Under the pieces are notes generated by a model, which saw nothing but the letters and a program-made list of their open reading frames with translations, ran no database searches and was not told the origin of the DNA. This document shows, one piece after another, positions 1-64,000 of a stretch of 64,000 bases of DNA. Every line of letters starts with the position of its first letter. The first letter of the stretch is position 1. Made by a program: the position numbers and the translations under genes. This DNA comes from Chloranthus sessilifolius (taxonomy: Eukaryota; Streptophyta; Magnoliopsida; Chloranthales; Chloranthaceae): the NCBI GenBank assembly GCA_021018995.1, contig CM037593.1, positions 17,698,088 to 17,762,087 of the forward strand. The letters are read 5' to 3'.

Positions 1-2150
1 TGTAACATATAATTTTTGATTCATCTGACATATGATCATGACGTTTTTCACAGAGAGTACTCAAAGATATATAATCAAAATCTTTGATAAGTTGTAGAAG
101 TATAGTGATACATTTTTTAGTGTTATCTGGTGGTATATAGTCACTATTAGTGTAGTTGTAATATTGTCTACCATTTTTGTATTTTTAATGGTGTTGAGTA
201 TCGAAAATTTTTTAACTTTTTTACTAGACGTGTGGCTAGTGATTTTATAATACGATAAATGAAAAAAGTCAAAGAATGATGATGATGATTCGTGCATCGA
301 TAAGTGAGATACAAAGTGAATAACTATAAATGTGATAAAAATGTAACACTCAAGAACATATTTTGAGAATATTATTGTTTTTAATTTGGAGTTGATTTTT
401 TTATTTACCTCATAATTTGTTTGCTTCCATTGTACTGATTTATTTGAGGTAAACTATATTAAAATAACATTTTGAGCAACAAACATTAGAGTTGATATAG
501 GTAAAAGTTAGAATACCAAAATTGAGAATTGAATTTTATTATTATAATTTAATTTTTAGAGAAATTTAATGATTTTTAATTGATATCAATTTTTATAGAT
601 ATAATACGTTTAAAATTTATGGATAGTTGATGCGGTTGCGATTAAGCTGTTATTGTCGGAAACTTACTGATTTTAAGGAATGGTTAAATCAGTAAGAGCA
701 TGTAGTTGTTGGCAGTTATTACGAGTCTTAGAACTATGATGTTCATATCGAATTAGTTTTGACTGCACAGTTTTAATGGGTGTTGTCTCTCTAATATTAG
801 TTAGTTTATTTTGTTATTGATGCATCAAATATTTTATTTTTTTGCACGTGCTATTGAGTGTATATGTGATTATACTCTATCCATTCGCATGAGAATTTTA
901 TCACATATCAAAGTGGTGAGATTGTACCTCGTTATGCCTGAATTTTGCTTGGACTAGATATGATTAAGCTCCACATCGATAAGCCTTTTTTCTGTTAGAT
1001 TGGTGACGTGAGTCACAGGCAGAGAGCCAGTAAGATATCAGAAAGGCATACCCTGGGATATGAAGTTGGACAACTATTGGTACGACATATATGTGTGTTG
1101 CCTGATATCACTAAATAAAGACTTAAGTCTATTAATTATGCTAATTTTATGACCATGGATTGTCTAGTGTTGATTCGTAAGATGGAATATGCGCCATGAT
1201 TCTTCACTGGTATTGTTATTGAATTTGGATGATGGTTACGAAGCATCGAGGTAGTAGGGGTCAATAATTTTTTAAAATATGAAATAGATGGTCATCCGCT
1301 TTTCAAAGTTTGTCAACACCTTAACCCATCTTTGGGTTTCCATTGAAAACTAGGTTTGACCTTTGACCATGCATATCTCGAGGTAATAGGAAACAAGTAG
1401 TTTCCTAATATAAGTGATATGTCTCCACTCTTTTTCCTTAATGGGTTAGGAAAGAGAAGTAACTATATAAGAGGACCACCGTCCCCTCTTCCTTTAACCC
1501 TAGCACATTCCGATCTAGAGGCTAAACTTAGAGAAGATGAGAGGTAACATGGTCTCGAATTCTCTGATGGAGATCATCATTTTCATTTCAAAGGAACCCA
1601 TTCCTCACCCTCAGTGGTTCACCACGAGATCCATGAATGGAATCTTAGAGTTGAACAACTGATGCATTACAACCTTTAGATCCATGAAACTCTATTTTTC
1701 ACCAGATCCCACGGCTAAGGTGCTTTGATTACCTTTTTTAGGGAGCAATGGGCCCCACAGCATGCCTCTATCTTTCGCAGGCACCAGTACCAGTGCTCGA
1801 GTCATGTACATTGTATTGATAAAGTTGGTCATCGCTCGAAGCATGACCATTTGATCAAGATCTTGCTAAGTGCCTACTAGTGGACAATTACAATGTATGC
1901 TGTTAATTATTCAAATTAAATAAATAAAAAATGGTTTGATCAAATGGTTGGAATTCTATAATTAAATTGATCATCATGAGAGTCATATGTACAATATGTT
2001 TTACGAAAGCACAAGTGGGTAAGTCCACTCTTTAGGGTTCATTATTAAGTTGAATATCAACTCTTTAGGGTTCATTATTATTTGTCATTTAGGGTTATGG
2101 CCCCATACACCATAAAAATAAATAAATAAATAAATAAAATTTTAAAAATA
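1..2150. other. AT-rich intergenic DNA, probable decayed retroelement debris
   Basis: No coding region can be supported here. Open frames are short and AT-driven. A TATATAA box at about 1464-1470 sits before a C/T-rich stretch and could be an old LTR or gene promoter, but no coding sequence follows it. An (AATA)n microsatellite lies at about 2113-2138. The assignment to retroelement debris is inference only. Confidence 0.35.
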
Positions 2151-2189
2151 AATATTGATCTAATTAAGAGTGGTTAGTGATTTTAAAAT

Positions 2190-3480
2190 TAGGGTAATGA
2201 TCACCTGACTCGAGTCACGCATGATTCGAGCAGGCTATCACAGGGGCACAGCCCGATACCGGCTAGCACACCGTGCGAGGCCTCGATATCGCGTGCAACA
2301 AAGCCAACCTACCCAACCATCAGACTCTAATACCACACGCCTAGAGAACGGGAACTCTCATTCATGATTACCTTCTTCTGTGGCCTACCATTTCATCGTA
2401 TCGTGTCCCTTTCAACATGCATGTCAGCACCTTCGTGCCGTATTTGGCCTGCTCAAGCTTCACCTTTGTAACACACACTAGTACCTCATCTGGCAACAGT
2501 AGTGTGCAGCTCCTCATATCGTCCAATTCCAACATGGCTTGCTAACATACTGAATCAAGCCCACCATTATGTGTGTTCCTTGATAGTAACACACGCCTGC
2601 ATCCGGCCCTCAACTATCATGTACTACCGTTTCTCATGGCAACCTCACCCTGGGTGACATACGGCAACGCAACTGCAATATCCTAGGCCCACCCTTTCAG
2701 ACCTAGGAGACACTTGCGCACCCTCTTACGACGCAAGGCCCCGTGCGTGTGGAAATAGCTCTTTAGTTTCCCTCCCATATAGATGGTTCAAACACTATTT
2801 ATGGACAAATAACCCGATGACCTCAAATGTATTGGTTTGTCATACCCCCATGACACACAGACTCCTTCCGTGACACACAGTGTCATGCCCTACACCACTA
2901 CGCCCATAACTCTCTGCATCATCTTCCCACGTGACCGCATTGCAATCGTATCGTACCACCAATGAGCTCGAAGGCCCCTATGCCTTCCTGCTACTAACCA
3001 ATCAGCTCTAAGGCCCCCACGCCTTCCTACTGCTACCATGAGTATTGACCCCGTCACAGGGTGACCATCAAATCACGTCGCCATCAATGTTTGATCGCGA
3101 TCTAAACAAGTTGTAGGGGAACCCTATAGGAATGGGTGACACTTGTCCCTGGAAATTGCGCTCTAAGCTCGCCACCAATGAGCTCTAAAGTCCCTACGCT
3201 TTCCTGCTACTAACCAACCAGCTCTAAGATCCTCCACGCTTTCCTACTGCTACCCCAAGTATTGACCCCGTCACAGAGTGACCATCAAATCACATTGCCA
3301 TCAATGTTTGATTGCAATCTAAACGAGTTGTAGGGGAACCCTATTGGGATGGGTGGCACTTGTCCCCGGAAATTGCACTCTAGGCCCACTACCAACACAC
3401 ATTTAGTCAAGTCGATTAGGTTCATTATTACAAGCATTTAACTTTCGCCTAATGTCTCGGATGACTTTGAACAATCCAAG
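2190..3480. repeat. GC-richer block containing a 2 x 216-bp tandem duplication
   Basis: The base composition rises clearly above the AT-rich surroundings. Inside it, 2956-3171 and 3172-3389 are diverged direct copies with a period of 216 bp. Each copy holds the shared text AATGAGCTC, GTATTGACCCCGTCACAG and GTTGTAGGGGAACCCTAT. Shorter subrepeats of about 40 bp (AGCTCTAAGGCCCCCACGCC type) lie within each copy. No reading frame is maintained. The block may be part of an LTR or a satellite-like repeat. Confidence 0.7.
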
Positions 3481-3893
3481 TTATGAAAATAGTTATATTA
3501 AATTAAAGTGAGCCTGAAAATCACACCAATTAAATAATTTAAACCATTTAATTATGTATTATAAATTTTTTTGTGTTTGAAATGAATCCTCTAATTGGTG
3601 TGATTTCATAATTTTTTATTATGTTTGAAATGAAGCCAGGGCTTCCAGGTAGATGGTCCCAGGATAATTTGTTCAAAGGCCATCATAGGAGTCCCGACCA
3701 CTTTTATATAACTTGATGACTTTAGATATTTTAATTAAACCAATCAAATTTAATATAATTATATATTCAAAAGCAGTGGATGCTTCAATGTTGAATCTCC
3801 TTGCTAAATATTTAGTTGCACGAGTTGGACAGTTGACACGATAAATAATGTGGTTCAAGGCCCTTAAATGGAGGAAGAAAGAAAAGGAAAAGA

Positions 3894-4063
3894 ATCGGAT
3901 TTCAAATTCAGCCACATCTGTACCCTTGGAAATAGGAGAATTTTGACTGCAGTCATCATATAAAAAGTTAAAACATTAAAAGTCAAGATTTCCTATTTCC
4001 AAGTACTGTAGATAGGGCTGAACTCGAAATCCCATTTACCATAGTTGGAATTGACCATTTCCC
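3894..4063. mobile_element. Hairpin MITE, family H1 copy 1 (left end truncated)
   Basis: The arms CGGATTTCAAATTCAGCCAC and its inverse GAACTCGAAATCCCAT flank a short centre. The same family recurs at 30484-30736 and 47779-47981. The right end GACCATTTCCC matches the GACCATTGCCC end of the other copies; the left terminal sequence is missing. A short imperfect tandem duplication of about 50 bp (AGTTGGAATTGACCATTTCC) follows at 4042-4120. Confidence 0.7.
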
Positions 4064-4192
4064 TAATAATTGCTGACCTTTCACCGTAGTTGGAGTTGAT
4101 CATTTCCCTAATAATTGACCTTTCAATAATCTTAGTCTTCTCATACTCATAACAATGTGTTGCGTGGTTCGTTTTCAACATAGTTATCATCA

Positions 4193-4454
4193 AGGGTACT
4201 TTAGAAATACAATCTTCAAAAACAAACGATTTAGCAAAAAAATTCAGAACCTAAACGCCTTAAAAAATAATGCTTGCACAGTTATTTGAAATTTTGGGAT
4301 TCGTGAAAACATTATTTTTTTATTGAGAATTTGAGATCTCACACACCTTAGAACTTCAAAAAATTGTGAAAGCATTATTGTTTTAAAACGTTCAAGTTTT
4401 AAGTTTTTTGCTAAAACATTTGTTTTTTGAAGATTGTTTTTCTAATTTTCCCTA
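4193..4454. mobile_element. Hairpin MITE with about 85-bp inverted arms
   Basis: The left arm beginning AGGGTACTTTAGAAATACAA is the imperfect reverse complement of the right arm ending in TTTTTCTAATTTTCCCT. Both arms contain ACAATCTTCAAAAA and TTTAGCAAAAAA. No coding capacity. I could not settle a target-site duplication, so the superfamily is open. Confidence 0.7.
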
Positions 4455-4778
4455 TTATCAAAGCATAACTTCGAATTGTGAAAAATTCCTCAAAGGAGTA
4501 GAAGAGAAAAAAGTAAATAAATAATATGATTAAAAGGTCACGAACTAAATGAAAATTTTACGAAATTTTAACAAAGCATATGAATTTTTTTTTAAATTGG
4601 TGAATAATTCATGAATGAATGATTAATTTAGTAAACAAAAAAATTACAAGTTATTTGCGATCATAGTGACAAATTTCGTTTTTGAGAATTTTTTGGTGGA
4701 AATCCTTTCGGTACATTTCAGATTAATTTCGATACCTTGCGGAAAAATTTCGAAAAAGTTTCAGTGATTAAAAATGTA

Positions 4779-4781
<3 letters not shown>

Positions 4782-4831
<50 letters not shown>
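4782..4831. repeat. (TA)n microsatellite
   Basis: Uninterrupted TA dinucleotides inside an AT-rich sequence with scattered TTTCG/CGAAA palindromes, similar in style to the repeats at 18-21 kb. Confidence 0.95.
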
Positions 4832-4835
<4 letters not shown>

Positions 4836-5214
4836 TTTTTAATTTTTTAAATATTTAAAAAAAAAATTACCGAAATTTACCAAAAAATACCGAAAACCAA
4901 AATTTTCGATTGATGACTTTGATCCCATATCGTGAAATTTCATGAAATTATGCTGAAATTCGGCAAAATTTGTCACTATGTTTGCAATCTGACTTTTCAA
5001 GAAATTTCCAATTTTGGTGAGTATGTTATTAATAGTTGTCTTTGGTTGTTTTGGATAGTCTAACAACCGTTGATATTTGTAAAAAATTATTTTTTTTATA
5101 AATTGTTATAAATTTGTCTTTACTTCGCCGTGGTGAATGAGTCCATTGTAACGAAAAAAAAGCTAATATTTTATAATACATTTGGGCCGGTAAGTTTGAC
5201 AATAGTAGAGTGTA

Positions 5215-5520
5215 AATTTGGTAAACTGAACCGAACCGAACTTGAAATTTTGGGTTGGTTCCTGCTCTACCGAACCCAAACCAAAATGTTTTGGTCAACC
5301 GAACTTCCCACCCCTCCTAAACCGAAACCGATACGATCCGTTTTTCAGCTTTGGTCTGTTCGGTTTATCTTCATATTTTTTTAAAAAAATTTCTTTTTTT
5401 CGATTTTGTTAATTTTTTGGTTTTCTTCAGTTTTTGGTTGGTTTCCTTATCCTACGTGACCAATTTTTTATTTTCAGTCACCATAACCGAACTAGGCGCG
5501 GCTCTTTTCGGTGTCGATTT
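5215..5520. repeat. ACCGAA-rich degenerate repeat
   Basis: Repeated ACCGAA and its complement TTCGGT occur at irregular spacing (for example AACTGAACCGAACCGAAC). This is low-complexity dispersed DNA, not a gene; open frames across it are by-products of the repeat. Beyond it, 5521-5833 holds nothing I recognise apart from a TATATAA at about 5612. Confidence 0.6.
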
Positions 5521-6147
5521 TTGAGCTTCGATCATGGTGGTTCAGGCACAAGTGAGATGCCTCAAATGAAATATCTTTGGATTCGAAGATGGATGCCATA
5601 AGACGGATAGACTATATAAGTGGGCGAGACAAGTCTATGTAGGCTAAAAATCACACCCCTCTCGTCTGATATGAACTGTCTCGGTTCAAACTGGTCGAGA
5701 GGAGATCCGATGTCTGAAACCGAGATTTAAACCCGCTAGCTAATACACTCAAAATGACATTGATTAGGAATCTTCTATTTCTTCAATGATACTTATCGAA
5801 AAAAAGATTAAATAATCACAATCATAAGATAAAGGGAAATTTACCGGATGGACCCTGTTAGATACACCTTTTTCGTCAGAGACCCTATATTTTTACCTTT
5901 ACCCAAACTGACCAACTTTTAGCCGAGCCATTTCAGCTAGCATAAAAAGTCAGAAATATCCCTTTTTACACTTTCTTTCCATCTACATAGTTTAAAATTT
6001 TAAATATTTACACTTTCTTATATTAACGCGATGTGAAACTGGATCTATGCCGTCTGATTTGAAGGCTACAATATAAAATTGATGGTGCCAAAGATAGACA
6101 CCAAAAAAGGCGATATCGCCTCTTTAATTTTTTTATTTTTTTTTAAA

Positions 6148-6342
6148 CAGTCGATGCCAACTATTTAAATAGTCGATGTCAACTCTTAAAACAGTCGATA
6201 CCGATTGCTTAAAGAGGCGACATCGACTGTTTACACAATCGTCATCGACTGCTTAGATAGTCGATCCCGACTGTTTAGAGAGTCGCCATCGACTGCAAAA
6301 AAAAAATTCGTCGATGGTGATTGTTTAAACAGTCCCCATCTA
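6148..6342. repeat. Palindrome array, AGTCG-N4-CGACT type, left arm
   Basis: Units such as CAATCGTCATCGACTG and AGTCGCCATCGACTG are separated by short TTTA-like linkers. Most are imperfect dyads with 5-6-bp arms around four central bases. The array is mirrored at 6785-6945 in the other arm. Confidence 0.8.
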
Positions 6343-6370
6343 CTATATATATATATATATATATATATAT

Positions 6371-6730
6371 CAGTTAGGTCCTCTAATGACCGTCCTCCAA
6401 GATACATATGGAGTTCCACGTGGCATTAAAAACACTGTTTGGGTACCACGTTGAGTACAAGTGGACGGTATAGATCAATATTAAAAAAAAATTTGAATTT
6501 TTTTTTTAAAATCCACAAGTCAAAGTTTGACTGGTTTCATTGGTCCACATTTCACGGTTCAAAAAACACACGGTGGAGATGAGTTTTCAAATTTTTTTTT
6601 TTCAAAGATGATCTAAGCAATGCACCCAAGCTTCACGTGACATCGAAACAATATGTTGGCTGCCACGTGGAGCTCCACATGGAAGCTTGGAGGACAGTGA
6701 CCGTCCTCCCATGAAGGACGGAGACCTTTT

Positions 6731-6733
<3 letters not shown>
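6371..6733. mobile_element. Hairpin MITE inserted in (TA)n
   Basis: The left arm AGGTCCTCTAATGACCGTCC and GAGTTCCACGTGGC is inverted at the right as GCCACGTGGAGCTCCACATG and GGACGGTCACTG (complement). Both sides abut (TA)n tracts, which fits insertion at a TA site (Tc1/mariner-like), although a TA tract also makes the duplication impossible to prove. No coding capacity. Confidence 0.7.
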
Positions 6734-6784
<51 letters not shown>

Positions 6785-6785
<1 letters not shown>

Positions 6786-6945
6786 CAGTCGATGGCGACT
6801 ATCTAAACAGTCGGGATCGACTGTCTAAGCAATTGATGGTGATTGTTTAAACAGTCGATGTTGCTTCTTTAAGCAGTCAGTACCGACTGTTTTAAGAGTC
6901 GCCAATCAACTGATTAAAGAGTCGGCATCGACTTTAAAAAAAAAA
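6785..6945. repeat. Palindrome array, AGTCG-N4-CGACT type, right arm
   Basis: Inverted partner of the array at 6148-6342. Units such as CAGTCGATGGCGACT and CAGTCGGGATCGACTG recur about every 22-25 bp. Confidence 0.8.
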
Positions 6946-7859
6946 AAAATTAAGAGGCGATATCGCCTTTTTTCATGTCTATCTTTGGCACCATCGATTT
7001 TATATTGGGGCTTTCAAATCAGACATCATAGATCAAGTTTCACATCGCGTGAATATAAAAAAGTGCAAATATTTAAAATTTTAAATTATGTAGAACGAAA
7101 AAAAGTTTAAGAAGGGGTATTTTTGACTTTTTGTACTGGCTGAAAATGGCTCGGCTAAAAGCTAGTCAGTTTGGGTAAAGGTGAAAATATAGCGATGACA
7201 CTTTAAATTAGAAGCAAGGACAAATCATGTTAAAGCGATAACGCCTCGAGTTAGAAGCGTTGACGCGTCTTATTGAAGCAAGCTGAGTATTAAGACTAGC
7301 TAAGACACTGCCGCTTCAAACTGTCAGTGATAGAGGCTAGCTACAATAAATAATGTATATCCTGAGGACGTTCATTTTTCAATTAAGAGGTTATGACTCT
7401 TCATTAACTGGTTTAAGGTTTAGAGGAAGGGGAGTTTTACAAATGGCTACGGTTAACAGAGATGGCTCCCTCTTTCAAACTTCTCGGGATTCATAATAAA
7501 CAAAACCCCGCTTACGTCAAGCGACCTTGCCATCAACTGAAGCGTTGACGCTTCAATTATAAGCAATGACGCTTTAAAGTAGAAGTGATGACGCTTAAAA
7601 TTAGATGTGAAGACGCTTCCTATTGAAAGCGATAACGTTTCTAATTAGAGCTAGTGCCACGACCTAGAGGAATTATTATTACCAACATGATTATTAGGGC
7701 TACCAGCACATTAGAAGCAGAGATTATATTAATTTAAATGACAAAAGAAGATTTGTATTTATATATTCATATATAAAAAAAAGTACAACAAACTGTACAT
7801 TATAAAGAAAAGAAAACATAAGAAAGAGGGAGGAGAGACATCTGCAGAGTCACCTGAGA

Positions 7860-8100
7860 AGCCATCATTTAGGGGTAGACGGCTCCCCCTTCGGACTGCA
7901 TCGTACTTTGCACAACCGCCCCTCAAACTTGGCAGAAATGTCTTCAATTGTGGCTATATCCCCTTCAATCTCGTCCTTCACCCTTTGAAAGTGCACCTTT
8001 GTCTATGCCAAAAGCGCGAGCTCTTGTTCCAGAATATTCGCCTTCAAGCATTCAATAATACGATCGAGGGATCGTTTTTAACACATGATTTGTTGTTATA
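7860..8100 (-). pseudogene. Small coiled-coil-like protein, copy 1 (broken)
   Basis: Read on the minus strand, the sequence encodes a charged helix-prone stretch followed by a conserved tail CAKYDAVRRGSRLPL. The second copy at 10425-10695 has the equivalent CSNYDTVQRGSRLPL, which shows that this reading frame was once a protein. An in-frame stop and a frameshift separate the helix region from the tail. I do not recognise the family. It sits upstream of, and divergent from, the plus-strand ORF at 8787, and the same arrangement seems to recur in the second copy. Confidence 0.45.
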
Positions 8101-8786
8101 ATACGATAAACGAAGTGTGGACACTTTACAAAAGAGACGTCGCGCTCGGCACTCCTTAGCGGCATGATTATTAGGATATGTACATATGAAGCGACAAGAT
8201 TAAGGTATTTTTATATTTTCTGAGAAATAAGTCATTTTTATTGGGATACGAACAGTCACTGGAATAATTTATGTTGAATAAGACCGGGCGAAAATATAAC
8301 ACAATCCACCATTTGAAGCTCCTCGGGAATCATTTTTATTGGGATACAAACAACCGTTGTAATAAATTATGTTGGAAAAAATTGCGCAAAAAGGCAATAC
8401 AGTACACAATATCAAAGTCTTGTCAAATAGTAACAAAGAAACGTTGCTTACGTCAAGAAGCATCCCCGCCTGTAATTGAAGAGATGACGCTTCAAATTAG
8501 AGGCAATGATGCTTCAAATTAGAAGAGATGGCGCCTCTACAATTGGCTTACTGAAGCACTGACGCTTTGAAGAACCAGCGCCATAGGTAACTTCAAACAG
8601 CGGCATGCTTCTTATCGTAATTCGAAAGAACTTCAAGGAATACACTACCTGCTAGTGACCCTCAATATTTATTTTGAAGTTACATTTCAAATCATAGCCT
8701 TTTCCCTATAAAGTCACGTCCCGGACAAACCCTTCCCATTCCAAACCCATCGTCTTTCTCCGACTCCTAATCCTAACTCTAATCCC

Positions 8787-9350
8787 ATGGCAAAAGAACT
8801 AGACTATGACGAGCTAAGCAAAAGGCTTGATCGAATCCCTGAAATGCAAAAGGTCAAACTTCTGGCTGCAATAAAGAGATTAGAAAAGCTGAAGGGCCAG
8901 CGACCCATTCTAGACGCTAAATCGTCTACCAAGACCCCCCGTTGCCATAAACTTCGTCCCAAAACAACCCTTTTTTTAACTTCTCACCTTCCCCACTCTT
9001 CACAATCTCACCGTCAAATTCCCACCTCAGTGCGAGTTCCTCTACGAGGATGGTGGGTGGGGAATTGGATCCAAGAGCGAGCTATCTCCCTTAGCGGAGC
9101 AAAAAATATGAAGAGTCCGAGACCGATCTCCATTGCAAACTCCCCTTCCTCACTCCTCCTCCCTTCATTCACTTGCCTGATTCCATCATTCACTTCTCCT
9201 TCTTTCGCCTCTCCCTACGCTCCCTTCTCCTTCATGACTGTCTCTCCATTCATTCCCTTCCACTTGATGACTTCCTCTCCCTTCATTCACTTCTCCTTCA
9301 GCCTTCGTCTCAGCCCTTTCGTCTCAATTGTCTCGGCGTATCTTTTGTAG
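8787..9350 (+). CDS. Hypothetical protein with basic helical N-terminus (187 aa), inside FAR1-type MULE region
   Basis: The start is supported by context: a CCTATAAAG TATA-like box at about 8705, a C-rich leader and CCCATGGC around the ATG. Residues 1-45 are charged and helix-like (KRLDRIPEMQKVKLLAAIKR); the rest is Ser/Pro/Leu-rich and may be past a missed splice site. No known domain is visible. The downstream part (9340-9420) has a diverged relative at 14325-14405, with shared CAATGTAATCTTTGCTC / CAGTGTCATCTTTGCTC text. It could be an accessory gene of the MULE or a captured host fragment. Expression is unproven and the 3' part may not be coding. Confidence 0.4.
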   Translation: MAKELDYDELSKRLDRIPEMQKVKLLAAIKRLEKLKGQRPILDAKSSTKTPRCHKLRPKTTLFLTSHLPHSSQSHRQIPTSVRVPLRGWWVGNWIQERAISLSGAKNMKSPRPISIANSPSSLLLPSFTCLIPSFTSPSFASPYAPFSFMTVSPFIPFHLMTSSPFIHFSFSLRLSPFVSIVSAYLL

Positions 9351-10424
9351 TATTTTGTCGACAATGTAATCTTTGCTCCTACAGATTCTTGCGATCACCT
9401 CATTAATAGCTGAATGAGGGAGTCATCTCTCTTCACAGAGCAAAAAATGAAAAAGACTCCGACACAGATCTCCATCACAAACTTTACCACTTGAGGGATA
9501 TTGTAATACATGAAGAAGCTCTTGGGAATGTCATTAAATTTCTAACGAACGTTTGCTTCTGTGAATCGCTCCGCCCGAGTTTAGAAGTGAAGATAACTAT
9601 TATTTCCAAAATCTTTGCTCTCTGTAGCAAAAACTTCAAAAGCTCGAGCTCATCTTCAAAGCCTCCAAAGTCTCTAATCTCAACTTTCTTTTGGTGGTCC
9701 AACGGATTTATCTTTAATGTAATCAGTTTATTAGTTAATCTCTGTAAATATTTCTTTCAATATTAATAGAAAATTTCTTTTTGTATATTATTTTCTTTTA
9801 TGTATTAATTTCTTATTCTCGGTGCACTTGGCACTATGATAAATTTTGGGGTATCTCGTGATTTGTTTTTGTTATGAATAATATAAACGTAGCTCCATAT
9901 TCAATGAAGCGACAATGCCTTGAATATTAGCCCCGATGATGCTTCAATTAATAAGTGTTGGCGTGTCAATTTAAAAGCGATGATAGTTCTACTTAGGAGC
10001 GTTAATGCTTCAATTTAGCAACATAAACATCTTATTCGAGCATTGACGCTTGTAATAATAAGCCCCATGATTAAAATCAAACATCGAGGCGCTTCTTATC
10101 GTAATTTGAGAGGAGTTCGTGAAATAGCTAGGCCCAATGCAATAAATATGAAGCGTCATCGATTTACGAAATGCCTTTAGTGACAGTGCGTGCACCATGA
10201 TGACTACAGCTTTCTGAGGCATTGCCACTCCTAACAACTAGCGAAATACGCGAAAATACAACACAATTCACAATTACATTTAAATGAAAAGCTGTGAGAT
10301 TGAATTTATATAAACGAAAGATATTTATTCTTATAAAGTACAACTTATGAAATTACATCGTAGAAGAAAGAAGAAAGCCTAAGAAAAATCTAGAAAGGCA
10401 CACAGACATCAGCAGAGCACAGTC

Positions 10425-10695
10425 GCCTCAGACATCAAGAGGGTGGAGAGGTAGACGACTCCCCCTTTGAACTGTATCGTAATTCGAGCACCCGCTCTCC
10501 AATATGGGAGACATAGCTTCAATCGCAGCCAGCCCTGCTTCAATACCATCCATCAACTTTTGCAGCCACCTCTTCATATTGGCCGGAAGCGCGAGATGTA
10601 GCTCAATATCCTCGGTCTTCTCCCTTTCAAGGGCGATTAAGAAAAAGAAACGCTTCGCTAATCTTGGACAACAAGTTGGGTTCTTCCGCCATGGT
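10425..10695 (-). pseudogene. Small coiled-coil-like protein, copy 2 (frameshifted)
   Basis: On the minus strand a start in good context at about 10692 (ACCATGGCGGAAGAACC) opens MAEEPNLLSKISEAFLFLN. A frameshift follows, then a second frame continues with MKRWLQKLMDGIEAGLAAIE and the tail CSNYDTVQRGSRLPL. The tail and the preceding helix are homologous to copy 1 at 7860-8100. Function unknown. Conservation of this tail between two diverged copies is the main evidence that the frame was real. Confidence 0.5.
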
Positions 10696-11325
10696 AATGG
10701 GAGTTTGGTTTAGGGACGAAAGGCAACAGACAGGATATGGAGTGAAGATTAAACTAACTGAAGGCTAAAAGGCATTTTTATTGGGCCCCAAAAAGCCGCT
10801 ACAATAAATAATATTTGAAAAGACAACAAACTCCACAATTTCAAACTCCTCAAAATTTATAATAAACGAAACGCCGCTTAAATTTAATCGCTGACACTTC
10901 AATTTAGAAGCGATAATGCTTCAATTCATTAGCGCTAACACTTCACTTTAGAAGCGTTGACGCTTCAATTTAGATGCGCTGGCGCAATAAGCCCCATGGG
11001 TAACATTAAACATTTGCGTGCTTCTTATTGTAATTCGAGAGGAGTTTATGAAATACGCACGACCGATGTAATAAATAAGAAGCGCAGAGATTTATGAAAT
11101 CCCTCTGTGGCGGTAGTACACCATAATGACTACAATAGTCTATTTAATAAAATTACATGACAAATTGTTATTTAAAGGGTATCAAAGCGCCCAAATTTTT
11201 TCATCTTCTGTTACTCCTTCGATCAAAAATTTCATCTTCCTCAGCCCAGACTGAAATGTGTCATAACAGTTTTAGAAAGACTCACCGGCTAGCGCACAAG
11301 CGTTTTTATCAGTTCTTACGATGGT

Positions 11326-11637
11326 TTGGTTATTGACATCCTCGACGACAACGAGTTGGTTGTCGTCCCTGACAACGAGCATGTGGTCTCCCCTCCCCCT
11401 GAAGAAGTTATCGTCATTCCGGATGATGACAACCTTCACGTTCTGCTGTCGGTTGTGGAAGACCCAGAGCCCCTTCTTTTCCCGGCTCTGAAGCCGGTGC
11501 TTCTTCTCTCGGCTCCGCAGTCGGTTCTTCTTCCACCTCCACCCTAGTCACAACCACCACCACCATCTCTAACTCAACTTCCCCATTTTCCACCGCCAGC
11601 ATAACAAACTCCCCACATCCGCCTATGCCACCATTTC
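11326..11637 (+). pseudogene. Acidic/proline-rich ORF interrupted by a solo LTR
   Basis: An ATG at 11326 opens a valine/aspartate/proline-rich frame (MVIDILDDNELVVVPDNE, then PPPEEVIVIPDDD). It stops at 11547, and C-rich coding-like sequence continues until the LTR begins. The same C/T-rich text resumes after the LTR at 14044 and ends in the segment (14325-14405) related to 9340-9420. I read this as copy 2 of the plus-strand gene at 8787, broken by the LTR. No known domain. Low-complexity composition limits confidence. Confidence 0.4.
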
Positions 11638-14043
11638 TGTGACGACCCGACTTTTCCAATCCCTCAGGTATAGGAAAGGTCGGTTCGCCAACCTATCGAA
11701 TAAACGATAAGCCGAACAAACAGGGCACATATCAGAGTAAAGCGTAATAAATATCCATAGCTAAAATAAATGCGGAAGCAATTAAAAGTAAAGAACCACC
11801 GATGATGGCCGACCATCATCGAAACATGGCTCATAACAGAAATCAACGTCAAATATAAAACTATGGTATCCAACTAAAATGGGCCCACAAATTCAAGTCT
11901 AACTCTCACCATAAATAAGAAAATCAGTAAGTTCTATACTGGGAAAAACTCCTCAGGAGAAACCTCAAGCTCTTCCTCAGGCACGTAGTCAGGATCAGTC
12001 TCACAGCCCTGAATAGCCACGTCAGTACCTGAACCTGTGACGTATAGTCGGAGTGAGCTAACCAACAAAGCTCAGTAGAAGAAAGACATTTACGGCATTT
12101 TACTTTAACTAATATGGTTTCAAAACAAATATCGGAATATAGCTTGTCAAACATATAAGCAGATAATAAACTGAATTTAGGTGCGAAAGTCATATGTAAG
12201 ATTTATTTCTAAATGTGTGAAAACAGTTTCAAGAACAGTCACGATGTTTGGTGTCTTAGTTTCTCTAACTTCTATATGCAAAGTTCAGTAATTCATGACT
12301 TAATCCTCAACTTAAAATACCTCCCGAGTAAACTATATCTCGAGAGCAGGAATATAGCCGATGGGAACCCCTACCTATCATCGTCGTTCATGAACCCTTT
12401 TTCAGGATGCAACAAGCCCTTGCGTAATGAGGGAAACTTGTGCCAGGAAATTGTTAAGGAATTTTTGAGGGGTCGTTCAGGTCAATCATAAAACAAATGC
12501 AGATACTAATATAAATCAGATGCAAGTCTCTTATACATAGTTCAGGTTCTTGATTTCAGATTTTCAGAGCTTAAGCCGATTCAGGTAGATTTAGATTTTC
12601 AGTCATCCATATCAATTTCAGTTTACAGATGTGATTTCAATGGCATATGCAAGTTCAAAGATTTTAATTCAAAGTATCCATGCGAATTAAAATAGAATAC
12701 TGTAAAGATGAGATTCTCCTACCAAAACTCGGAGTTATGCGAAGTCAAGCAAAGTCCTATTGATGGCCTCTCACCCTCAATCTACATCACAATATACGTT
12801 CATGTATTAAGATAAACTCTAATTACTAATAATATAGACCTATTTAAGCGTTTCCTCAAAAACAAGTCAAAACAGGCAAGTTGCGCCAATCCTAGAATTT
12901 GACGTAACATTCTCATATATTTTTTACTATCAAGACGATTGATCCATGAGTTGGTCAAAACATAAAAGTTGTAGATATTTCTATTAGCTTTCTAACGCAA
13001 TAAGAATCGTCTCAATCAGAGTTCGGGACAAAAAGTTATTACTAAAATACCAAGGCAATGTCGAAGTTCGACAATACCTCGCTCGAGCGATGATAATAGC
13101 TCGCTCGAGCGATTTGATGTAATATTCTCATATATTTTTGACCATCAAGACGATTGATCCATGAGTTGGTCAAAACATGAAAGTTGTAGATTTTTCTATT
13201 AGCTTTTCAACGCAAAAAGAATTGTCTCAATCGGAGTTCGGGATAAAAAGTTATGACTAAACTACTAAGGCAATGTCGGAGTTCGGTGATACCTCGCTCG
13301 AGCGATGATAATAGCTCGCTCGAGCGAGCTACAGCGACGCGATTTATTGGTTTTCACTGAACGAAACCCATACATCCCAAAGCAAAACCCATGGCTAATC
13401 TAATGATTTAATCAAAAGTTTAATTAAACGTACCTTTAATCTAAGGATTCCTAGATTAGAAATGAGTCATGAATGGAGCTTGAGCGAAACAAGCGGGTTT
13501 CCTCAACGATTAGATGCGATCGATCCCACGAGTTCACAGAGACAACTCCAACACGCCCCCAATGATCTCAACCTCTCCCAATAGTCAACTACGAATCCAA
13601 GGTTGATTCAAGTTCTTTCTAAGGTTTAAGTGTTTTCAACAAAGAGGGTTCTAGAGAAGGAGGTTTTCTAAACCGATCTCCTACGATGATTGAAGAAGAG
13701 AGAAGACGGAGTTTCACACGGTTGGGTAACTATCCTCTCTTAACAAAACCTAGTATAATACGGGAATGCAATTCCTTTTTATAATAGGATTGCTCACAAA
13801 GTAAAACACACACACACATCTTATGTATTATACACTTCTAATTTTAAAACTCAAGTCCGGTGTTGAGCGGCTACACCGAGGTCGGTGCACAACTTTCGCA
13901 CGAGGTCCAAATGGGCTCTAAATCAAAATCTGTCCGCACAATCACATCTAGATAAAAATTCAAAATAAATGGTGACGTCGGTTGCCAAGCTGAATACACA
14001 CACGGGGTCAATCTAACTCGGGTTCAAAATACGGGTCTTTACA
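11638..14043 (+). mobile_element. Solo LTR (2,406 bp) with 5-bp TSD ATTTC
   Basis: The element begins TGTGACGACCCGAC and ends ATACGGGTCTTTACA. The five bases ATTTC occur directly before (11633-11637) and directly after (14044-14048), as expected for an LTR-retrotransposon insertion. No gag/pol sequence lies between, so it is a solo LTR left by LTR-LTR recombination. The TG...CA ends and the GACGACCCG motif resemble large Ty3/gypsy LTRs of plants, which is a family guess. A 215-bp tandem duplication lies at 12901-13330. The insertion splits a proline-rich gene-like sequence. Confidence 0.9.
12901..13330 (+). repeat. 2 x 215-bp tandem repeat with TCGCTCGAGCGA palindromes
   Basis: Both copies share AAGACGATTGATCCATGAGT and AAGGCAATGTCG. 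Each ends in a pair of 12-bp perfect palindromes TCGCTCGAGCGA about 22 bp apart (first pair at 13079 and 13101). The repeat is inside the solo LTR, probably in its U3 part. Confidence 0.85.
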
Positions 14044-15049
14044 ATTTCCACCTCTACCTCCACTGCTACCTCCTCGACATCTGCCTCCTCCACCACTGCC
14101 TTCCTCACTGCCATGGCCGCGTCGACCCGCGACCCATCTCCCGCCACCACCTCCAACATTTCCATAAAATGTGGCATCCTTCCCCAACCAACCACCACCA
14201 TCACCATATCCACTCATCCACCAAATCCCAAGGAAAGCTCTACCTCTCTTCATTCTCTTTTCTTCTTTCGAGACAGAAGAAGGAAAGATAATAAAGGGAG
14301 GAGGAGCTTTCTTCCTTCCGATGCTTATCTGTTATGGTATTTTCTCGACAGTGTCATCTTTGCTCATACAGATCCTTGTGATAACCTCATCAATGGTTGA
14401 ATGAGAGCTCGCTAGATCGACCAATGCATCAGAATCATGTTTAATTTTATCAGATCCATTAACGATAAAGAAAGACAGTGTATAGGAAAACAGTGTAAAG
14501 AAAAACGTTATAAATAATAATAAGTGTCGTCACAATAATGGTAAGCGGCGTTTCATCAAATAAGAAGTGATGGCGCTTCAACCAAGATGTGATGATGCTT
14601 CAACTAGGACGCGATGACGCTTCTGCTCAGAAGCGATGATGGAGTAAGAAACACGATGTACAGAGACAGTGTAAAGAACGACGATTTAAAGAAATAATTT
14701 TGATTTATGAATGAAATCTTTTTTATCCTGATTAGTAAATCTTTTTTCTTCATAAATAGCTCTGAGTAATAAAAATGAAGCTCCATGAGTATATGAAAAT
14801 ATCAATCCACAGGAGTATGTTCATGAAAAGTTAACATTGATAAAGGTTCCAGGTTGAGTCGTAGGCGCTTCACTCACCTGGGATCCAATAGGCGCACAGG
14901 ATTAAAAAGAAGCATCAGCGCCGACGCATCAATGACGAAGCTCTCACGCTTAAAAAATGAGAATGTTAGACCGCTATCCTCCGTGCCATCCCCACCACTT
15001 CTACCACTTGGTATACAATAACCACCCCAGCTTCCTCTTCGACCACCTT

Positions 15050-16710
15050 TTGGGACTTAAAAGAGGCAAACTTTCAAAACTCAGAGTGAATCTATTGAAC
15101 ATGATTCTCATTTACAAAGCAACAACATGCTTCTCATTTGAATTTTCGAATAAGAGGTCCGGTGTCGTAGACATTGAGACGAGACCCTCTCTATTTTCTT
15201 TAACATGACGAGATTGGACGGCAAGATCATATTGTTTGATAAATTCTGTCAAACTCGTCTGGGCATTGACATAAGTATCGAAGAAAGAATTTATACTTTC
15301 TCCACATTGCATAGTAGTCATGTCGGCCCAAAAGGTATTGCTCAAGTAGCATAGAATCAATTTCCTTCTAAAAGCATACATTTATTTCAACCACGCATTG
15401 TCTTGCAATTGAAAGTCCTCGACAAGTTCTGCCCATCTCCTTTCGAAATCATCAACCGTTTGACTAAACTTGCATTGATTGTACTTTCTTTTAAAATTTT
15501 CAAACTTTACCTTCAGCTGAGAGAGATGGTTTAATTCATTCCTTCCTATGTGCCATAAGCAGAGGCGTTGCGTGGTCCCCGAAAGAACTTCAGAGATGAC
15601 CTTACTCATCTCGTTGCATTGATTGATGATAATTGCATTAAGTTTCTTATGACCCATGCACTTCAGTCACGTGTTAAATAACCAAATGAATGTCTCTTCC
15701 GTCTCATCCACTAGCAGCGCACATTCAAAAAGTGTCATCTACCAATGAATGGGGTGAACGATAGCAACAATTTATTTGTTTTGTAAGTAATATCGAATAC
15801 CACCACATCACCGAACTGTTGATACGCCATTTGTGACCTGTGATCAGTCTAAAATATACTACGCATACTATATTCTTCATCTAATTTGACTTCAAAGAAG
15901 AAACCATCTTCTTTATTCTACCTATCAATGAAGGTCTTGATTATGGTCGTGCACATCGAATCGATGTTCTCTCCTTTCTTATCTTCTTTAGGTAATCTCA
16001 CGTTTGTTGAGGGTTTACCATCAAGCCAGCCTCTCCATCCAAACTCGACAAAAAAACAGAAATCTTGGAAGAAAAAATTATGCCATCAAATAATCCTATC
16101 AACGATTTACTTACCCCGTTCATCTTATTATGTGATCGTAGTTCCTTCACCATTGTAGGTGTATACAACTGATAATTATACGGCTCTCTAAATTTCATAA
16201 CCTCCCATAAATTTTGGTTGTCGATCCTAATCTTCAACCTTGCTCCACATCCACATCTGTTATCTCTTGAACACTTTATATCGGCTTGTAATTTGCGCTT
16301 GTCAGGCTACTTGAACCATTCAAATGAACATGCATATTTTCTCTTTACAATCTCCCCTTTTGTGGATTTGTAAGTGTTACTTTTCCTGACGTTGAAACTA
16401 ACTTTCTTCGCATATAAATTATAGAAGTTATAGGTCTCATCTTTAGATTGGAATTTCAAGCCCATATGTGGCTTCCATTCCTCGCTCGTATTCTTGGCGC
16501 TTCCACAAGAATCCAACATTTCGATATACATATCACAATCAAGTGAAACTCCTTCTAATGAAATTATCTCAGGGGTAAAATTTAAATCAAAACCACATAT
16601 ATTGAATCCTCCAATCGAGTCCATTACCGCTCTTGCATTAGACAAAAAATAAATCAACAATGGGCTAATAAGAAAACAGATTCGAGTTAGAAACGATGAC
16701 GCGGTCATAC
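15050..16710 (-). pseudogene. FAR1-type Mutator-like transposase, broken
   Basis: On the minus strand the N-terminal part (about 16310-16708) holds a FAR1 DNA-binding-like domain, seen as WKPHMGLKFQSKDETYNFYN and KYACS. Next come the MULE core: FDITYKTNK (about 15790, first catalytic Asp), the block LCLWHIGRN (about 15550) and MQCGESINSFFD (about 15300, catalytic Glu). The position where the family usually has the second Asp reads IIINQCNEM, so it appears to be Asn. Several stops and frame changes separate the parts, and no SWIM finger is seen after 15050. The family includes Jittery-like elements and the domesticated FHY3/FAR1 regulators; the stops and surrounding palindromes argue for a transposon remnant. 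Confidence 0.8.
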
Positions 16711-17024
16711 CAAGCGCCAGTGCTTCAATATAGAAGCGATAGCGCTTTTAACTCGTAGCGTTGTCGCTTCCTATCAATTCAAATAAGAAGTATGTGTTTA
16801 TAATTTATATATTTTTAAATGCTTATAATTTTTTGATCTCTACCCTATAAATAAGTGAAGAGATCCATCAACTACAAGTAGATAAGGAAACCGATTCACA
16901 TACAAAGCGTCGCCGCGTGGGCGCATAAGCGACGACGCATCTAATGTCATATATATTTGAATGTTCTATAAGCAGAAAATAATACACAGGAAAAAGAATT
17001 AATACTTAGATCAAATGTTACTCT

Positions 17025-17360
17025 TCTGGCCTTCTATCCAGTACGTGTTCCAATAAAAAGAGAAAGTTGTCTCTTCTGCGCTTCTATTCAGTACGAGTTT
17101 CAGAAAAAAAAAAAGTTATCTCTTTTGCGCTTCTATCCAGTACGAGCTCTAGAAAAAAAGATAAAGTTATCTCTTCTGCGCTTCTATCTAGTACGAGCTA
17201 TAAAAAATATACAAAAGTTGTCTCTTCTGCTCTTCTATCAAGTACGAGCTCCAGAAAAAATAGAAAGTTGTCTCTTTTACGCTTCTATCCAATAAGAGCT
17301 CCAATATGAGAGAGAGAGAGAGAAAGAAAGTAGTGCGCTTCTATAGCGTCAGCACTCCAA

Positions 17361-17395
<35 letters not shown>

Positions 17396-17450
17396 AAGGT
17401 GCGCGCTTCTATTCAGACCGTAATCCAGTGAGAGGGTGTGCAGAGAAGCA
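17025..17450. repeat. Minisatellite of about 58-bp units plus (AG)n/(TG)n
   Basis: Six to eight imperfect units carry TCTCTTCTGCGCTTCTAT followed by CAGTACGAGCTCCAGAAAAA. The last units run into (AG)n and (TG)n tracts at 17309-17395. Open frames here repeat with the array and are not genes. The GCGCTTC word inside the unit is the half-arm of the palindromes to the left, so the array may belong to the same element. Confidence 0.85.
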
Positions 17451-17781
17451 CAAGCGACAGAGAGTAAATAAAATGAGGGAGAGAAGGAACCTACAAAGGG
17501 AGAGAAAGAACTTGAAGAGGCTGGAAAAAAGAAGGAACCTATACCATTTTTTGAATTATTTTACCGCCATATCATGACAAGGCTTTCCCCTTAGGGGCAG
17601 CGCTTCCTTCCTTCGCCAGATATAGCCTCCAGTATTCTTCTACTGCCTACTTTACCTATCACTGACACTAGGAAACCCTCGTTGTGGCTAACCCGGGTTA
17701 GTGCAAAAGCACTTTCCACATGTCCACTCCCCATTGGAAGAGCTTAGAGAAATCTCTACCCCCGAGCGCATTTTCCCTTTT

Positions 17782-17784
<3 letters not shown>

Positions 17785-17863
<79 letters not shown>
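17785..17863. repeat. (TA)n microsatellite
   Basis: Long uninterrupted TA tract followed by a short (CA)n. The Ile-Tyr repeat frames it creates on both strands are not genes. Confidence 0.97.
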
Positions 17864-17870
<7 letters not shown>

Positions 17871-18109
17871 CACACTTGTGGACCCTGCACGTGCGATGCA
17901 TGTGAGAGCCGTTTATTTGGAGAATGAATCGTTACAATGTAAATTTTAAAAACATTTTTTGCATTTCATTTTATATTGTGTGAACTCTTATATAAACTTC
18001 AATGTATTTCATTTATTAAAGTACCCTTTTATCATAGGTGCATTAGTTCACGCACCTAATACTAACTTATAGAAAAGAGAGTTGCAATTGGGTTGCACCG
18101 AGTTGTTTT

Positions 18110-18549
18110 TTTTTTAGGATGTCATACTTTATAGTATGGATCAAAATTTCGGCCGAAATCCCAATATTTCCGCCAATCGAAACGCATCGATTTCAAACCC
18201 CACCTAAATTTCGGGATTTCGGCCAAAAATCGTAGACGAAATGTCAGCCGAAATCTTGTGGATCAAGTCGAAACTTCGGTGCCCGATTTCTTTTTATTTT
18301 TTAAACCCAAAATTATTGGCCGATAATTTGCTAATCATCAAATATTGGGTGATAATCATCAAATTATCACCCAATATTTTGAATGTTGATAGTTTTGGAT
18401 TTAAAATATATATATATATATATATATATGAAAATTTCGATTTCGGTTGGGACCAAATCCGGTATTTTCACTGAAATTTTGAGATTTCGACCGAAAACCT
18501 CAGGCAAAACTTCGGCTGAAATCTTGTGTGCTAGGCCGAAATTTTGGTG

Positions 18550-18603
<54 letters not shown>

Positions 18604-21420
18604 TTAAAACCCAAAATTATCAATCAATAATTTGATGATTAGCAAATTATCGGCTGATAACTTCAAGTTTTCAGTCGAGAATTTGAAGGCCGCGATTTTT
18701 GACCGAAAATTTAGGGGTTTCGTTTCAGTGGGGTCCGAAACCGATACGTTTCGGCCAAAATTTTGATCCATGACACCAACTAAATGAATTCTTTATCGTT
18801 TGGATTCAAGGTGTCAAATTTGGTATCGGTATTGGGTATCGGTTCATGGAGGATCGATGCGAATCAATCCTTTTTTAAAAAAAACACAAGGTCTCGGCGC
18901 AAATCGATACGTATTGGCCGATACCTCATATGTATCGGCCGATACATATCAGCCGATTCCGATACTGAGTTGGAGGACAGAGCCAAAACGCATGGGTTTC
19001 GAACCCCACCGAAATTTCAGGATTTGTACTGAAAATTTTGGACAAAATTTCGATCAAATTTTTGTGGGCTAGGGCGAAATTTATGTGCCTATATATATAT
19101 AATTATTTTTAAACCCAAAATTATCATCCTTCAAAATATTGACCGATAATTTGACGGCTGAAAATTTTGGGTTTAAAAAAAAATCATTGGGCACCAAAAT
19201 TTCGATGAAAATTTCAGTTGGGACGGAAACCGAATCCGGTATTTTTACTGAAATTTCAGGATTTCGACCGAAAATCTTGTGGGCCGGGCCGAAATTTCGG
19301 TGCCCATATTTTATTTTATTTTTTGTTTTAAAATCCAAATTTATAGGCCTTCAAAATATCAGCAGATAGTTTGAAGCTATCGGCCGATAGAGAATTTGAA
19401 GGCCGTGATTTTTGACAAAAAAATTCAGAATTTCATTTCAGTGGGGTCTGAAATTGATACGTTTCGACCGAAATTTTGATCCATGACCCCAACTAAAATG
19501 AAGTCTTTATCGGTTAGGATCAAGGTATCAAACTCAGTATCGGTGTCGGGTATCGGTCCATGGAGGAGCGATATGAATCGGCCAATACGTATCGGCCGCT
19601 ACAAGTACATATTAGCCCTTAAAAAAAAAAAACACACACACACACACAAGGTCTCGACGCAAACCAATACGTATTGGCCGATACGGGCCCGTATCAGCCG
19701 ATACCGAGTTGGAGGACCGAGAAGTATTAGAACCGATACATATCGGTTTGCTAAAAGACTGATACGTATCGCCATTGTGTAACGATATCGCCCAGGATGT
19801 CATATCTCATAGGATGGATCAAAATTTCGGCTGAAATCCCAATATTTCAGTCGGAATGCATCGATTTCGAACCCCACCAAAATTTTGGTTGAAAATCCTG
19901 GACGAAATTTTGGCCGAAATCCTATGGGCCAGACCGAAATTTCGTTGCCCATATTTGTTAATTTTTTTTATTTTAAAAAAACCCAAAATTATCGGTCTTC
20001 AAAATATCGGCCGATAATTTGATGATTAGCAATTATCAGCCGATAACTTCAAATTATCGGCCGATAATTTGGAGGCTAATTATTTTGGGTTTTAAAAAAA
20101 AAATCATTGGGCACCAAAATTTTGGTGCAAATTTCGATTTCGGTTGGGTCCGAAACCGAATCCGGTATTTTCACCGAAAGTTCAGGATTTCAACCGAAAA
20201 TCCTAGACGAAATGTCGGCCGAAATCTTGTGGGCTAGGCCGAAATTTTGATTCATGTCCCCAACTAAAATGAAGTCTTTATCGATTGGGATCAAGGTGTC
20301 AAACTCGGTATCAGTATCGAGTATCTGTCCATGAAGGATAGATACGAATTGGTTGATACATATACGTATCGGTCGATATAGATTCGTTGCCCATATTTGT
20401 TTATTCTTTTATTTTTAAAAAACCCAAAATTATCGTCCTTCAAAATATCAGCAGATAATTTGAAGTTATCGGCCAATAATTGGTAATCATCAAATTATTA
20501 TCGGTCGAACTTCAACTTATCGACCGAGAATTTGAAGACCGCGATTTTTGATCGAAATTTTTGGGATTTCGTTTCAGTGGAGTCCGAAACAGATGTATTT
20601 CGGCCAAAATTATGATTCATGACCTCAACTAAAATGAAGTCTTTATCGTTTGGGATCAAGGTGCCAAACTCGATATCGGGTATCGGTCCATGGAGGACCG
20701 ATACGTATTGGTCGATAGAAATACGTACACTACAAAAATAAGGTGTTTTAGCGACACTTGCTGCTAAGGCAATTTTTGGTAGCGGCAGTTTTTTGTAGCG
20801 ACAAGACTAATAGTAGTGGTTTTTTGTTAAAAAAAAATTCCGCTAATAGCCGTATTTTTTGTAGTGGTATCAGCCCTTTAAAAAAAAACACACACACAAG
20901 GTCTCGCACGAACCGATACGGGCCCGTATCAGCCAATACCGATACCGAGTTGGAGGACCGAGAAGTATCAGAACCGATACATATCGGTTTGCTAAAAAAC
21001 TGATACGTATCGCCGTTATTTATCGATATCGGCCAGGTGTCATACCTTATAGCATTGCTCCAAATTTTGGTTGAAATCCCGATAATTTGGTGATTAGCAA
21101 AATAGTGGCCGATAACTTCAAAATATCGGTCGAGAATTCGAAGGCTGCGATTTTTTATTGAAAATTTTGGAATTGCATTTAGGTTGGGTCCAACATGTGT
21201 TTCGGCCGAAATTTTGATATATGATCCCAACTAAAATAAAGTTTTTATCATTTGGGATGAATGTGTCAAATTCAGTATCAGTATCAGGTATCGGTCTATC
21301 GAGGACCGATACAAATCGGCCAATATGTATCAGACAGTTAGATGTTAATTCATTGTGCCACGTATCCTCAGAAGTCACTGTATCGTGACGAACCATGAGA
21401 AGGGCTTCTCAAGTTAATTT
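18110..21420. repeat. Nested cluster of TTCGGCCGAA / CGATACGTATCG palindromic elements
   Basis: At least two small inverted-repeat families alternate. Family T starts near ATGGATCAAAATTTCGGCC and ends near its inverse AAATTTTGATCCATGAC. Family G contains AAGGTGTCAAACTCGGTATC and CGATACGTATCGG, seen five times (about 18810, 19520, 20288, 20655, 21260). Copies are diverged and interleaved, with (TA)n tracts at 18405-18430 and 18553-18600. No coding frame spans them. Similar single elements at 28920 and 29900 have 9-bp flanking repeats, so a Mutator origin is likely for at least part of the cluster. Confidence 0.7.
20728..20866. mobile_element. CACTA-type MITE, TSD GTA
   Basis: Begins CACTACAAAAATAAGG and ends with the inverse TTTTTTGTAGTG. 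GTA occurs on both sides (20725-20727 and 20867-20869), the 3-bp duplication typical of CACTA transposons. Internal AGCGGCA / TGCCGCT-like words form subterminal inverted repeats. It interrupts a CGATACGTATCG-type element. Confidence 0.88.
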
Positions 21421-21450
21421 TGGGGATGAGTGCCAGGTTGAACCAACATT

Positions 21451-21600
21451 CACTAAAAAACAAAAGACTATTAGCGGCCCCAAAAACTGTCGCTATTAAC
21501 AAGAAAAATTACCACTACTAATCTTATCGTTTTTGAAATAATAAGTTTTTTATTAATAGTGATAATTTTTTGTGTGACTGATAGTCTTATTTTTGTAGTG
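21451..21600. mobile_element. CACTA-type MITE, TSD ATT
   Basis: Begins CACTAAAAAACAAAAGACTA and ends ATTTTTGTAGTG, with ATT directly on both sides (21448-21450 and 21601-21603). Same family as 20728 and 29520, more diverged at the left end. Confidence 0.85.
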
Positions 21601-22309
21601 ATTTAACCATGTAATAGGTTCCTAATGATCTTGAGATTAACATCACTAAAGATTTCAATGAAAGATGATCTCCAACGTCTAATTAAAATCAGTCAATAAT
21701 TATCACATGCAAAATTATATGATTACAGATAAATTATAGCTAGTTTCATATAATGGAATTACTTTAGATTTGCTAAATTGTACAAAGGTTTTCCTATCAT
21801 GAACCTTACCCTTTTGTCCCATCTTATATAGTTCTAAGAAAGCAAATAGGGGGAAGCACTTTGTCCAGTAGTGGTAGAATCATAGAACCCATAAAAATTT
21901 GTCTCGTAGTGATAGAATCCGTAGAAATTTGTCCTTTGTTTTTTTCGTTTTTGACTTTTTTTTAATATTTTTTTTAGATTATAGACAGCTATAGATATAT
22001 ATGTTTTTTAAGATTATAGACATAGATGTAGATATATATATTATAACAAAAAGATACTAGATCGGACATAACTGGTTAACCACATTTGACCCTGACTTGG
22101 AGTGATTAAAATATATATATATATATAACAACAACATATACTAGTTCACGTCTGGTTTGGAGCTAACGTGTACTTGATCTGATTATGTAACAGGTTATTT
22201 TCGATCCGACCTTACCCAACAGGTCGAGTTACTTAAACCCGAACGCCCGATTGCACCCATAATTATAATAGTAAGGATTTGTGGAGGGATGGATACCTCA
22301 GACCTCAAT
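21601..22309. other. Unassigned AT-rich DNA
   Basis: No coding frame, RNA gene or clear repeat found. Short (TA)n tracts occur near 22110. Confidence 0.5.
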
Positions 22310-22700
22310 TAGTACCCACGCAATCTCTAAAAGTCCTACTTGTGTAATCTCTTTAAAATCATTGATGGGCTCGGATCAGATGCCCGATCTTTCACATAAT
22401 GGATATTGAGATTATGCCGCACCTATCAGATGATTATTTGTTAATTCCATATTTTACAGATCCCCAAAAAATATCACTTGAATCATATGAGACACATCAT
22501 GCTCAAACGTGATTTTAGGAGATTTTTAGGGGATTTGTGACATGGAGAATAAAAGACTGACCATCTGATAGGTACAATATGATCTTAAGATCCATTGTGA
22601 GGAGATCGAGGTGAAATATGATCTCTATCATCTGATCCAAAATAATCAATGATTTTAAAGGAGTTGCACACGGGCGATTTCAGAGATTTCATGGGCGCTT
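22310..22700. mobile_element. Hairpin MITE with about 110-bp arms
   Basis: The left arm (AATCTCTTTAAAATCATTGA, GGATCAGATG, GCACCTATCAGATG) is inverted at the right (CATCTGATAGGTAC, CATCTGATCC, AATCAATGATTTTAAAGGAG). A diverged part of the same family is at 48650-48810, where the outer GGGCGCTT word is kept. Target duplication not resolved. Confidence 0.72.
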
Positions 22701-22919
22701 ATGAAGCTTCCAAATACAAGTTTCATACTAGCCAAGATGACATCAAGGTTAGATTTGAAATATTCAAATATCTTTTCTTCTTCTCAATAAAAGGACAAAT
22801 TACGGTTGATGGGTCATCAACCCTTTCATTAAAATAAATTTAAAAATTAAAAAATAAGGGGGTAAAGAAGTAAAGGACCACCGCAACAGGGCACTAGAAA
22901 GCAATTAACCTATTAAAAA

Positions 22920-23142
22920 TTGGCCAATATCGATACGTATCGGATTTAGGTATCGGTATCGGCTGATTTGGGCCTGTGTTGGTCGATACGCATCGGGTAT
23001 CTGCCGATTTGAAATCCATATCGGCCGATATGTCTCATTTTAAAAAATAAAATAAAATAACTCACCGAGTCAACTCGGTATCGGCCTATTCATATCAGTC
23101 CTCCTTGGACCGATATACCGGTACCCAAGTTGACACCTTGCT
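22920..23142. mobile_element. CGATACGTATCG-type element, single copy
   Basis: Starts with CCAATATCGATACGTATCGG and ends TACCCAAGTTGACACCTTG, the end shared with copies in the 18-21 kb cluster and at 29900. No target duplication established. Confidence 0.6.
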
Positions 23143-24009
23143 AGAGAGCTTCAACATCCCACCGCTCTCCATTGAGGCAACCAAGGCCCTTAAGTATAGG
23201 GCCCCAAAACAAAGGCCACAAACAAGACTACCAAACACCTAATGGCCCAAGCTTGGCTCCTCTTTGGCCTAACGATCTGTGCATTCCCGTTACTAGACTT
23301 AAGTATATCGTGTTAGAAGTTTTTATTTTGGTGGTCGTGTCATGATCTGAATTTTATGTCTTTGATACACCTAAAATATGTGTATGTGTTTAATATCGTA
23401 TTTCCCGCATGTCTTGACTTTTCAAAACGTTTTATAAAAAAATGCATGTTTTGGTTTTTCAAGCTCTTATATTTATTTCCGTCATTAATGAACATAAGTT
23501 GTGTAATAGCCTATTGGTTAAAGATTTTAAGTTCTAGATAAAAAGTTTATGGATCAAACCTTGCTATGTGTTCTCTAAACATCTATTTTAGACTTTAAGC
23601 TCATTTAGAGTTATTCTTAAGAATAGAGCCGTCAGAGACCCTAGAGAAGAAATTTTAGATCTATCTTCCTAGAACCCTTCTTTTGGAAGTGCAACGAGAC
23701 ATTGGCATATATTCTCAAGCGGCATTCACCTCCTTCTAGAATCATCATCATTGTTGGGATCTTAATCTAATCGTGGTGGTACGATCGATATAGGTATGGA
23801 GAAATCATGCTTTCCATTAAACTTAAAATATGAATTTTTAAATAGATTTTTATGTAAATTAGTGTAGTTATTTCATAAATAATTATGGTATAATTAAATG
23901 AGATGCATGCTAGGGTTAGTGATTATTAATGTGGATTATTTAGATTAAAAAGAAGACGGTTGAAATCCCACAATGTGATTTGATGCATTTTGATATGTGC
24001 TCACAGAAG

Positions 24010-24565
24010 CATGTCAATCGATTGACGATTGTATGTCAATCGATTGAGAATGGACAGTAGGGCAGATAATATTAAATGATATTATTTTGAAAGATTGTAC
24101 AGAATTATGTCAATCGATTGAGGAGGAATATTAAAGTAAATACTAATAAATGATATTATTTTGGAAAAGTACACTTAATTATGTCAATTGATTGACAATT
24201 AGATGTCAATCGATTGAGGATTAAATGATATTATTTTGGAAAAATACAGAGAATTATGTCAATCGATTGAGGATTGTATGTCAATCGATTGAGGAGAAAT
24301 ATTAAAGTAAATACTAATAAATGATATTATTTTGGAAAAGTACACATAATTATGTCAATCGATTGACGATTGGATGTCAATCGATTGAGGATGAAAATTA
24401 AATGGTAACAGACAAAACTCAATAGATTGAGTAAAACTCAATAGATTGAGCCTGAGCATGGATTCATGTCAATGGATTGAGAAATCAATTCATTGAGCAT
24501 GAATAGAGTTCAATGGATTGAGAAATCAATAGATTGAGCCTAAACATGAATTCAATAGATTGAGT
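24010..24565 (+). repeat. Array of TCAATCGATTGA palindromes
   Basis: The word ATGTCAATCGATTGA recurs singly or in pairs about 20 bp apart, joined by longer units containing AATGATATTATTTTGGAAAA. Toward the right the palindrome decays to CAATGGATTGAG and CAATAGATTGAG. It lies inside the solo LTR. Confidence 0.9.
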
Positions 24566-24784
24566 GTGAATAGTTAAGTTCTATATTCAAGTTCTTCTCA
24601 CAACAGTGTCATTAAATGTTAACATTTATACACCATGATTGTGTACACTTTAATATTCATGTACCATGATTAAATGCACTTAAATGTTTATATAGTATGA
24701 TGTCACTCTTATGCACTTTACATGTTCCATGATGATCTATATAATGCACAACTAAGACATATAAAATATGATGAAATGTCAAAC

Positions 24785-25085
24785 CATGATCAACGAGCAT
24801 TAGACCCAACATCTTGTACATGATAGAGTCTAAGAAGGTATTAGACCCAACATCTTGTGTTTGATGGAGTCTAACTAAACACGATTAAGGAGCATTAGAC
24901 CCAACATCTTGTACATGATAGAGTTTAAGAAGGTATTAGACCCAACGTCTTATGTAAGATGGAGTCTAACTAAACAAGAGTATGATGAGCATGATTAAGC
25001 CCAACGTCTTGAGCGGGACAGAGTTTGACACACAATAAATGATATGATTCATTAGACCTAACGTCTTGAGCATTACGGAGTCTAA
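24785..25085 (+). repeat. Tandem array of AGACCCAACATCTTG units
   Basis: About six units of roughly 45-50 bp, each with TTAGACCCAACATCTTG followed by GA(T/C)(A/G)GAGTCTAA. Inside the solo LTR, downstream of the palindrome array. Confidence 0.88.
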
Positions 25086-26219
25086 CTAAACAAGTGATAA
25101 GCATGATTAAACATGATAAGCATGTATTATTGATATATATATGTTTATGTTCAATATATTTCAGCTTAATGAGATTATACATGCCACATGCACACACACA
25201 TGAAATATACCGAAATATTTATATGGCTATAACTGATATTTTATACTTCAATGGATTGCATGTCTGGTCCATACAAGTGTAAACTTATACCCCTTGTTGA
25301 TGTGGGTGACCAGATGAGACAGGTGTCGCCGAAGACAATGTATAAGTTTATGACGATGAGACGGCACGTGGTGCTCGGGAAACTGGACTGAATGGCGATG
25401 ATGGCTTCGTGGCCTAATTAGCTATTTTCCTTTCTAGTTATTAGTGGTTTTAAATAAATGAGACATTGATCAGTTAGTATTTTATCAAATCTGTTTAAGC
25501 TTTAATTATGTTGAACTTGTTATTGGAATAAGAACATTATCATGTGTTTTATTTAGATTAATTAATATTTTAAAGAAATTTTATCTTCCACTGTTTAAGG
25601 TGCTTTTATCGCCTTATTATATTTCTACGGTTCACGATACGAAGGTACGGTCTAAAATCTTACAATTAAGAGGTTGTGAGATCTCAGGTCGCTACAGGTC
25701 GTCACTATGGTTAATCTGTTGACCGATGAATGGTGTAAGATCAATCTTGTGAAGTAATAGTTGTTAATTCGGTGAATTTGAAGAGAATAAGCAACTAATA
25801 ATTAAGTCTTTTAGTTAAGATATAATTGTGATTTCCAATCACAATATAATTAATAATTTAAGTCCTTAATGAGAATGGACTCTTTGGCTATAAATATATG
25901 GGATATTTGATCTCAACGATTGCTCAATACACTTCAATTCTCCTTATTAGCAAAAGCATCCTCATTGTACTCGAAGGTATTCACAGCGAGGAGATCGTTG
26001 AAGATCGGCAACCCACCTTTAATGACTAATACTCAGCGTGCCCACATATATTTTAATTTATGGATTATTAATTTATTGTTTTGATTGATTATGCGCTTAG
26101 ATCCTAGGGCATATATTTGGATGGTCGGATTGGTAGATCCATCATATCGGAATAGTTCACAGACTTTCCTAAAATGGTTTTGTTAATATTACCCAATACC
26201 AGGGATTTAAGGACCAATA

Positions 26220-26720
26220 TATATTAGCATATCGGCCGGCTCCTAAGCTAATACGTATCGGATATATTGAAGATTTATCAGCCAAATTAGCTGATATTAG
26301 ACTACCATTGTTTTATTCTAAAATATTAGAAAATATAATAACTCTTAAAATAGTCCTATATTGCCTATGGGCTTAGAGGTCTTGGGCTATATATAATGTG
26401 GGCACTCCTCACCTTCAAGCCAGTTTTGTAAGATTGAATTAGGCCCGTTGGATTTTTTATCATGGTACCAAAGCAGATATTTCTCTATTCCAGACAGTCC
26501 TCACCTTACAAGTTGCTTTTGTGAGGTTGAATTAGGCCCATGAGTTTCTTATCAATAACTTTCTCAAATGGCTTTTTTGGTATTTTGTAAATATATATTG
26601 GATACATATCGAATGATATGGGCCGATATTAGACTTATTTGACCTCATATCAAATCAAGAGTGTATATCGTATCGGATGAGTCCTAACCCAATACATATC
26701 CTCGTAATGGATATGGCGAA
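26220..26720. mobile_element. TATCGG-type fragments flanking Copia-like LTR ends
   Basis: Fragments of the TATCGGCC/GATACGTATCGG family lie at about 26220-26300 and 26580-26715. Between them are two tandem LTR-end-like segments with AGATTGAATTAGGCCCGTTG and AGGTTGAATTAGGCCCATGA. The first is followed at 26463 by TGGTACCAAAGC, close to the TGGTATCAGAGC initiator-tRNA-Met primer site used by plant Copia elements. This is a decayed fragment with no coding sequence. Confidence 0.5.
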
Positions 26721-27025
26721 TAATTAAAACCAACTACCACTGTATAATCTTCTTGAAATTTTCATATATTTGTTAATTGTGTTCCATTGAGGAATTCCAA
26801 ATCCTACAAGGAAGAAGGGGAATCAATGGGGGCTTAGATTCAGAGAGACCTTCTATGGTAAGTGGCTTGTTGATGGAACCCTTCTAAAAGTAAGGGCAGT
26901 TAAATTTTTTGATCTCCATTACAGATAGAGCCATGACCCATATCCATATAGCACATGTTTAATGGCCTCAAAATTAGTGATTAGTGTATATGAATTGTCC
27001 AATTTATACACTCTAATATAAATAA

Positions 27026-27826
27026 GGAAAATTTTCAGAACCGACCCTATCGGATTCACCTTTTCCATTAGAGACACTAGTGTTTCACTTTTCACCAAAC
27101 CGACCAGATCCAAGCCGAGCTGACGCCCACCTTTATGAATTGCCAAAATTACCCCCAAAGTATAAATAGCCGTAAAAAATCACAAATTATTATTGCTTTC
27201 CTTTTTACTTTTTTACTTTTTACATTTTGTTCAAAGGCGGCGGCGTTTCGAAGGCGGTAACGTTCCATTGTTCAATATTCAAGCTACTAAATTTGTTTTA
27301 AGTTCGAATCTTTTTCCATTATCTTCCACTATTGTAGAAATTGTTCTTCTTTCGAAAATCTATATTTTAGAGAGGCGATATCGCTTCTCTAGAGAGTCGA
27401 TATCCCTCTCTAAAGTGTCACTAGCACCTCTTTAGAGAGACAAATATCGCCTCCTTATTGAAAATGTATCTTATATTCTAATTTCAATTTAATGTTATGA
27501 TATTTTGAGTTTTCCTTTTTTTGTAAAAGATTTACACTCCCCTCAAACCAATTTCCTTCGTGTCAATCTTTGGCAACATCGATCTTTATACTGTGGCCTT
27601 CAAACTAGACGCCATAGATGCTGCTTCACATCGCGTAAATATAAAAAAATGCAAATTTTTAAAATTTAAAACTATATAGAACAATAAAAAGTATAAGGAG
27701 TATTTGAGATTTTTTGTGCTAGTTGGAACTAACTAGGCTTAAAGTTGGTCGGTTATTGGAAAGGTGAAATTATAGGGTCTTTGACGGAAAACATGAATCT
27801 GACAGGGTCGATCCTATAAATTTCCC
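27026..27826. mobile_element. Non-autonomous MULE (801 bp), 9-bp TSD TATAAATAA
   Basis: Ends GGAAAATTTTCAGAACCGAC and CGATCCTATAAATTTCCC are inverted relative to each other and match those of the 37612 element. TATAAATAA is perfectly duplicated at 27017-27025 and 27827-27835, a 9-bp duplication diagnostic of Mutator-type insertion. The left part resembles the 5' leader of the minus-strand gene in the 37612 element (TTTTTACTTTTTTACTTTTT); the right part resembles the arms of the 5834 element. A short palindrome set (GAGGCGATATCGCTTCTC) lies at 27366-27450. No coding capacity. Confidence 0.9.
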
Positions 27827-27835
27827 TATAAATAA

Positions 27836-28889
27836 TTGTACACCAATTAGATAGTCTCAATCCTCTCATAAGCATTATTCTTTCATTGGAGCATGTGCCA
27901 TTGGTAGTTTGACTACTTTGATTCATCAAATTTGTGCATCATATGATTAGGCATTCATGTGTAAGCAATGGCCTTATCTATGTCTAAGCAGTGGCAGAGT
28001 TAATTTTATTATTTTACGAAAAATTATAAACAGGGGATAAATTTGTTGAAGAAAAAGTATTGGCGGCTGATATGGCGTGACTAGGTGTGGTGACTTGCAT
28101 TAAATGAATCCCACCGCACTTGCAGTAAATTGCGTCGCGCCACAACAGCTGTCTGTTCTTTGTCTCCATAAAAACTGTCCTCCATGAATAATAACTGTAC
28201 TTTTTTTATTAAGATCTAAATTTAGCTATTGCTTAGTCCTTTCCTTTTTAAACTTCTCTTTTATCTCTCGTCCTTTCCAACGTATTGTAAATTTTATTAA
28301 CCACCCTTTTTCGTATCAATTTCCATAATTTTAAAAAGAAATTCATGGCTGCTCCACGATTAGTGGTAGTAAAATAATCCCTGCCATGTGTGATGGGTTT
28401 TGTCAGACAAAATAATATCTAAAATTGTGATTGGTGAATTACTCATTGAATTTTGTATTCTAGTGGGATATAATTATTCATGAGGATGAATCTCCCCAAA
28501 TCTTGCTCCATTCGAGAAATAAGAAGCCTTAGAAGAGAATTTCACGGTTCTCATGGCAGAACAATGGCCCCAATTTATGTGTTCAACTTTTGGAACTATG
28601 TAAGTTAAATCTTATAAAGGATTCTAGAACCACACGAAGAAATATAAGTCTTCCCACATTCATGTATTAATGATTGTTCAATACGCTTTGTCCAAGTAAT
28701 TAGACATTATTAATTTTAATCATACTTCCTTGAAAAAATAATAATGATAAGGACTTGATTCTCTTGGCTGTCATTTAAATTCATTATAAAAAGTATGAAA
28801 GCTATTCTCATACATTAATGATTATTCAATCCACTTCATCCGAGTACTATGATATTATGTTCACTTTACTTCACTAAAATAAATAATAA
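27836..28889. other. Unassigned AT-rich DNA with a roughly 148-bp diverged direct repeat
   Basis: No gene seen. Segments starting near 28667 (ATTAATGATTGTTCAAT) and 28815 (ATTAATGATTATTCAAT) are diverged direct copies. The first copy runs through GACTTGATTCTCTTGGCTGTC without the insertion present in the second, and so provides a paralogous empty site for the element at 28920. Confidence 0.6.
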
Positions 28890-28919
28890 TGACTTGACTT
28901 TCCTGACCAAGGGTTAAAA

Positions 28920-29351
28920 TATCGGATTTTCGATACGTATCGCCCTGAAGTTCAGGATAATATGTATCGCGTATTGTCCGATACATTCAATGTATCTGCG
29001 ATACATTGAATGTATCGGTTCAATACATTTTTTTTAAAAAAAAATCTAAAAATTTAAATTATCGTCCGAACGGACGATACGTATCGTCCGATACGTATCG
29101 CGTATCTGCGATACATTGAATGTATCGTTTTGATACATTTTTTTTTTCAAAAAATTAAAAATTAAATTATCTTGAAATTATCGCCCGATAACTTCAAAGT
29201 ATCGTCTGTATCGTCCGATACCGGCGATACATTGCCCGTATCGAACGATAATTACCCTATTTTTTACGGGATACGATACATAGGCAATGTATCGTACCGC
29301 CCATGTCCAAAACCGATACGTATCAGTATCGGACGATTTTTTGACCCATGC
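28920..29351. mobile_element. CGATACGTATCG-type MULE-like MITE, 9-bp TSD TCCTGACCA
   Basis: Starts AGGGTTAAAATATCGG and ends CGATTTTTTGACCCATGC, which are imperfect inverted ends. TCCTGACCA is perfectly repeated at 28911-28919 and 29352-29360. The interior is nearly all CGATACGTATCG and ATACATTGAATGTATC palindromes. The paralogous sequence near 28770 lacks the insertion. The 9-bp duplication supports Mutator-type mobilisation of this palindromic family. Confidence 0.82.
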
Positions 29352-29519
29352 TCCTGACCATCATTTATAGGCCAAAATGGTGTTTAAATCATCTTACACC
29401 ATCAATGGGTTAAATTGATTATAGATTGAAGTGCTACAAGCCCAAAATTGGTGTTTTAGGGAGATTTAAGTCATCTGAATTGTTAATCATAAAATTATTC
29501 GTTGTTTTTAGTTTTAGTA

Positions 29520-29667
29520 CACTACAAAAAATAAGACTATTAGTGGCAATTTTTTGTTTCAAAAAATTGCCGCTATTAATAAAAAAACCTATTAAGACTA
29601 TTAGCGGCAATTTTTTGTTAATAGCGGTAATTTTTGACTGCCGCTAATAATCTTATTTTTTGTAGTG
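29520..29667. mobile_element. CACTA-type MITE, TSD GTA
   Basis: Starts CACTACAAAAAATAAGACTA and ends with the near-perfect inverse AATCTTATTTTTTGTAGTG. GTA is present at 29517-29519 and 29668-29670. Subterminal ATTAGCGGCAATTTTT words repeat in both orientations. Confidence 0.92.
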
Positions 29668-29899
29668 GTAGTTGATGTCAAATTTGTCAATCAGATGGTT
29701 CATACTCACTTATAGGCATGTTTCTTTGGACTGAGACATGTTTCAATGATAGATTGTCACTTGGACAATATAAACTAATAACAGATGTGTATGCATGACA
29801 TAATAATATATCACACTTCAATTCTGTGAGATAAAAGGTTTGATTTTAGTAACGTAAGATCATTTAAACATCATTTTGGTGTTTATACGTTGGTCAGGA

Positions 29900-30066
29900 A
29901 CAAGGTATAAAAAAGCGGTCTATACCGATGTATTAGTATCTCGTATCGGTATCGCCAATACGTATCAGCAGTATCAGCCGATACGCCTCGGTCAAAAAAA
30001 AATAAAATTGAGTAATATCGGCGTTGAACAAACTAATACCCTGGACCAATACCCATGTTGATACCT
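29900..30066. mobile_element. CGATACGTATCG-type MULE-like MITE, near-perfect 9-bp TSD
   Basis: Starts ACAAGGTATAAAAAAGCGG and ends CCCATGTTGATACCT. Flanks are TGGTCAGGA (29891-29899) and TGGCCAGGA (30067-30075), one mismatch in nine. The flank is the reverse complement of the TSD at 28911, because both insertions occupy the same site in opposite arms of an inverted repeat. Confidence 0.65.
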
Positions 30067-30483
30067 TGGCCAGGAGTCATTATCCCCAAAACAAACCCAT
30101 CAACAGATGAAAGCTACCTAATCAAAGCACTACAATATATATGGTCTCTAAGTTAGAAAAAAAAAACAATGGTCTAAATTAAAACAGCTCCAATCAGATC
30201 GGATGGTTAGTATCTTTTCATGGATGCTAATTTTAGGCTAACATGAGTTCATTTAATTAATTTATAACTTTAATGACTTGGATTTCTCAAGATGAGTGCC
30301 ACATGGCAAACAAGTGAATGAGTGAGAGCTCCATTTATTGATGAATGAAAATGAGCTGGCATTAGGGTAGGCGATTATCTCCATAATTGAAGTCTGCATG
30401 CTTCTCAAGGTCCACCCAATATACGGCTCGCACACCGAGTGCAGGTGAAAAGATGATCAGTTGCCAAATACTAAACCTTTGAT

Positions 30484-30736
30484 GGGCAATGGTCAAGTCC
30501 AATCACGTTAAATCGGATTTCGAGTTCAAACAGATATGCATATCTGCCCTTGGATATGAGAGAATCTTGGCTTTCATAATTTTTACGCTTTATATGATGT
30601 TGTGCAGTCAAAAATTCTCTTATTTCCAAGGGTGGCTGATGGGCCACTCAAAATCCAATTCAAGTCTCTTATTTCCAAGGGTGGCTGATGGGCCACTCAA
30701 AATCCAATTCAAGCTGGTTGTACCAGACCATTGCCC
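30484..30736. mobile_element. Hairpin MITE, family H1 copy 2, with 49-bp perfect tandem duplication
   Basis: Ends GGGCAATGGTCAAGTCC and ACCAGACCATTGCCC are inverted. The interior shares ATCGGATTTCGAGTTCAAAC with the copies at 3894 and 47779. The 49-bp unit beginning TCTCTTATTTCCAAGGGTGG is repeated exactly at 30616-30664 and 30665-30713. No coding capacity. Confidence 0.85.
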
Positions 30737-30739
30737 AAA

Positions 30740-32042
30740 CGGTTGATATTACCTCCCTATCTAAATAATCAGACAACTAATATGAAATATTTTTATGAGG
30801 CAGGTGGCAGAACATGACAGGTATAATTTTTTAGTCATTTTAAAAATATTCTAACATTATTTTCTATTTTATTTTTATAAATAAAATATACTAACATTAT
30901 TGCCACACCTAATTACTAAACCCTATGAATAATTTAAAAATTAAATAAACAAGTAAAATTGAGTTAGCTTTTGGTATATATAAAAGAATTTGTCTATTGT
31001 TGGCCAATTTTTGTGTCCCATTGCATTTTTAAATTTTGTGGTTTTGCACGGATTTATATGCTTTCGTAAGTCTCACTGCACACCTAACAAGATGAAGTTT
31101 ATCATGAGCCATTGGCACATTTTGAACATATCATATATAAAATTGAGTTGGTACTACTTGGTACGTACCAAGGTGATTAATTAAATTCACCATTTTTTTT
31201 TTTTGAAGAAGTCACAATTTAATTGTGGCTTTTTGAGAAATTCGTAATTTAATCACTTCTCTTTTAGTTGATTAAATCGTGACATTTTAAAAAATTTGCA
31301 AAATTTCTAAAACATTGTAAATTTTTTGAATAAAATATGAGCTTTTTTACGTATTTTTTTCAAAATTTTAAACCTTTTATTAATATTTTTTATAGAAATT
31401 TTTATGTTTCCCAAAATTCTCTTTCTTCAACCACCCCACAGGTGCCCTCCTCCCTTTTAAAAAAAAAAATTTATTGATTTTTGCTGAATTCAAAGCATTT
31501 CGGCATTTATATTTTGGTTCCCAATATTTGCACTCACAAAAAATACCAATGCTAAAATTATTAACTACTTTGAATTAAATGATGGAGACCATTTTTGTTC
31601 CAATCTTCAACACAAAGGATCTTCAAATCAAAGGCATATCTTCATACGACCAGATTTTAATTTCATGTGGCATATATCCTAAATAGTGATCCGAGAATAA
31701 TGTTTGATGTACACTTAAGATCAAGTTCACTTTTTCATATATGTGTCAAATGGAATCATAATCCGGCAGTTTGACGATACATCCATGATGATCACAAGAT
31801 CCAATTTATAGAAGATTGGGACTAAAAACGATTATCGATCATCTAATTCAATGCAATCAATGATTTTTGATGTTTGTGTCCTTACAAATTCCGTGAGTGT
31901 AAATAAAGGTGCCTCATATTTTTCAGTTTGTCCTAAAAAAGAAAATTGTTAAAGGGTAACCTTTTGGTGAGCGCTTTTGGCAGTGGACAATTTTTATGAC
32001 ACATGGAATAGTATACCAAGTAACCAACAAGGCAGCTCAAGT
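30740..32042. other. Unassigned AT-rich DNA
   Basis: No gene, RNA or convincing repeat boundary found. The short ORF at 30990-31184 has no support beyond length. Confidence 0.5.
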
Positions 32043-32044
32043 CC

Positions 32045-32472
32045 CTATAAGGGAGTCATTACTTGCACACGTTTTTCAAGTTATTGCACTAAATTTAAAG
32101 AAAGACTTGATATTTTAGGGACATGTGATATGTAAAAATGAAATATGAGTCGTCTGATTTGAAGTTAATGATCAATAGATCTCTAGTACATAAAATTAGA
32201 GCAAAACACGATATTTGTCGTATGATCTATTGTAGTCAATTGTTGAATTATATAATTGTTTTTCACTTTATTTAATCAAATGATGAAAATTATATTTTAT
32301 TCTAATCTTTTGCAATTGATATCTTTAAATCATGGCCTTTAAATCGAACGATTTAGATGGTGTTTTTATATAATAAAAGTCACCAAACTTACAAGTCTTT
32401 TTGTTACATTTAGTATAATCCGGTGCAATCACTTGAAATGCGTGTGCTAAGTAATGATTCCCTATATTTAAT
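32045..32472. mobile_element. Hairpin MITE, superfamily unresolved
   Basis: The left arm AGGGAGTCATTACTTGCACA and the right arm TGTGCTAAGTAATGATTCCCT are inverted copies extending over about 60 bp. No target duplication confirmed. Confidence 0.65.
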
Positions 32473-32666
32473 TGATAAGAAACCGTATTGTCCTTTCTAT
32501 AGGTTACTAGGTAGTATGAAGTTTAGCCCCACATTAAGCCAATTATAATCTGTGTCTCTCCCTTTATAATATCTTGGGCTCCTTAATAGCCAATATTTTG
32601 AGTTCGATCCACAAAGAAAAGGTGGGATATGATTGGAGTGTTCTTGCAAATATTAACACTATAGAG

Positions 32667-32740
32667 CACTACAAAAAATAAGACTATTAACAGTACAAAA
32701 AACTGTCGCTACTAGTCCTATTATTAAAACAAGAAGTTTT
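32667..32740. mobile_element. CACTA MITE fragment (right end lost)
   Basis: CACTACAAAAAATAAGACTA matches the start of the copy at 29520. No TTTTTGTAGTG end is found downstream. Confidence 0.6.
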
Positions 32741-32829
32741 TTTTTTAAATACGTACGTGATTTAAAATATATTTCTAAATTTTTTAATGATTATGATAAC
32801 TTGGCTACTCTTTTATATATCAGCCAGTA

Positions 32830-33830
32830 AGGGTGGAAATGCACTGGGTAGCTCGGCTTAGCCCGTTAGGCCCAACCCGATTTAAGGGGGATTAAGGCTT
32901 GACATAAACCCCGCAGTCTGGCTTAGGCTACACTTGTAGCCTGCAATTTAAATGTGTAAGGCTTGGGCTTAAGCCTCTAATTAAGCAGATCTGGCTCTCA
33001 TATATGGTGTGTATATTGAGTTTCACTTAGCAATATTTTATAAAAAAATCTTTAACGAACTATAAATTTTTATTTTTAAACTCTAAGACTTTCCTGAAAA
33101 TAGATATCAACTTCTTATTAAATATTTGTATCATATTAGTTTGTTTTTATGTTTTTACCGATATAAAGCTAAGTTTAATAAATCAATAAATTATTTATGA
33201 AAAATTGGTGAGCCAAGCCAGCTCGTACATTGACTTCGAATGTTCGTTACATGCTGAGCTTCGGCTTGGGATCATAATCTAGTCATTGGCTCGAGTCAAA
33301 CTTGGGCCAATTTGAATTTGTTGGGCCGGGCTTTAATTTATCTTAGCCCAGCTCAAGTTGGGCCCATTGCCACCCCTACTCTTGTAATTACTTGACATGG
33401 CACACATCAGATGTCAGAGTCGATAAATTACCAGTTATGATGTAATCCAAACCTGGCTCGCCCCAATCTGGCTCATGTCGGATTTGGGCCTAAATAAAAA
33501 GCCTGAGCCCAAGTGTATACAGGCCAAACCCAGCCCAATTTATATTTTGGCTGGGTTTGAGACTCATTTCTAGGATAGAGAAAATCGGGCTGCTCAAAGC
33601 CTTGCCTGAAACCCGGCCTGGCAAGACTAAGGCCTATTATGTTAAGAAAAAAGGTTGGGCTAGTCTGAATTCGGCTAATCCCGAACCCGATTCGAGTAGA
33701 CTTTGGGTTTAAATAAAATGCTCGAGCATGGAAAGGAACCGAGCCACATTCAGGCCTAATTTCTTCGTTGAAAATTACGAGGCCGACATAAAGCCCGGCC
33801 TGTTGACTTATGGCATGTGCATGCTTGTGA
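32830..33830. repeat. Degenerate GGCCCAACCCG-type dispersed repeats
   Basis: GGCCCAACCCG, AGCCCGGCCTG and related words recur in both orientations over about 1 kb with no stable unit length. A 173-aa minus-strand frame at 33473-33994 runs through the repeat and has no recognisable domain, so I do not call it a gene. Confidence 0.5.
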
Positions 33831-34092
33831 TAAGTATATTCTAACATCGTGGCTACCTGAAAAATTATAAATGGTGGACAATTTTTAATGGACAATTTTA
33901 CAGATAGCTTATATGGCACGATGTGATTGGTTGTAATGCTTGGCTCTACTATGCATGCAGTGAAATCACCTCGGACCACATAAACTGCCTGCAAATTTGT
34001 CTTAAAAAGTAGTCCACTGGTCCATGGCTCCCGCCATCATTTTGTTTCCCAAAGACAATTTGTTTTTCGAGACATCCCTTTAACGTGACTAA

Positions 34093-34452
34093 GGGCATGT
34101 TCGTTTCAATGTAAAAGGAGGATATTACATGTAAAGCTTGTAATATCACCCTAACAGCTCTATCTTTTACACCAAAAGTCATTTGTTTCACCGTAATTTC
34201 TCGTGGACTGTGCCACAAAAATTACTTGTAATTTTTTTGACTTACGAGGGCGATGGCTCGTAATATTAAAATATTACTTGCAAAAGTAAAAAGTAAACCC
34301 CAAAGGCTCTATTTTTTTACAAAAAGTGAATTTTACACCAAAATTTTATGGTGAAACAAACACATATTTTACATGAGAAAAAGTAAAATTTACATGTAAT
34401 CCAGTCAGCATCATTTTACAGGGGAACCAATTACAATAATCCAAACGTACCC
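34093..34452. mobile_element. Tourist-like MITE (PIF/Harbinger type), TSD TAA
   Basis: Starts GGGCATGTTCGTTTC and ends with the inverse CCAAACGTACCC. TAA lies on both sides (34090-34092 and 34453-34455). Internal TTACATGTAA-like palindromes are frequent. The 3-bp TWA duplication and G-rich ends fit PIF/Harbinger-derived Tourist elements. An hAT origin is less likely because no 8-bp duplication is present. Confidence 0.75.
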
Positions 34453-34555
34453 TAAAAGTAAGGCTGCTTTTGAATAGTTATGTCTCCTTTTAAAAAGGTA
34501 CAAACCGTAAGCGGAGGGAAGCAATTTTTGCAGCCAGATCACACGGTTTAGCTGA

Positions 34556-35420
34556 CTAATCGACCCAACCCGATGGCCTAATCCAAAATTTATACCTGTT
34601 AACCCGACCCCCCAACCTGCCAAACTAAAGACCCAAAGACCCGATTCACCTGGCCTGACTGCTGGGTCGGGTCTGGATTCCGGCAAGAAATGCTTAAACC
34701 AAAATGCAGGTTGGGTCTAAGCCGTAAAGAGTCCGGAGAAAAATAGTTTCGGCCCGACTGAGCCACCCTTGACAACCCTGATTATTTCGTTTGCTGGGAC
34801 TTAGGAGGCGGCCAATTTCATGCGAGAAAATTCTTGAAATATTTTGTTGAGGAAAAGAAAATTCTTGAATCTAAAGGTCAAAAATGAGTCCGGCCTTAGT
34901 GCTCAAAACCAAAGCCCAAAAAGGCCCAAGATCCATCTACGAAGTGAGATCTTGAGCCTTTGATACTTGGGGAAAACCGCCTTGTAATTACCAATTTTTT
35001 TTAGCTACTCCCCTTGGTCGCTTCTCTCGAGTACTTTTGATGGTGGGTTTTGCATCTAGGTTTAGAGTCCAACCACTTGAACCTGGCCAAAGCCCAATTG
35101 GGTGCACTCTAAATGCCGCTCAACCAATTTTTAGACCAATGACTGCAAGGGGATCTTGACTTTTATCTTTATGCATTCATTTTTGAAACCCGTGCATCAA
35201 ACGATCTCAAATATTGATGGAAACACATTTAGAGTCCTACCAGTTAGACCTGAGCACAGCCGTTGCTTCTAGAAGGAGGAGACCTTAATTGCAATCGCTA
35301 AATTATTCGAGTCTTTTGGATCATGTTCAAACTACCGCTTACCCCATAATTATTTATGGCTGAATATTAATTGCGGACTGGGTGTTGGGGCATATTTTAA
35401 ATCTCTAAAATCCTATATCG
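34556..35420 (+). repeat. Direct duplication, copy 1 (partner at 36716-37540)
   Basis: Shares TTAACCCGACCCCCCAACCT, TTAGGAGGCGGCCAATT and GTCTTTTGGATCATGTT with copy 2 in the same order at a nearly constant offset of about 2,120 bp. Divergence is moderate. The copies could be LTRs of a short element or a local tandem duplication; no TG...CA ends were found. Confidence 0.75.
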
Positions 35421-36715
35421 TGATACTAATATATGATGTTTAAATTAATCTTATAGAGGTAAAATTTACATTTGCTCTTACAATTAATGTTAAAATATAT
35501 TTCAGTATTACGTGGTTGACCCATAACTAATCTGTATTAAAAAATCCTACTTAGAAGACGATACAAACTGTTGAATTGATGAGAGTGCACAAATTTGGGC
35601 AAAGCATTATAACCGCTGACAAGCTCTTCACATAGATTGAATACAACCTAGGATTATATCAAAATAATGTATGTGGTGACTCATAGTGCCGCGCGAACAG
35701 AAGTGATTATTTGTACACTTTCACATATATTTAGAAATGACCTTTATTTACATGTGATTTGTGTTATAATTAGTAATTAGTAATATTAATTTATATGTTA
35801 TAATTAGTTTAACTCATTTTGACCACCAGCATGTTAACTTGATCTGCTCACCTGACTCATTGACCTGTTGGCTCAACCAGGGCTGGCTTGAGATTTTGGG
35901 GGCTCAAGGCGAGTTCTTAAATTGGGGCCTCTCCTTCCAATTAATCTAGAAGAAATTTTTTTTGTCATAATTTATTTATATATTTTTGACAAATAAAACA
36001 ACATCCATTGCTCATATATTACAAATATCTATTTATTGTTTATAATTTGAAAATGCAACAAAAAATTAATGGAAGTATATATTAAAGGAAAACGCAACCC
36101 AAAAAGAGAAAAACTAAATAGTATAACGTACCCAATGGATTGAATAACTCATTCAATAACTGTTTGGCATTTTTTAACACTTTAACTAACATTGAACCTT
36201 TGACAGCCATTTTTAGCACTGTAACGGTCTCAAAAGGTTCCATAAATAAATTCATTGGATAGCTCTCGTCGAGTAGGTCAAAATTGATAGGCCATTTGCT
36301 AAAAATGAAACTTTAATAAGCCCGACATCGGTGTTTTAAGTTAGATCATGTTCGAAAAGTTTGTATATATATAAAAGATTTGGTGAAACAAATTCAGTCC
36401 AAGCCAAATTGGGCAAGAGAATCCACTGGTCAATACATAACGGCAGTGGAGCTCAATGACTTGACCCATGACCCACACAGACCTGATCCATGACCCATAA
36501 AAAATTTGGCGGCCCAGTAAACATATGGGGCGGAAGACTTGAACCCACAACTTATTGAGCATAAAGCAAAACCGTACAAGTCACTTAACCAACCAAAATA
36601 TTAGCTTGGGTTAGAATTTTTTTACTTTAAAAATAATATTAACCAACTCAAAAAGACATACAAGATTTGGAAGCCCCAAAAATTCGGTAGCACGAGGCAG
36701 CCACCCCGTGAGCCT
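35421..36715. other. Sequence between the direct duplicates
   Basis: No coding region recognised. No gag/pol motif was seen, so an LTR-retrotransposon reading is not supported. Confidence 0.5.
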
Positions 36716-37540
36716 TACCTCAGGGCCGGTTCTGGGTCCAACCCAAAATTTAAACCGGTTGACCCGACCCCCCAACCTACCAAACTGATGACTCGAAGAC
36801 CCGATCCAGGTCAAGCAGGTTGGGTTTAAGCATTAAAGAGTCAGGACAAAAATAATTTCGGTCCGACTGAACTTACCTGACCCGTTGACAACCCTGACTA
36901 TTTGACATGCTAGGAGCATCGGACTTTAGGAGGCGGCCAATTGCATACAAGAAAATTCTTGAAATCTAAAAGTGGAAAATGAGACGGGCCTTGGTGAGCT
37001 AAAAATCAAAGCCCAAAACGGCCAAAGATCGATCCATGAAGTGAGAGCTTCAGCTTATGAATTATGATACTTGGGAAAACCACCTTGTTATTGCAAATTT
37101 TTGTTAAGTTTCTCCCCTTGATACCATCTCTCGAAGACTTTTGATGGTGGGTTTACTTCTAGCTTGGGGGTTTGGTCAGGTCCAAAGGACCAACTAGTTG
37201 AAGTCTAAATGTGGTTCAATCAATTTTGAGATCATAGATGCAAGGGAATCTTGGCTATTATCTTTATTGGTATGCATGCACTCTCGTGCATCCAACGACC
37301 TGAAATACCAGTTGAACTACATTTAAAGTCAATAAGTTGTACCTGACGAAAGCCCTTGCTTCGAGAAGATTTGATAGAAAAGCAAGCTTTGAATATGGAG
37401 GAGACCTTTATTGGTGTCACTAAATTATTCGGGTCTTTTGGATCATGTTTGAACTACCTCTTCCCACTTAATTATTTATGGCAGTGAATACTAATTATTT
37501 TCTGGGTGGGGCATGGTTTTAAATCTCCAAACTATTATAA
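36716..37540 (+). repeat. Direct duplication, copy 2
   Basis: Diverged copy of 34556-35420 at an offset of about 2,120 bp, ending near TTTTAAATCTCC. It lies just left of the complete MULE. Confidence 0.75.
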
Positions 37541-37611
37541 CAAATGATGTTGATAATGATGGGCTTTTTACAAAATAGCGCCTGTGCTATTTTTTATCAC
37601 CAAAACAACTA

Positions 37612-37720
37612 GGAAAATTTACCTGATTGACCCTATCAGATGTGCCTTCTACTACAGAGACCCTATAGTTTTACTTTTACTCAAATCGATCAGCTCGAAG
37701 CCGAGTCGGCCTTAAGGAGA
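37612..37720 (+). repeat. Left terminal inverted repeat of the MULE
   Basis: About 100 bp, inverse of 46765-46865. It includes the CTCGAAGCCGAGTCGGC region, whose counterpart in the 5834 element is TTAGCCGAGCC. Confidence 0.85.
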
Positions 37721-37950
37721 ATAAAAAGTTCATATTACCCAATTTTCTGACTTTCTTTAACCCAAATACATCCCATTTTTCCTTATTTTAATCTGCGCTA
37801 AAGTTATAAGAAGTTAGAGGTGGTGAAGGTGACGACGTCTTCTGCCTCAGATCTGCTAACTGGAAGAAGAAAACAGAGGTTTGGGAGAAGAAGTTCCTGC
37901 ATTTTGCCATTGGGAGTTGAAGATCCTGCAGTTTCCCATTCCGACGCGAG

Positions 37951-38376
37951 GTATGTTCAGATCCAGTGTAAACCGTATCAAAAGTTATTTTGGAAAAGGT
38001 AAATCGATATCGATTGTAAATAAATGCAGGAGCTGGTCAATTGTAAAATCGTCATCAACTGTTAACACAATCGATATCGATTGTAAATAAAATCGATATC
38101 GACTGCGTATCCAATAGTTACCGATTGTGTATCAAATCGGCACCGACTTTATAAACAATCGTTAACGATTATGTTTCCAATCGTAATCGATTGAGTATCC
38201 AATTGATATCGATTGTTTATGAAGTCGGTGACGATTGGATACGCAATCGGTAATGATTGGATACGCAATCAATTACGATTGGATACTCAATCGGTAACGA
38301 TTGGATATCAGTTGTTTTGCTACAAATTTTTCATATTCATCCGTCTTATGACTCCTTTCTTCTCCTTCTTAAACAG
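37951..38376 (+). other. 5' intron of the transposase gene, with palindrome array
   Basis: A donor-like GCGAG|GTATGTTC at 37951 and an acceptor CTTCTTAAACAG|GCGATG ending at 38376 would join a leader exon to the first ATG of the transposase at 38380. The array at 37995-38310 fills most of this intron, with units such as CAATCGTTAACGATTA and CAATCGGTAACGATTGG. The splice calls rest on consensus and reading frame only. Confidence 0.6.
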
Positions 38377-38379
38377 GCG

Positions 38380-41164
38380 ATGTTTGGTGTGGAAATTCCT
38401 CTTCTCTATCACTTTGATGGCCATATTATAAACGATGATAGCTTTTATCAAGGTGGCCACCGGAGGGTTATTACAATTTCGACGGATATATCTTATGACG
38501 GTTCAGAAGGTGAATTTCTGCTGTCAGTTTTGCGAGAGCAGATGAAACAATTTTCATAAAGTTCTCTATGAAGATAGTGAACACCCCTGTGCTTGCCAAC
38601 GTTTTGGATTCGGATGATTTGGCCACCCTATTTTCGTTTTATAAATCCTGGTCGAACATTATAAAGGTATTCATCATTAAAGAACCATCCTCCTTCCGAT
38701 TTGAAGCTAAACAAGTACCTCTAGGTGGGACTGATTTTGTGAGTAACCATTCCTTCCAGCCATGTAAGTTTAAGGAGGAAGGATTTACATATGATACTAT
38801 TTAGTTACGTGATGATGACAATTTTGCGGTAAACATATCCACCATGAAGACAACTTTTGATCTACATGTCTACAAAATATATCCACCATGAAGACAACTT
38901 TTGCGGTAAACATATCCACCATGAAGACTACAAAATATGCATGGGGCACATTGTAGTCAAGAGTTAGACTACATGTCTCTAAGAGTGAGGGATGAAGACG
39001 ATTTTCATCATATCTTTCCCGGTGGATTCACAACTTGGATGACTCACGAATTATGTTCTACTGTGCCATCGATGGGGATTAACGAAGAAGCTCAACCCTA
39101 TTTCCATACATATAATCACCCCTTCGGTGAAGGGACTAGTCAACCATGTCAGAACCCGTTCGATGAAGGGCTTAGTCAGCCATGTCCTGACCCGTTCCGT
39201 GAAGGGCCTAGTCAACCACATCAGAACCCCTTCGGTGAAGAAGGATCTAGTGAACCACCTTAAAACACTGCTGGTGAAGAGAACGTCGAAGATTATGATG
39301 ATGAACCGAATGAGTTTATAAAAGAGGATCCGAAATATTTTACGAGGGGCATTGATAATCCATTAGTAGATGGAGTTTATGAAGTGTCATAGACATCGGA
39401 CAAGTCTTCCGATCAAGAGGTGGAAACTGAATATCGGAATTGGACGTTTGAAGTTGGAGAGATCTTCAGAGATAAACAAACATTTCAAAGAGCATTGAAA
39501 GAGCACGCGATGGAAAAAAACTTTCAAATTCGGCCTTTGAAAACCGCTAATTATCGAGTGACAGTCGGATGCTACGAACCCGGCTGTTCATGGCGAATAC
39601 ATGCGTCTAAATTAACTGGGTTCGACACTTTCCAAATCAAGACGTTTAACAGTACTCACATATGCGGGGCCGTTAAGATCGGATCGCACGGTCACCGTAA
39701 TGCAACAATCTCGTTCGTAGCCAATTATGTACGGGAGAAACTTATGGAAGGATTCGACTACACCCCGGAGTCGATAATATTTGATATTACAAAAGCTTAT
39801 ATGTGCAAATCTCATATGTTAAGGCTTGGAGGGAGAAATAACTTGCCCTTAATGATATTAAAGGCAGTTAGGAACGACAATTTGTGGATCTACTAGTCTA
39901 CGTGAAGGAGATGGAGATGGTAGATCCTAATATACGAACATCCTTTCAACTAACGCTTAACGGTAAATTTTAAAGATTTTTTTGGAGTTTCGGCCCGTGT
40001 ATCGAAAGCTACCGTAATAAGCTTCGTCACACATTGCTTGTAGATGACACACACCTATGGAGACGTTACGAAGGGATCCTACTTATTGCCTCGGGGCAAG
40101 ACGATTATGGCTATATATTACCGTTAGCATTTATCGTCGTCGAATTAGAAGAAGAAGATACGTGGATGTGGTTTCTTAAACGAGTAGGTGCGTTCGTGAT
40201 CGGTGAATTTTTCGAAGATTTCATTTTTATCACGGATAGGTCGAAGGGTTTAATTAAGGCGGTCAAACATATCCTCCCTAATGCACACCACAACTATTGC
40301 ATGCAACATATGATACAAAATTTGCAATACAAGTATCCCAAGAACAATGTGAAGAGTTTATGGTGGTGCGCCGCGCGTGCATATTCAGTAGAGAAATTTA
40401 ATTATTTTATTAACAAAATGAAGGAAGATCCTGCTGATCCTCGGGCCGTAGAATATATTTTGAAAATAGACCCAAAGTATTGGGCACACGCACATATGAA
40501 AGGAAGGCAATATGATTATCTGACTATGAATAATGCCGAAAGCTTAATCAGCATACTAAAGATAGCTCGAGAGAGACCAATTATCGACCTAATCAGAACT
40601 ACTAGAGAGAAAGTCACCGATCATTGTCAAAAGCACAGACAGATATCTGAGAAATGGACCACCCTACTCTGTCGAAAAGCAGAAGAGCACATGAAGAAGG
40701 TACTGTAATGGGCCGGTAAGAAGAGAGCTCAACCATACGGGCGCCATCAATTTCAGGTCAATTTCAGAAATTTCATTCATCACGTCGACTTGGAACACAA
40801 GACGTGTACTTGCAGTCGTTGGCTTATTCATGGCTTGCCTTGCTCTCATGCCATGGCAGCTATCAATCGGAGAAGTTACGATTATCATAACTTCTGTGAG
40901 AAGTAGTTTTTCACTGCTTATTATAGACAAACATACGACGAATAATGGCTTCCCACCCTCGATAAAAGCCAATGGGCATTCCAAGCTGAGCAACTGCCTG
41001 AAAATATGAAAGTAAGACCACCCTACAATTTTCGAAAGTAAGTCGGCCGTCCGAGAAAGAGAAGGATAAGGTCTAAGGGTGAAGTTAGGGCCCTACAGTG
41101 TGACAGGTGCACTGAGTATGGTCACAATTGCAGGAGTTGCACGATAATTGGGCCCATGAGTTGA
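38380..41164 (+). pseudogene. MULE transposase (MURA-like) with SWIM and zinc knuckle, broken
   Basis: The first ATG after the 5' intron acceptor opens MFGVEIPLLYHFDGH and GGHRRVITISTDISYD, the usual N-terminus of plant MULE transposases. An acidic stretch with NPF-EG repeats (39127-39260) follows. The MULE N-terminal region (39420-39896) includes CSWRIHASK and HICG. The catalytic core has VDDTHL (40040), ITDRSKG (40225) and NNAESL (40527), so all three acidic residues remain. Then a SWIM finger CTCSRWLIHGLPCSH (about 40800-40855) and a knuckle CDRCTEYGHNCRSC (about 41098-41140), both with their metal ligands. Breaks: frameshifts near 38560 and 39900-40030, and stops at 39261, about 39391, 40706 and about 40903. 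Role in family: cut-and-paste transposition in the nucleus. Confidence 0.9.
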
Positions 41165-41689
41165 TACAATACAAGAAGTCAGCTAAATATTCAACTACAC
41201 CCCACAGTCCACTAGCTGTAAATTTCTCAAAAAATGTAAAGAAGTGTTGATAGATAGCCCTGGTGAGAATTGGGTTTGACTTGTAACTTCATTGGGGTTG
41301 TATCCAACCTGACGAATTTAAGGCAAGCTTGATACTCTTAAGAATTTTTAAAACTTTTTGTCACAGAGAGTCGATATCGACTGTAAATACGGTCGATATC
41401 GACTGCGAATATAGTCGATGTCGATTGCTTCTGCAATTGACAACGATTGTGTCTGCAATCGACAATGATTGCTTCTACAATCGACTGCTTGAGCTCTCTT
41501 TAATAAAGTCTGCGACAAGCCCAAAATCCGCCTAATGTTAACCAGCTGATATAAAAATTTTACATACTTGAGATTATAAATTTAAAAAAATAATGATTAT
41601 TTTACAATTAAAATTTAAAATTTTCATTTACAAATATCCTTGAATGTTATAAAGATACAACTACATACAATTTTAACTTAAAAAAAAAA
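41165..41689. other. Region between convergent genes, with palindrome array
   Basis: Contains a palindrome array at 41365-41490 (AGTCGATATCGACT, CAATCGACAATGATTG) between the 3' ends of the transposase and the ULP-like gene. It probably holds both 3' untranslated regions. No further gene. Confidence 0.7.
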
Positions 41690-42081
41690 ACTAGGGTGTT
41701 GCTGCATCAGTTGCAGGTTCTTCATCGGTGGCTCTCTCGGCTTCTCCATCGACAGTAAATTTAGCGAGGGCTTGGCCAATTTCTGCCATGATCTGACTCA
41801 TATTGCCTTGGCTGAAGTCAATTTCTTCTCCAACATGAAGTACTCTATATACTTCAAAACAAATACCCACAGTGCCAATCATTACTCTGTCGGGGTACGG
41901 ATTTGACCCTGCAATCAGAACTTGACTACGGATAGGTCCCAGCGTCCAATGCAGTGGAGTCTCCGTGTACATGTAAAAGCGTGGGAAGATATTTGGTCTG
42001 TTTTGAAAAGTACAATGTCAGATAATGGTTGATAAGATAAGTAGCTAAAATAAGCAGAAAAATATCTACAGATAATGTGTG

Positions 42082-42235
42082 ATCGATTTCCAAAACAATC
42101 GACAACGATTGCATAATCAATCGTTAGCAATTATATAAGCAATCGTTATCGATTGTACATGCAATCGTTCGCGATTGATTATGCAATCGTAGGCGATTGT
42201 ATAAGCAATCATAGCGATTGTATAAGCAATTTCAT
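42082..42235. repeat. Palindrome array in intron 6
   Basis: Units such as CAATCGTTATCGATTG, CAATCGTTCGCGATTG and CAATCGTAGGCGATTG, separated by TATAAG- or TTATG-like linkers. The candidate intron is 42322-41998 (donor GTAAGAAT, acceptor CAAAACAG). Confidence 0.85.
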
Positions 42236-42694
42236 TTGACTGCTTACACAATTGTATTCTGAGGGCAATTAAATAAGCGTAAATTGGAAATTTATTGATT
42301 TAAAGGTGTGGACAATTCTTACAAGGAGGTTGATTTGTATGGGATACTTGTCCTTTTAGGGCCTATCCAAAATTGGTGAGCCCATAGATCCCTCAACCTA
42401 TTGAAGAAGAAGTTTTGGAGCACCTTCTTGCCTGGGTTGGTTTCTTCCTTAAGGGTAGCCCACCGTTCAATTTGCGTGGCCATCGGTTTTTGGTTGAGTT
42501 TTTTTAGTATCAACAAAGAATCTAAAATCGTTATAATCCATGGCGATATATGACAAACCGGTGGGGTCATCAGGAAGAATTTATCCCCAACTTCAGGATG
42601 AGCAATGTCATCCATGACTTTCAAAAGTCTTAGGTAGGCTCCAATTATCTGAAAGATAATAAATTTCAGTAATCAACACACACTTCATTCGTTA

Positions 42695-42872
42695 TCGATT
42701 CTATACAGAGTCGGTGTCGACTGTTAAGACAATCGTTAATGATTGTCTAGATAGTCGGTATCGACTGTTAAGACGATCGTTAACGATTGCGTAGAGAGGT
42801 GATATCGATTGTCAAGACGATCGTTATCGATTTCTTAGACAATCGCGATAGACTATCTGGGCAATCGTTCTA
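42695..42872. repeat. Palindrome array in intron 5
   Basis: Units such as CAATCGTTAATGATTG and CGATCGTTAACGATTG with TAGA-type linkers. Intron 42969-42649 has donor GTAAGTAA and acceptor CTTTCAG. Confidence 0.85.
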
Positions 42873-43617
42873 TTTTTTTAATCAATCATTACTTTTAGAA
42901 AACTTGAAAAGAAAATAACTTTAGAAAGAAAGCATTAAGAAATTGAATATGAGAGATTTGGTTACTTACAAGATTGTCTAAGTATGCCGTGCCTTCCAGA
43001 CATTTGAATGTATGCATCCGGAGTGTATAATCACCCACGGAGCTTACGTAGATACTGCATGAAACATAACGGCCAAGTTTTAATTCAAAACGAAATTAAT
43101 CTTTAACTAACAATAGTATCATAAAGGACAAATTCGTAATATATGCAACTTACTCGGCATCCTTTTCGGGAGCTGTCTAGATGGCATTCATGGACCTCTG
43201 CTCATCTATCAACTCAACCGTAGGAGGGGGCATCGTCTCGGTTGGCAGTTTTTTTATAGCCTGCTTTTTTCTGTCCTAGGCTTTAAGGCAACATGTTTGG
43301 CTTTAATCCTAAGCCTTAGGCGAGTATCTAATGGTTGCTCGGATTGCTCATCACCAGTTGGACCACCCTTATCATCATAATCGTGGGATTGGTTATCAGC
43401 TGCTGCCAACTCCTCTTGGGCGGGAGGAGCTGGTGCCACATCTGTTGATCCTTGGTCGGCTAGACTAGCAGGTTCTGGTCTCATATCGGTAGTGAGAGAC
43501 ACTTCCGATAACAACTTAGAAACAGCACAATCCTGAACATCGAAAGACATAAAATTGATAAATAAGAAAAACTGATAATAGAATGACCTCTAAAAATAAT
43601 ATAAATCCATTCTGAAT

Positions 43618-43812
43618 CTAAACCGATCGTAATTACAATCGATACCGATCGTATTTACATTCGGTACCGATCGCCTAACGATTGCATTTACAATCGATAA
43701 CAATTACATTTACAATCGATAACGATTGCACATACGATCGACATCGATTGCACATACGATCAGTATCGATTGTACATACGATCGGCATTGATTGTACATA
43801 CGATCGATAAAA
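43618..43812. repeat. Palindrome array in intron 3
   Basis: Units such as CAATCGATACCGATCG and CGATCGACATCGATTG with ATTTA- and CATA-type linkers. Intron 43852-43533 has donor GTATGATT and acceptor GTTCAG. Confidence 0.85.
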
Positions 43813-44517
43813 AATCGAATTAAACTAAAGCAGACTACACTGCCAATCATACCTTGGGTGTCACCTCCAAGATCGTTTGAAGGAGTTTTATAATTTTTCC
43901 TTGCTCTTTTCGGATCAACTTGTTGAAGTGATCCACCGTTTGCAATTAAACATCCCTTGAAGTGAGCCGTTCTTCAAAGGAGTTGCATTGTGTCCGGAGG
44001 AGCCTATTCTCCTCCACCAACCGCTTATTCCCTTCCACCAATTGGTTAACTAACACTTCCAAATGGCTAGCTTTTTGGTTGAGTTTCAAGTTATCCAACT
44101 CCAAACCATCAATCCTCCTCAACAACTCTTGATTAGAGGAGGTTGGTGTACTGCTGCTTGTCTTCACGGAGACCTTTTTAGGCCAGTCTAATTGGACTTG
44201 GACCTCATCTGATGAAGAGCCTTCGTCAGACGTTGTTTGGTCCTCAAATTCTTCCTCTTCAACTTCTTTAACCGGAATATTTCTTTTCTTCTTGGGCCGC
44301 AAATCAACTTCCACAGCTTTCTTGACCTCCTCAACCTCTTTCCTCTTCCCCCCAATTTCCCCCCCAACAGCCTTTAGAACCTGCTGATAATCCCTTACGA
44401 GTGGTATGTCCAACTCGAAGGTAACGGGTTCGAGGGGAGCATAAATCTATTACGAAAAAGGACATGTTGTAAAATAATATAGAAAAATTACAGAAATTGA
44501 AAAATCACTGTAATATA

Positions 44518-44780
44518 ACGACTGCGTAACGAGTGGAAACCGATTCCATTTACAGTCGATACTGATTGGGTAGGAAGTCGATACCGATTGTGTTGGAAGT
44601 CGACACCGACTGTGTAGGCAGTCGATAACGATTACTTAATCAATCGATCTGACTTCGTAGTCAGTCGATTCCAACTACGTAGGCAATCGATACCGATTGC
44701 TTAATCAATCATCCGATTCCGTAGTCAGTCGTTTCCGGCTATGTAGGCAATCAATATCGATTGATTTAGTAATCGAAATT
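44518..44780. repeat. Palindrome array in intron 2
   Basis: Units such as AGTCGATACCGATTG, AGTCGACACCGACTG and CAATCGATACCGATTG with GTAG-type linkers. Intron 44842-44447 has donor GTATGATG and acceptor GTAATAG. Confidence 0.85.
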
Positions 44781-45717
44781 ACTCTTTAAAGTTCTTACAA
44801 ATTTACCTTTACAAATTTGAATTAGTTAAAACAACATCATACCTTGCTCTGGACCTTAGTTGTAAAAGTCTAGCCTTTATTCCTCGTTTGGGGCTTCTCC
44901 GCCTACTTCAACAATCGGAGGAAAGGGTTTAGCATTGACGTTCTTTGAGGTGAGATGTCAGGCAGCATCTTATAGGCCTACCACTGAAGTACACACATAC
45001 AGCCATAAATATTATACGGCTTAAGCGCTTTATCGTTGTCGGTAATCTTTCTATTTGTCATGCCCTTCTTTATATACTCTAGCAAGTCTTTGAAGACGTA
45101 CAGACCCCACGGGGTTTTTTTAAAATTTTCCACGTCATCGACGAGTTCAACGTGGGCTTCCGACAATTGAAGATGGGACCCGAAAAAAAGGAATGTACAT
45201 AGAACAAAAAGAAGAGCCAACTTGACGAAGTCGTCATCACTTTGCGCTAGCCTCAATCCACTATCAATATGAGACCGAAGAATTTTCCCGGCCGGTAGTT
45301 CCCGAAAATATTTGTATCGAATGGTTTCCACTTCAGGTGCTTTAATGGAAGGGGAATACTGTTGGAGTTCAACAACCACAAGGCCCAATATTAAGGCAAC
45401 GCCTATCTCCCGAAGATAGGCATCTCTCCTCCCGATTCGGAAGTGGTTCTTCTCAACCCAAAAACTTAACATGGCATCCACGACATCTCCAGTAAAACTA
45501 ACACCCTTTGGCATTTGAAATATTCTCCCGAAACTGATGCACTTAGCATCTCCTTCTGCTGCGGGCTAGCGTCTTCGTAAATCTTCGAAATGCTAGTAGG
45601 AGAACATTTGCCAACAGCATGCTGTACAACCATTTTGCAGGCTTCTGTATATGAATTGTAATAAAATTGAAAGATAATGTTTATAAACATGGTATAATCA
45701 GGCTACATAAAAAATCG

Positions 45718-45842
45718 TCAATTCCCTAAACAATTGTCATCGACTGTTTACACAATCGTCATCGACTTTATACACAATCGTCATCGACTGTTTATACAAT
45801 CGATATCGATCGCATTAACAATCGACCGTATATACAATTGTC
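45718..45842. repeat. Palindrome array in intron 1, part a
   Basis: Units such as CAATCGTCATCGACTG and CAATCGATATCGATCG with TTTATA-type linkers. A poly-T run follows at about 45847-45868. Confidence 0.85.
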
Positions 45843-45889
45843 CAATTTTTTTTTTTTTTTTTTTTTTCTTTTTCTTATTCTTTTCTTCC

Positions 45890-46465
45890 TTCGCCAAAAT
45901 TTTCATTACTTCATCGTTTTCGTCCCAAATGAACTTAAGATGATCTGGTTCTGGTGATGTTAGTGGGTCCTCCCATACAGGATCGAATTTGATTGAGTTA
46001 TAATAGGTTATAAGGTGTTTTATCGTCGTCGTTTGACATTGAGAAATATGGGGGCTGGTAGGGATAATAGGGAATGATATTTGCTGGTGATGGTGGAATA
46101 CTTTTAGGGATAATATCGATAGCGATTGCCTCTACAATCAATAGCGATTGCATATACAATCGCTAACGATTGTATATACAATCGCTATCGATTGTATATA
46201 CAATCGATATCGATATTATCCCTAAAAGTATTCCACCATCACTAGTAAATGATTTTCCACCATCACCAGCTAAATTATTCCCTATTATCCCTACCAGCCC
46301 CCATATTTTCCAATGTCAAACGACGACAATAAAACACCTTAAAATCTACTATAACCCAATCAAGTTCGATCTTGTATGGGAGGACCCACCACCACCACTA
46401 GAAATAGATCCTCTTAAGTTCCTTTGAGACGAAAACGATGAAGTAATGAAAATTTTGGCGAAATC
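45890..46465. repeat. 570-bp imperfect hairpin with a palindrome array at its apex
   Basis: The left arm from about 45893 (CAAAATTTTCATTACTTCAT, then GTGGGTCCTCCCATAC) is the imperfect inverse of the right arm ending at about 46461 (ATGAAGTAATGAAAATTTTG, preceded by GTATGGGAGGACCCAC). The apex 46112-46206 is a palindrome array with CAATCGCTATCGATTG and similar words. It lies in the long intron 1 of the ULP-like gene. Confidence 0.88.
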
Positions 46466-46522
46466 GATATCGATTGTATATGCAATCGATATCGATTGTA
46501 TATACAATCGATATCGATAAAA
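46462..46522. repeat. Palindrome array in intron 1, part b
   Basis: Three near-perfect units with CAATCGATATCGATTG and TATAT-type linkers, just outside the 570-bp hairpin. Confidence 0.85.
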
Positions 46523-46764
46523 ATTACTACAAAATGGACACCGATGAAAGAAGAAGAAAAAACTCAACAACAATTAATGAAAATTTATTAGCTACTTACA
46601 GGTTTCGTAGCTTGAAGATTGAAGCACAGAATGCTAGCGACTCTCGACCGCCTCTCCACCGACTTCGAACGAAAAAGTAAAAAAGTAAAAAGGTAAACAG
46701 TGAAGGGTTTGATGAAGGCGGCTATTTATTACATTGGGATAAATCCGGTATTTCCTAAAAGCGA

Positions 46765-46865
46765 AAGATAGCTCGGCGCGCAGCTGGTCGATTTGGGTAA
46801 AAGTGAAACTATAGGGTCTCTGCAGTAAAAGGGACATTTGACAGGGTCGGTCAGGTAAATTTCCC
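46765..46865 (-). repeat. Right terminal inverted repeat of the MULE
   Basis: Inverse of 37612-37720. On the minus strand it lies directly upstream of the ULP-like gene leader, so it probably includes that gene's promoter, as MULE ends often do. Confidence 0.85.
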
Positions 46866-46874
46866 AAACAACTA

Positions 46875-47778
46875 ACGCCATTTTTTCTTTCGAAACAGTG
46901 CCCCCACATACTGGAATTGGAGCAGTCATACATATCAATACATGTATAGCACTGATTAATTTTTATGAATAATTACAATGTTGTTCTTGCCAAGAAATTT
47001 CCATTATTTTTTATTAGGCATCCAACATGTGCATGGAGAATGCGTATAAAAAATGGGCCTGAATTGGCCTGTTTGTTTGCGGAGCATTTTCATAATTATA
47101 AATGTTTTCGGCCTTTTTTGTAATAATAATATAAATGGGGCGTGTTTTCGTACTTTTCTCTTATTTAAAACCATAAGGTAAACGGAATGGTCTTTCCGAT
47201 ATTCATTGAAGAGCTCTCGACTTCCAGAGAAGCTGATCTACTTTTCTAGATCGAAGAATCTACCGAAATCGTTGATGATATGACACCTGATCGAAATAAG
47301 GAGATTGCTGGCGAGGAAAACTTATAGAGCTTGAAGATATCGGGCTACACATCAGAATTTTTTCGGAAAAGAGAGTCATTCTGTTGATAGATATGGATGC
47401 CTAATCTCTCAATTTTAAATTCAAATTTGGAATTGGAAACTTAGACTTAGTCTGTTGGGTGGAAATGTCAACCCTGAAAGAAGGTTTATCATAAATGGGC
47501 TATGTGGGCCTTTGACTTATGGACCTAGAGACGAGGAGGTTTTATTCCACCCCTGTTGATAGCAAGGTCTCTCTTAACGGTGAAAGATCTCCATTGATGT
47601 TTGAAATACAAGTGTTTGACCATAACCAAGAATCCTGATGAAGTCTTAGGGGGTGATGAATTATGATAAGATGGTGGGAATCTCTCTAGCGGGATTTGAA
47701 AGTGTAATTATTATTTTTTTTTTTTAATAACGTCATACATCATATAGACAATCTTAATGTGCCTTGCATATATAAGAG
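46875..47778. other. Unassigned DNA
   Basis: No gene or clear repeat recognised between the MULE and the H1 MITE. Confidence 0.5.
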
Positions 47779-47981
47779 GAGCAAGGGTTAGGTCCAACCA
47801 GGTTGAACCAGCTTTCGAGTTCAACCACATCTACAACCCATGGAAATAGGAGAATCTTGACTGCACGATATTGCCTAAAAAGTAAAAAATATGAAAATCA
47901 AGATTATCTCATATCCAAGGGCTACAGTTGTGGTTGAACTTGAAATCCGATTCAACATGGTGGGACCTGACCATTGCCCAT
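47779..47981. mobile_element. Hairpin MITE, family H1 copy 3 (most complete)
   Basis: The left end GAGCAAGGGTTAGGTCCAAC is the inverse of GGTGGGACCTGACCATTGCCC at the right. Arms of about 80 bp contain TTCGAGTTCAACCACAT / TGTGGTTGAACTTGAAATCC. Related to 3894 and 30484. Confidence 0.82.
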
Positions 47982-48164
47982 CGTAGAAAGTGACAATTAA
48001 GGAGCATCACTTAGGGAATAAATCTCACACAACAAAGCACTCACATATAAATTTCACACAACAATACTCACATTATCAATATAAGTGAGGAAGCCAATGT
48101 GGTGTGTAAAACCCACAACCTCAAGCCTCACAAAGGAGGGAAGATACCAACTGAGCCAAGGTAT

Positions 48165-48420
48165 AAAAAATCGGCCGAAATTGATACGTATCGGTTTTCG
48201 GCCAAAATGATACTTCTCGATATACCGTATCGGTATCACCGATACGTCTCAGTTTCAACCGAGACTTTTAGATTTTTTTTTTTTTAAATAGCCGATATGT
48301 ATCGGCCTCGAGCAAACCGATACCCAAGGTATAAAAAATCGGCCAATACCGATACACATCGCCGACGCGTATTGGTTTCTCGGCAAACTGATACGTGTCG
48401 ACACCGATACGTATAAGGTA
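48165..48420. mobile_element. CGATACGTATCG-type elements, two partial copies
   Basis: CCAAGGTATAAAAAATCGGCC starts at about 48163 and recurs at about 48325. Both copies run into ACCGATAC / GTATCGG palindromes. A further fragment lies at 49040-49070, next to the viral insertion. Confidence 0.65.
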
Positions 48421-48429
48421 TCCATCTCA

Positions 48430-49030
48430 GATTTTGGTTTTTGGTTTATTTGTTTTTTATAATACGTTTTTCAGTTGTTTTAGCTTTTCTTTGTTTTATA
48501 ATGATTTTTATAACATTTTTTTGTGTTGTCAATCTTCTCACACGACACTGCATACGTTGGCTTTTTCTGTGCTGTCAATCTCGCCGGTGCATACTTATTA
48601 CAGGGAAAAGGGTTCTTTTGGTCGCACCCACCTGTTTAATTACTAAAAGCGCCACATATCGAACCCCTAAAATATTGTTGATTGCATTAGATCGGATGAT
48701 AGAGGTCATATTTCACCCATATATTTTACAAAATAGATCTTGCGATTATGGCACACCTATCATACACCCTCAAACGTGATTTCAAGGGATTAGGAACATG
48801 GGCGCTTTGAGTAAATAAGTGGGCACCAACATGGTTACCCGGGTTAGGAAGTTTCGGCTAAACTTGCGCTGATTTTCCTATAGTTCTTTTGTGTTGTCAC
48901 GTCAATTGTCTCTATTTAAAATAGTTTTATATATTATGCAATTAAAAATTGACAGTTTTTGCTGTATACATCTTTTCTAATTTTCAAATGAACAAATATT
49001 AGAAGTATAGCCTATGTATGGGATACTGTA
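48430..49030. other. AT-rich DNA with half of a hairpin MITE
   Basis: 48650-48810 resembles one arm and the centre of the MITE at 22310-22700 (GATCGGATGATAGAGGTCAT, CACACCTATCAT, CAAACGTGATTT, GGGCGCTT). The rest is unassigned. Confidence 0.5.
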
Positions 49031-49135
49031 CCACACAGTCTACCCCATGGACCGATACGTATCGGTATCAACATATTTGTATTGGCATCAGGAAAACTCA
49101 AACACTAACACAAACACTAACTCAACCTTAACTTA

Positions 49136-49148
49136 GGCTCTGATACCA
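49136..49148 (-). other. Pararetrovirus primer-binding site (tRNA-Met)
   Basis: On the minus strand the site reads TGGTATCAGAGCC, the standard match to the initiator tRNA-Met 3' end used by the family. A TATA-like CTATAAATTGG lies about 80 bp upstream on the same strand (about 49216-49228), placed as expected for the pregenomic promoter. Confidence 0.85.
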
Positions 49149-49599
49149 TTTACAAAAGAGTGGAATTCACTTAAAGACTCGATATCCCAAAATGGCTAGG
49201 AACATACCAATTTATAGACTTTTAAGACTTGTAGTGATTCATCGAATCTTGCTTTTTCAAAAGAAAGATAAGATTCGATTTTACAAATAAAAAAGCCAAT
49301 TTTTCTTTACAAAAGAAGTATCAAATCAGCTTTAGCTTTTTCTAAAGTAGACTTTGATTCGCTTTACTTCTTTGCAGGCGAAGAGTAGTAGCCACGTGTC
49401 CTGGATAAGCTGGAATCGATCAAGGTACTTTACTTTTGGTAATAGTGGGGTGGTCTACTATGCTTCTATACGATTCTCTAGGTTGTGATAGTATACTGAA
49501 TCTTCTGAAGCAAGACTGTCACGAGTTTTATTGTCCTATGCGGCTTCTTCTTCTTCATCGAGCATTATAGTTTCAATCTCAAGGTTTTTTAGAAGATCT

Positions 49600-50905
49600 C
49601 GAGATCTTTTCTCGTATCAAATTTCTTCAACAGTTCTTCTACCTCTGATATTTGTTCAAGAGTCCTCATATACTCGATGGGAAAATTTGTGGTGAAAATT
49701 CTTCGTCCATCAATAATATTGAAATTATTTTTCGCAATGATAATTTGTCGAGCCATTTGTGAGAAAATCTTCAGATTTCTTATCTAATATGACTTTGGGT
49801 TAAGTGCTAAGACGGTTGTTTTTGTCATAGGATAATCATATTCTTTATGAAGAAATTCGTATTCTCTGATTAGGTCCAAAAATCATATCTGATAGGGTTG
49901 AAAGAAGTTTTCCCTTAATCTCCATCCGACCGTACTTGTAATCCAGAAGCTATAATAAACAGTTTCATTTAACTGTTTGATGACATGATGAATCATGATT
50001 TTGATTATCATGGGAAATTCTATTATTAGACGTCTTGAGAAGATGATGTGTTTCATCATTCCCCAATCAATACATTCTTTCAAGTCACACGGATGAAGTT
50101 TCGTAAAGAAAGATAATTTTGAAAGTTCTACTCTGTCATAGAACGTGACATGTTTAGAATGTCTGAATAAAATTTATTACATTTTATCATCATGATCTTC
50201 TATAATGGATATTATGGTTTTGTTGATATCATCTGGAAGAATATGTTTGAATTTTTCAAACATACAAATTCATTTAAATTTATGAAATTTGGGATTTGAA
50301 AAATGTGAATCTAATAACTCCGCCATTTCAAAAAAATGATTTGTTTTTTGAAGATCAAAATCTTCAGATTCTCATGTAATATCTTTTACAAGAGAATAGG
50401 AACATTCTTGCAATTTTTACAGTTGGTCTTCCTTATATCTTTTGTTTTTAGAGCTAAGGTGGTCATGCTTTTGCGAAATTATTTTTTATCATTTAAAATA
50501 TGATTTTTCCATACTTCATTTAAAACATAATAGATCTAAATAAAAAATTTATGGATTGAAAAAATCTAGGTTATCAGAGATTCTGGTCTTTACTCGTTGT
50601 TGGGTTGATTCAAATAAGGCAACAACTTGTTTGGCTTCGTTTACAGACAAATGCGTAGTAGTTTGATGAAATAGAATGCTTCTTTAGCTTCGTTTAAAAT
50701 GTCATGCACTTGGTAGCAAGAATTTGGAAAGTTTGTTAATTGTTTTTTACATACTAACCATGACATGTAAATTTCAGGCTTGTGACATTTTAGGACTACA
50801 TAAACTTTTCTCTGAGATGATAAAGGTTTTTCTTCATTCTCCCATTTTGCCTTTTTAACAATTGTTGACCAATATGATGGAATTTTTTCCATCTCCTGCA
50901 AGGCA
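49600..50905 (-). pseudogene. Viroplasmin/transactivator (TAV)-like gene of the pararetrovirus, broken
   Basis: The frame at 50641-50901 contains KVYVVLKCHKPEIYMSW and the following FPNSCYQVHD-like stretch, recognisable as the caulimovirus viroplasmin domain (RNase H-like fold). In the family this protein forms inclusion bodies and lets ribosomes reinitiate on the polycistronic RNA. The rest of the region down to about 49600 is AT-rich and disrupted, with short frames only. It is the last gene before the promoter, as expected. Confidence 0.72.
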
Positions 50906-50929
50906 TAATTAGCAACATTAGTCCACTTG

Positions 50930-52210
50930 TTTTAGTGATATTATTATTGATTCTCTGCTTAGAAAATCAACTAAAATATTAGTAGTACCTTTAACATGCT
51001 TTATTTCAAAGGTATAAAGAGCAATTTGATTATACTATTTTAATCTTCTTCCATCTATAATATTTCTTTTATTTATTAAGAAATCTCTAACTGCTTATCA
51101 GTTCTTACAATAAAATTTTCATGAGCTAGATAAATATGAAATCTCTTAATAGCAAGTTTTATTACTAGTAATTCTTTTTCGAAATGATGTAATTCTATTC
51201 ATTTGGTTTAAATTTTTCAGAATAATATCTACATAAAAGTTCTTTACTTTATACTTTTTTGGTTAGAGGTGTTTTCCGTGATTTTATTCCATAAGAATAA
51301 AGAGAATCTTTTTCTTCTCATTCTCATTCTTGAGATGGAATTGCTTTTAAGACATAGACATAGCCCCAACACAGATCTGAAGCATCTGTTTCCAAATGAG
51401 TTTATCTCCATTTTGCGGAAAATAAATTGTAGGATATTTTTGTATGTCTTGTTTAATTTGTCTTAATATAATTTTATCTTGTTATGTCCAAGAAAATTCT
51501 ACTTCTTTTTATAGTTTATTTATTAAAGGGATTTCCTTCTGTGCTAGATTTTTTAGAAAATTTTTACAATAATTTAAATTCCTAAAAGACTTTGTAACTG
51601 TTTTTTATCAGTTAATTCTTCAGAAAAATTTGTAAACTTGATAATGTGATCTTGTAATTTTAAACTATCATGATTTAAAAGAAGACCTAGAAATTCTATT
51701 GATTCTTTTTTAACTTCTATTTTTAAAGGTGAGAGAATAATCTCATTCTTTTGAAAGATTTTACACATTTATTTTAAATATATTTGATGTTCTTCTTTGA
51801 TTTTAAAGAATACAAGTATGTCGTTAATATAAACAACACAAAAATCTTTATATGGATGAAAAATAGAATCCATCCATCTTTGATATACCTGGGGGGCAGC
51901 GTTTAGTCCAAATGACATTACTGTCCATTGATAATGGCCACATGATATATTGAAAGCAGTTAATGCTTTGGATTCTTTGGTTAGTTTTAATTGCCAAAAT
52001 TTAAATTTACAGTCAAAACATCTTTTCTTGGTTAATCAAAACATCTTTTATTGAAATAAAGTATCCATCAAATTCAATATGCTCATTAAGTCTTTTATAG
52101 TTTAAGACCATTCTTGTTTTTCCTCTTTTGATTTCCGCATGTTTGCGTACAAGAAATACAGGGCTTGAATGAGGACTTTTAATAGGTTCAATGAGTTTTT
52201 TTCTCAAGTA
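50930..52210 (-). pseudogene. Reverse transcriptase-RNase H of the pararetrovirus, broken
   Basis: RT motifs run from about 52207 (VFLVRKHAE, TRMVLNYKRLN) to the active-site region at about 51820, which reads YINDIL where the family has YxDD. The connection region (51574-51768) has SIEFLGLLLNHD. RNase H starts with TDASD at about 51380 and ends near 50960 with a HVKGTTN...LVDFLSRE-like tail. Frames change several times and stops occur. Role in the family: converting pregenomic RNA to DNA. Confidence 0.88.
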
Positions 52211-52398
52211 ACTCCTTTATTTGCTTTTCAAATTTATCTATATCTATTTTAGTATAAATCATAAGTTTTACTCGTATTATAATAGTAAAATCTTTTAATT
52301 TAAGACTACAATAACGAGAGTTTCTATTCCAGAGTTTTAGTGGATCTTCACTAAAGTTTCTTTTAAGAATAGAATAAAGCCAATGATTTGGTTCCATG

Positions 52399-52755
52399 CT
52401 AGCTTGGCGCAAAACTTTTATCACATTTGATTTTATGAACCTGTAGGAGAGGTATTTGAACCAGTTCTTTATTTAAAGCGAGACCAATAGAACCAATGTT
52501 AAGGTTAATTGGTAAGTAGGCTGTGAGAAAGTTATTGTCTGATAAAAAAATCTCTATGCATATTTGGGAAGCAAGAATTTTTGAAATAATAAATTTTTTA
52601 TCATTAAACCAAATTGAAATATTTTTCGCTTTTAATTCAATGGTAGTTTGTTTACCTTCAATTCCTTTTACAAAAATCGGGTGCTTTATTTTAACCCATT
52701 TTTCAAGTGGTAGCGCGTCGTATCTACAAGCACCAATTGTTGCTCTTGTATCCAT
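52399..52755 (-). pseudogene. Pararetroviral aspartic protease region
   Basis: The frame begins with MDTRATIGACRY, where the retropepsin-like D-T/S-G motif reads D-T-R, so the Gly is altered. It lies directly upstream of the reverse transcriptase, the normal order in the polyprotein. In the family this enzyme cleaves the viral polyproteins. Confidence 0.75.
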
Positions 52756-52899
52756 AAAGACACATAGACTATATGATTTATAGTATTAGAACATAAAATT
52801 TCCTCGAACATAAGTATATCATCTTTTACTAAAGCTTGGGAAAACAGTATTTCCGCATTTTTTGTTTGGAAGTGATAAATGTTAAAAGTTTCGATTTAA

Positions 52900-53950
52900 T
52901 CAGTGTTTTGATGAGGTTGGGATTATGTTCATGGTAGAATAGGAACTCGCACAATTTTTAATGCAATATGTGAAATCTGATTTGATTCACCAGATGTAGA
53001 TGGGTGAGAATCAATACTATTGCGTGCAGTATTCCATTCATCTGTATCATTATTTTGAGAACGGAAGGAGATAGAACGATTGTCTCTGAAATATAAATTT
53101 TTTCCTAAAGCCTGTATTTTCATAATCTGTGATTGAGATTTTGGTTTTGTATCTATCAAATCTTCAAATAACCAATGTTTTAGTATTTGTAAGTCTTTTC
53201 AGTTAATTAATCTTGGTCTGATCTTAGAGTCATATGGTCTTGATTCAAATATTTCGATCAAATTTTTATTTGAATTATCATGAATTTTTGTTATAGGTTT
53301 GGATGTTAAATCATGTTCAGTATGCCACTGTATGGCTAAATTATGAGAATCTTGTTTCATTTCTGATCCTTTGGTTTGAATTTTTATTTTTATTTTTATT
53401 GTATTTTCAATATTAGAGTTTTCTAGAGAAATAAAGTAATTTGGTTTGATGTTGAACCAAACAACACCATATGCAAGATTTGATTAAATGCCTCCTATTA
53501 AGGAATGTAGGGGATTCAATAGGTTTTTATCTAAGACCACAGCAAGTATAGGAGCGTCTATACATTGCCTGAATAATCCAATCATACAAATATGTATTAA
53601 TCTTATGTGAATGTATCTTATTTTAGGATGATCTTTTTTCCATCTTAAAATTTTCTTTTTGTCAAATAGTTATTTTCGCTATTAGATTTGTTATACTTTT
53701 AGCGATTGTATTATCATTAAAAGCTTCAAATATTCGTTTAAACAATATCTTATCAATAGAAGAGATTTTATATATTTCTTCTTTATTGATTTTGTTTCTT
53801 TTAATTTTCAGTTCTCTAAGTTGTTCTTCAGAGAAGGTTATTTCTTTTCCAATTACATCTTTTAATATAAACATTTGATGTTCTTTGAGGGTTTCGAAAA
53901 TGTTCATCATAAATATGATTTCACTTGGATCTATATAAGAGTTTGTTTAT
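52900..53950 (-). pseudogene. Movement-protein-like segment of the pararetrovirus, fragmented
   Basis: Frames at 53662-53910 and 52929-53159, with the sequence between, lie between coat protein and protease. The piece near 53160-53360 reads through HDNSNKNLIEIFE and PYDSKIRPRLIN before a stop. Placement and general character suggest the 30K-type movement protein, but I see no motif that proves it. If correct, the coat-then-movement order supports a cavemovirus/solendovirus-like layout. Confidence 0.45.
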
Positions 53951-54049
53951 GATTCAGATTCTAATTCATAAATGATAGTGTTATCATCACTTGATATATC
54001 TTCTCTAAAATAAACATATAGATATTTAATCATTTTACTTATATTTTTT

Positions 54050-55260
54050 TTCTTTTTTAGGCATTGAGGAGCATAATGATCTTCTTCGTTATAAATAAAA
54101 TATCGACATTTTTTTTTTGTTGTGCTAGTTTTATCTGTATTTTTTTTTTCTTTATATATTTTTTATGTCTAAAAAATATTTTCTTTTTATTCTAAGGTTT
54201 TCATTTGAATCTTTTCTTCTTAAAACCTTTTTTGAATCCTTTTGGTTTAAGATTACAACCGATTTTCTAATTTTCTTGGAGAATTTTGGTACAATACTAT
54301 TTACCAAATGTTGAATTTGTTAGTTGGTTTTTTACTTATTTTCTGACATTTAATTCTAGACATCTTTCCGTTATTAATCATAAGACAAAGGTTATTCTTA
54401 ATCCTAAATTATATGGTTTAAATAATTTATTTATGAATTCAGGATATCCTTTTATATCTAATGCATCCCATGGAGTAGGTAATTTATTATAGAATTGTTC
54501 TAATCATTGCTTATGAATTGGGGGTTTTAATTGATAATAATATTTTTTGCATATATTGTAACATTCTTGAAATTGACAAATATTGCATAATTCAATTTTT
54601 GATAAAATAAAAATAGCATCTTCTTATAGATTTGTTTCTCTAGTATAACAACAAATATGATCTTTTATGATTATTGTATAATTTTTCAAAATGTTTTCAA
54701 GGTTTAGAAAACTTCCTAAAATTTTTTTTTTTGTTATTTTCCTTCAGTTGATTTTTCTCATTGTTTTAACAATTGCAAAACATCGCCTTGAAGTGTAGCT
54801 GCAATGTAATTGAGAAATCTTCTTTAGACCAGTTTATTTTCTGATTTGTAATGACTATGGACATGGATTGTGCCCAATCATTAATAACTTTTTCTTGATC
54901 TTTGATAAGAACATTTGTGAAATCAAGATAGATTCCTCATTGAGTAACAGATTGTTTGTTTAAATAATCTCTCCTGATATGTGTAGGAATTCGTTCTTCA
55001 GGTTTTGTTTCTGATGTAAAACTATCATCATTTGTATGAATATGTTCTTTTAAATATTCTTCTTGTTCTTCAAGAGTAAGAGTGTATAAATATTGTTCTA
55101 AATTTTCAAATCCTTCTAATGGTTCTTCACTTTTTCTTTTTCTGAGTGTAAGATTTTTACTTAGATCACTTGTTTGTGATGAGGTAGTCGATTCTGATTG
55201 TTCAGAATTAACATTAATAAAAGGATTATTTTTCGATTCAATTTCAATATTTATTTTCTG
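54050..55260 (-). pseudogene. Pararetroviral coat-protein region with degraded zinc knuckle
   Basis: At about 54110-54055 the minus strand encodes CRYFIYNEEDHYAPQC. The spacing is that of the CCHC knuckle of caulimovirid coat proteins, but the second Cys position is Tyr. Upstream (54130-55260) the sequence is lysine- and acidic-rich with many stops. In the family the knuckle binds RNA during capsid assembly. Confidence 0.7.
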
Positions 55261-56274
55261 ATTTTAAAAATAAGTTAAAAGAGGCTCATGTGATAAAGAA
55301 ACTTTCCTAAATTGTGATAAATTTTTATTTTTATCTTCTATATTCTTGGTAATAATCAAGAATTTCTTTTATATTTAAATATTCTTGGTAATTATAATTT
55401 TCTTGTATTTTAAAAGTTAATAAACTTTTTGAACTATAATACAGTCTTGGATTAGACATGTATTCGTCTATTATAGGGATTGGTTTAGGTTTGAGATTTA
55501 ATTGGTCTAATTTTTGTATTAAACTTTCTAATTTAAACTTGGTGTCTTACTTTAAATTCAAATCTACCAAATTTCCTTTTTTGGAAATCTGATTTTTAGT
55601 ATCCATTAATTTGTTATGGGTAGCATTTAGTTGTACTTCCATATCATCTTATTTTTTATATATCTTTTTTAATCATGTTGTAGTTATATCTAGGATACTA
55701 TTTATACAACCACTAATATTACTTATATTACTTTCAAAATTTCTATCAATATTGAAACAGTGCATAAAATCTTTTTTATTTTTATGTACCCATAAGCTCA
55801 TACAATCTATTAGTATTTCAAGTCATTGACTAAGTTTACTTGACGTTTCTGCTATTTTAATTAATAATGGTACCTAAAATCTCTTATAGTATTGATGGTG
55901 CTTAAATCGTATCCAACAAGACAAAAGCCATTTCCGTTCACCCGAACAATCTTTTAAGGAATATGAGCTTTTCGATATAATAAGTATATGAATTTTATAT
56001 CAATTAAACTGGTAAAAAGACATTGTAAATTTAATCAAAAGACCTTTTTTTAAAAAAAAAATTAGGTAAGACTTAGTTATATAAATAAAAAGAGTCATTA
56101 ACCAACAATATATAATAAAATTTAATATAATAAGAAATATATATATACCATACGTAAAATATAATATCTGCATTAAAATAGATGGATTGCATACTTCAAT
56201 TTTCAAGCCTTCAAGCTTCAAACTTCCAACACAAATTCAAACACTAACACAAACACTAACTCAACCTTAACTTA

Positions 56275-56288
56275 GGCTTTTGATACCA
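56275..56288 (-). other. Second primer-binding-site copy (terminal redundancy)
   Basis: Same site as 49136 with one inserted base, in a nearly identical context. Its presence defines the 7,139-bp unit. Confidence 0.8.
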
Positions 56289-56310
56289 TTTACAAAAGGG
56301 CGAAATTCAC

Positions 56311-56646
56311 TAGGAGACCATAATTTAAAATTCCTAAAAGATTTTGTAATTGTTTTTTATCAATTAATTCTTCAGGAAAATCTTTAATCTCCCTGATAAT
56401 GTGATCTTGTAATTTTAAATCATCATGATTTAAAATAAGTCCTACAAATTCTATTAATTCTTTTTCAACTTTTATTTTTAAAGGTGAGAGAATAATTTCA
56501 CTCTTTTGGAAGAAATCACACATTTGTTTTAACTGTTTTTTATATTCTCTGATTTTAGAGAATAAAGTATATTGTTAATATAGACAACACAAAAATCTTT
56601 ATCTGGATGAAAAATAAAATCCATCCATCTTTAATATATATGAGGG
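56311..56646 (-). pseudogene. Second, rearranged reverse transcriptase fragment
   Basis: Diverged copy of 51574-51890 carrying the same IEFVG-LILNHD region and the active-site area, which here reads YINN. It is joined directly beside the duplicated primer site, so it is out of genome order. The end near 56646 passes abruptly into non-viral sequence. Confidence 0.85.
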
Positions 56647-57416
56647 GCTAGACTCTCAGTGTGCAAGTATTTGTCAACAAGATTTTGGAATCTAGTTTTG
56701 GGCCTAGCACTTTGAGGGTCTGAGTCAATAATTTCATCTAGATGGGCCAAGGGGTAAGGTTGGAAACTCGAAGTCCCTAAAAATCCTTCTTTGACTTAAA
56801 ACATGGAATTTTCAAGATGATGAATCCGTTCGTAACCTAGTGACATCAGAGAAAATGAGTGATTCTACAAAACCTAATGTAAGTCAAAGGCAAAATGCCT
56901 ATCCAATAGAGAGCTTGCTTCAACCATTGGGATTTGTCAAAAACGGATATCAATGGATCAGGTTGGGTCAAGAAACCCGAATTGACCCATTAGGAGTGGG
57001 ATTTAGGCATAGAATCCTGACCTGATTATTAGTTGGGTTGGATTCACTCCAGAGTTTTCAACCCGGCTCAATAGCAAGAACCAACCCGATCCAATACAGG
57101 AGGAGTTGCTTGAAAAAAAAATTGTTAGGACTAAGTTAGAGTAATGGTTAGGGCTCTCAATGGATCGGGTTGGCCCATATTTCAACACAGATTTGATGCA
57201 AAAAAGTGAGGTTGTAGGTGTGTAAGCCCGACATGACCCGGCCTGGGTTAACCCTAACCAGGCCTAGACAAGATATCCTAACACTTGGCCCAGACTCGGC
57301 TAGGTTTTTATATAAAAAAAGTTATTAGAAAGCCTTCTATTATTATAGTTTAGTAAATAATAAATTAAAAAAGCCCAAACCCGACCCGACCTTACTTCCC
57401 TAGGGCCGGGTTAGAT
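56647..57416. repeat. Non-viral DNA with AACCCGACCCGACC-type degenerate repeat
   Basis: CCCGACC, GGTTGGGT and related words recur from about 56960 to 57416. No gene is supported. The same word family flanks the next element on both sides. Confidence 0.55.
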
Positions 57417-57426
57417 CTGGGTACAT

Positions 57427-57718
57427 CCATGATTGTAAAGGTCACGCTATAGTCTCGCTATGGCTTCGCTATGGGGATGACGATGAGAAATACCATATAA
57501 AATCAAATAGTCATGATGGATAAATAGCGACGTCATAGCTTCCTCATGACGGAATAGCATTATGGCGTCACTATGCACACTATTTTATTTTTTAGATAAT
57601 AGCGTATAATACTTATAAGTTATGACATTTTTATAATATATAAGTTACAAAAGTTAACTTACAAGTCACAAAATCTCAACTTATAAGTTACAAAATCCTC
57701 GACACAGACACACACACA

Positions 57719-57754
<36 letters not shown>

Positions 57755-58157
57755 ATAGCAACTACCAACACCAGCGTCACCGAAACCTCAGCGTCGGCGA
57801 AACTAACGTATGTGTACTTAATATTTCATATTTTTTAATATTCTATATTTGTTGATATTTCATATTTATTTATATATACTTACCATGTTGATGTTTCATA
57901 TTTGATTTATATTTATTGATATTTGTTTACTCCTAGAATATGAAATCCTTAATATTAGAATTAAAGTATGATGCTTTAGTAGTTGAATTTTTTCTTATAA
58001 AAAAAAAATATATATAAAAAGAATACTACTAATTAATAGGATAAAATATTTTTTTTTAAAATTATAATAATAAATAGCATCGTCATGGCTTCGCTATGGT
58101 CACATCATGGCGTAACAAGCATCTTCGCTATGACCTCGTCACACCGCCTTAACTATC
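57427..58157. mobile_element. MULE-like element, 10-bp flanking repeat CTGGGTACAT
   Basis: CTGGGTACAT is present at 57417-57426 and 58158-58167; nine of these bases would be a Mutator-type duplication. The ends ATGATTGTAAAGGTCACGCT and its imperfect inverse TGTGACG...CCTTAACTATC (complement) contain repeated GCTATGGC / GTCATAGC words. A (CA)n(CT)n microsatellite lies at 57706-57751. No coding capacity. Confidence 0.68.
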
Positions 58158-58192
58158 CTGGGTACATGTAGGCTCGGGTTGAAAGTAACCGG

Positions 58193-58429
58193 TCAGGTTT
58201 CAACAGCCAACAATTCGGCTTTGTTGTTGGTGCTGTCAAGAATCAGAAAACTGAATTTGTTGATTGCATCCCCCTCGTGATTACAAATGACGTCCCCGTC
58301 ACCCTCTCTACCTGGATTACCATGACAACACCAGTCAAAATTCAATTTCAGTGAGCCGGGCGAAGGAGGGAACCAGATAGTACGACGTTTCTGTTTGTGA
58401 ATCTCCCGTTGGAGCAAGCCGCAATCCAA
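58193..58429 (-). pseudogene. RNase H-like (RVT_3) domain fragment
   Basis: The minus strand encodes WFPPSPGSLKLNFDWCCHGN and PGREGDGDV followed by NNKAELLAVE. These match the RNase H domain at the end of plant LINE polyproteins and in small RNase H-like pseudogenes. The conserved G after NFD is W, and GGVI reads GDVI. Only the first half of the domain is present. Confidence 0.75.
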
Positions 58430-58897
58430 TCCCTACGGAAATCCCCGGGTGCCAAATTTTGGGTTTAAAACCGGTTATGCTTCGATTTAAACTTCCTTTA
58501 CATTTTGATGAAGAGCACGCTCCGATGTTGGTGAAGAGTTTGTGTTAAAGGATGTTTTAGAAATTTCCCCTTCTAAATATAATTTACTGCGTGTTACACA
58601 GTTTGTTTGGGCACCCATTTTTTTTTTGCTAAAACCAAGTAAAAGTATAACTCTATGTGCAAACATTTTGTAATTGTGCATCCAACTACGGGATAGAAAA
58701 AAAGGCCGTACCTAGTGCACAAGGCTCCAGCTTTTAGAGGGTCCGGGAGACCTAAATTGTTTGCAGGCCTACCCCCATTTTGGAGAGGCTGATTTCCGAA
58801 CTCAAACCCGTGAGGCATTGCTTAGGGCGGGTATCTCTTGCCATCACACCAAGTTTCGATCTCTTAACTAAGGGACAAAGGAACAGTTAATAACTAA
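58430..58897. other. Unassigned DNA
   Basis: No gene recognised; short minus-strand frames lack any domain. Confidence 0.45.
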
Positions 58898-59170
58898 ATG
58901 GCGAGAAAAACAAGGCCGATTCTTTCTAGTAACACTGATTTTAACTACCTTCACATGTCTCAAACAGGAGAGTTTCTGGGATTTCAAAATACCATCTTAA
59001 CAGCTCTTGGGCTTGAAAATTCAGTCCTCAAAGCTCGAGATTACATTCTGCCAGGGACGGCCTTTCACGAATTTCTAGTATGACAGCTTCCAGAAGGAAA
59101 ACTCATAAACCTTGTTTGTGAAGATGGAGTTGTTCATTATGTCAGCAACAGGAAAGAACATTGCGGTCGC
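58898..59170 (+). pseudogene. Unrecognised broken ORF
   Basis: An ATG opens a 61-codon frame (MARKTRPILSSNTDFNYLHM) that ends at 59083. The same frame continues past the stop for about 30 codons, with QLPEGKLINLVCEDGVVHYV, before the next stop. The balanced composition looks protein-like compared with the neighbours. I do not recognise the family; it may be a decayed exon of a host gene. Confidence 0.3.
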
Positions 59171-61096
59171 TGAATTCATAAACAGTGTCACTTGGAACGC
59201 ACCTAAACGTACTTCGAGGCTTGGAAGTTGGCGCGTTGTTCAGAATAGCGAATTGCCTGCTGGAACCAAAATTTGAAGGGAACGTTTTAAGAATTCAGAT
59301 TGGGTAGCAGACAAGTCAATGATTACGTACAAGTGAAACTATTTTTTCGTAACGTAGTGCCATGTGGTGCACAAGAGCAATGTTTATATCAGATCTAGCT
59401 CAAGATTGCCATGAAACTATCTCTATCGTATGATTAAGAAGAGTGTTCAAACACCAAAAACACTATACAAACTCTCCTCAAAATACAGCCTTGGAAGGCA
59501 AGTTGTACAAATTCATGGAATGTTCACTCTTCAAAGGAAGCAAGTTGGCTACCCTATATGAACTTTACTCTCTGTTTACGACCTGGGAAGTCAAAAATAG
59601 TACGCATTCATGAAACTAAAGCTGAATAGAGCACCTCAGTTTGGCATTCTACCCATATACCAAAAGCCTGCTCTTACAGCTTAGCATCTGCTATCCAAGG
59701 TAAAAAACTACTTGCTCGATTTTTCAAAAAAATGAAAAGTTGAGATCTTTTGATTGCCTCCTTTCCGGTCTGAAACAGAAAAACATAACCATTTATTCTT
59801 CCATTGGCTGCATTCGGCTTGGATATGGAATTCCATTCTCCATCGACTTAACATTCGAAGGATGAGTAAGGTGTCTGATCTCGTGAATTTTTTTTATTGA
59901 CAAAAGCAACTCCATTGATAAACAAGGAGTTACTAAACAGCTACCAATCAGAGGAGAAAAAACAACAAATGGGAAAGAACGAAAAAAAAAAAAAGCAAAG
60001 CTGTAGAAGAGCTGCAGAAGTAGCAGCGCAGCATGGGAGGTCACCCAGCCTCCAGGAATCTGACCTAATCCAGAAAATACATCGGATTTGGTCCAACAAC
60101 TCGAAGATTGGCTGGCGGCCCAAGTCTATCTGATATTGTAATCACTAACCACAGAGAGAATGAGCACAAGGGGGGAGTCTTTGGCATCTGAAGACCGCAG
60201 TAAGGGAGAGGAGCCCGATGGTTCTACCCTACTTAAGAAAGGGTCCAAGGCACCAAGTAGCGATCAGGTCACCACAGCTCCGAAGCAAGCACCAGGAGAC
60301 TTCATAAAGAAAGAGAACCTTTGCCCAAATGCAGGCAGAAAAGGCGTAGTGGATAAGCAGAAGGGCAATGGATCGGGTCTATGGTAACACAGAATGTGAA
60401 CCACAGGCATCGGCCATCCTCCTTTAATAAAAAGATCCCGAGACTCAATTCTATCCCACATAATACACCAGCAGAACAAGTGTTCTTTAGCCGCACCGCA
60501 GGCACACAGAGAGGCCGGCGAAAAAGATGATGATAGAAACAGGAGACGGATAACAGGCACTAGCAATCCACAGCCCAGAACCTGCGATCTCCAAACTGGT
60601 AGAGAGAGTTGACAAAATCACGATAGAGCTCAAAAAAGAACCACGGGCATCGTTCAATGTCGAATGTTATACAATGGTGGTTTGCTAGAGAAGTCTATGA
60701 TAATTCGTTGATAATTGAGAGGAAGCTATCTAAAGTCCCAGATCTCAACAAAAACTGTATTTTAGCTGAGAATTGGGGGGTTAAAATTGAGCACCTGTTG
60801 AACGTGACTACCACCAAATGCAAATGAAACAAGCTCGAAGATTGCTCCACCAAAATCAAGAAAGATGCACCTAAAAAAAAAAAATTTAATGAAAGAAAAA
60901 GATGGATCCTTTTTCCAATAAAGGGGATTTGGAGAGATCTTATATGATAATAAGAGCGATTTGGTTGCTACCTTCTTGGGTCTTAGCCTCTAACAAGAGA
61001 AATAGTTGCTATTACAAAACTCGGTTCCTTGGCTATGGATATGAACAAAAGGAATATTTAGATCGAGCTTGATTCCAAGTCGTCAAGGTTATTCTA
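59171..61096. other. Unassigned DNA
   Basis: No domain is recognisable on either strand. Frames at 59897-60133 and 60160-60387 are Ser/Lys-rich and short. Confidence 0.45.
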
Positions 61097-62759
61097 TGTT
61101 GCGACCCAAAATCCACGCACCTAGACCTCGAGTGGCAACCCAGACAGGTCAGAAGAAACCTGACATAAAAAATTTCTCTAACAAGGGATATAATACAGAT
61201 ATGAAGAAAGCTCACATTTTCAGAAGAACATAAGAAACTTTTCCTTTCATTATCTAGAACTGGTCAAAACAACTCACTATATTAAATTACACAACTCCTT
61301 TGTACAACAAGGCCCAACTGACTACATGTATATAAAGTTTGACATTACTATAATCAAGTCACCCACTATTAACATACTTTATAGACAGATAACCTTACTA
61401 GACACAGAAGTCTTCACCAAATAACCCTGTTGAGAACTCCGTCTACAGCTCTTCCTTTAATCTCTTTCCTTAGCCTACAGGGTGGTTGAAACCACCGAAT
61501 GAGCTAATCCACATGCTTTGCAAGTATCCAAATCTAATAACTAATGACTAAACCACTAACAAGCTGGTAGTTTCAAATTATCAAAATGTCATTTTAATGT
61601 TTCTTTTTTTTCAAACTAATCAAATAATTCATTCGCAATCATTACTGTCGTACATAGGTAAAAATTACATATTAATCCATTATTTAACTACCTGAACAGA
61701 TATATAACTGTGAAGTTACCTTATAGCTAACAACACGACTACTTGAGTGTTTTTCTTAACTACTTATTTAGTTGAGAACAGATAACAGATGCAGATCAGA
61801 TAACAGAATCACCACTGGGCAGGGGATTAGCTTTGCTCCATAAAAGCTCATGGCATTACTTCCATGCTTCTCGGATATAGGGTATTCATATCATATGAAT
61901 AAATATTTTAAAATTTTCAGGAATAATGATGACTTCCAAATTCGGAGTCCAAACATGTTACATTCAGATTTTCAGGTTTCAATTTGATAGATTTCATGAA
62001 TAGGGCTAGGATCAAATTCTAAAAAAATAAAGCAAGCAAAATATTAAATCCCAGAATCACATGTAAACTGAATTCAGAAAAAAATTTCAGATTTCAGCAT
62101 ATATAAATCGATTTCAGAAAGGGAAACTCAAATTGATTTACGCATTGATTGATTCCGCAAAATAACATCATAATCAAATAAGAGTTAATCAAAATATATT
62201 AGATTAGGGTACTTGCCTCAAAATTCCAGGTTAGGGTTTCAATCCCCAACAAAAACTTTTTCTTCAATTTCATCTTCAAACTCTTCTTTTAACTCTCTCT
62301 AGGTAACTTTCTCTCTCTAGATCTCTCAATCTTCTCTCTCTCGCGCGCTTTCATATCTCTCTCGGTCTCTTTCTCTCCCTCTCTCTCTCTCTCTTTCTCT
62401 CTCTCTCTAAATCTCTTTTTTCCCTTTTTTTGTCCACAAAGCCCTACACGAGGCCCACACAAGAACATCTCTCGAAAACTTCACCTCTAGAATCCTCTAA
62501 TTTAAAGCAACAAACAAAAAAAAATATTTCAAATACCTAGTTTACCTCTGTTAGTATTAAATTACCTAAAAGTCCTTAATATCAACCCAAATGTCTAAAT
62601 TGTCCCTTTAATTATTAAATTACTAAAAAAACCCTTGCAACCACTTAAATGTCCCAAATATCCATCAATTTGTTGAATTACCAATATACAAAATTTTAAA
62701 TGCATAAAATCAATATACAAAATTAAGTATCTGACCTGGTTTCAAATCGAGTTCTTACA
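61097..62759 (-). mobile_element. 3' LTR of a Ty3/gypsy element (1,663 bp)
   Basis: Read on the minus strand the LTR begins TGTAAGAACTCGATTTGAAA at 62759, directly after a purine tract (AAGGAGGGTTGGA) that fits a polypurine tract. It ends TTTTGGGTCGCAACA at 61097. The integrase C-terminus lies just upstream, which fixes it as the 3' LTR. A C/T-rich microsatellite is at 62290-62410. The target duplication cannot be tested because the 5' LTR is outside the window. Confidence 0.78.
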
Positions 62760-64000
62760 TCCAACCCTCCTTATGAAATTTCGTCCTCGATATTTAAGAT
62801 TATCTACCAAACAACTATGGATACTTTTCTCTCACTTCTTCTCACTCCCAAGTTGTTTCCCTTTCAGAATTATTTTGCCATTGAATCTTGACCAGCGAAA
62901 TCTTCTTATTGTGAAATACTTGTTCTTTGCTGTCTAAAATTCGGGTAAGTTGTTCAATATAAGACAAGTCATCACCAATTGGTATCGGTTCGTACTCCAA
63001 TATATGAGCAGGATCTCGAACACATCTTCTCAATATGAAAACATGGAATACGTTGTGGATGGTTGACATATACAAAGGCAATGCTAGTCTATAAGCAACT
63101 TCCCCAATTCGATTCAAAGCCTCAAAAGGACCAATAAACCTTGGGCTCAGTTTACCTTTCTTCCCAAATCGCATCACTCCTTTAGCTGGAGATACCTTCA
63201 AAAATACATGATCAACCTTCTCAAACTCTAAATCTCCTCTTGGCATATGAGTAACTTTTTTGTTTGCTCCGAGCTGTCTAAAGTCGATCTCTAATGAGTT
63301 TAATCTTCTTTATCGTTTTCTACACTACTTCCCTGCCTAACAACTTTCTTTCGCCATCCTCATCCCAACAAAGAGGTGAATGACAAGGTCTACCATACAG
63401 AGCTTCATACAATGTCATCTGAATATTGGCCTAGTAGCTATTATTATATGCAAATTCAATCAAAGGCAAGAATTGATCCCAACTTCCTTTAAATTCCATC
63501 ACACAAGCCCGTAACATGTCATCTAAGATCTGAATTACTCTTTCCGACTGCCCATCAGTTTTTGGGAGATAAGTTGTACTAACCTCACAATCTCATTGAC
63601 AAACAGCTGGGTCAATTTGGTCAACGGGTCATTCTTCCTGATGGCTAAGAAATGGACCGACTTCGTTAATCGATCAACTACAGCCCAAATAGTATCATGA
63701 TTATTCTTGGTTCAAGGAAGCCCCATAACAAAATCCATCATAATATCATCCCACTTACATTCTGGAATATCTAGGGGTTGTAATTTGCCTGCGGGTTTCT
63801 GGTGCTCTGTCTTAATCTGACAGATCAAACATTTTAAAATATATTGAGGAATGTCTCCTCTCATATTGTATCATCAAAAATTTCGCTTTGAAGTTTGATA
63901 CATTTTGGTTATACCTGGATGAAGGATGTATTTAGATCGATGGGCTTCGTCCAAGATCTGCTTCCTCAATTCAAGAATGTCAGGTACACACAATCTACCA
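62760..64000 (-). pseudogene. Ty3/gypsy integrase with chromodomain-like tail, broken, continues past the window
   Basis: From the right edge the minus strand encodes the zinc-binding/core junction ([20 protein letters not shown]), the core block [13 protein letters not shown] with the first catalytic Asp, IWAVVDRLTKS, then TDGQSERVIQ with the catalytic Glu in another frame, and SWDQFLPLIEFAYNNSY. The block that normally holds the second Asp, between the NEIVR and DGQSER parts, is missing. The intact frame 63246-62842 covers LSPRFIGPFEALNRIGEVAY and a chromodomain-like end (KIQWQNNSERETTWE). Several stops are present. The role in the family is insertion of retrotransposon DNA. Confidence 0.88.

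Follow-up and report, generated by a model that had tools for sequence, protein, structure and literature searches.

A MULE with arrays of CpG-bearing palindromes in the non-coding parts of two opposed genes, candidate binding sites for a VANC-type anti-silencing factor

The closest described systems are VANDAL MULEs of Arabidopsis, which encode VANC proteins (a domain marked in them is DUF1985); these proteins bind short motifs, tandemly repeated in the introns and elsewhere in the non-coding DNA of the elements that encode them, and strip off DNA methylation (Hosaka 2017, PMC5735166). In the part of that paper drawn on here, the VANC21 motifs are placed in introns, intergenic and terminal non-coding DNA as tandem repeats of high density, with all sites in one orientation, and both the VANC21 and the VANC6 motifs are, as written, non-palindromic and free of CpG. 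VANC genes that carry Ulp1 are said, in the section used of a review (PMC13317346), to act likewise on motifs of non-coding regions, and VANDAL ends are described, in what was taken from PMC10398659, as degenerate.

The locus dealt with here lies in a window of 64,000 nt (the whole stretch of DNA analysed) and is a MULE of 9254 bp, 37612-46865, flanked on both sides by identical copies of a 9-bp target duplication. It has two opposed genes, and the counts given below bear out that a single motif recurs in almost all of their inferred non-coding parts. The arrays of this motif are probably clusters of sites for an anti-silencing factor of VANC type (DUF1985) that the element itself encodes and that would read them as a dimer. 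Assignment to the MULEs follows from the 9-bp duplication together with MuDR-type transposase domains, whose Pfam scores are all over the cut-offs (DBD_Tnp_Mut 54.9, MULE 63.9 and SWIM 41.3 bits). Degenerate ends of VANDAL type are not what is found: the 84-bp terminal repeats are 86.9% identical (84% over 94 bp in a second alignment), and because they are so clear the element is called VANC-like in its working and is not classed as a VANDAL. Both genes are broken by stops or frame changes, and this copy is therefore a relic. Protein searching with the transposase gave seven relatives at 26-34% identity, those of named source being from Tasmannia, Asparagus, Ananas, Macleaya and Cardamine; plasmid records gave no match, and in viral contigs five stretches fitted a pattern with no true relative among them. 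The array pattern had no matches in viral contigs, and Rfam had none at gathering scores across the window.

The minus-strand gene had been labelled ULP-like in the first-pass annotation, a label now to be dropped, as the joined C-terminal exons lack a Pfam Ulp1/C48 match even at E 10 (a strongly decayed domain could escape) and the detectable domain is DUF1985. That match is partial and sub-threshold, with 57 of 141 profile positions covered at 27.0-27.3 bits against a gathering score of 35.1. The leucine zipper of the predicted protein, equalled in one of 200,000 shuffles, fits with dimer binding of a palindromic site. No relatives of the read-through protein emerged from two protein searches (8000 and 1113 candidates scored), no solved structure matched the DUF1985 frame by sequence, and an AlphaFold model of that frame, made without an alignment, is unusable (mean pLDDT 39.4). 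The introns of both genes are from splice sites in the sequence and not from RNA, with reading phase preserved across each of introns 4, 5 and 6 of the VANC-like gene; its first exon is probably 5′ UTR, the upper limit being assumed, and its intron 1 could contain a missed exon.

Table 1. Coordinates, in the window, of the element, its genes and palindrome arrays, and its relatives
Feature	Position	Strand	Basis or content
Target-site duplication AAACAACTA, left copy	37603..37611		Flank comparison
Target-site duplication AAACAACTA, right copy	46866..46874		Flank comparison
Left terminal inverted repeat	37612..37695	+	84 bp, 86.9% to right repeat
Right terminal inverted repeat	46782..46865	-	84 bp, 86.9% to left repeat
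MuDR-type transposase gene, broken	38377..41165	+	DBD_Tnp_Mut, MULE, SWIM domains; 3′ limit estimated
Transposase gene, 5′ intron	37951-38376		Inferred from splice sites in sequence
VANC-like gene, 7 inferred exons, broken by stops/frame changes	41691..46760	-	Splice sites and reading frames
VANC-like gene, exons	46600-46760, 44843-45644, 43853-44446, 43154-43532, 42970-43054, 42323-42648, 41691-41997	-	
VANC-like gene, introns 1-6	45645-46599, 44447-44842, 43533-43852, 43055-43153, 42649-42969, 41998-42322	-	
DUF1985 match	45080..45247	-	Profile 83-139 of 141; E 3.8e-6; 27.3 bits, below Pfam cut-off 35.1; coordinates computed from residues 107-162
Leucine zipper, exon 3	43997..44125	-	7 consecutive leucine heptads
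Array, transposase 5′ intron	37998..38306		13 units
Array, between the two genes	41365..41485		5 units
Array, intron 6 of VANC-like gene	42090..42232		Motif units
Array, intron 5 of VANC-like gene	42683..42868		Motif units
Array, intron 3 of VANC-like gene	43612..43812		Motif units
Array, intron 2 of VANC-like gene	44528..44770		Motif units
Array 1a, intron 1 of VANC-like gene	45728..45815		Motif units
Array 1b, intron 1 of VANC-like gene	46110..46218		Motif units
Array 1c, intron 1 of VANC-like gene	46458..46522		Motif units
Foldback relative without long reading frame (longest 93 aa)	5834..7192		Related terminal repeat, 13 to 14 palindrome units
Second short relative, 801 bp	27026..27826		9-bp duplication TATAAATAA at 27017 and 27827

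Across the window there are 34 copies of the motif ARTCG-N4-CGAYT, whereas 30 first-order Markov shuffles give an expectation of 0.13. All 27 exact copies within the element are non-coding (27/27; five of the six minus-strand introns, the transposase 5′ intron and the intergenic space) and the 5443 bp called exon have none, counts of coding and non-coding sites having been made on 37611-46866, i.e. the element plus one base at each end. The placement, and the absence of arrays from exons, are as the first-pass annotation had claimed, and its statement that only the 99-bp intron 4 is array-less among the introns of the VANC-like gene is borne out, with intron 1 holding three arrays. The dense, non-coding tandem arrangement outside exons that is typical of VANC systems is accordingly found. 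With up to one mismatch 55 of 55 sites are non-coding; with up to two the proportion is 68 of 75, the seven in exons comparing with 5.8 +/- 2.6 in shuffles, and with up to three there are 55 in exons against 43.3 +/- 6.4, so that exons are at or slightly over background and not purged. Palindrome spacing is exactly 22 bp in 50 of 56 cases.

On the VANC-type reading, the minus-strand gene would, going by the sequence of a broken copy, have yielded a protein that combines a DUF1985 region with a leucine zipper. A zipper dimer may then bind AATCG-N4-CGATT palindromes, many of them in register since 22 bp is close to two helical turns, and clusters so bound in introns and intergenic space would, as with VANC21 and VANC6, remove or block DNA methylation and restore expression. 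Local tandem duplication presumably lets arrays expand at places where it leaves coding unharmed, with selection for binding preserving the half-sites, a step that greater conservation of the core than of the linkers supports. Relatives without genes would retain arrays, allowing activation in trans. The foldback relative (5834-7192), for which no target duplication is checkable because its right end is cut, is consistent with this, and the 27026-27826 relative, nearly array-less with one decayed unit pair (27373-27408), is not.

The comparison of core and linker used 12 period-22 rows from Tandem Repeats Finder, because motif-chosen units are biased, which raises the identity of the core and the proportion of intact CGs; the rows were hand-picked and aligned by rotation only, other overlapping rows being excluded and rows from one intron counted separately. 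Between rows, the 10 half-site columns have an identity of 0.82 and the other 12 one of 0.52, and random 10-column sets attain the half-site value in 47 of 200,000 draws. In those other columns identity is higher inside a row (0.75) than from row to row (0.52), as expected from local expansion. With the half-site core common to arrays whose linkers differ, the core looks constrained, and to that extent the earlier suggestion of selection on the motif stands, though it had left the published anti-silencing explanation out of consideration. CpG observed/expected is 2.47 in arrays (59 of 65 units, those at 42075, 42228, 42863, 43659, 43813 and 44642 excluded; for the foldback relative 13 of 14 units were used, 6309 excluded) against 0.80 in exons, the excess being due in part to copying of a CpG-bearing unit.

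Favoring the VANC-type reading are the MULE character of the element with its 9-bp duplication, MuDR-type transposase and DUF1985 match at E 3.8e-6, the agreement of array placement with that published for VANC21 (as far as the portion cited of PMC5735166 goes), and the retention of 13 units by the frame-less foldback relative. It is weakened by the partial, sub-threshold nature of the DUF1985 match together with the lack of an Ulp1 match and of protein relatives in the searches above, by clear terminal inverted repeats where the cited account has VANDAL ends degenerate, by published motifs that as written are non-palindromic and CpG-free, by exact palindromes being no commoner than re-paired halves give, by the almost array-less second relative, and by both genes being broken. 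A bolder version, speculative and unlikely, has a lineage of MULEs with terminal inverted repeats evolving leucine-zipper-dimer anti-silencing on CpG palindromes as a methylation-gated two-state switch, since both half-sites hold a CpG and could, once methylated, no longer be bound, and has the design also taken up by a FAR1-type MULE, in which case arrays would not be confined to DUF1985 elements. If the VANC-type reading is right, anti-silencing of the VANC kind would extend to a MULE that has terminal inverted repeats and whose site logic differs (palindrome, CpG, near-helical phasing, zipper dimer), whether site methylation gates binding could be tested directly, and such systems would be findable from sequence as 22-bp phased CpG palindromes, making plant genomes scannable.

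Nearby is a remnant, probably of a FAR1-type MULE, whose palindromes have the form AAGCG-N4-CGCTT and are frequently spaced at 22 bp. On the bolder version, the design common to both elements would be 5-bp half-sites ending in CG, a 4-bp gap and a 22-bp period, with one base of the half-site changed.

Binding of the palindromes by the MULE transposase, whether in assembling a transposition complex or in itself relieving silencing, is improbable. The clustering of motifs, the MuDR-type DNA-binding domain, the location of the foldback relative's arrays within long inverted arms, and the linking of Spm TnpA and maize MURA themselves to demethylation (in the part cited of PMC10398659) would suit it, but most arrays are kilobases from either end of the element and scattered over introns, the exact motif is missing from the 84-bp terminal repeats, and MURA, by the same account, works on terminal repeats. 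This reading, one of the first-pass options, loses likelihood for arrays at such a distance from the termini. Just behind it, and about as improbable, is neutral satellite growth, in which slippage or copying spreads the palindrome wherever coding is unharmed and no protein reads it. Exon near-matches at background, local expansion of arrays each with its own linkers, a CpG excess partly from copying, and similar arrays in the FAR1-type remnant, whose reader is not identified, all accord with it. Tolerance by coding sequence, another first-pass option, may well explain why arrays grew in introns only; alone it is disfavored, because linkers diverge where the core does not, the half-sites staying the more alike despite holding fast-decaying CpGs, and published VANC systems, in the text consulted for them, are similar in look and are bound. 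The further proposal of a splicing aid, in which palindromes folding in pre-mRNA draw splice sites together, can be nearly dismissed: arrays are in six of the seven inferred introns of the two genes and each unit could make a short hairpin, but one array is intergenic, others are in the foldback relative without long frames, the shortest intron of the VANC-like gene does without, halves within units match no better than re-paired ones (19 exact palindromes vs 20.9 +/- 2.3, P 0.85; 60 units, 43659 included, halves re-paired within array), there is no half-site co-variation within units beyond array identity, and an association between positions 2 and 13 in the pooled units (P 0.034, 62 of 65 units) comes from the presence of A-type and G-type arrays.

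The VANC-type reading places the locus beside systems already on record, and the first-pass statement that no description was known is contradicted by Hosaka et al. 2017 (PMC5735166), where, in the part drawn on, such a layout is described as VANC target arrays. A palindromic, CpG-bearing VANC motif was not found in a limited literature search of partly available sources, and cannot be called unpublished. Several comparisons, each bounded by the portions cited of the papers named, are pertinent. With KI-MULEs (PMC2528002) the element shares a second gene reversed relative to the transposase, and with Ulp1-carrying VANDALs (PMC13317346) motifs in non-coding regions; it differs from both in having no Ulp1/C48 match, and KI-MULEs are described as non-TIR (PMC2528002, PMC13317346). 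As with Spm TnpA and maize MuDR MURA (PMC10398659), an element-encoded protein is linked, here by prediction, to demethylation of its own element, though the arrays here are internal, unlike the terminal repeats on which MURA works. The nearest likeness is to VANDAL21/VANC21 and VANDAL6/VANC6: a transposase plus a second gene (DUF1985 being sub-threshold here), a short motif in dense tandem arrays within introns, between genes and in further non-coding DNA, local repeat expansion, and motifs that vary between related elements. Unlike VANDAL21 and VANDAL6 the element has clear terminal inverted repeats, and unlike those of VANC21 and VANC6 its motif, a predicted binding site, is palindromic, has a CpG in each half and is mostly spaced at 22 bp; the VANC-like protein has a predicted leucine zipper. 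Most likely, then, a VANC-style layout already described in Arabidopsis is here combined with docking sites of another kind.

The palindrome arrays belong to a Mutator-like element of 9254 bp (37612-46865), whole but decayed. A perfect 9-bp duplication of the target (AAACAACTA) flanks it, and its terminal inverted repeats align over 84 bp with an 86.9% match. Its plus-strand transposase gene is of MuDR type, with profile matches to DBD_Tnp_Mut, MULE and SWIM domains, and protein search found seven relatives of its product. The second gene is on the minus strand, its 3′ end facing that of the transposase gene; its splice sites were inferred by reading the sequence, and introns 4, 5 and 6 preserve reading phase. 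As stops and frame changes break both genes, the present copy is a relic. Intron 1 also holds an inverted duplication of 189 nt, with 90% complementary arms (45890-46078 and 46274-46462) on either side of array 1b, and it may contain a missed, duplicated exon.

The window contains 34 copies of the unit motif, ARTCG-N4-CGAYT, where 30 first-order shuffles give an expectation of 0.13; 27 of these copies are inside the element and seven at 6193-6920 in a foldback relative. All 27 in the element are non-coding, with none in 5443 bp of called exon, as are 55 of 55 sites when up to one mismatch is allowed. Since units within an array copy each other, the fairer count is of arrays, of which nine (65 units in total) are all non-coding, with a chance of 0.412 to the ninth power, or about 3e-4, under random placement by length. 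Successive units are 22 bp apart in 50 of 56 intervals, the others being 33 (twice), 21, 42, 43 and 45 (once each). Arrays are present in all but one of the seven inferred introns, the exception being 99 bp long, and the first-pass annotation was right both in placing arrays in most introns and not in exons, and in singling out the 99-bp intron. There is no sign of purging from exons, where near-matches are at background or slightly higher: 7 of 75 sites are exonic at up to two mismatches (5.8 +/- 2.6 in exon shuffles), and 55 of 158 at up to three (43.3 +/- 6.4).

What the arrays share is the core, the ten half-site columns of the unit. In a set of 59 of the 65 units, chosen for matching the motif, units of different arrays are 0.81 identical in the core, 0.50 in the 4-bp gap and 0.47 in the linker, the values within arrays being 0.83, 0.55 and 0.51. 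A motif-independent comparison, column by column, of 12 period-22 Tandem Repeats Finder rows aligned by rotation only gives 0.82 between rows and 0.89 within for the half-site columns, against 0.52 and 0.75 for the remaining twelve. When ten columns were drawn at random 200,000 times, 47 of the sets equalled or exceeded the core; the ten best columns have a mean of 0.86, where 300 column-shuffled controls never exceeded 0.49. With the core alike throughout and the other columns alike mainly within rows, local growth of arrays with their own linkers, one core being kept, is indicated. Column counts extend the consensus to A-N2-C-AATCG-NTAN-CGATT-G-N2-T. A role for pairing within the unit is disfavored, as exact palindromes number 19 of 60 units and re-pairing of halves within arrays yields 20.9 +/- 2.3; a link between unit positions 2 and 13 on pooling (62 units, P 0.034) we take as an effect of A-type versus G-type arrays.

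Each core has two CpGs, and methylated CpGs decay fast. The observed/expected CpG ratio is 2.47 in arrays, to which copying of a CpG-bearing unit contributes, compared with 0.80 for the exons and 0.84 for the rest of the element's non-coding sequence. Of the 118 half-site CGs in the 59 selected units, 97 survive; the other 21 have become TG or CA in 17 cases, as would be expected if the present copy was once methylated.

Features of the window outside the element
Feature	Position	Strand	Observation
Foldback relative	5834-7192		terminal repeat of related sequence (76.6% across 94 bp)
TA microsatellites	6344-6783		either side of the foldback relative's middle
FBD (F-box associated) domain fragment	9484-9756		exceeds Pfam cut-off; within FAR1-type remnant
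FAR1 and MULE matches, sub-threshold	15382-16747	minus	
Tandem repeats	24015-24560		contain the palindromes TCAATCGATTGA and TCAATAGATTGA, in places at 22-bp intervals; apparently unrelated stretch
Short relative	27026-27826		801 bp; own 9-bp duplication
Caulimovirus-type aspartic peptidase match	52399-52785		PF02160, 1.2e-9
Tf2-1-like SH3 domain	62842-63309		end of retrotransposon integrase

The foldback relative has a longest open frame of 93 aa and 13 counted units, 11 with G at the second position; such retention of arrays without long frames would fit a site acted on in trans. Near-complete array loss in the short relative, whose units number just one decayed pair, does not fit. A third variant of the half-site, AGGCG-ATAT-CGCCT or -CGCTT, is present in both (6108, 6955, 27373), and the TA microsatellites suggest a nested insertion in the foldback relative. 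Around 7190-17000 is a probable FAR1-type MULE remnant, judged from sub-threshold matches (FAR1 scores 24.9 and 24.3 bits where the cut-off is 28.1, and MULE 24.7 where it is 27.6). Its palindrome is different, AAGCG-N4-CGCTT, with 32 sites at up to two mismatches where 3.0 are expected, and of the 19 intervals shorter than 60 bp, 11 measure exactly 22. No DUF1985 was found in 13 frames scanned of the 57 (at least 55 aa) in 7100-17500. The caulimovirus-type frame is perhaps an old integrated pararetrovirus fragment.

For the second gene the 'ULP' label finds no support, its joined C-terminal exons giving no C48/Ulp1 match at E <= 10. Its DUF1985 profile match (E 3.8e-6, 57 of 141 positions) is sub-threshold at 27.3 bits against a Pfam cut-off of 35.1; protein database searches returned no relatives of its product, and an AlphaFold model of the DUF1985 frame, built without alignment, is too low in confidence for use (pLDDT 39.4). 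Exon 3 encodes seven consecutive leucine heptads (44125-43997), a run equalled in one of 200,000 shuffles of its frame. A leucine zipper dimer would be a natural reader of a palindrome, and by inference the arrays may be what it reads.

From anatomy and placement, the arrays are probably best explained as a target array of the type used by VANC, the anti-silencing proteins of Arabidopsis VANDAL elements. VANC membership is not claimed, because the DUF1985 match is sub-threshold, the element's ends are not degenerate, unlike those of VANDAL, and binding and demethylation are predicted. The Sasaki et al. 2022 abstract reportedly concerns DUF1985, DUF287 and Ulp1 domains, and motif density with helical periodicity. 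The portions of the VANC literature available contain neither a palindromic CpG-bearing motif nor a zipper in a VANC protein, either of which that 2022 paper might report. The array layout, earlier thought undescribed, has a published counterpart: VANC21 binds YAGTATTAY, often in tandem repeats, in the introns and the intergenic and terminal non-coding DNA of VANDAL21, and VANC binding is accompanied by DNA methylation loss (Hosaka et al. 2017, PMC5735166). VANC6 targets carry motifs other than those of VANC21 targets (PMC5735166). The same non-coding regions are targets of RNA-directed methylation (Sasaki et al. 2023, PMC10398659), and VANC genes carrying Ulp1 work likewise (2026 review, PMC13317346).
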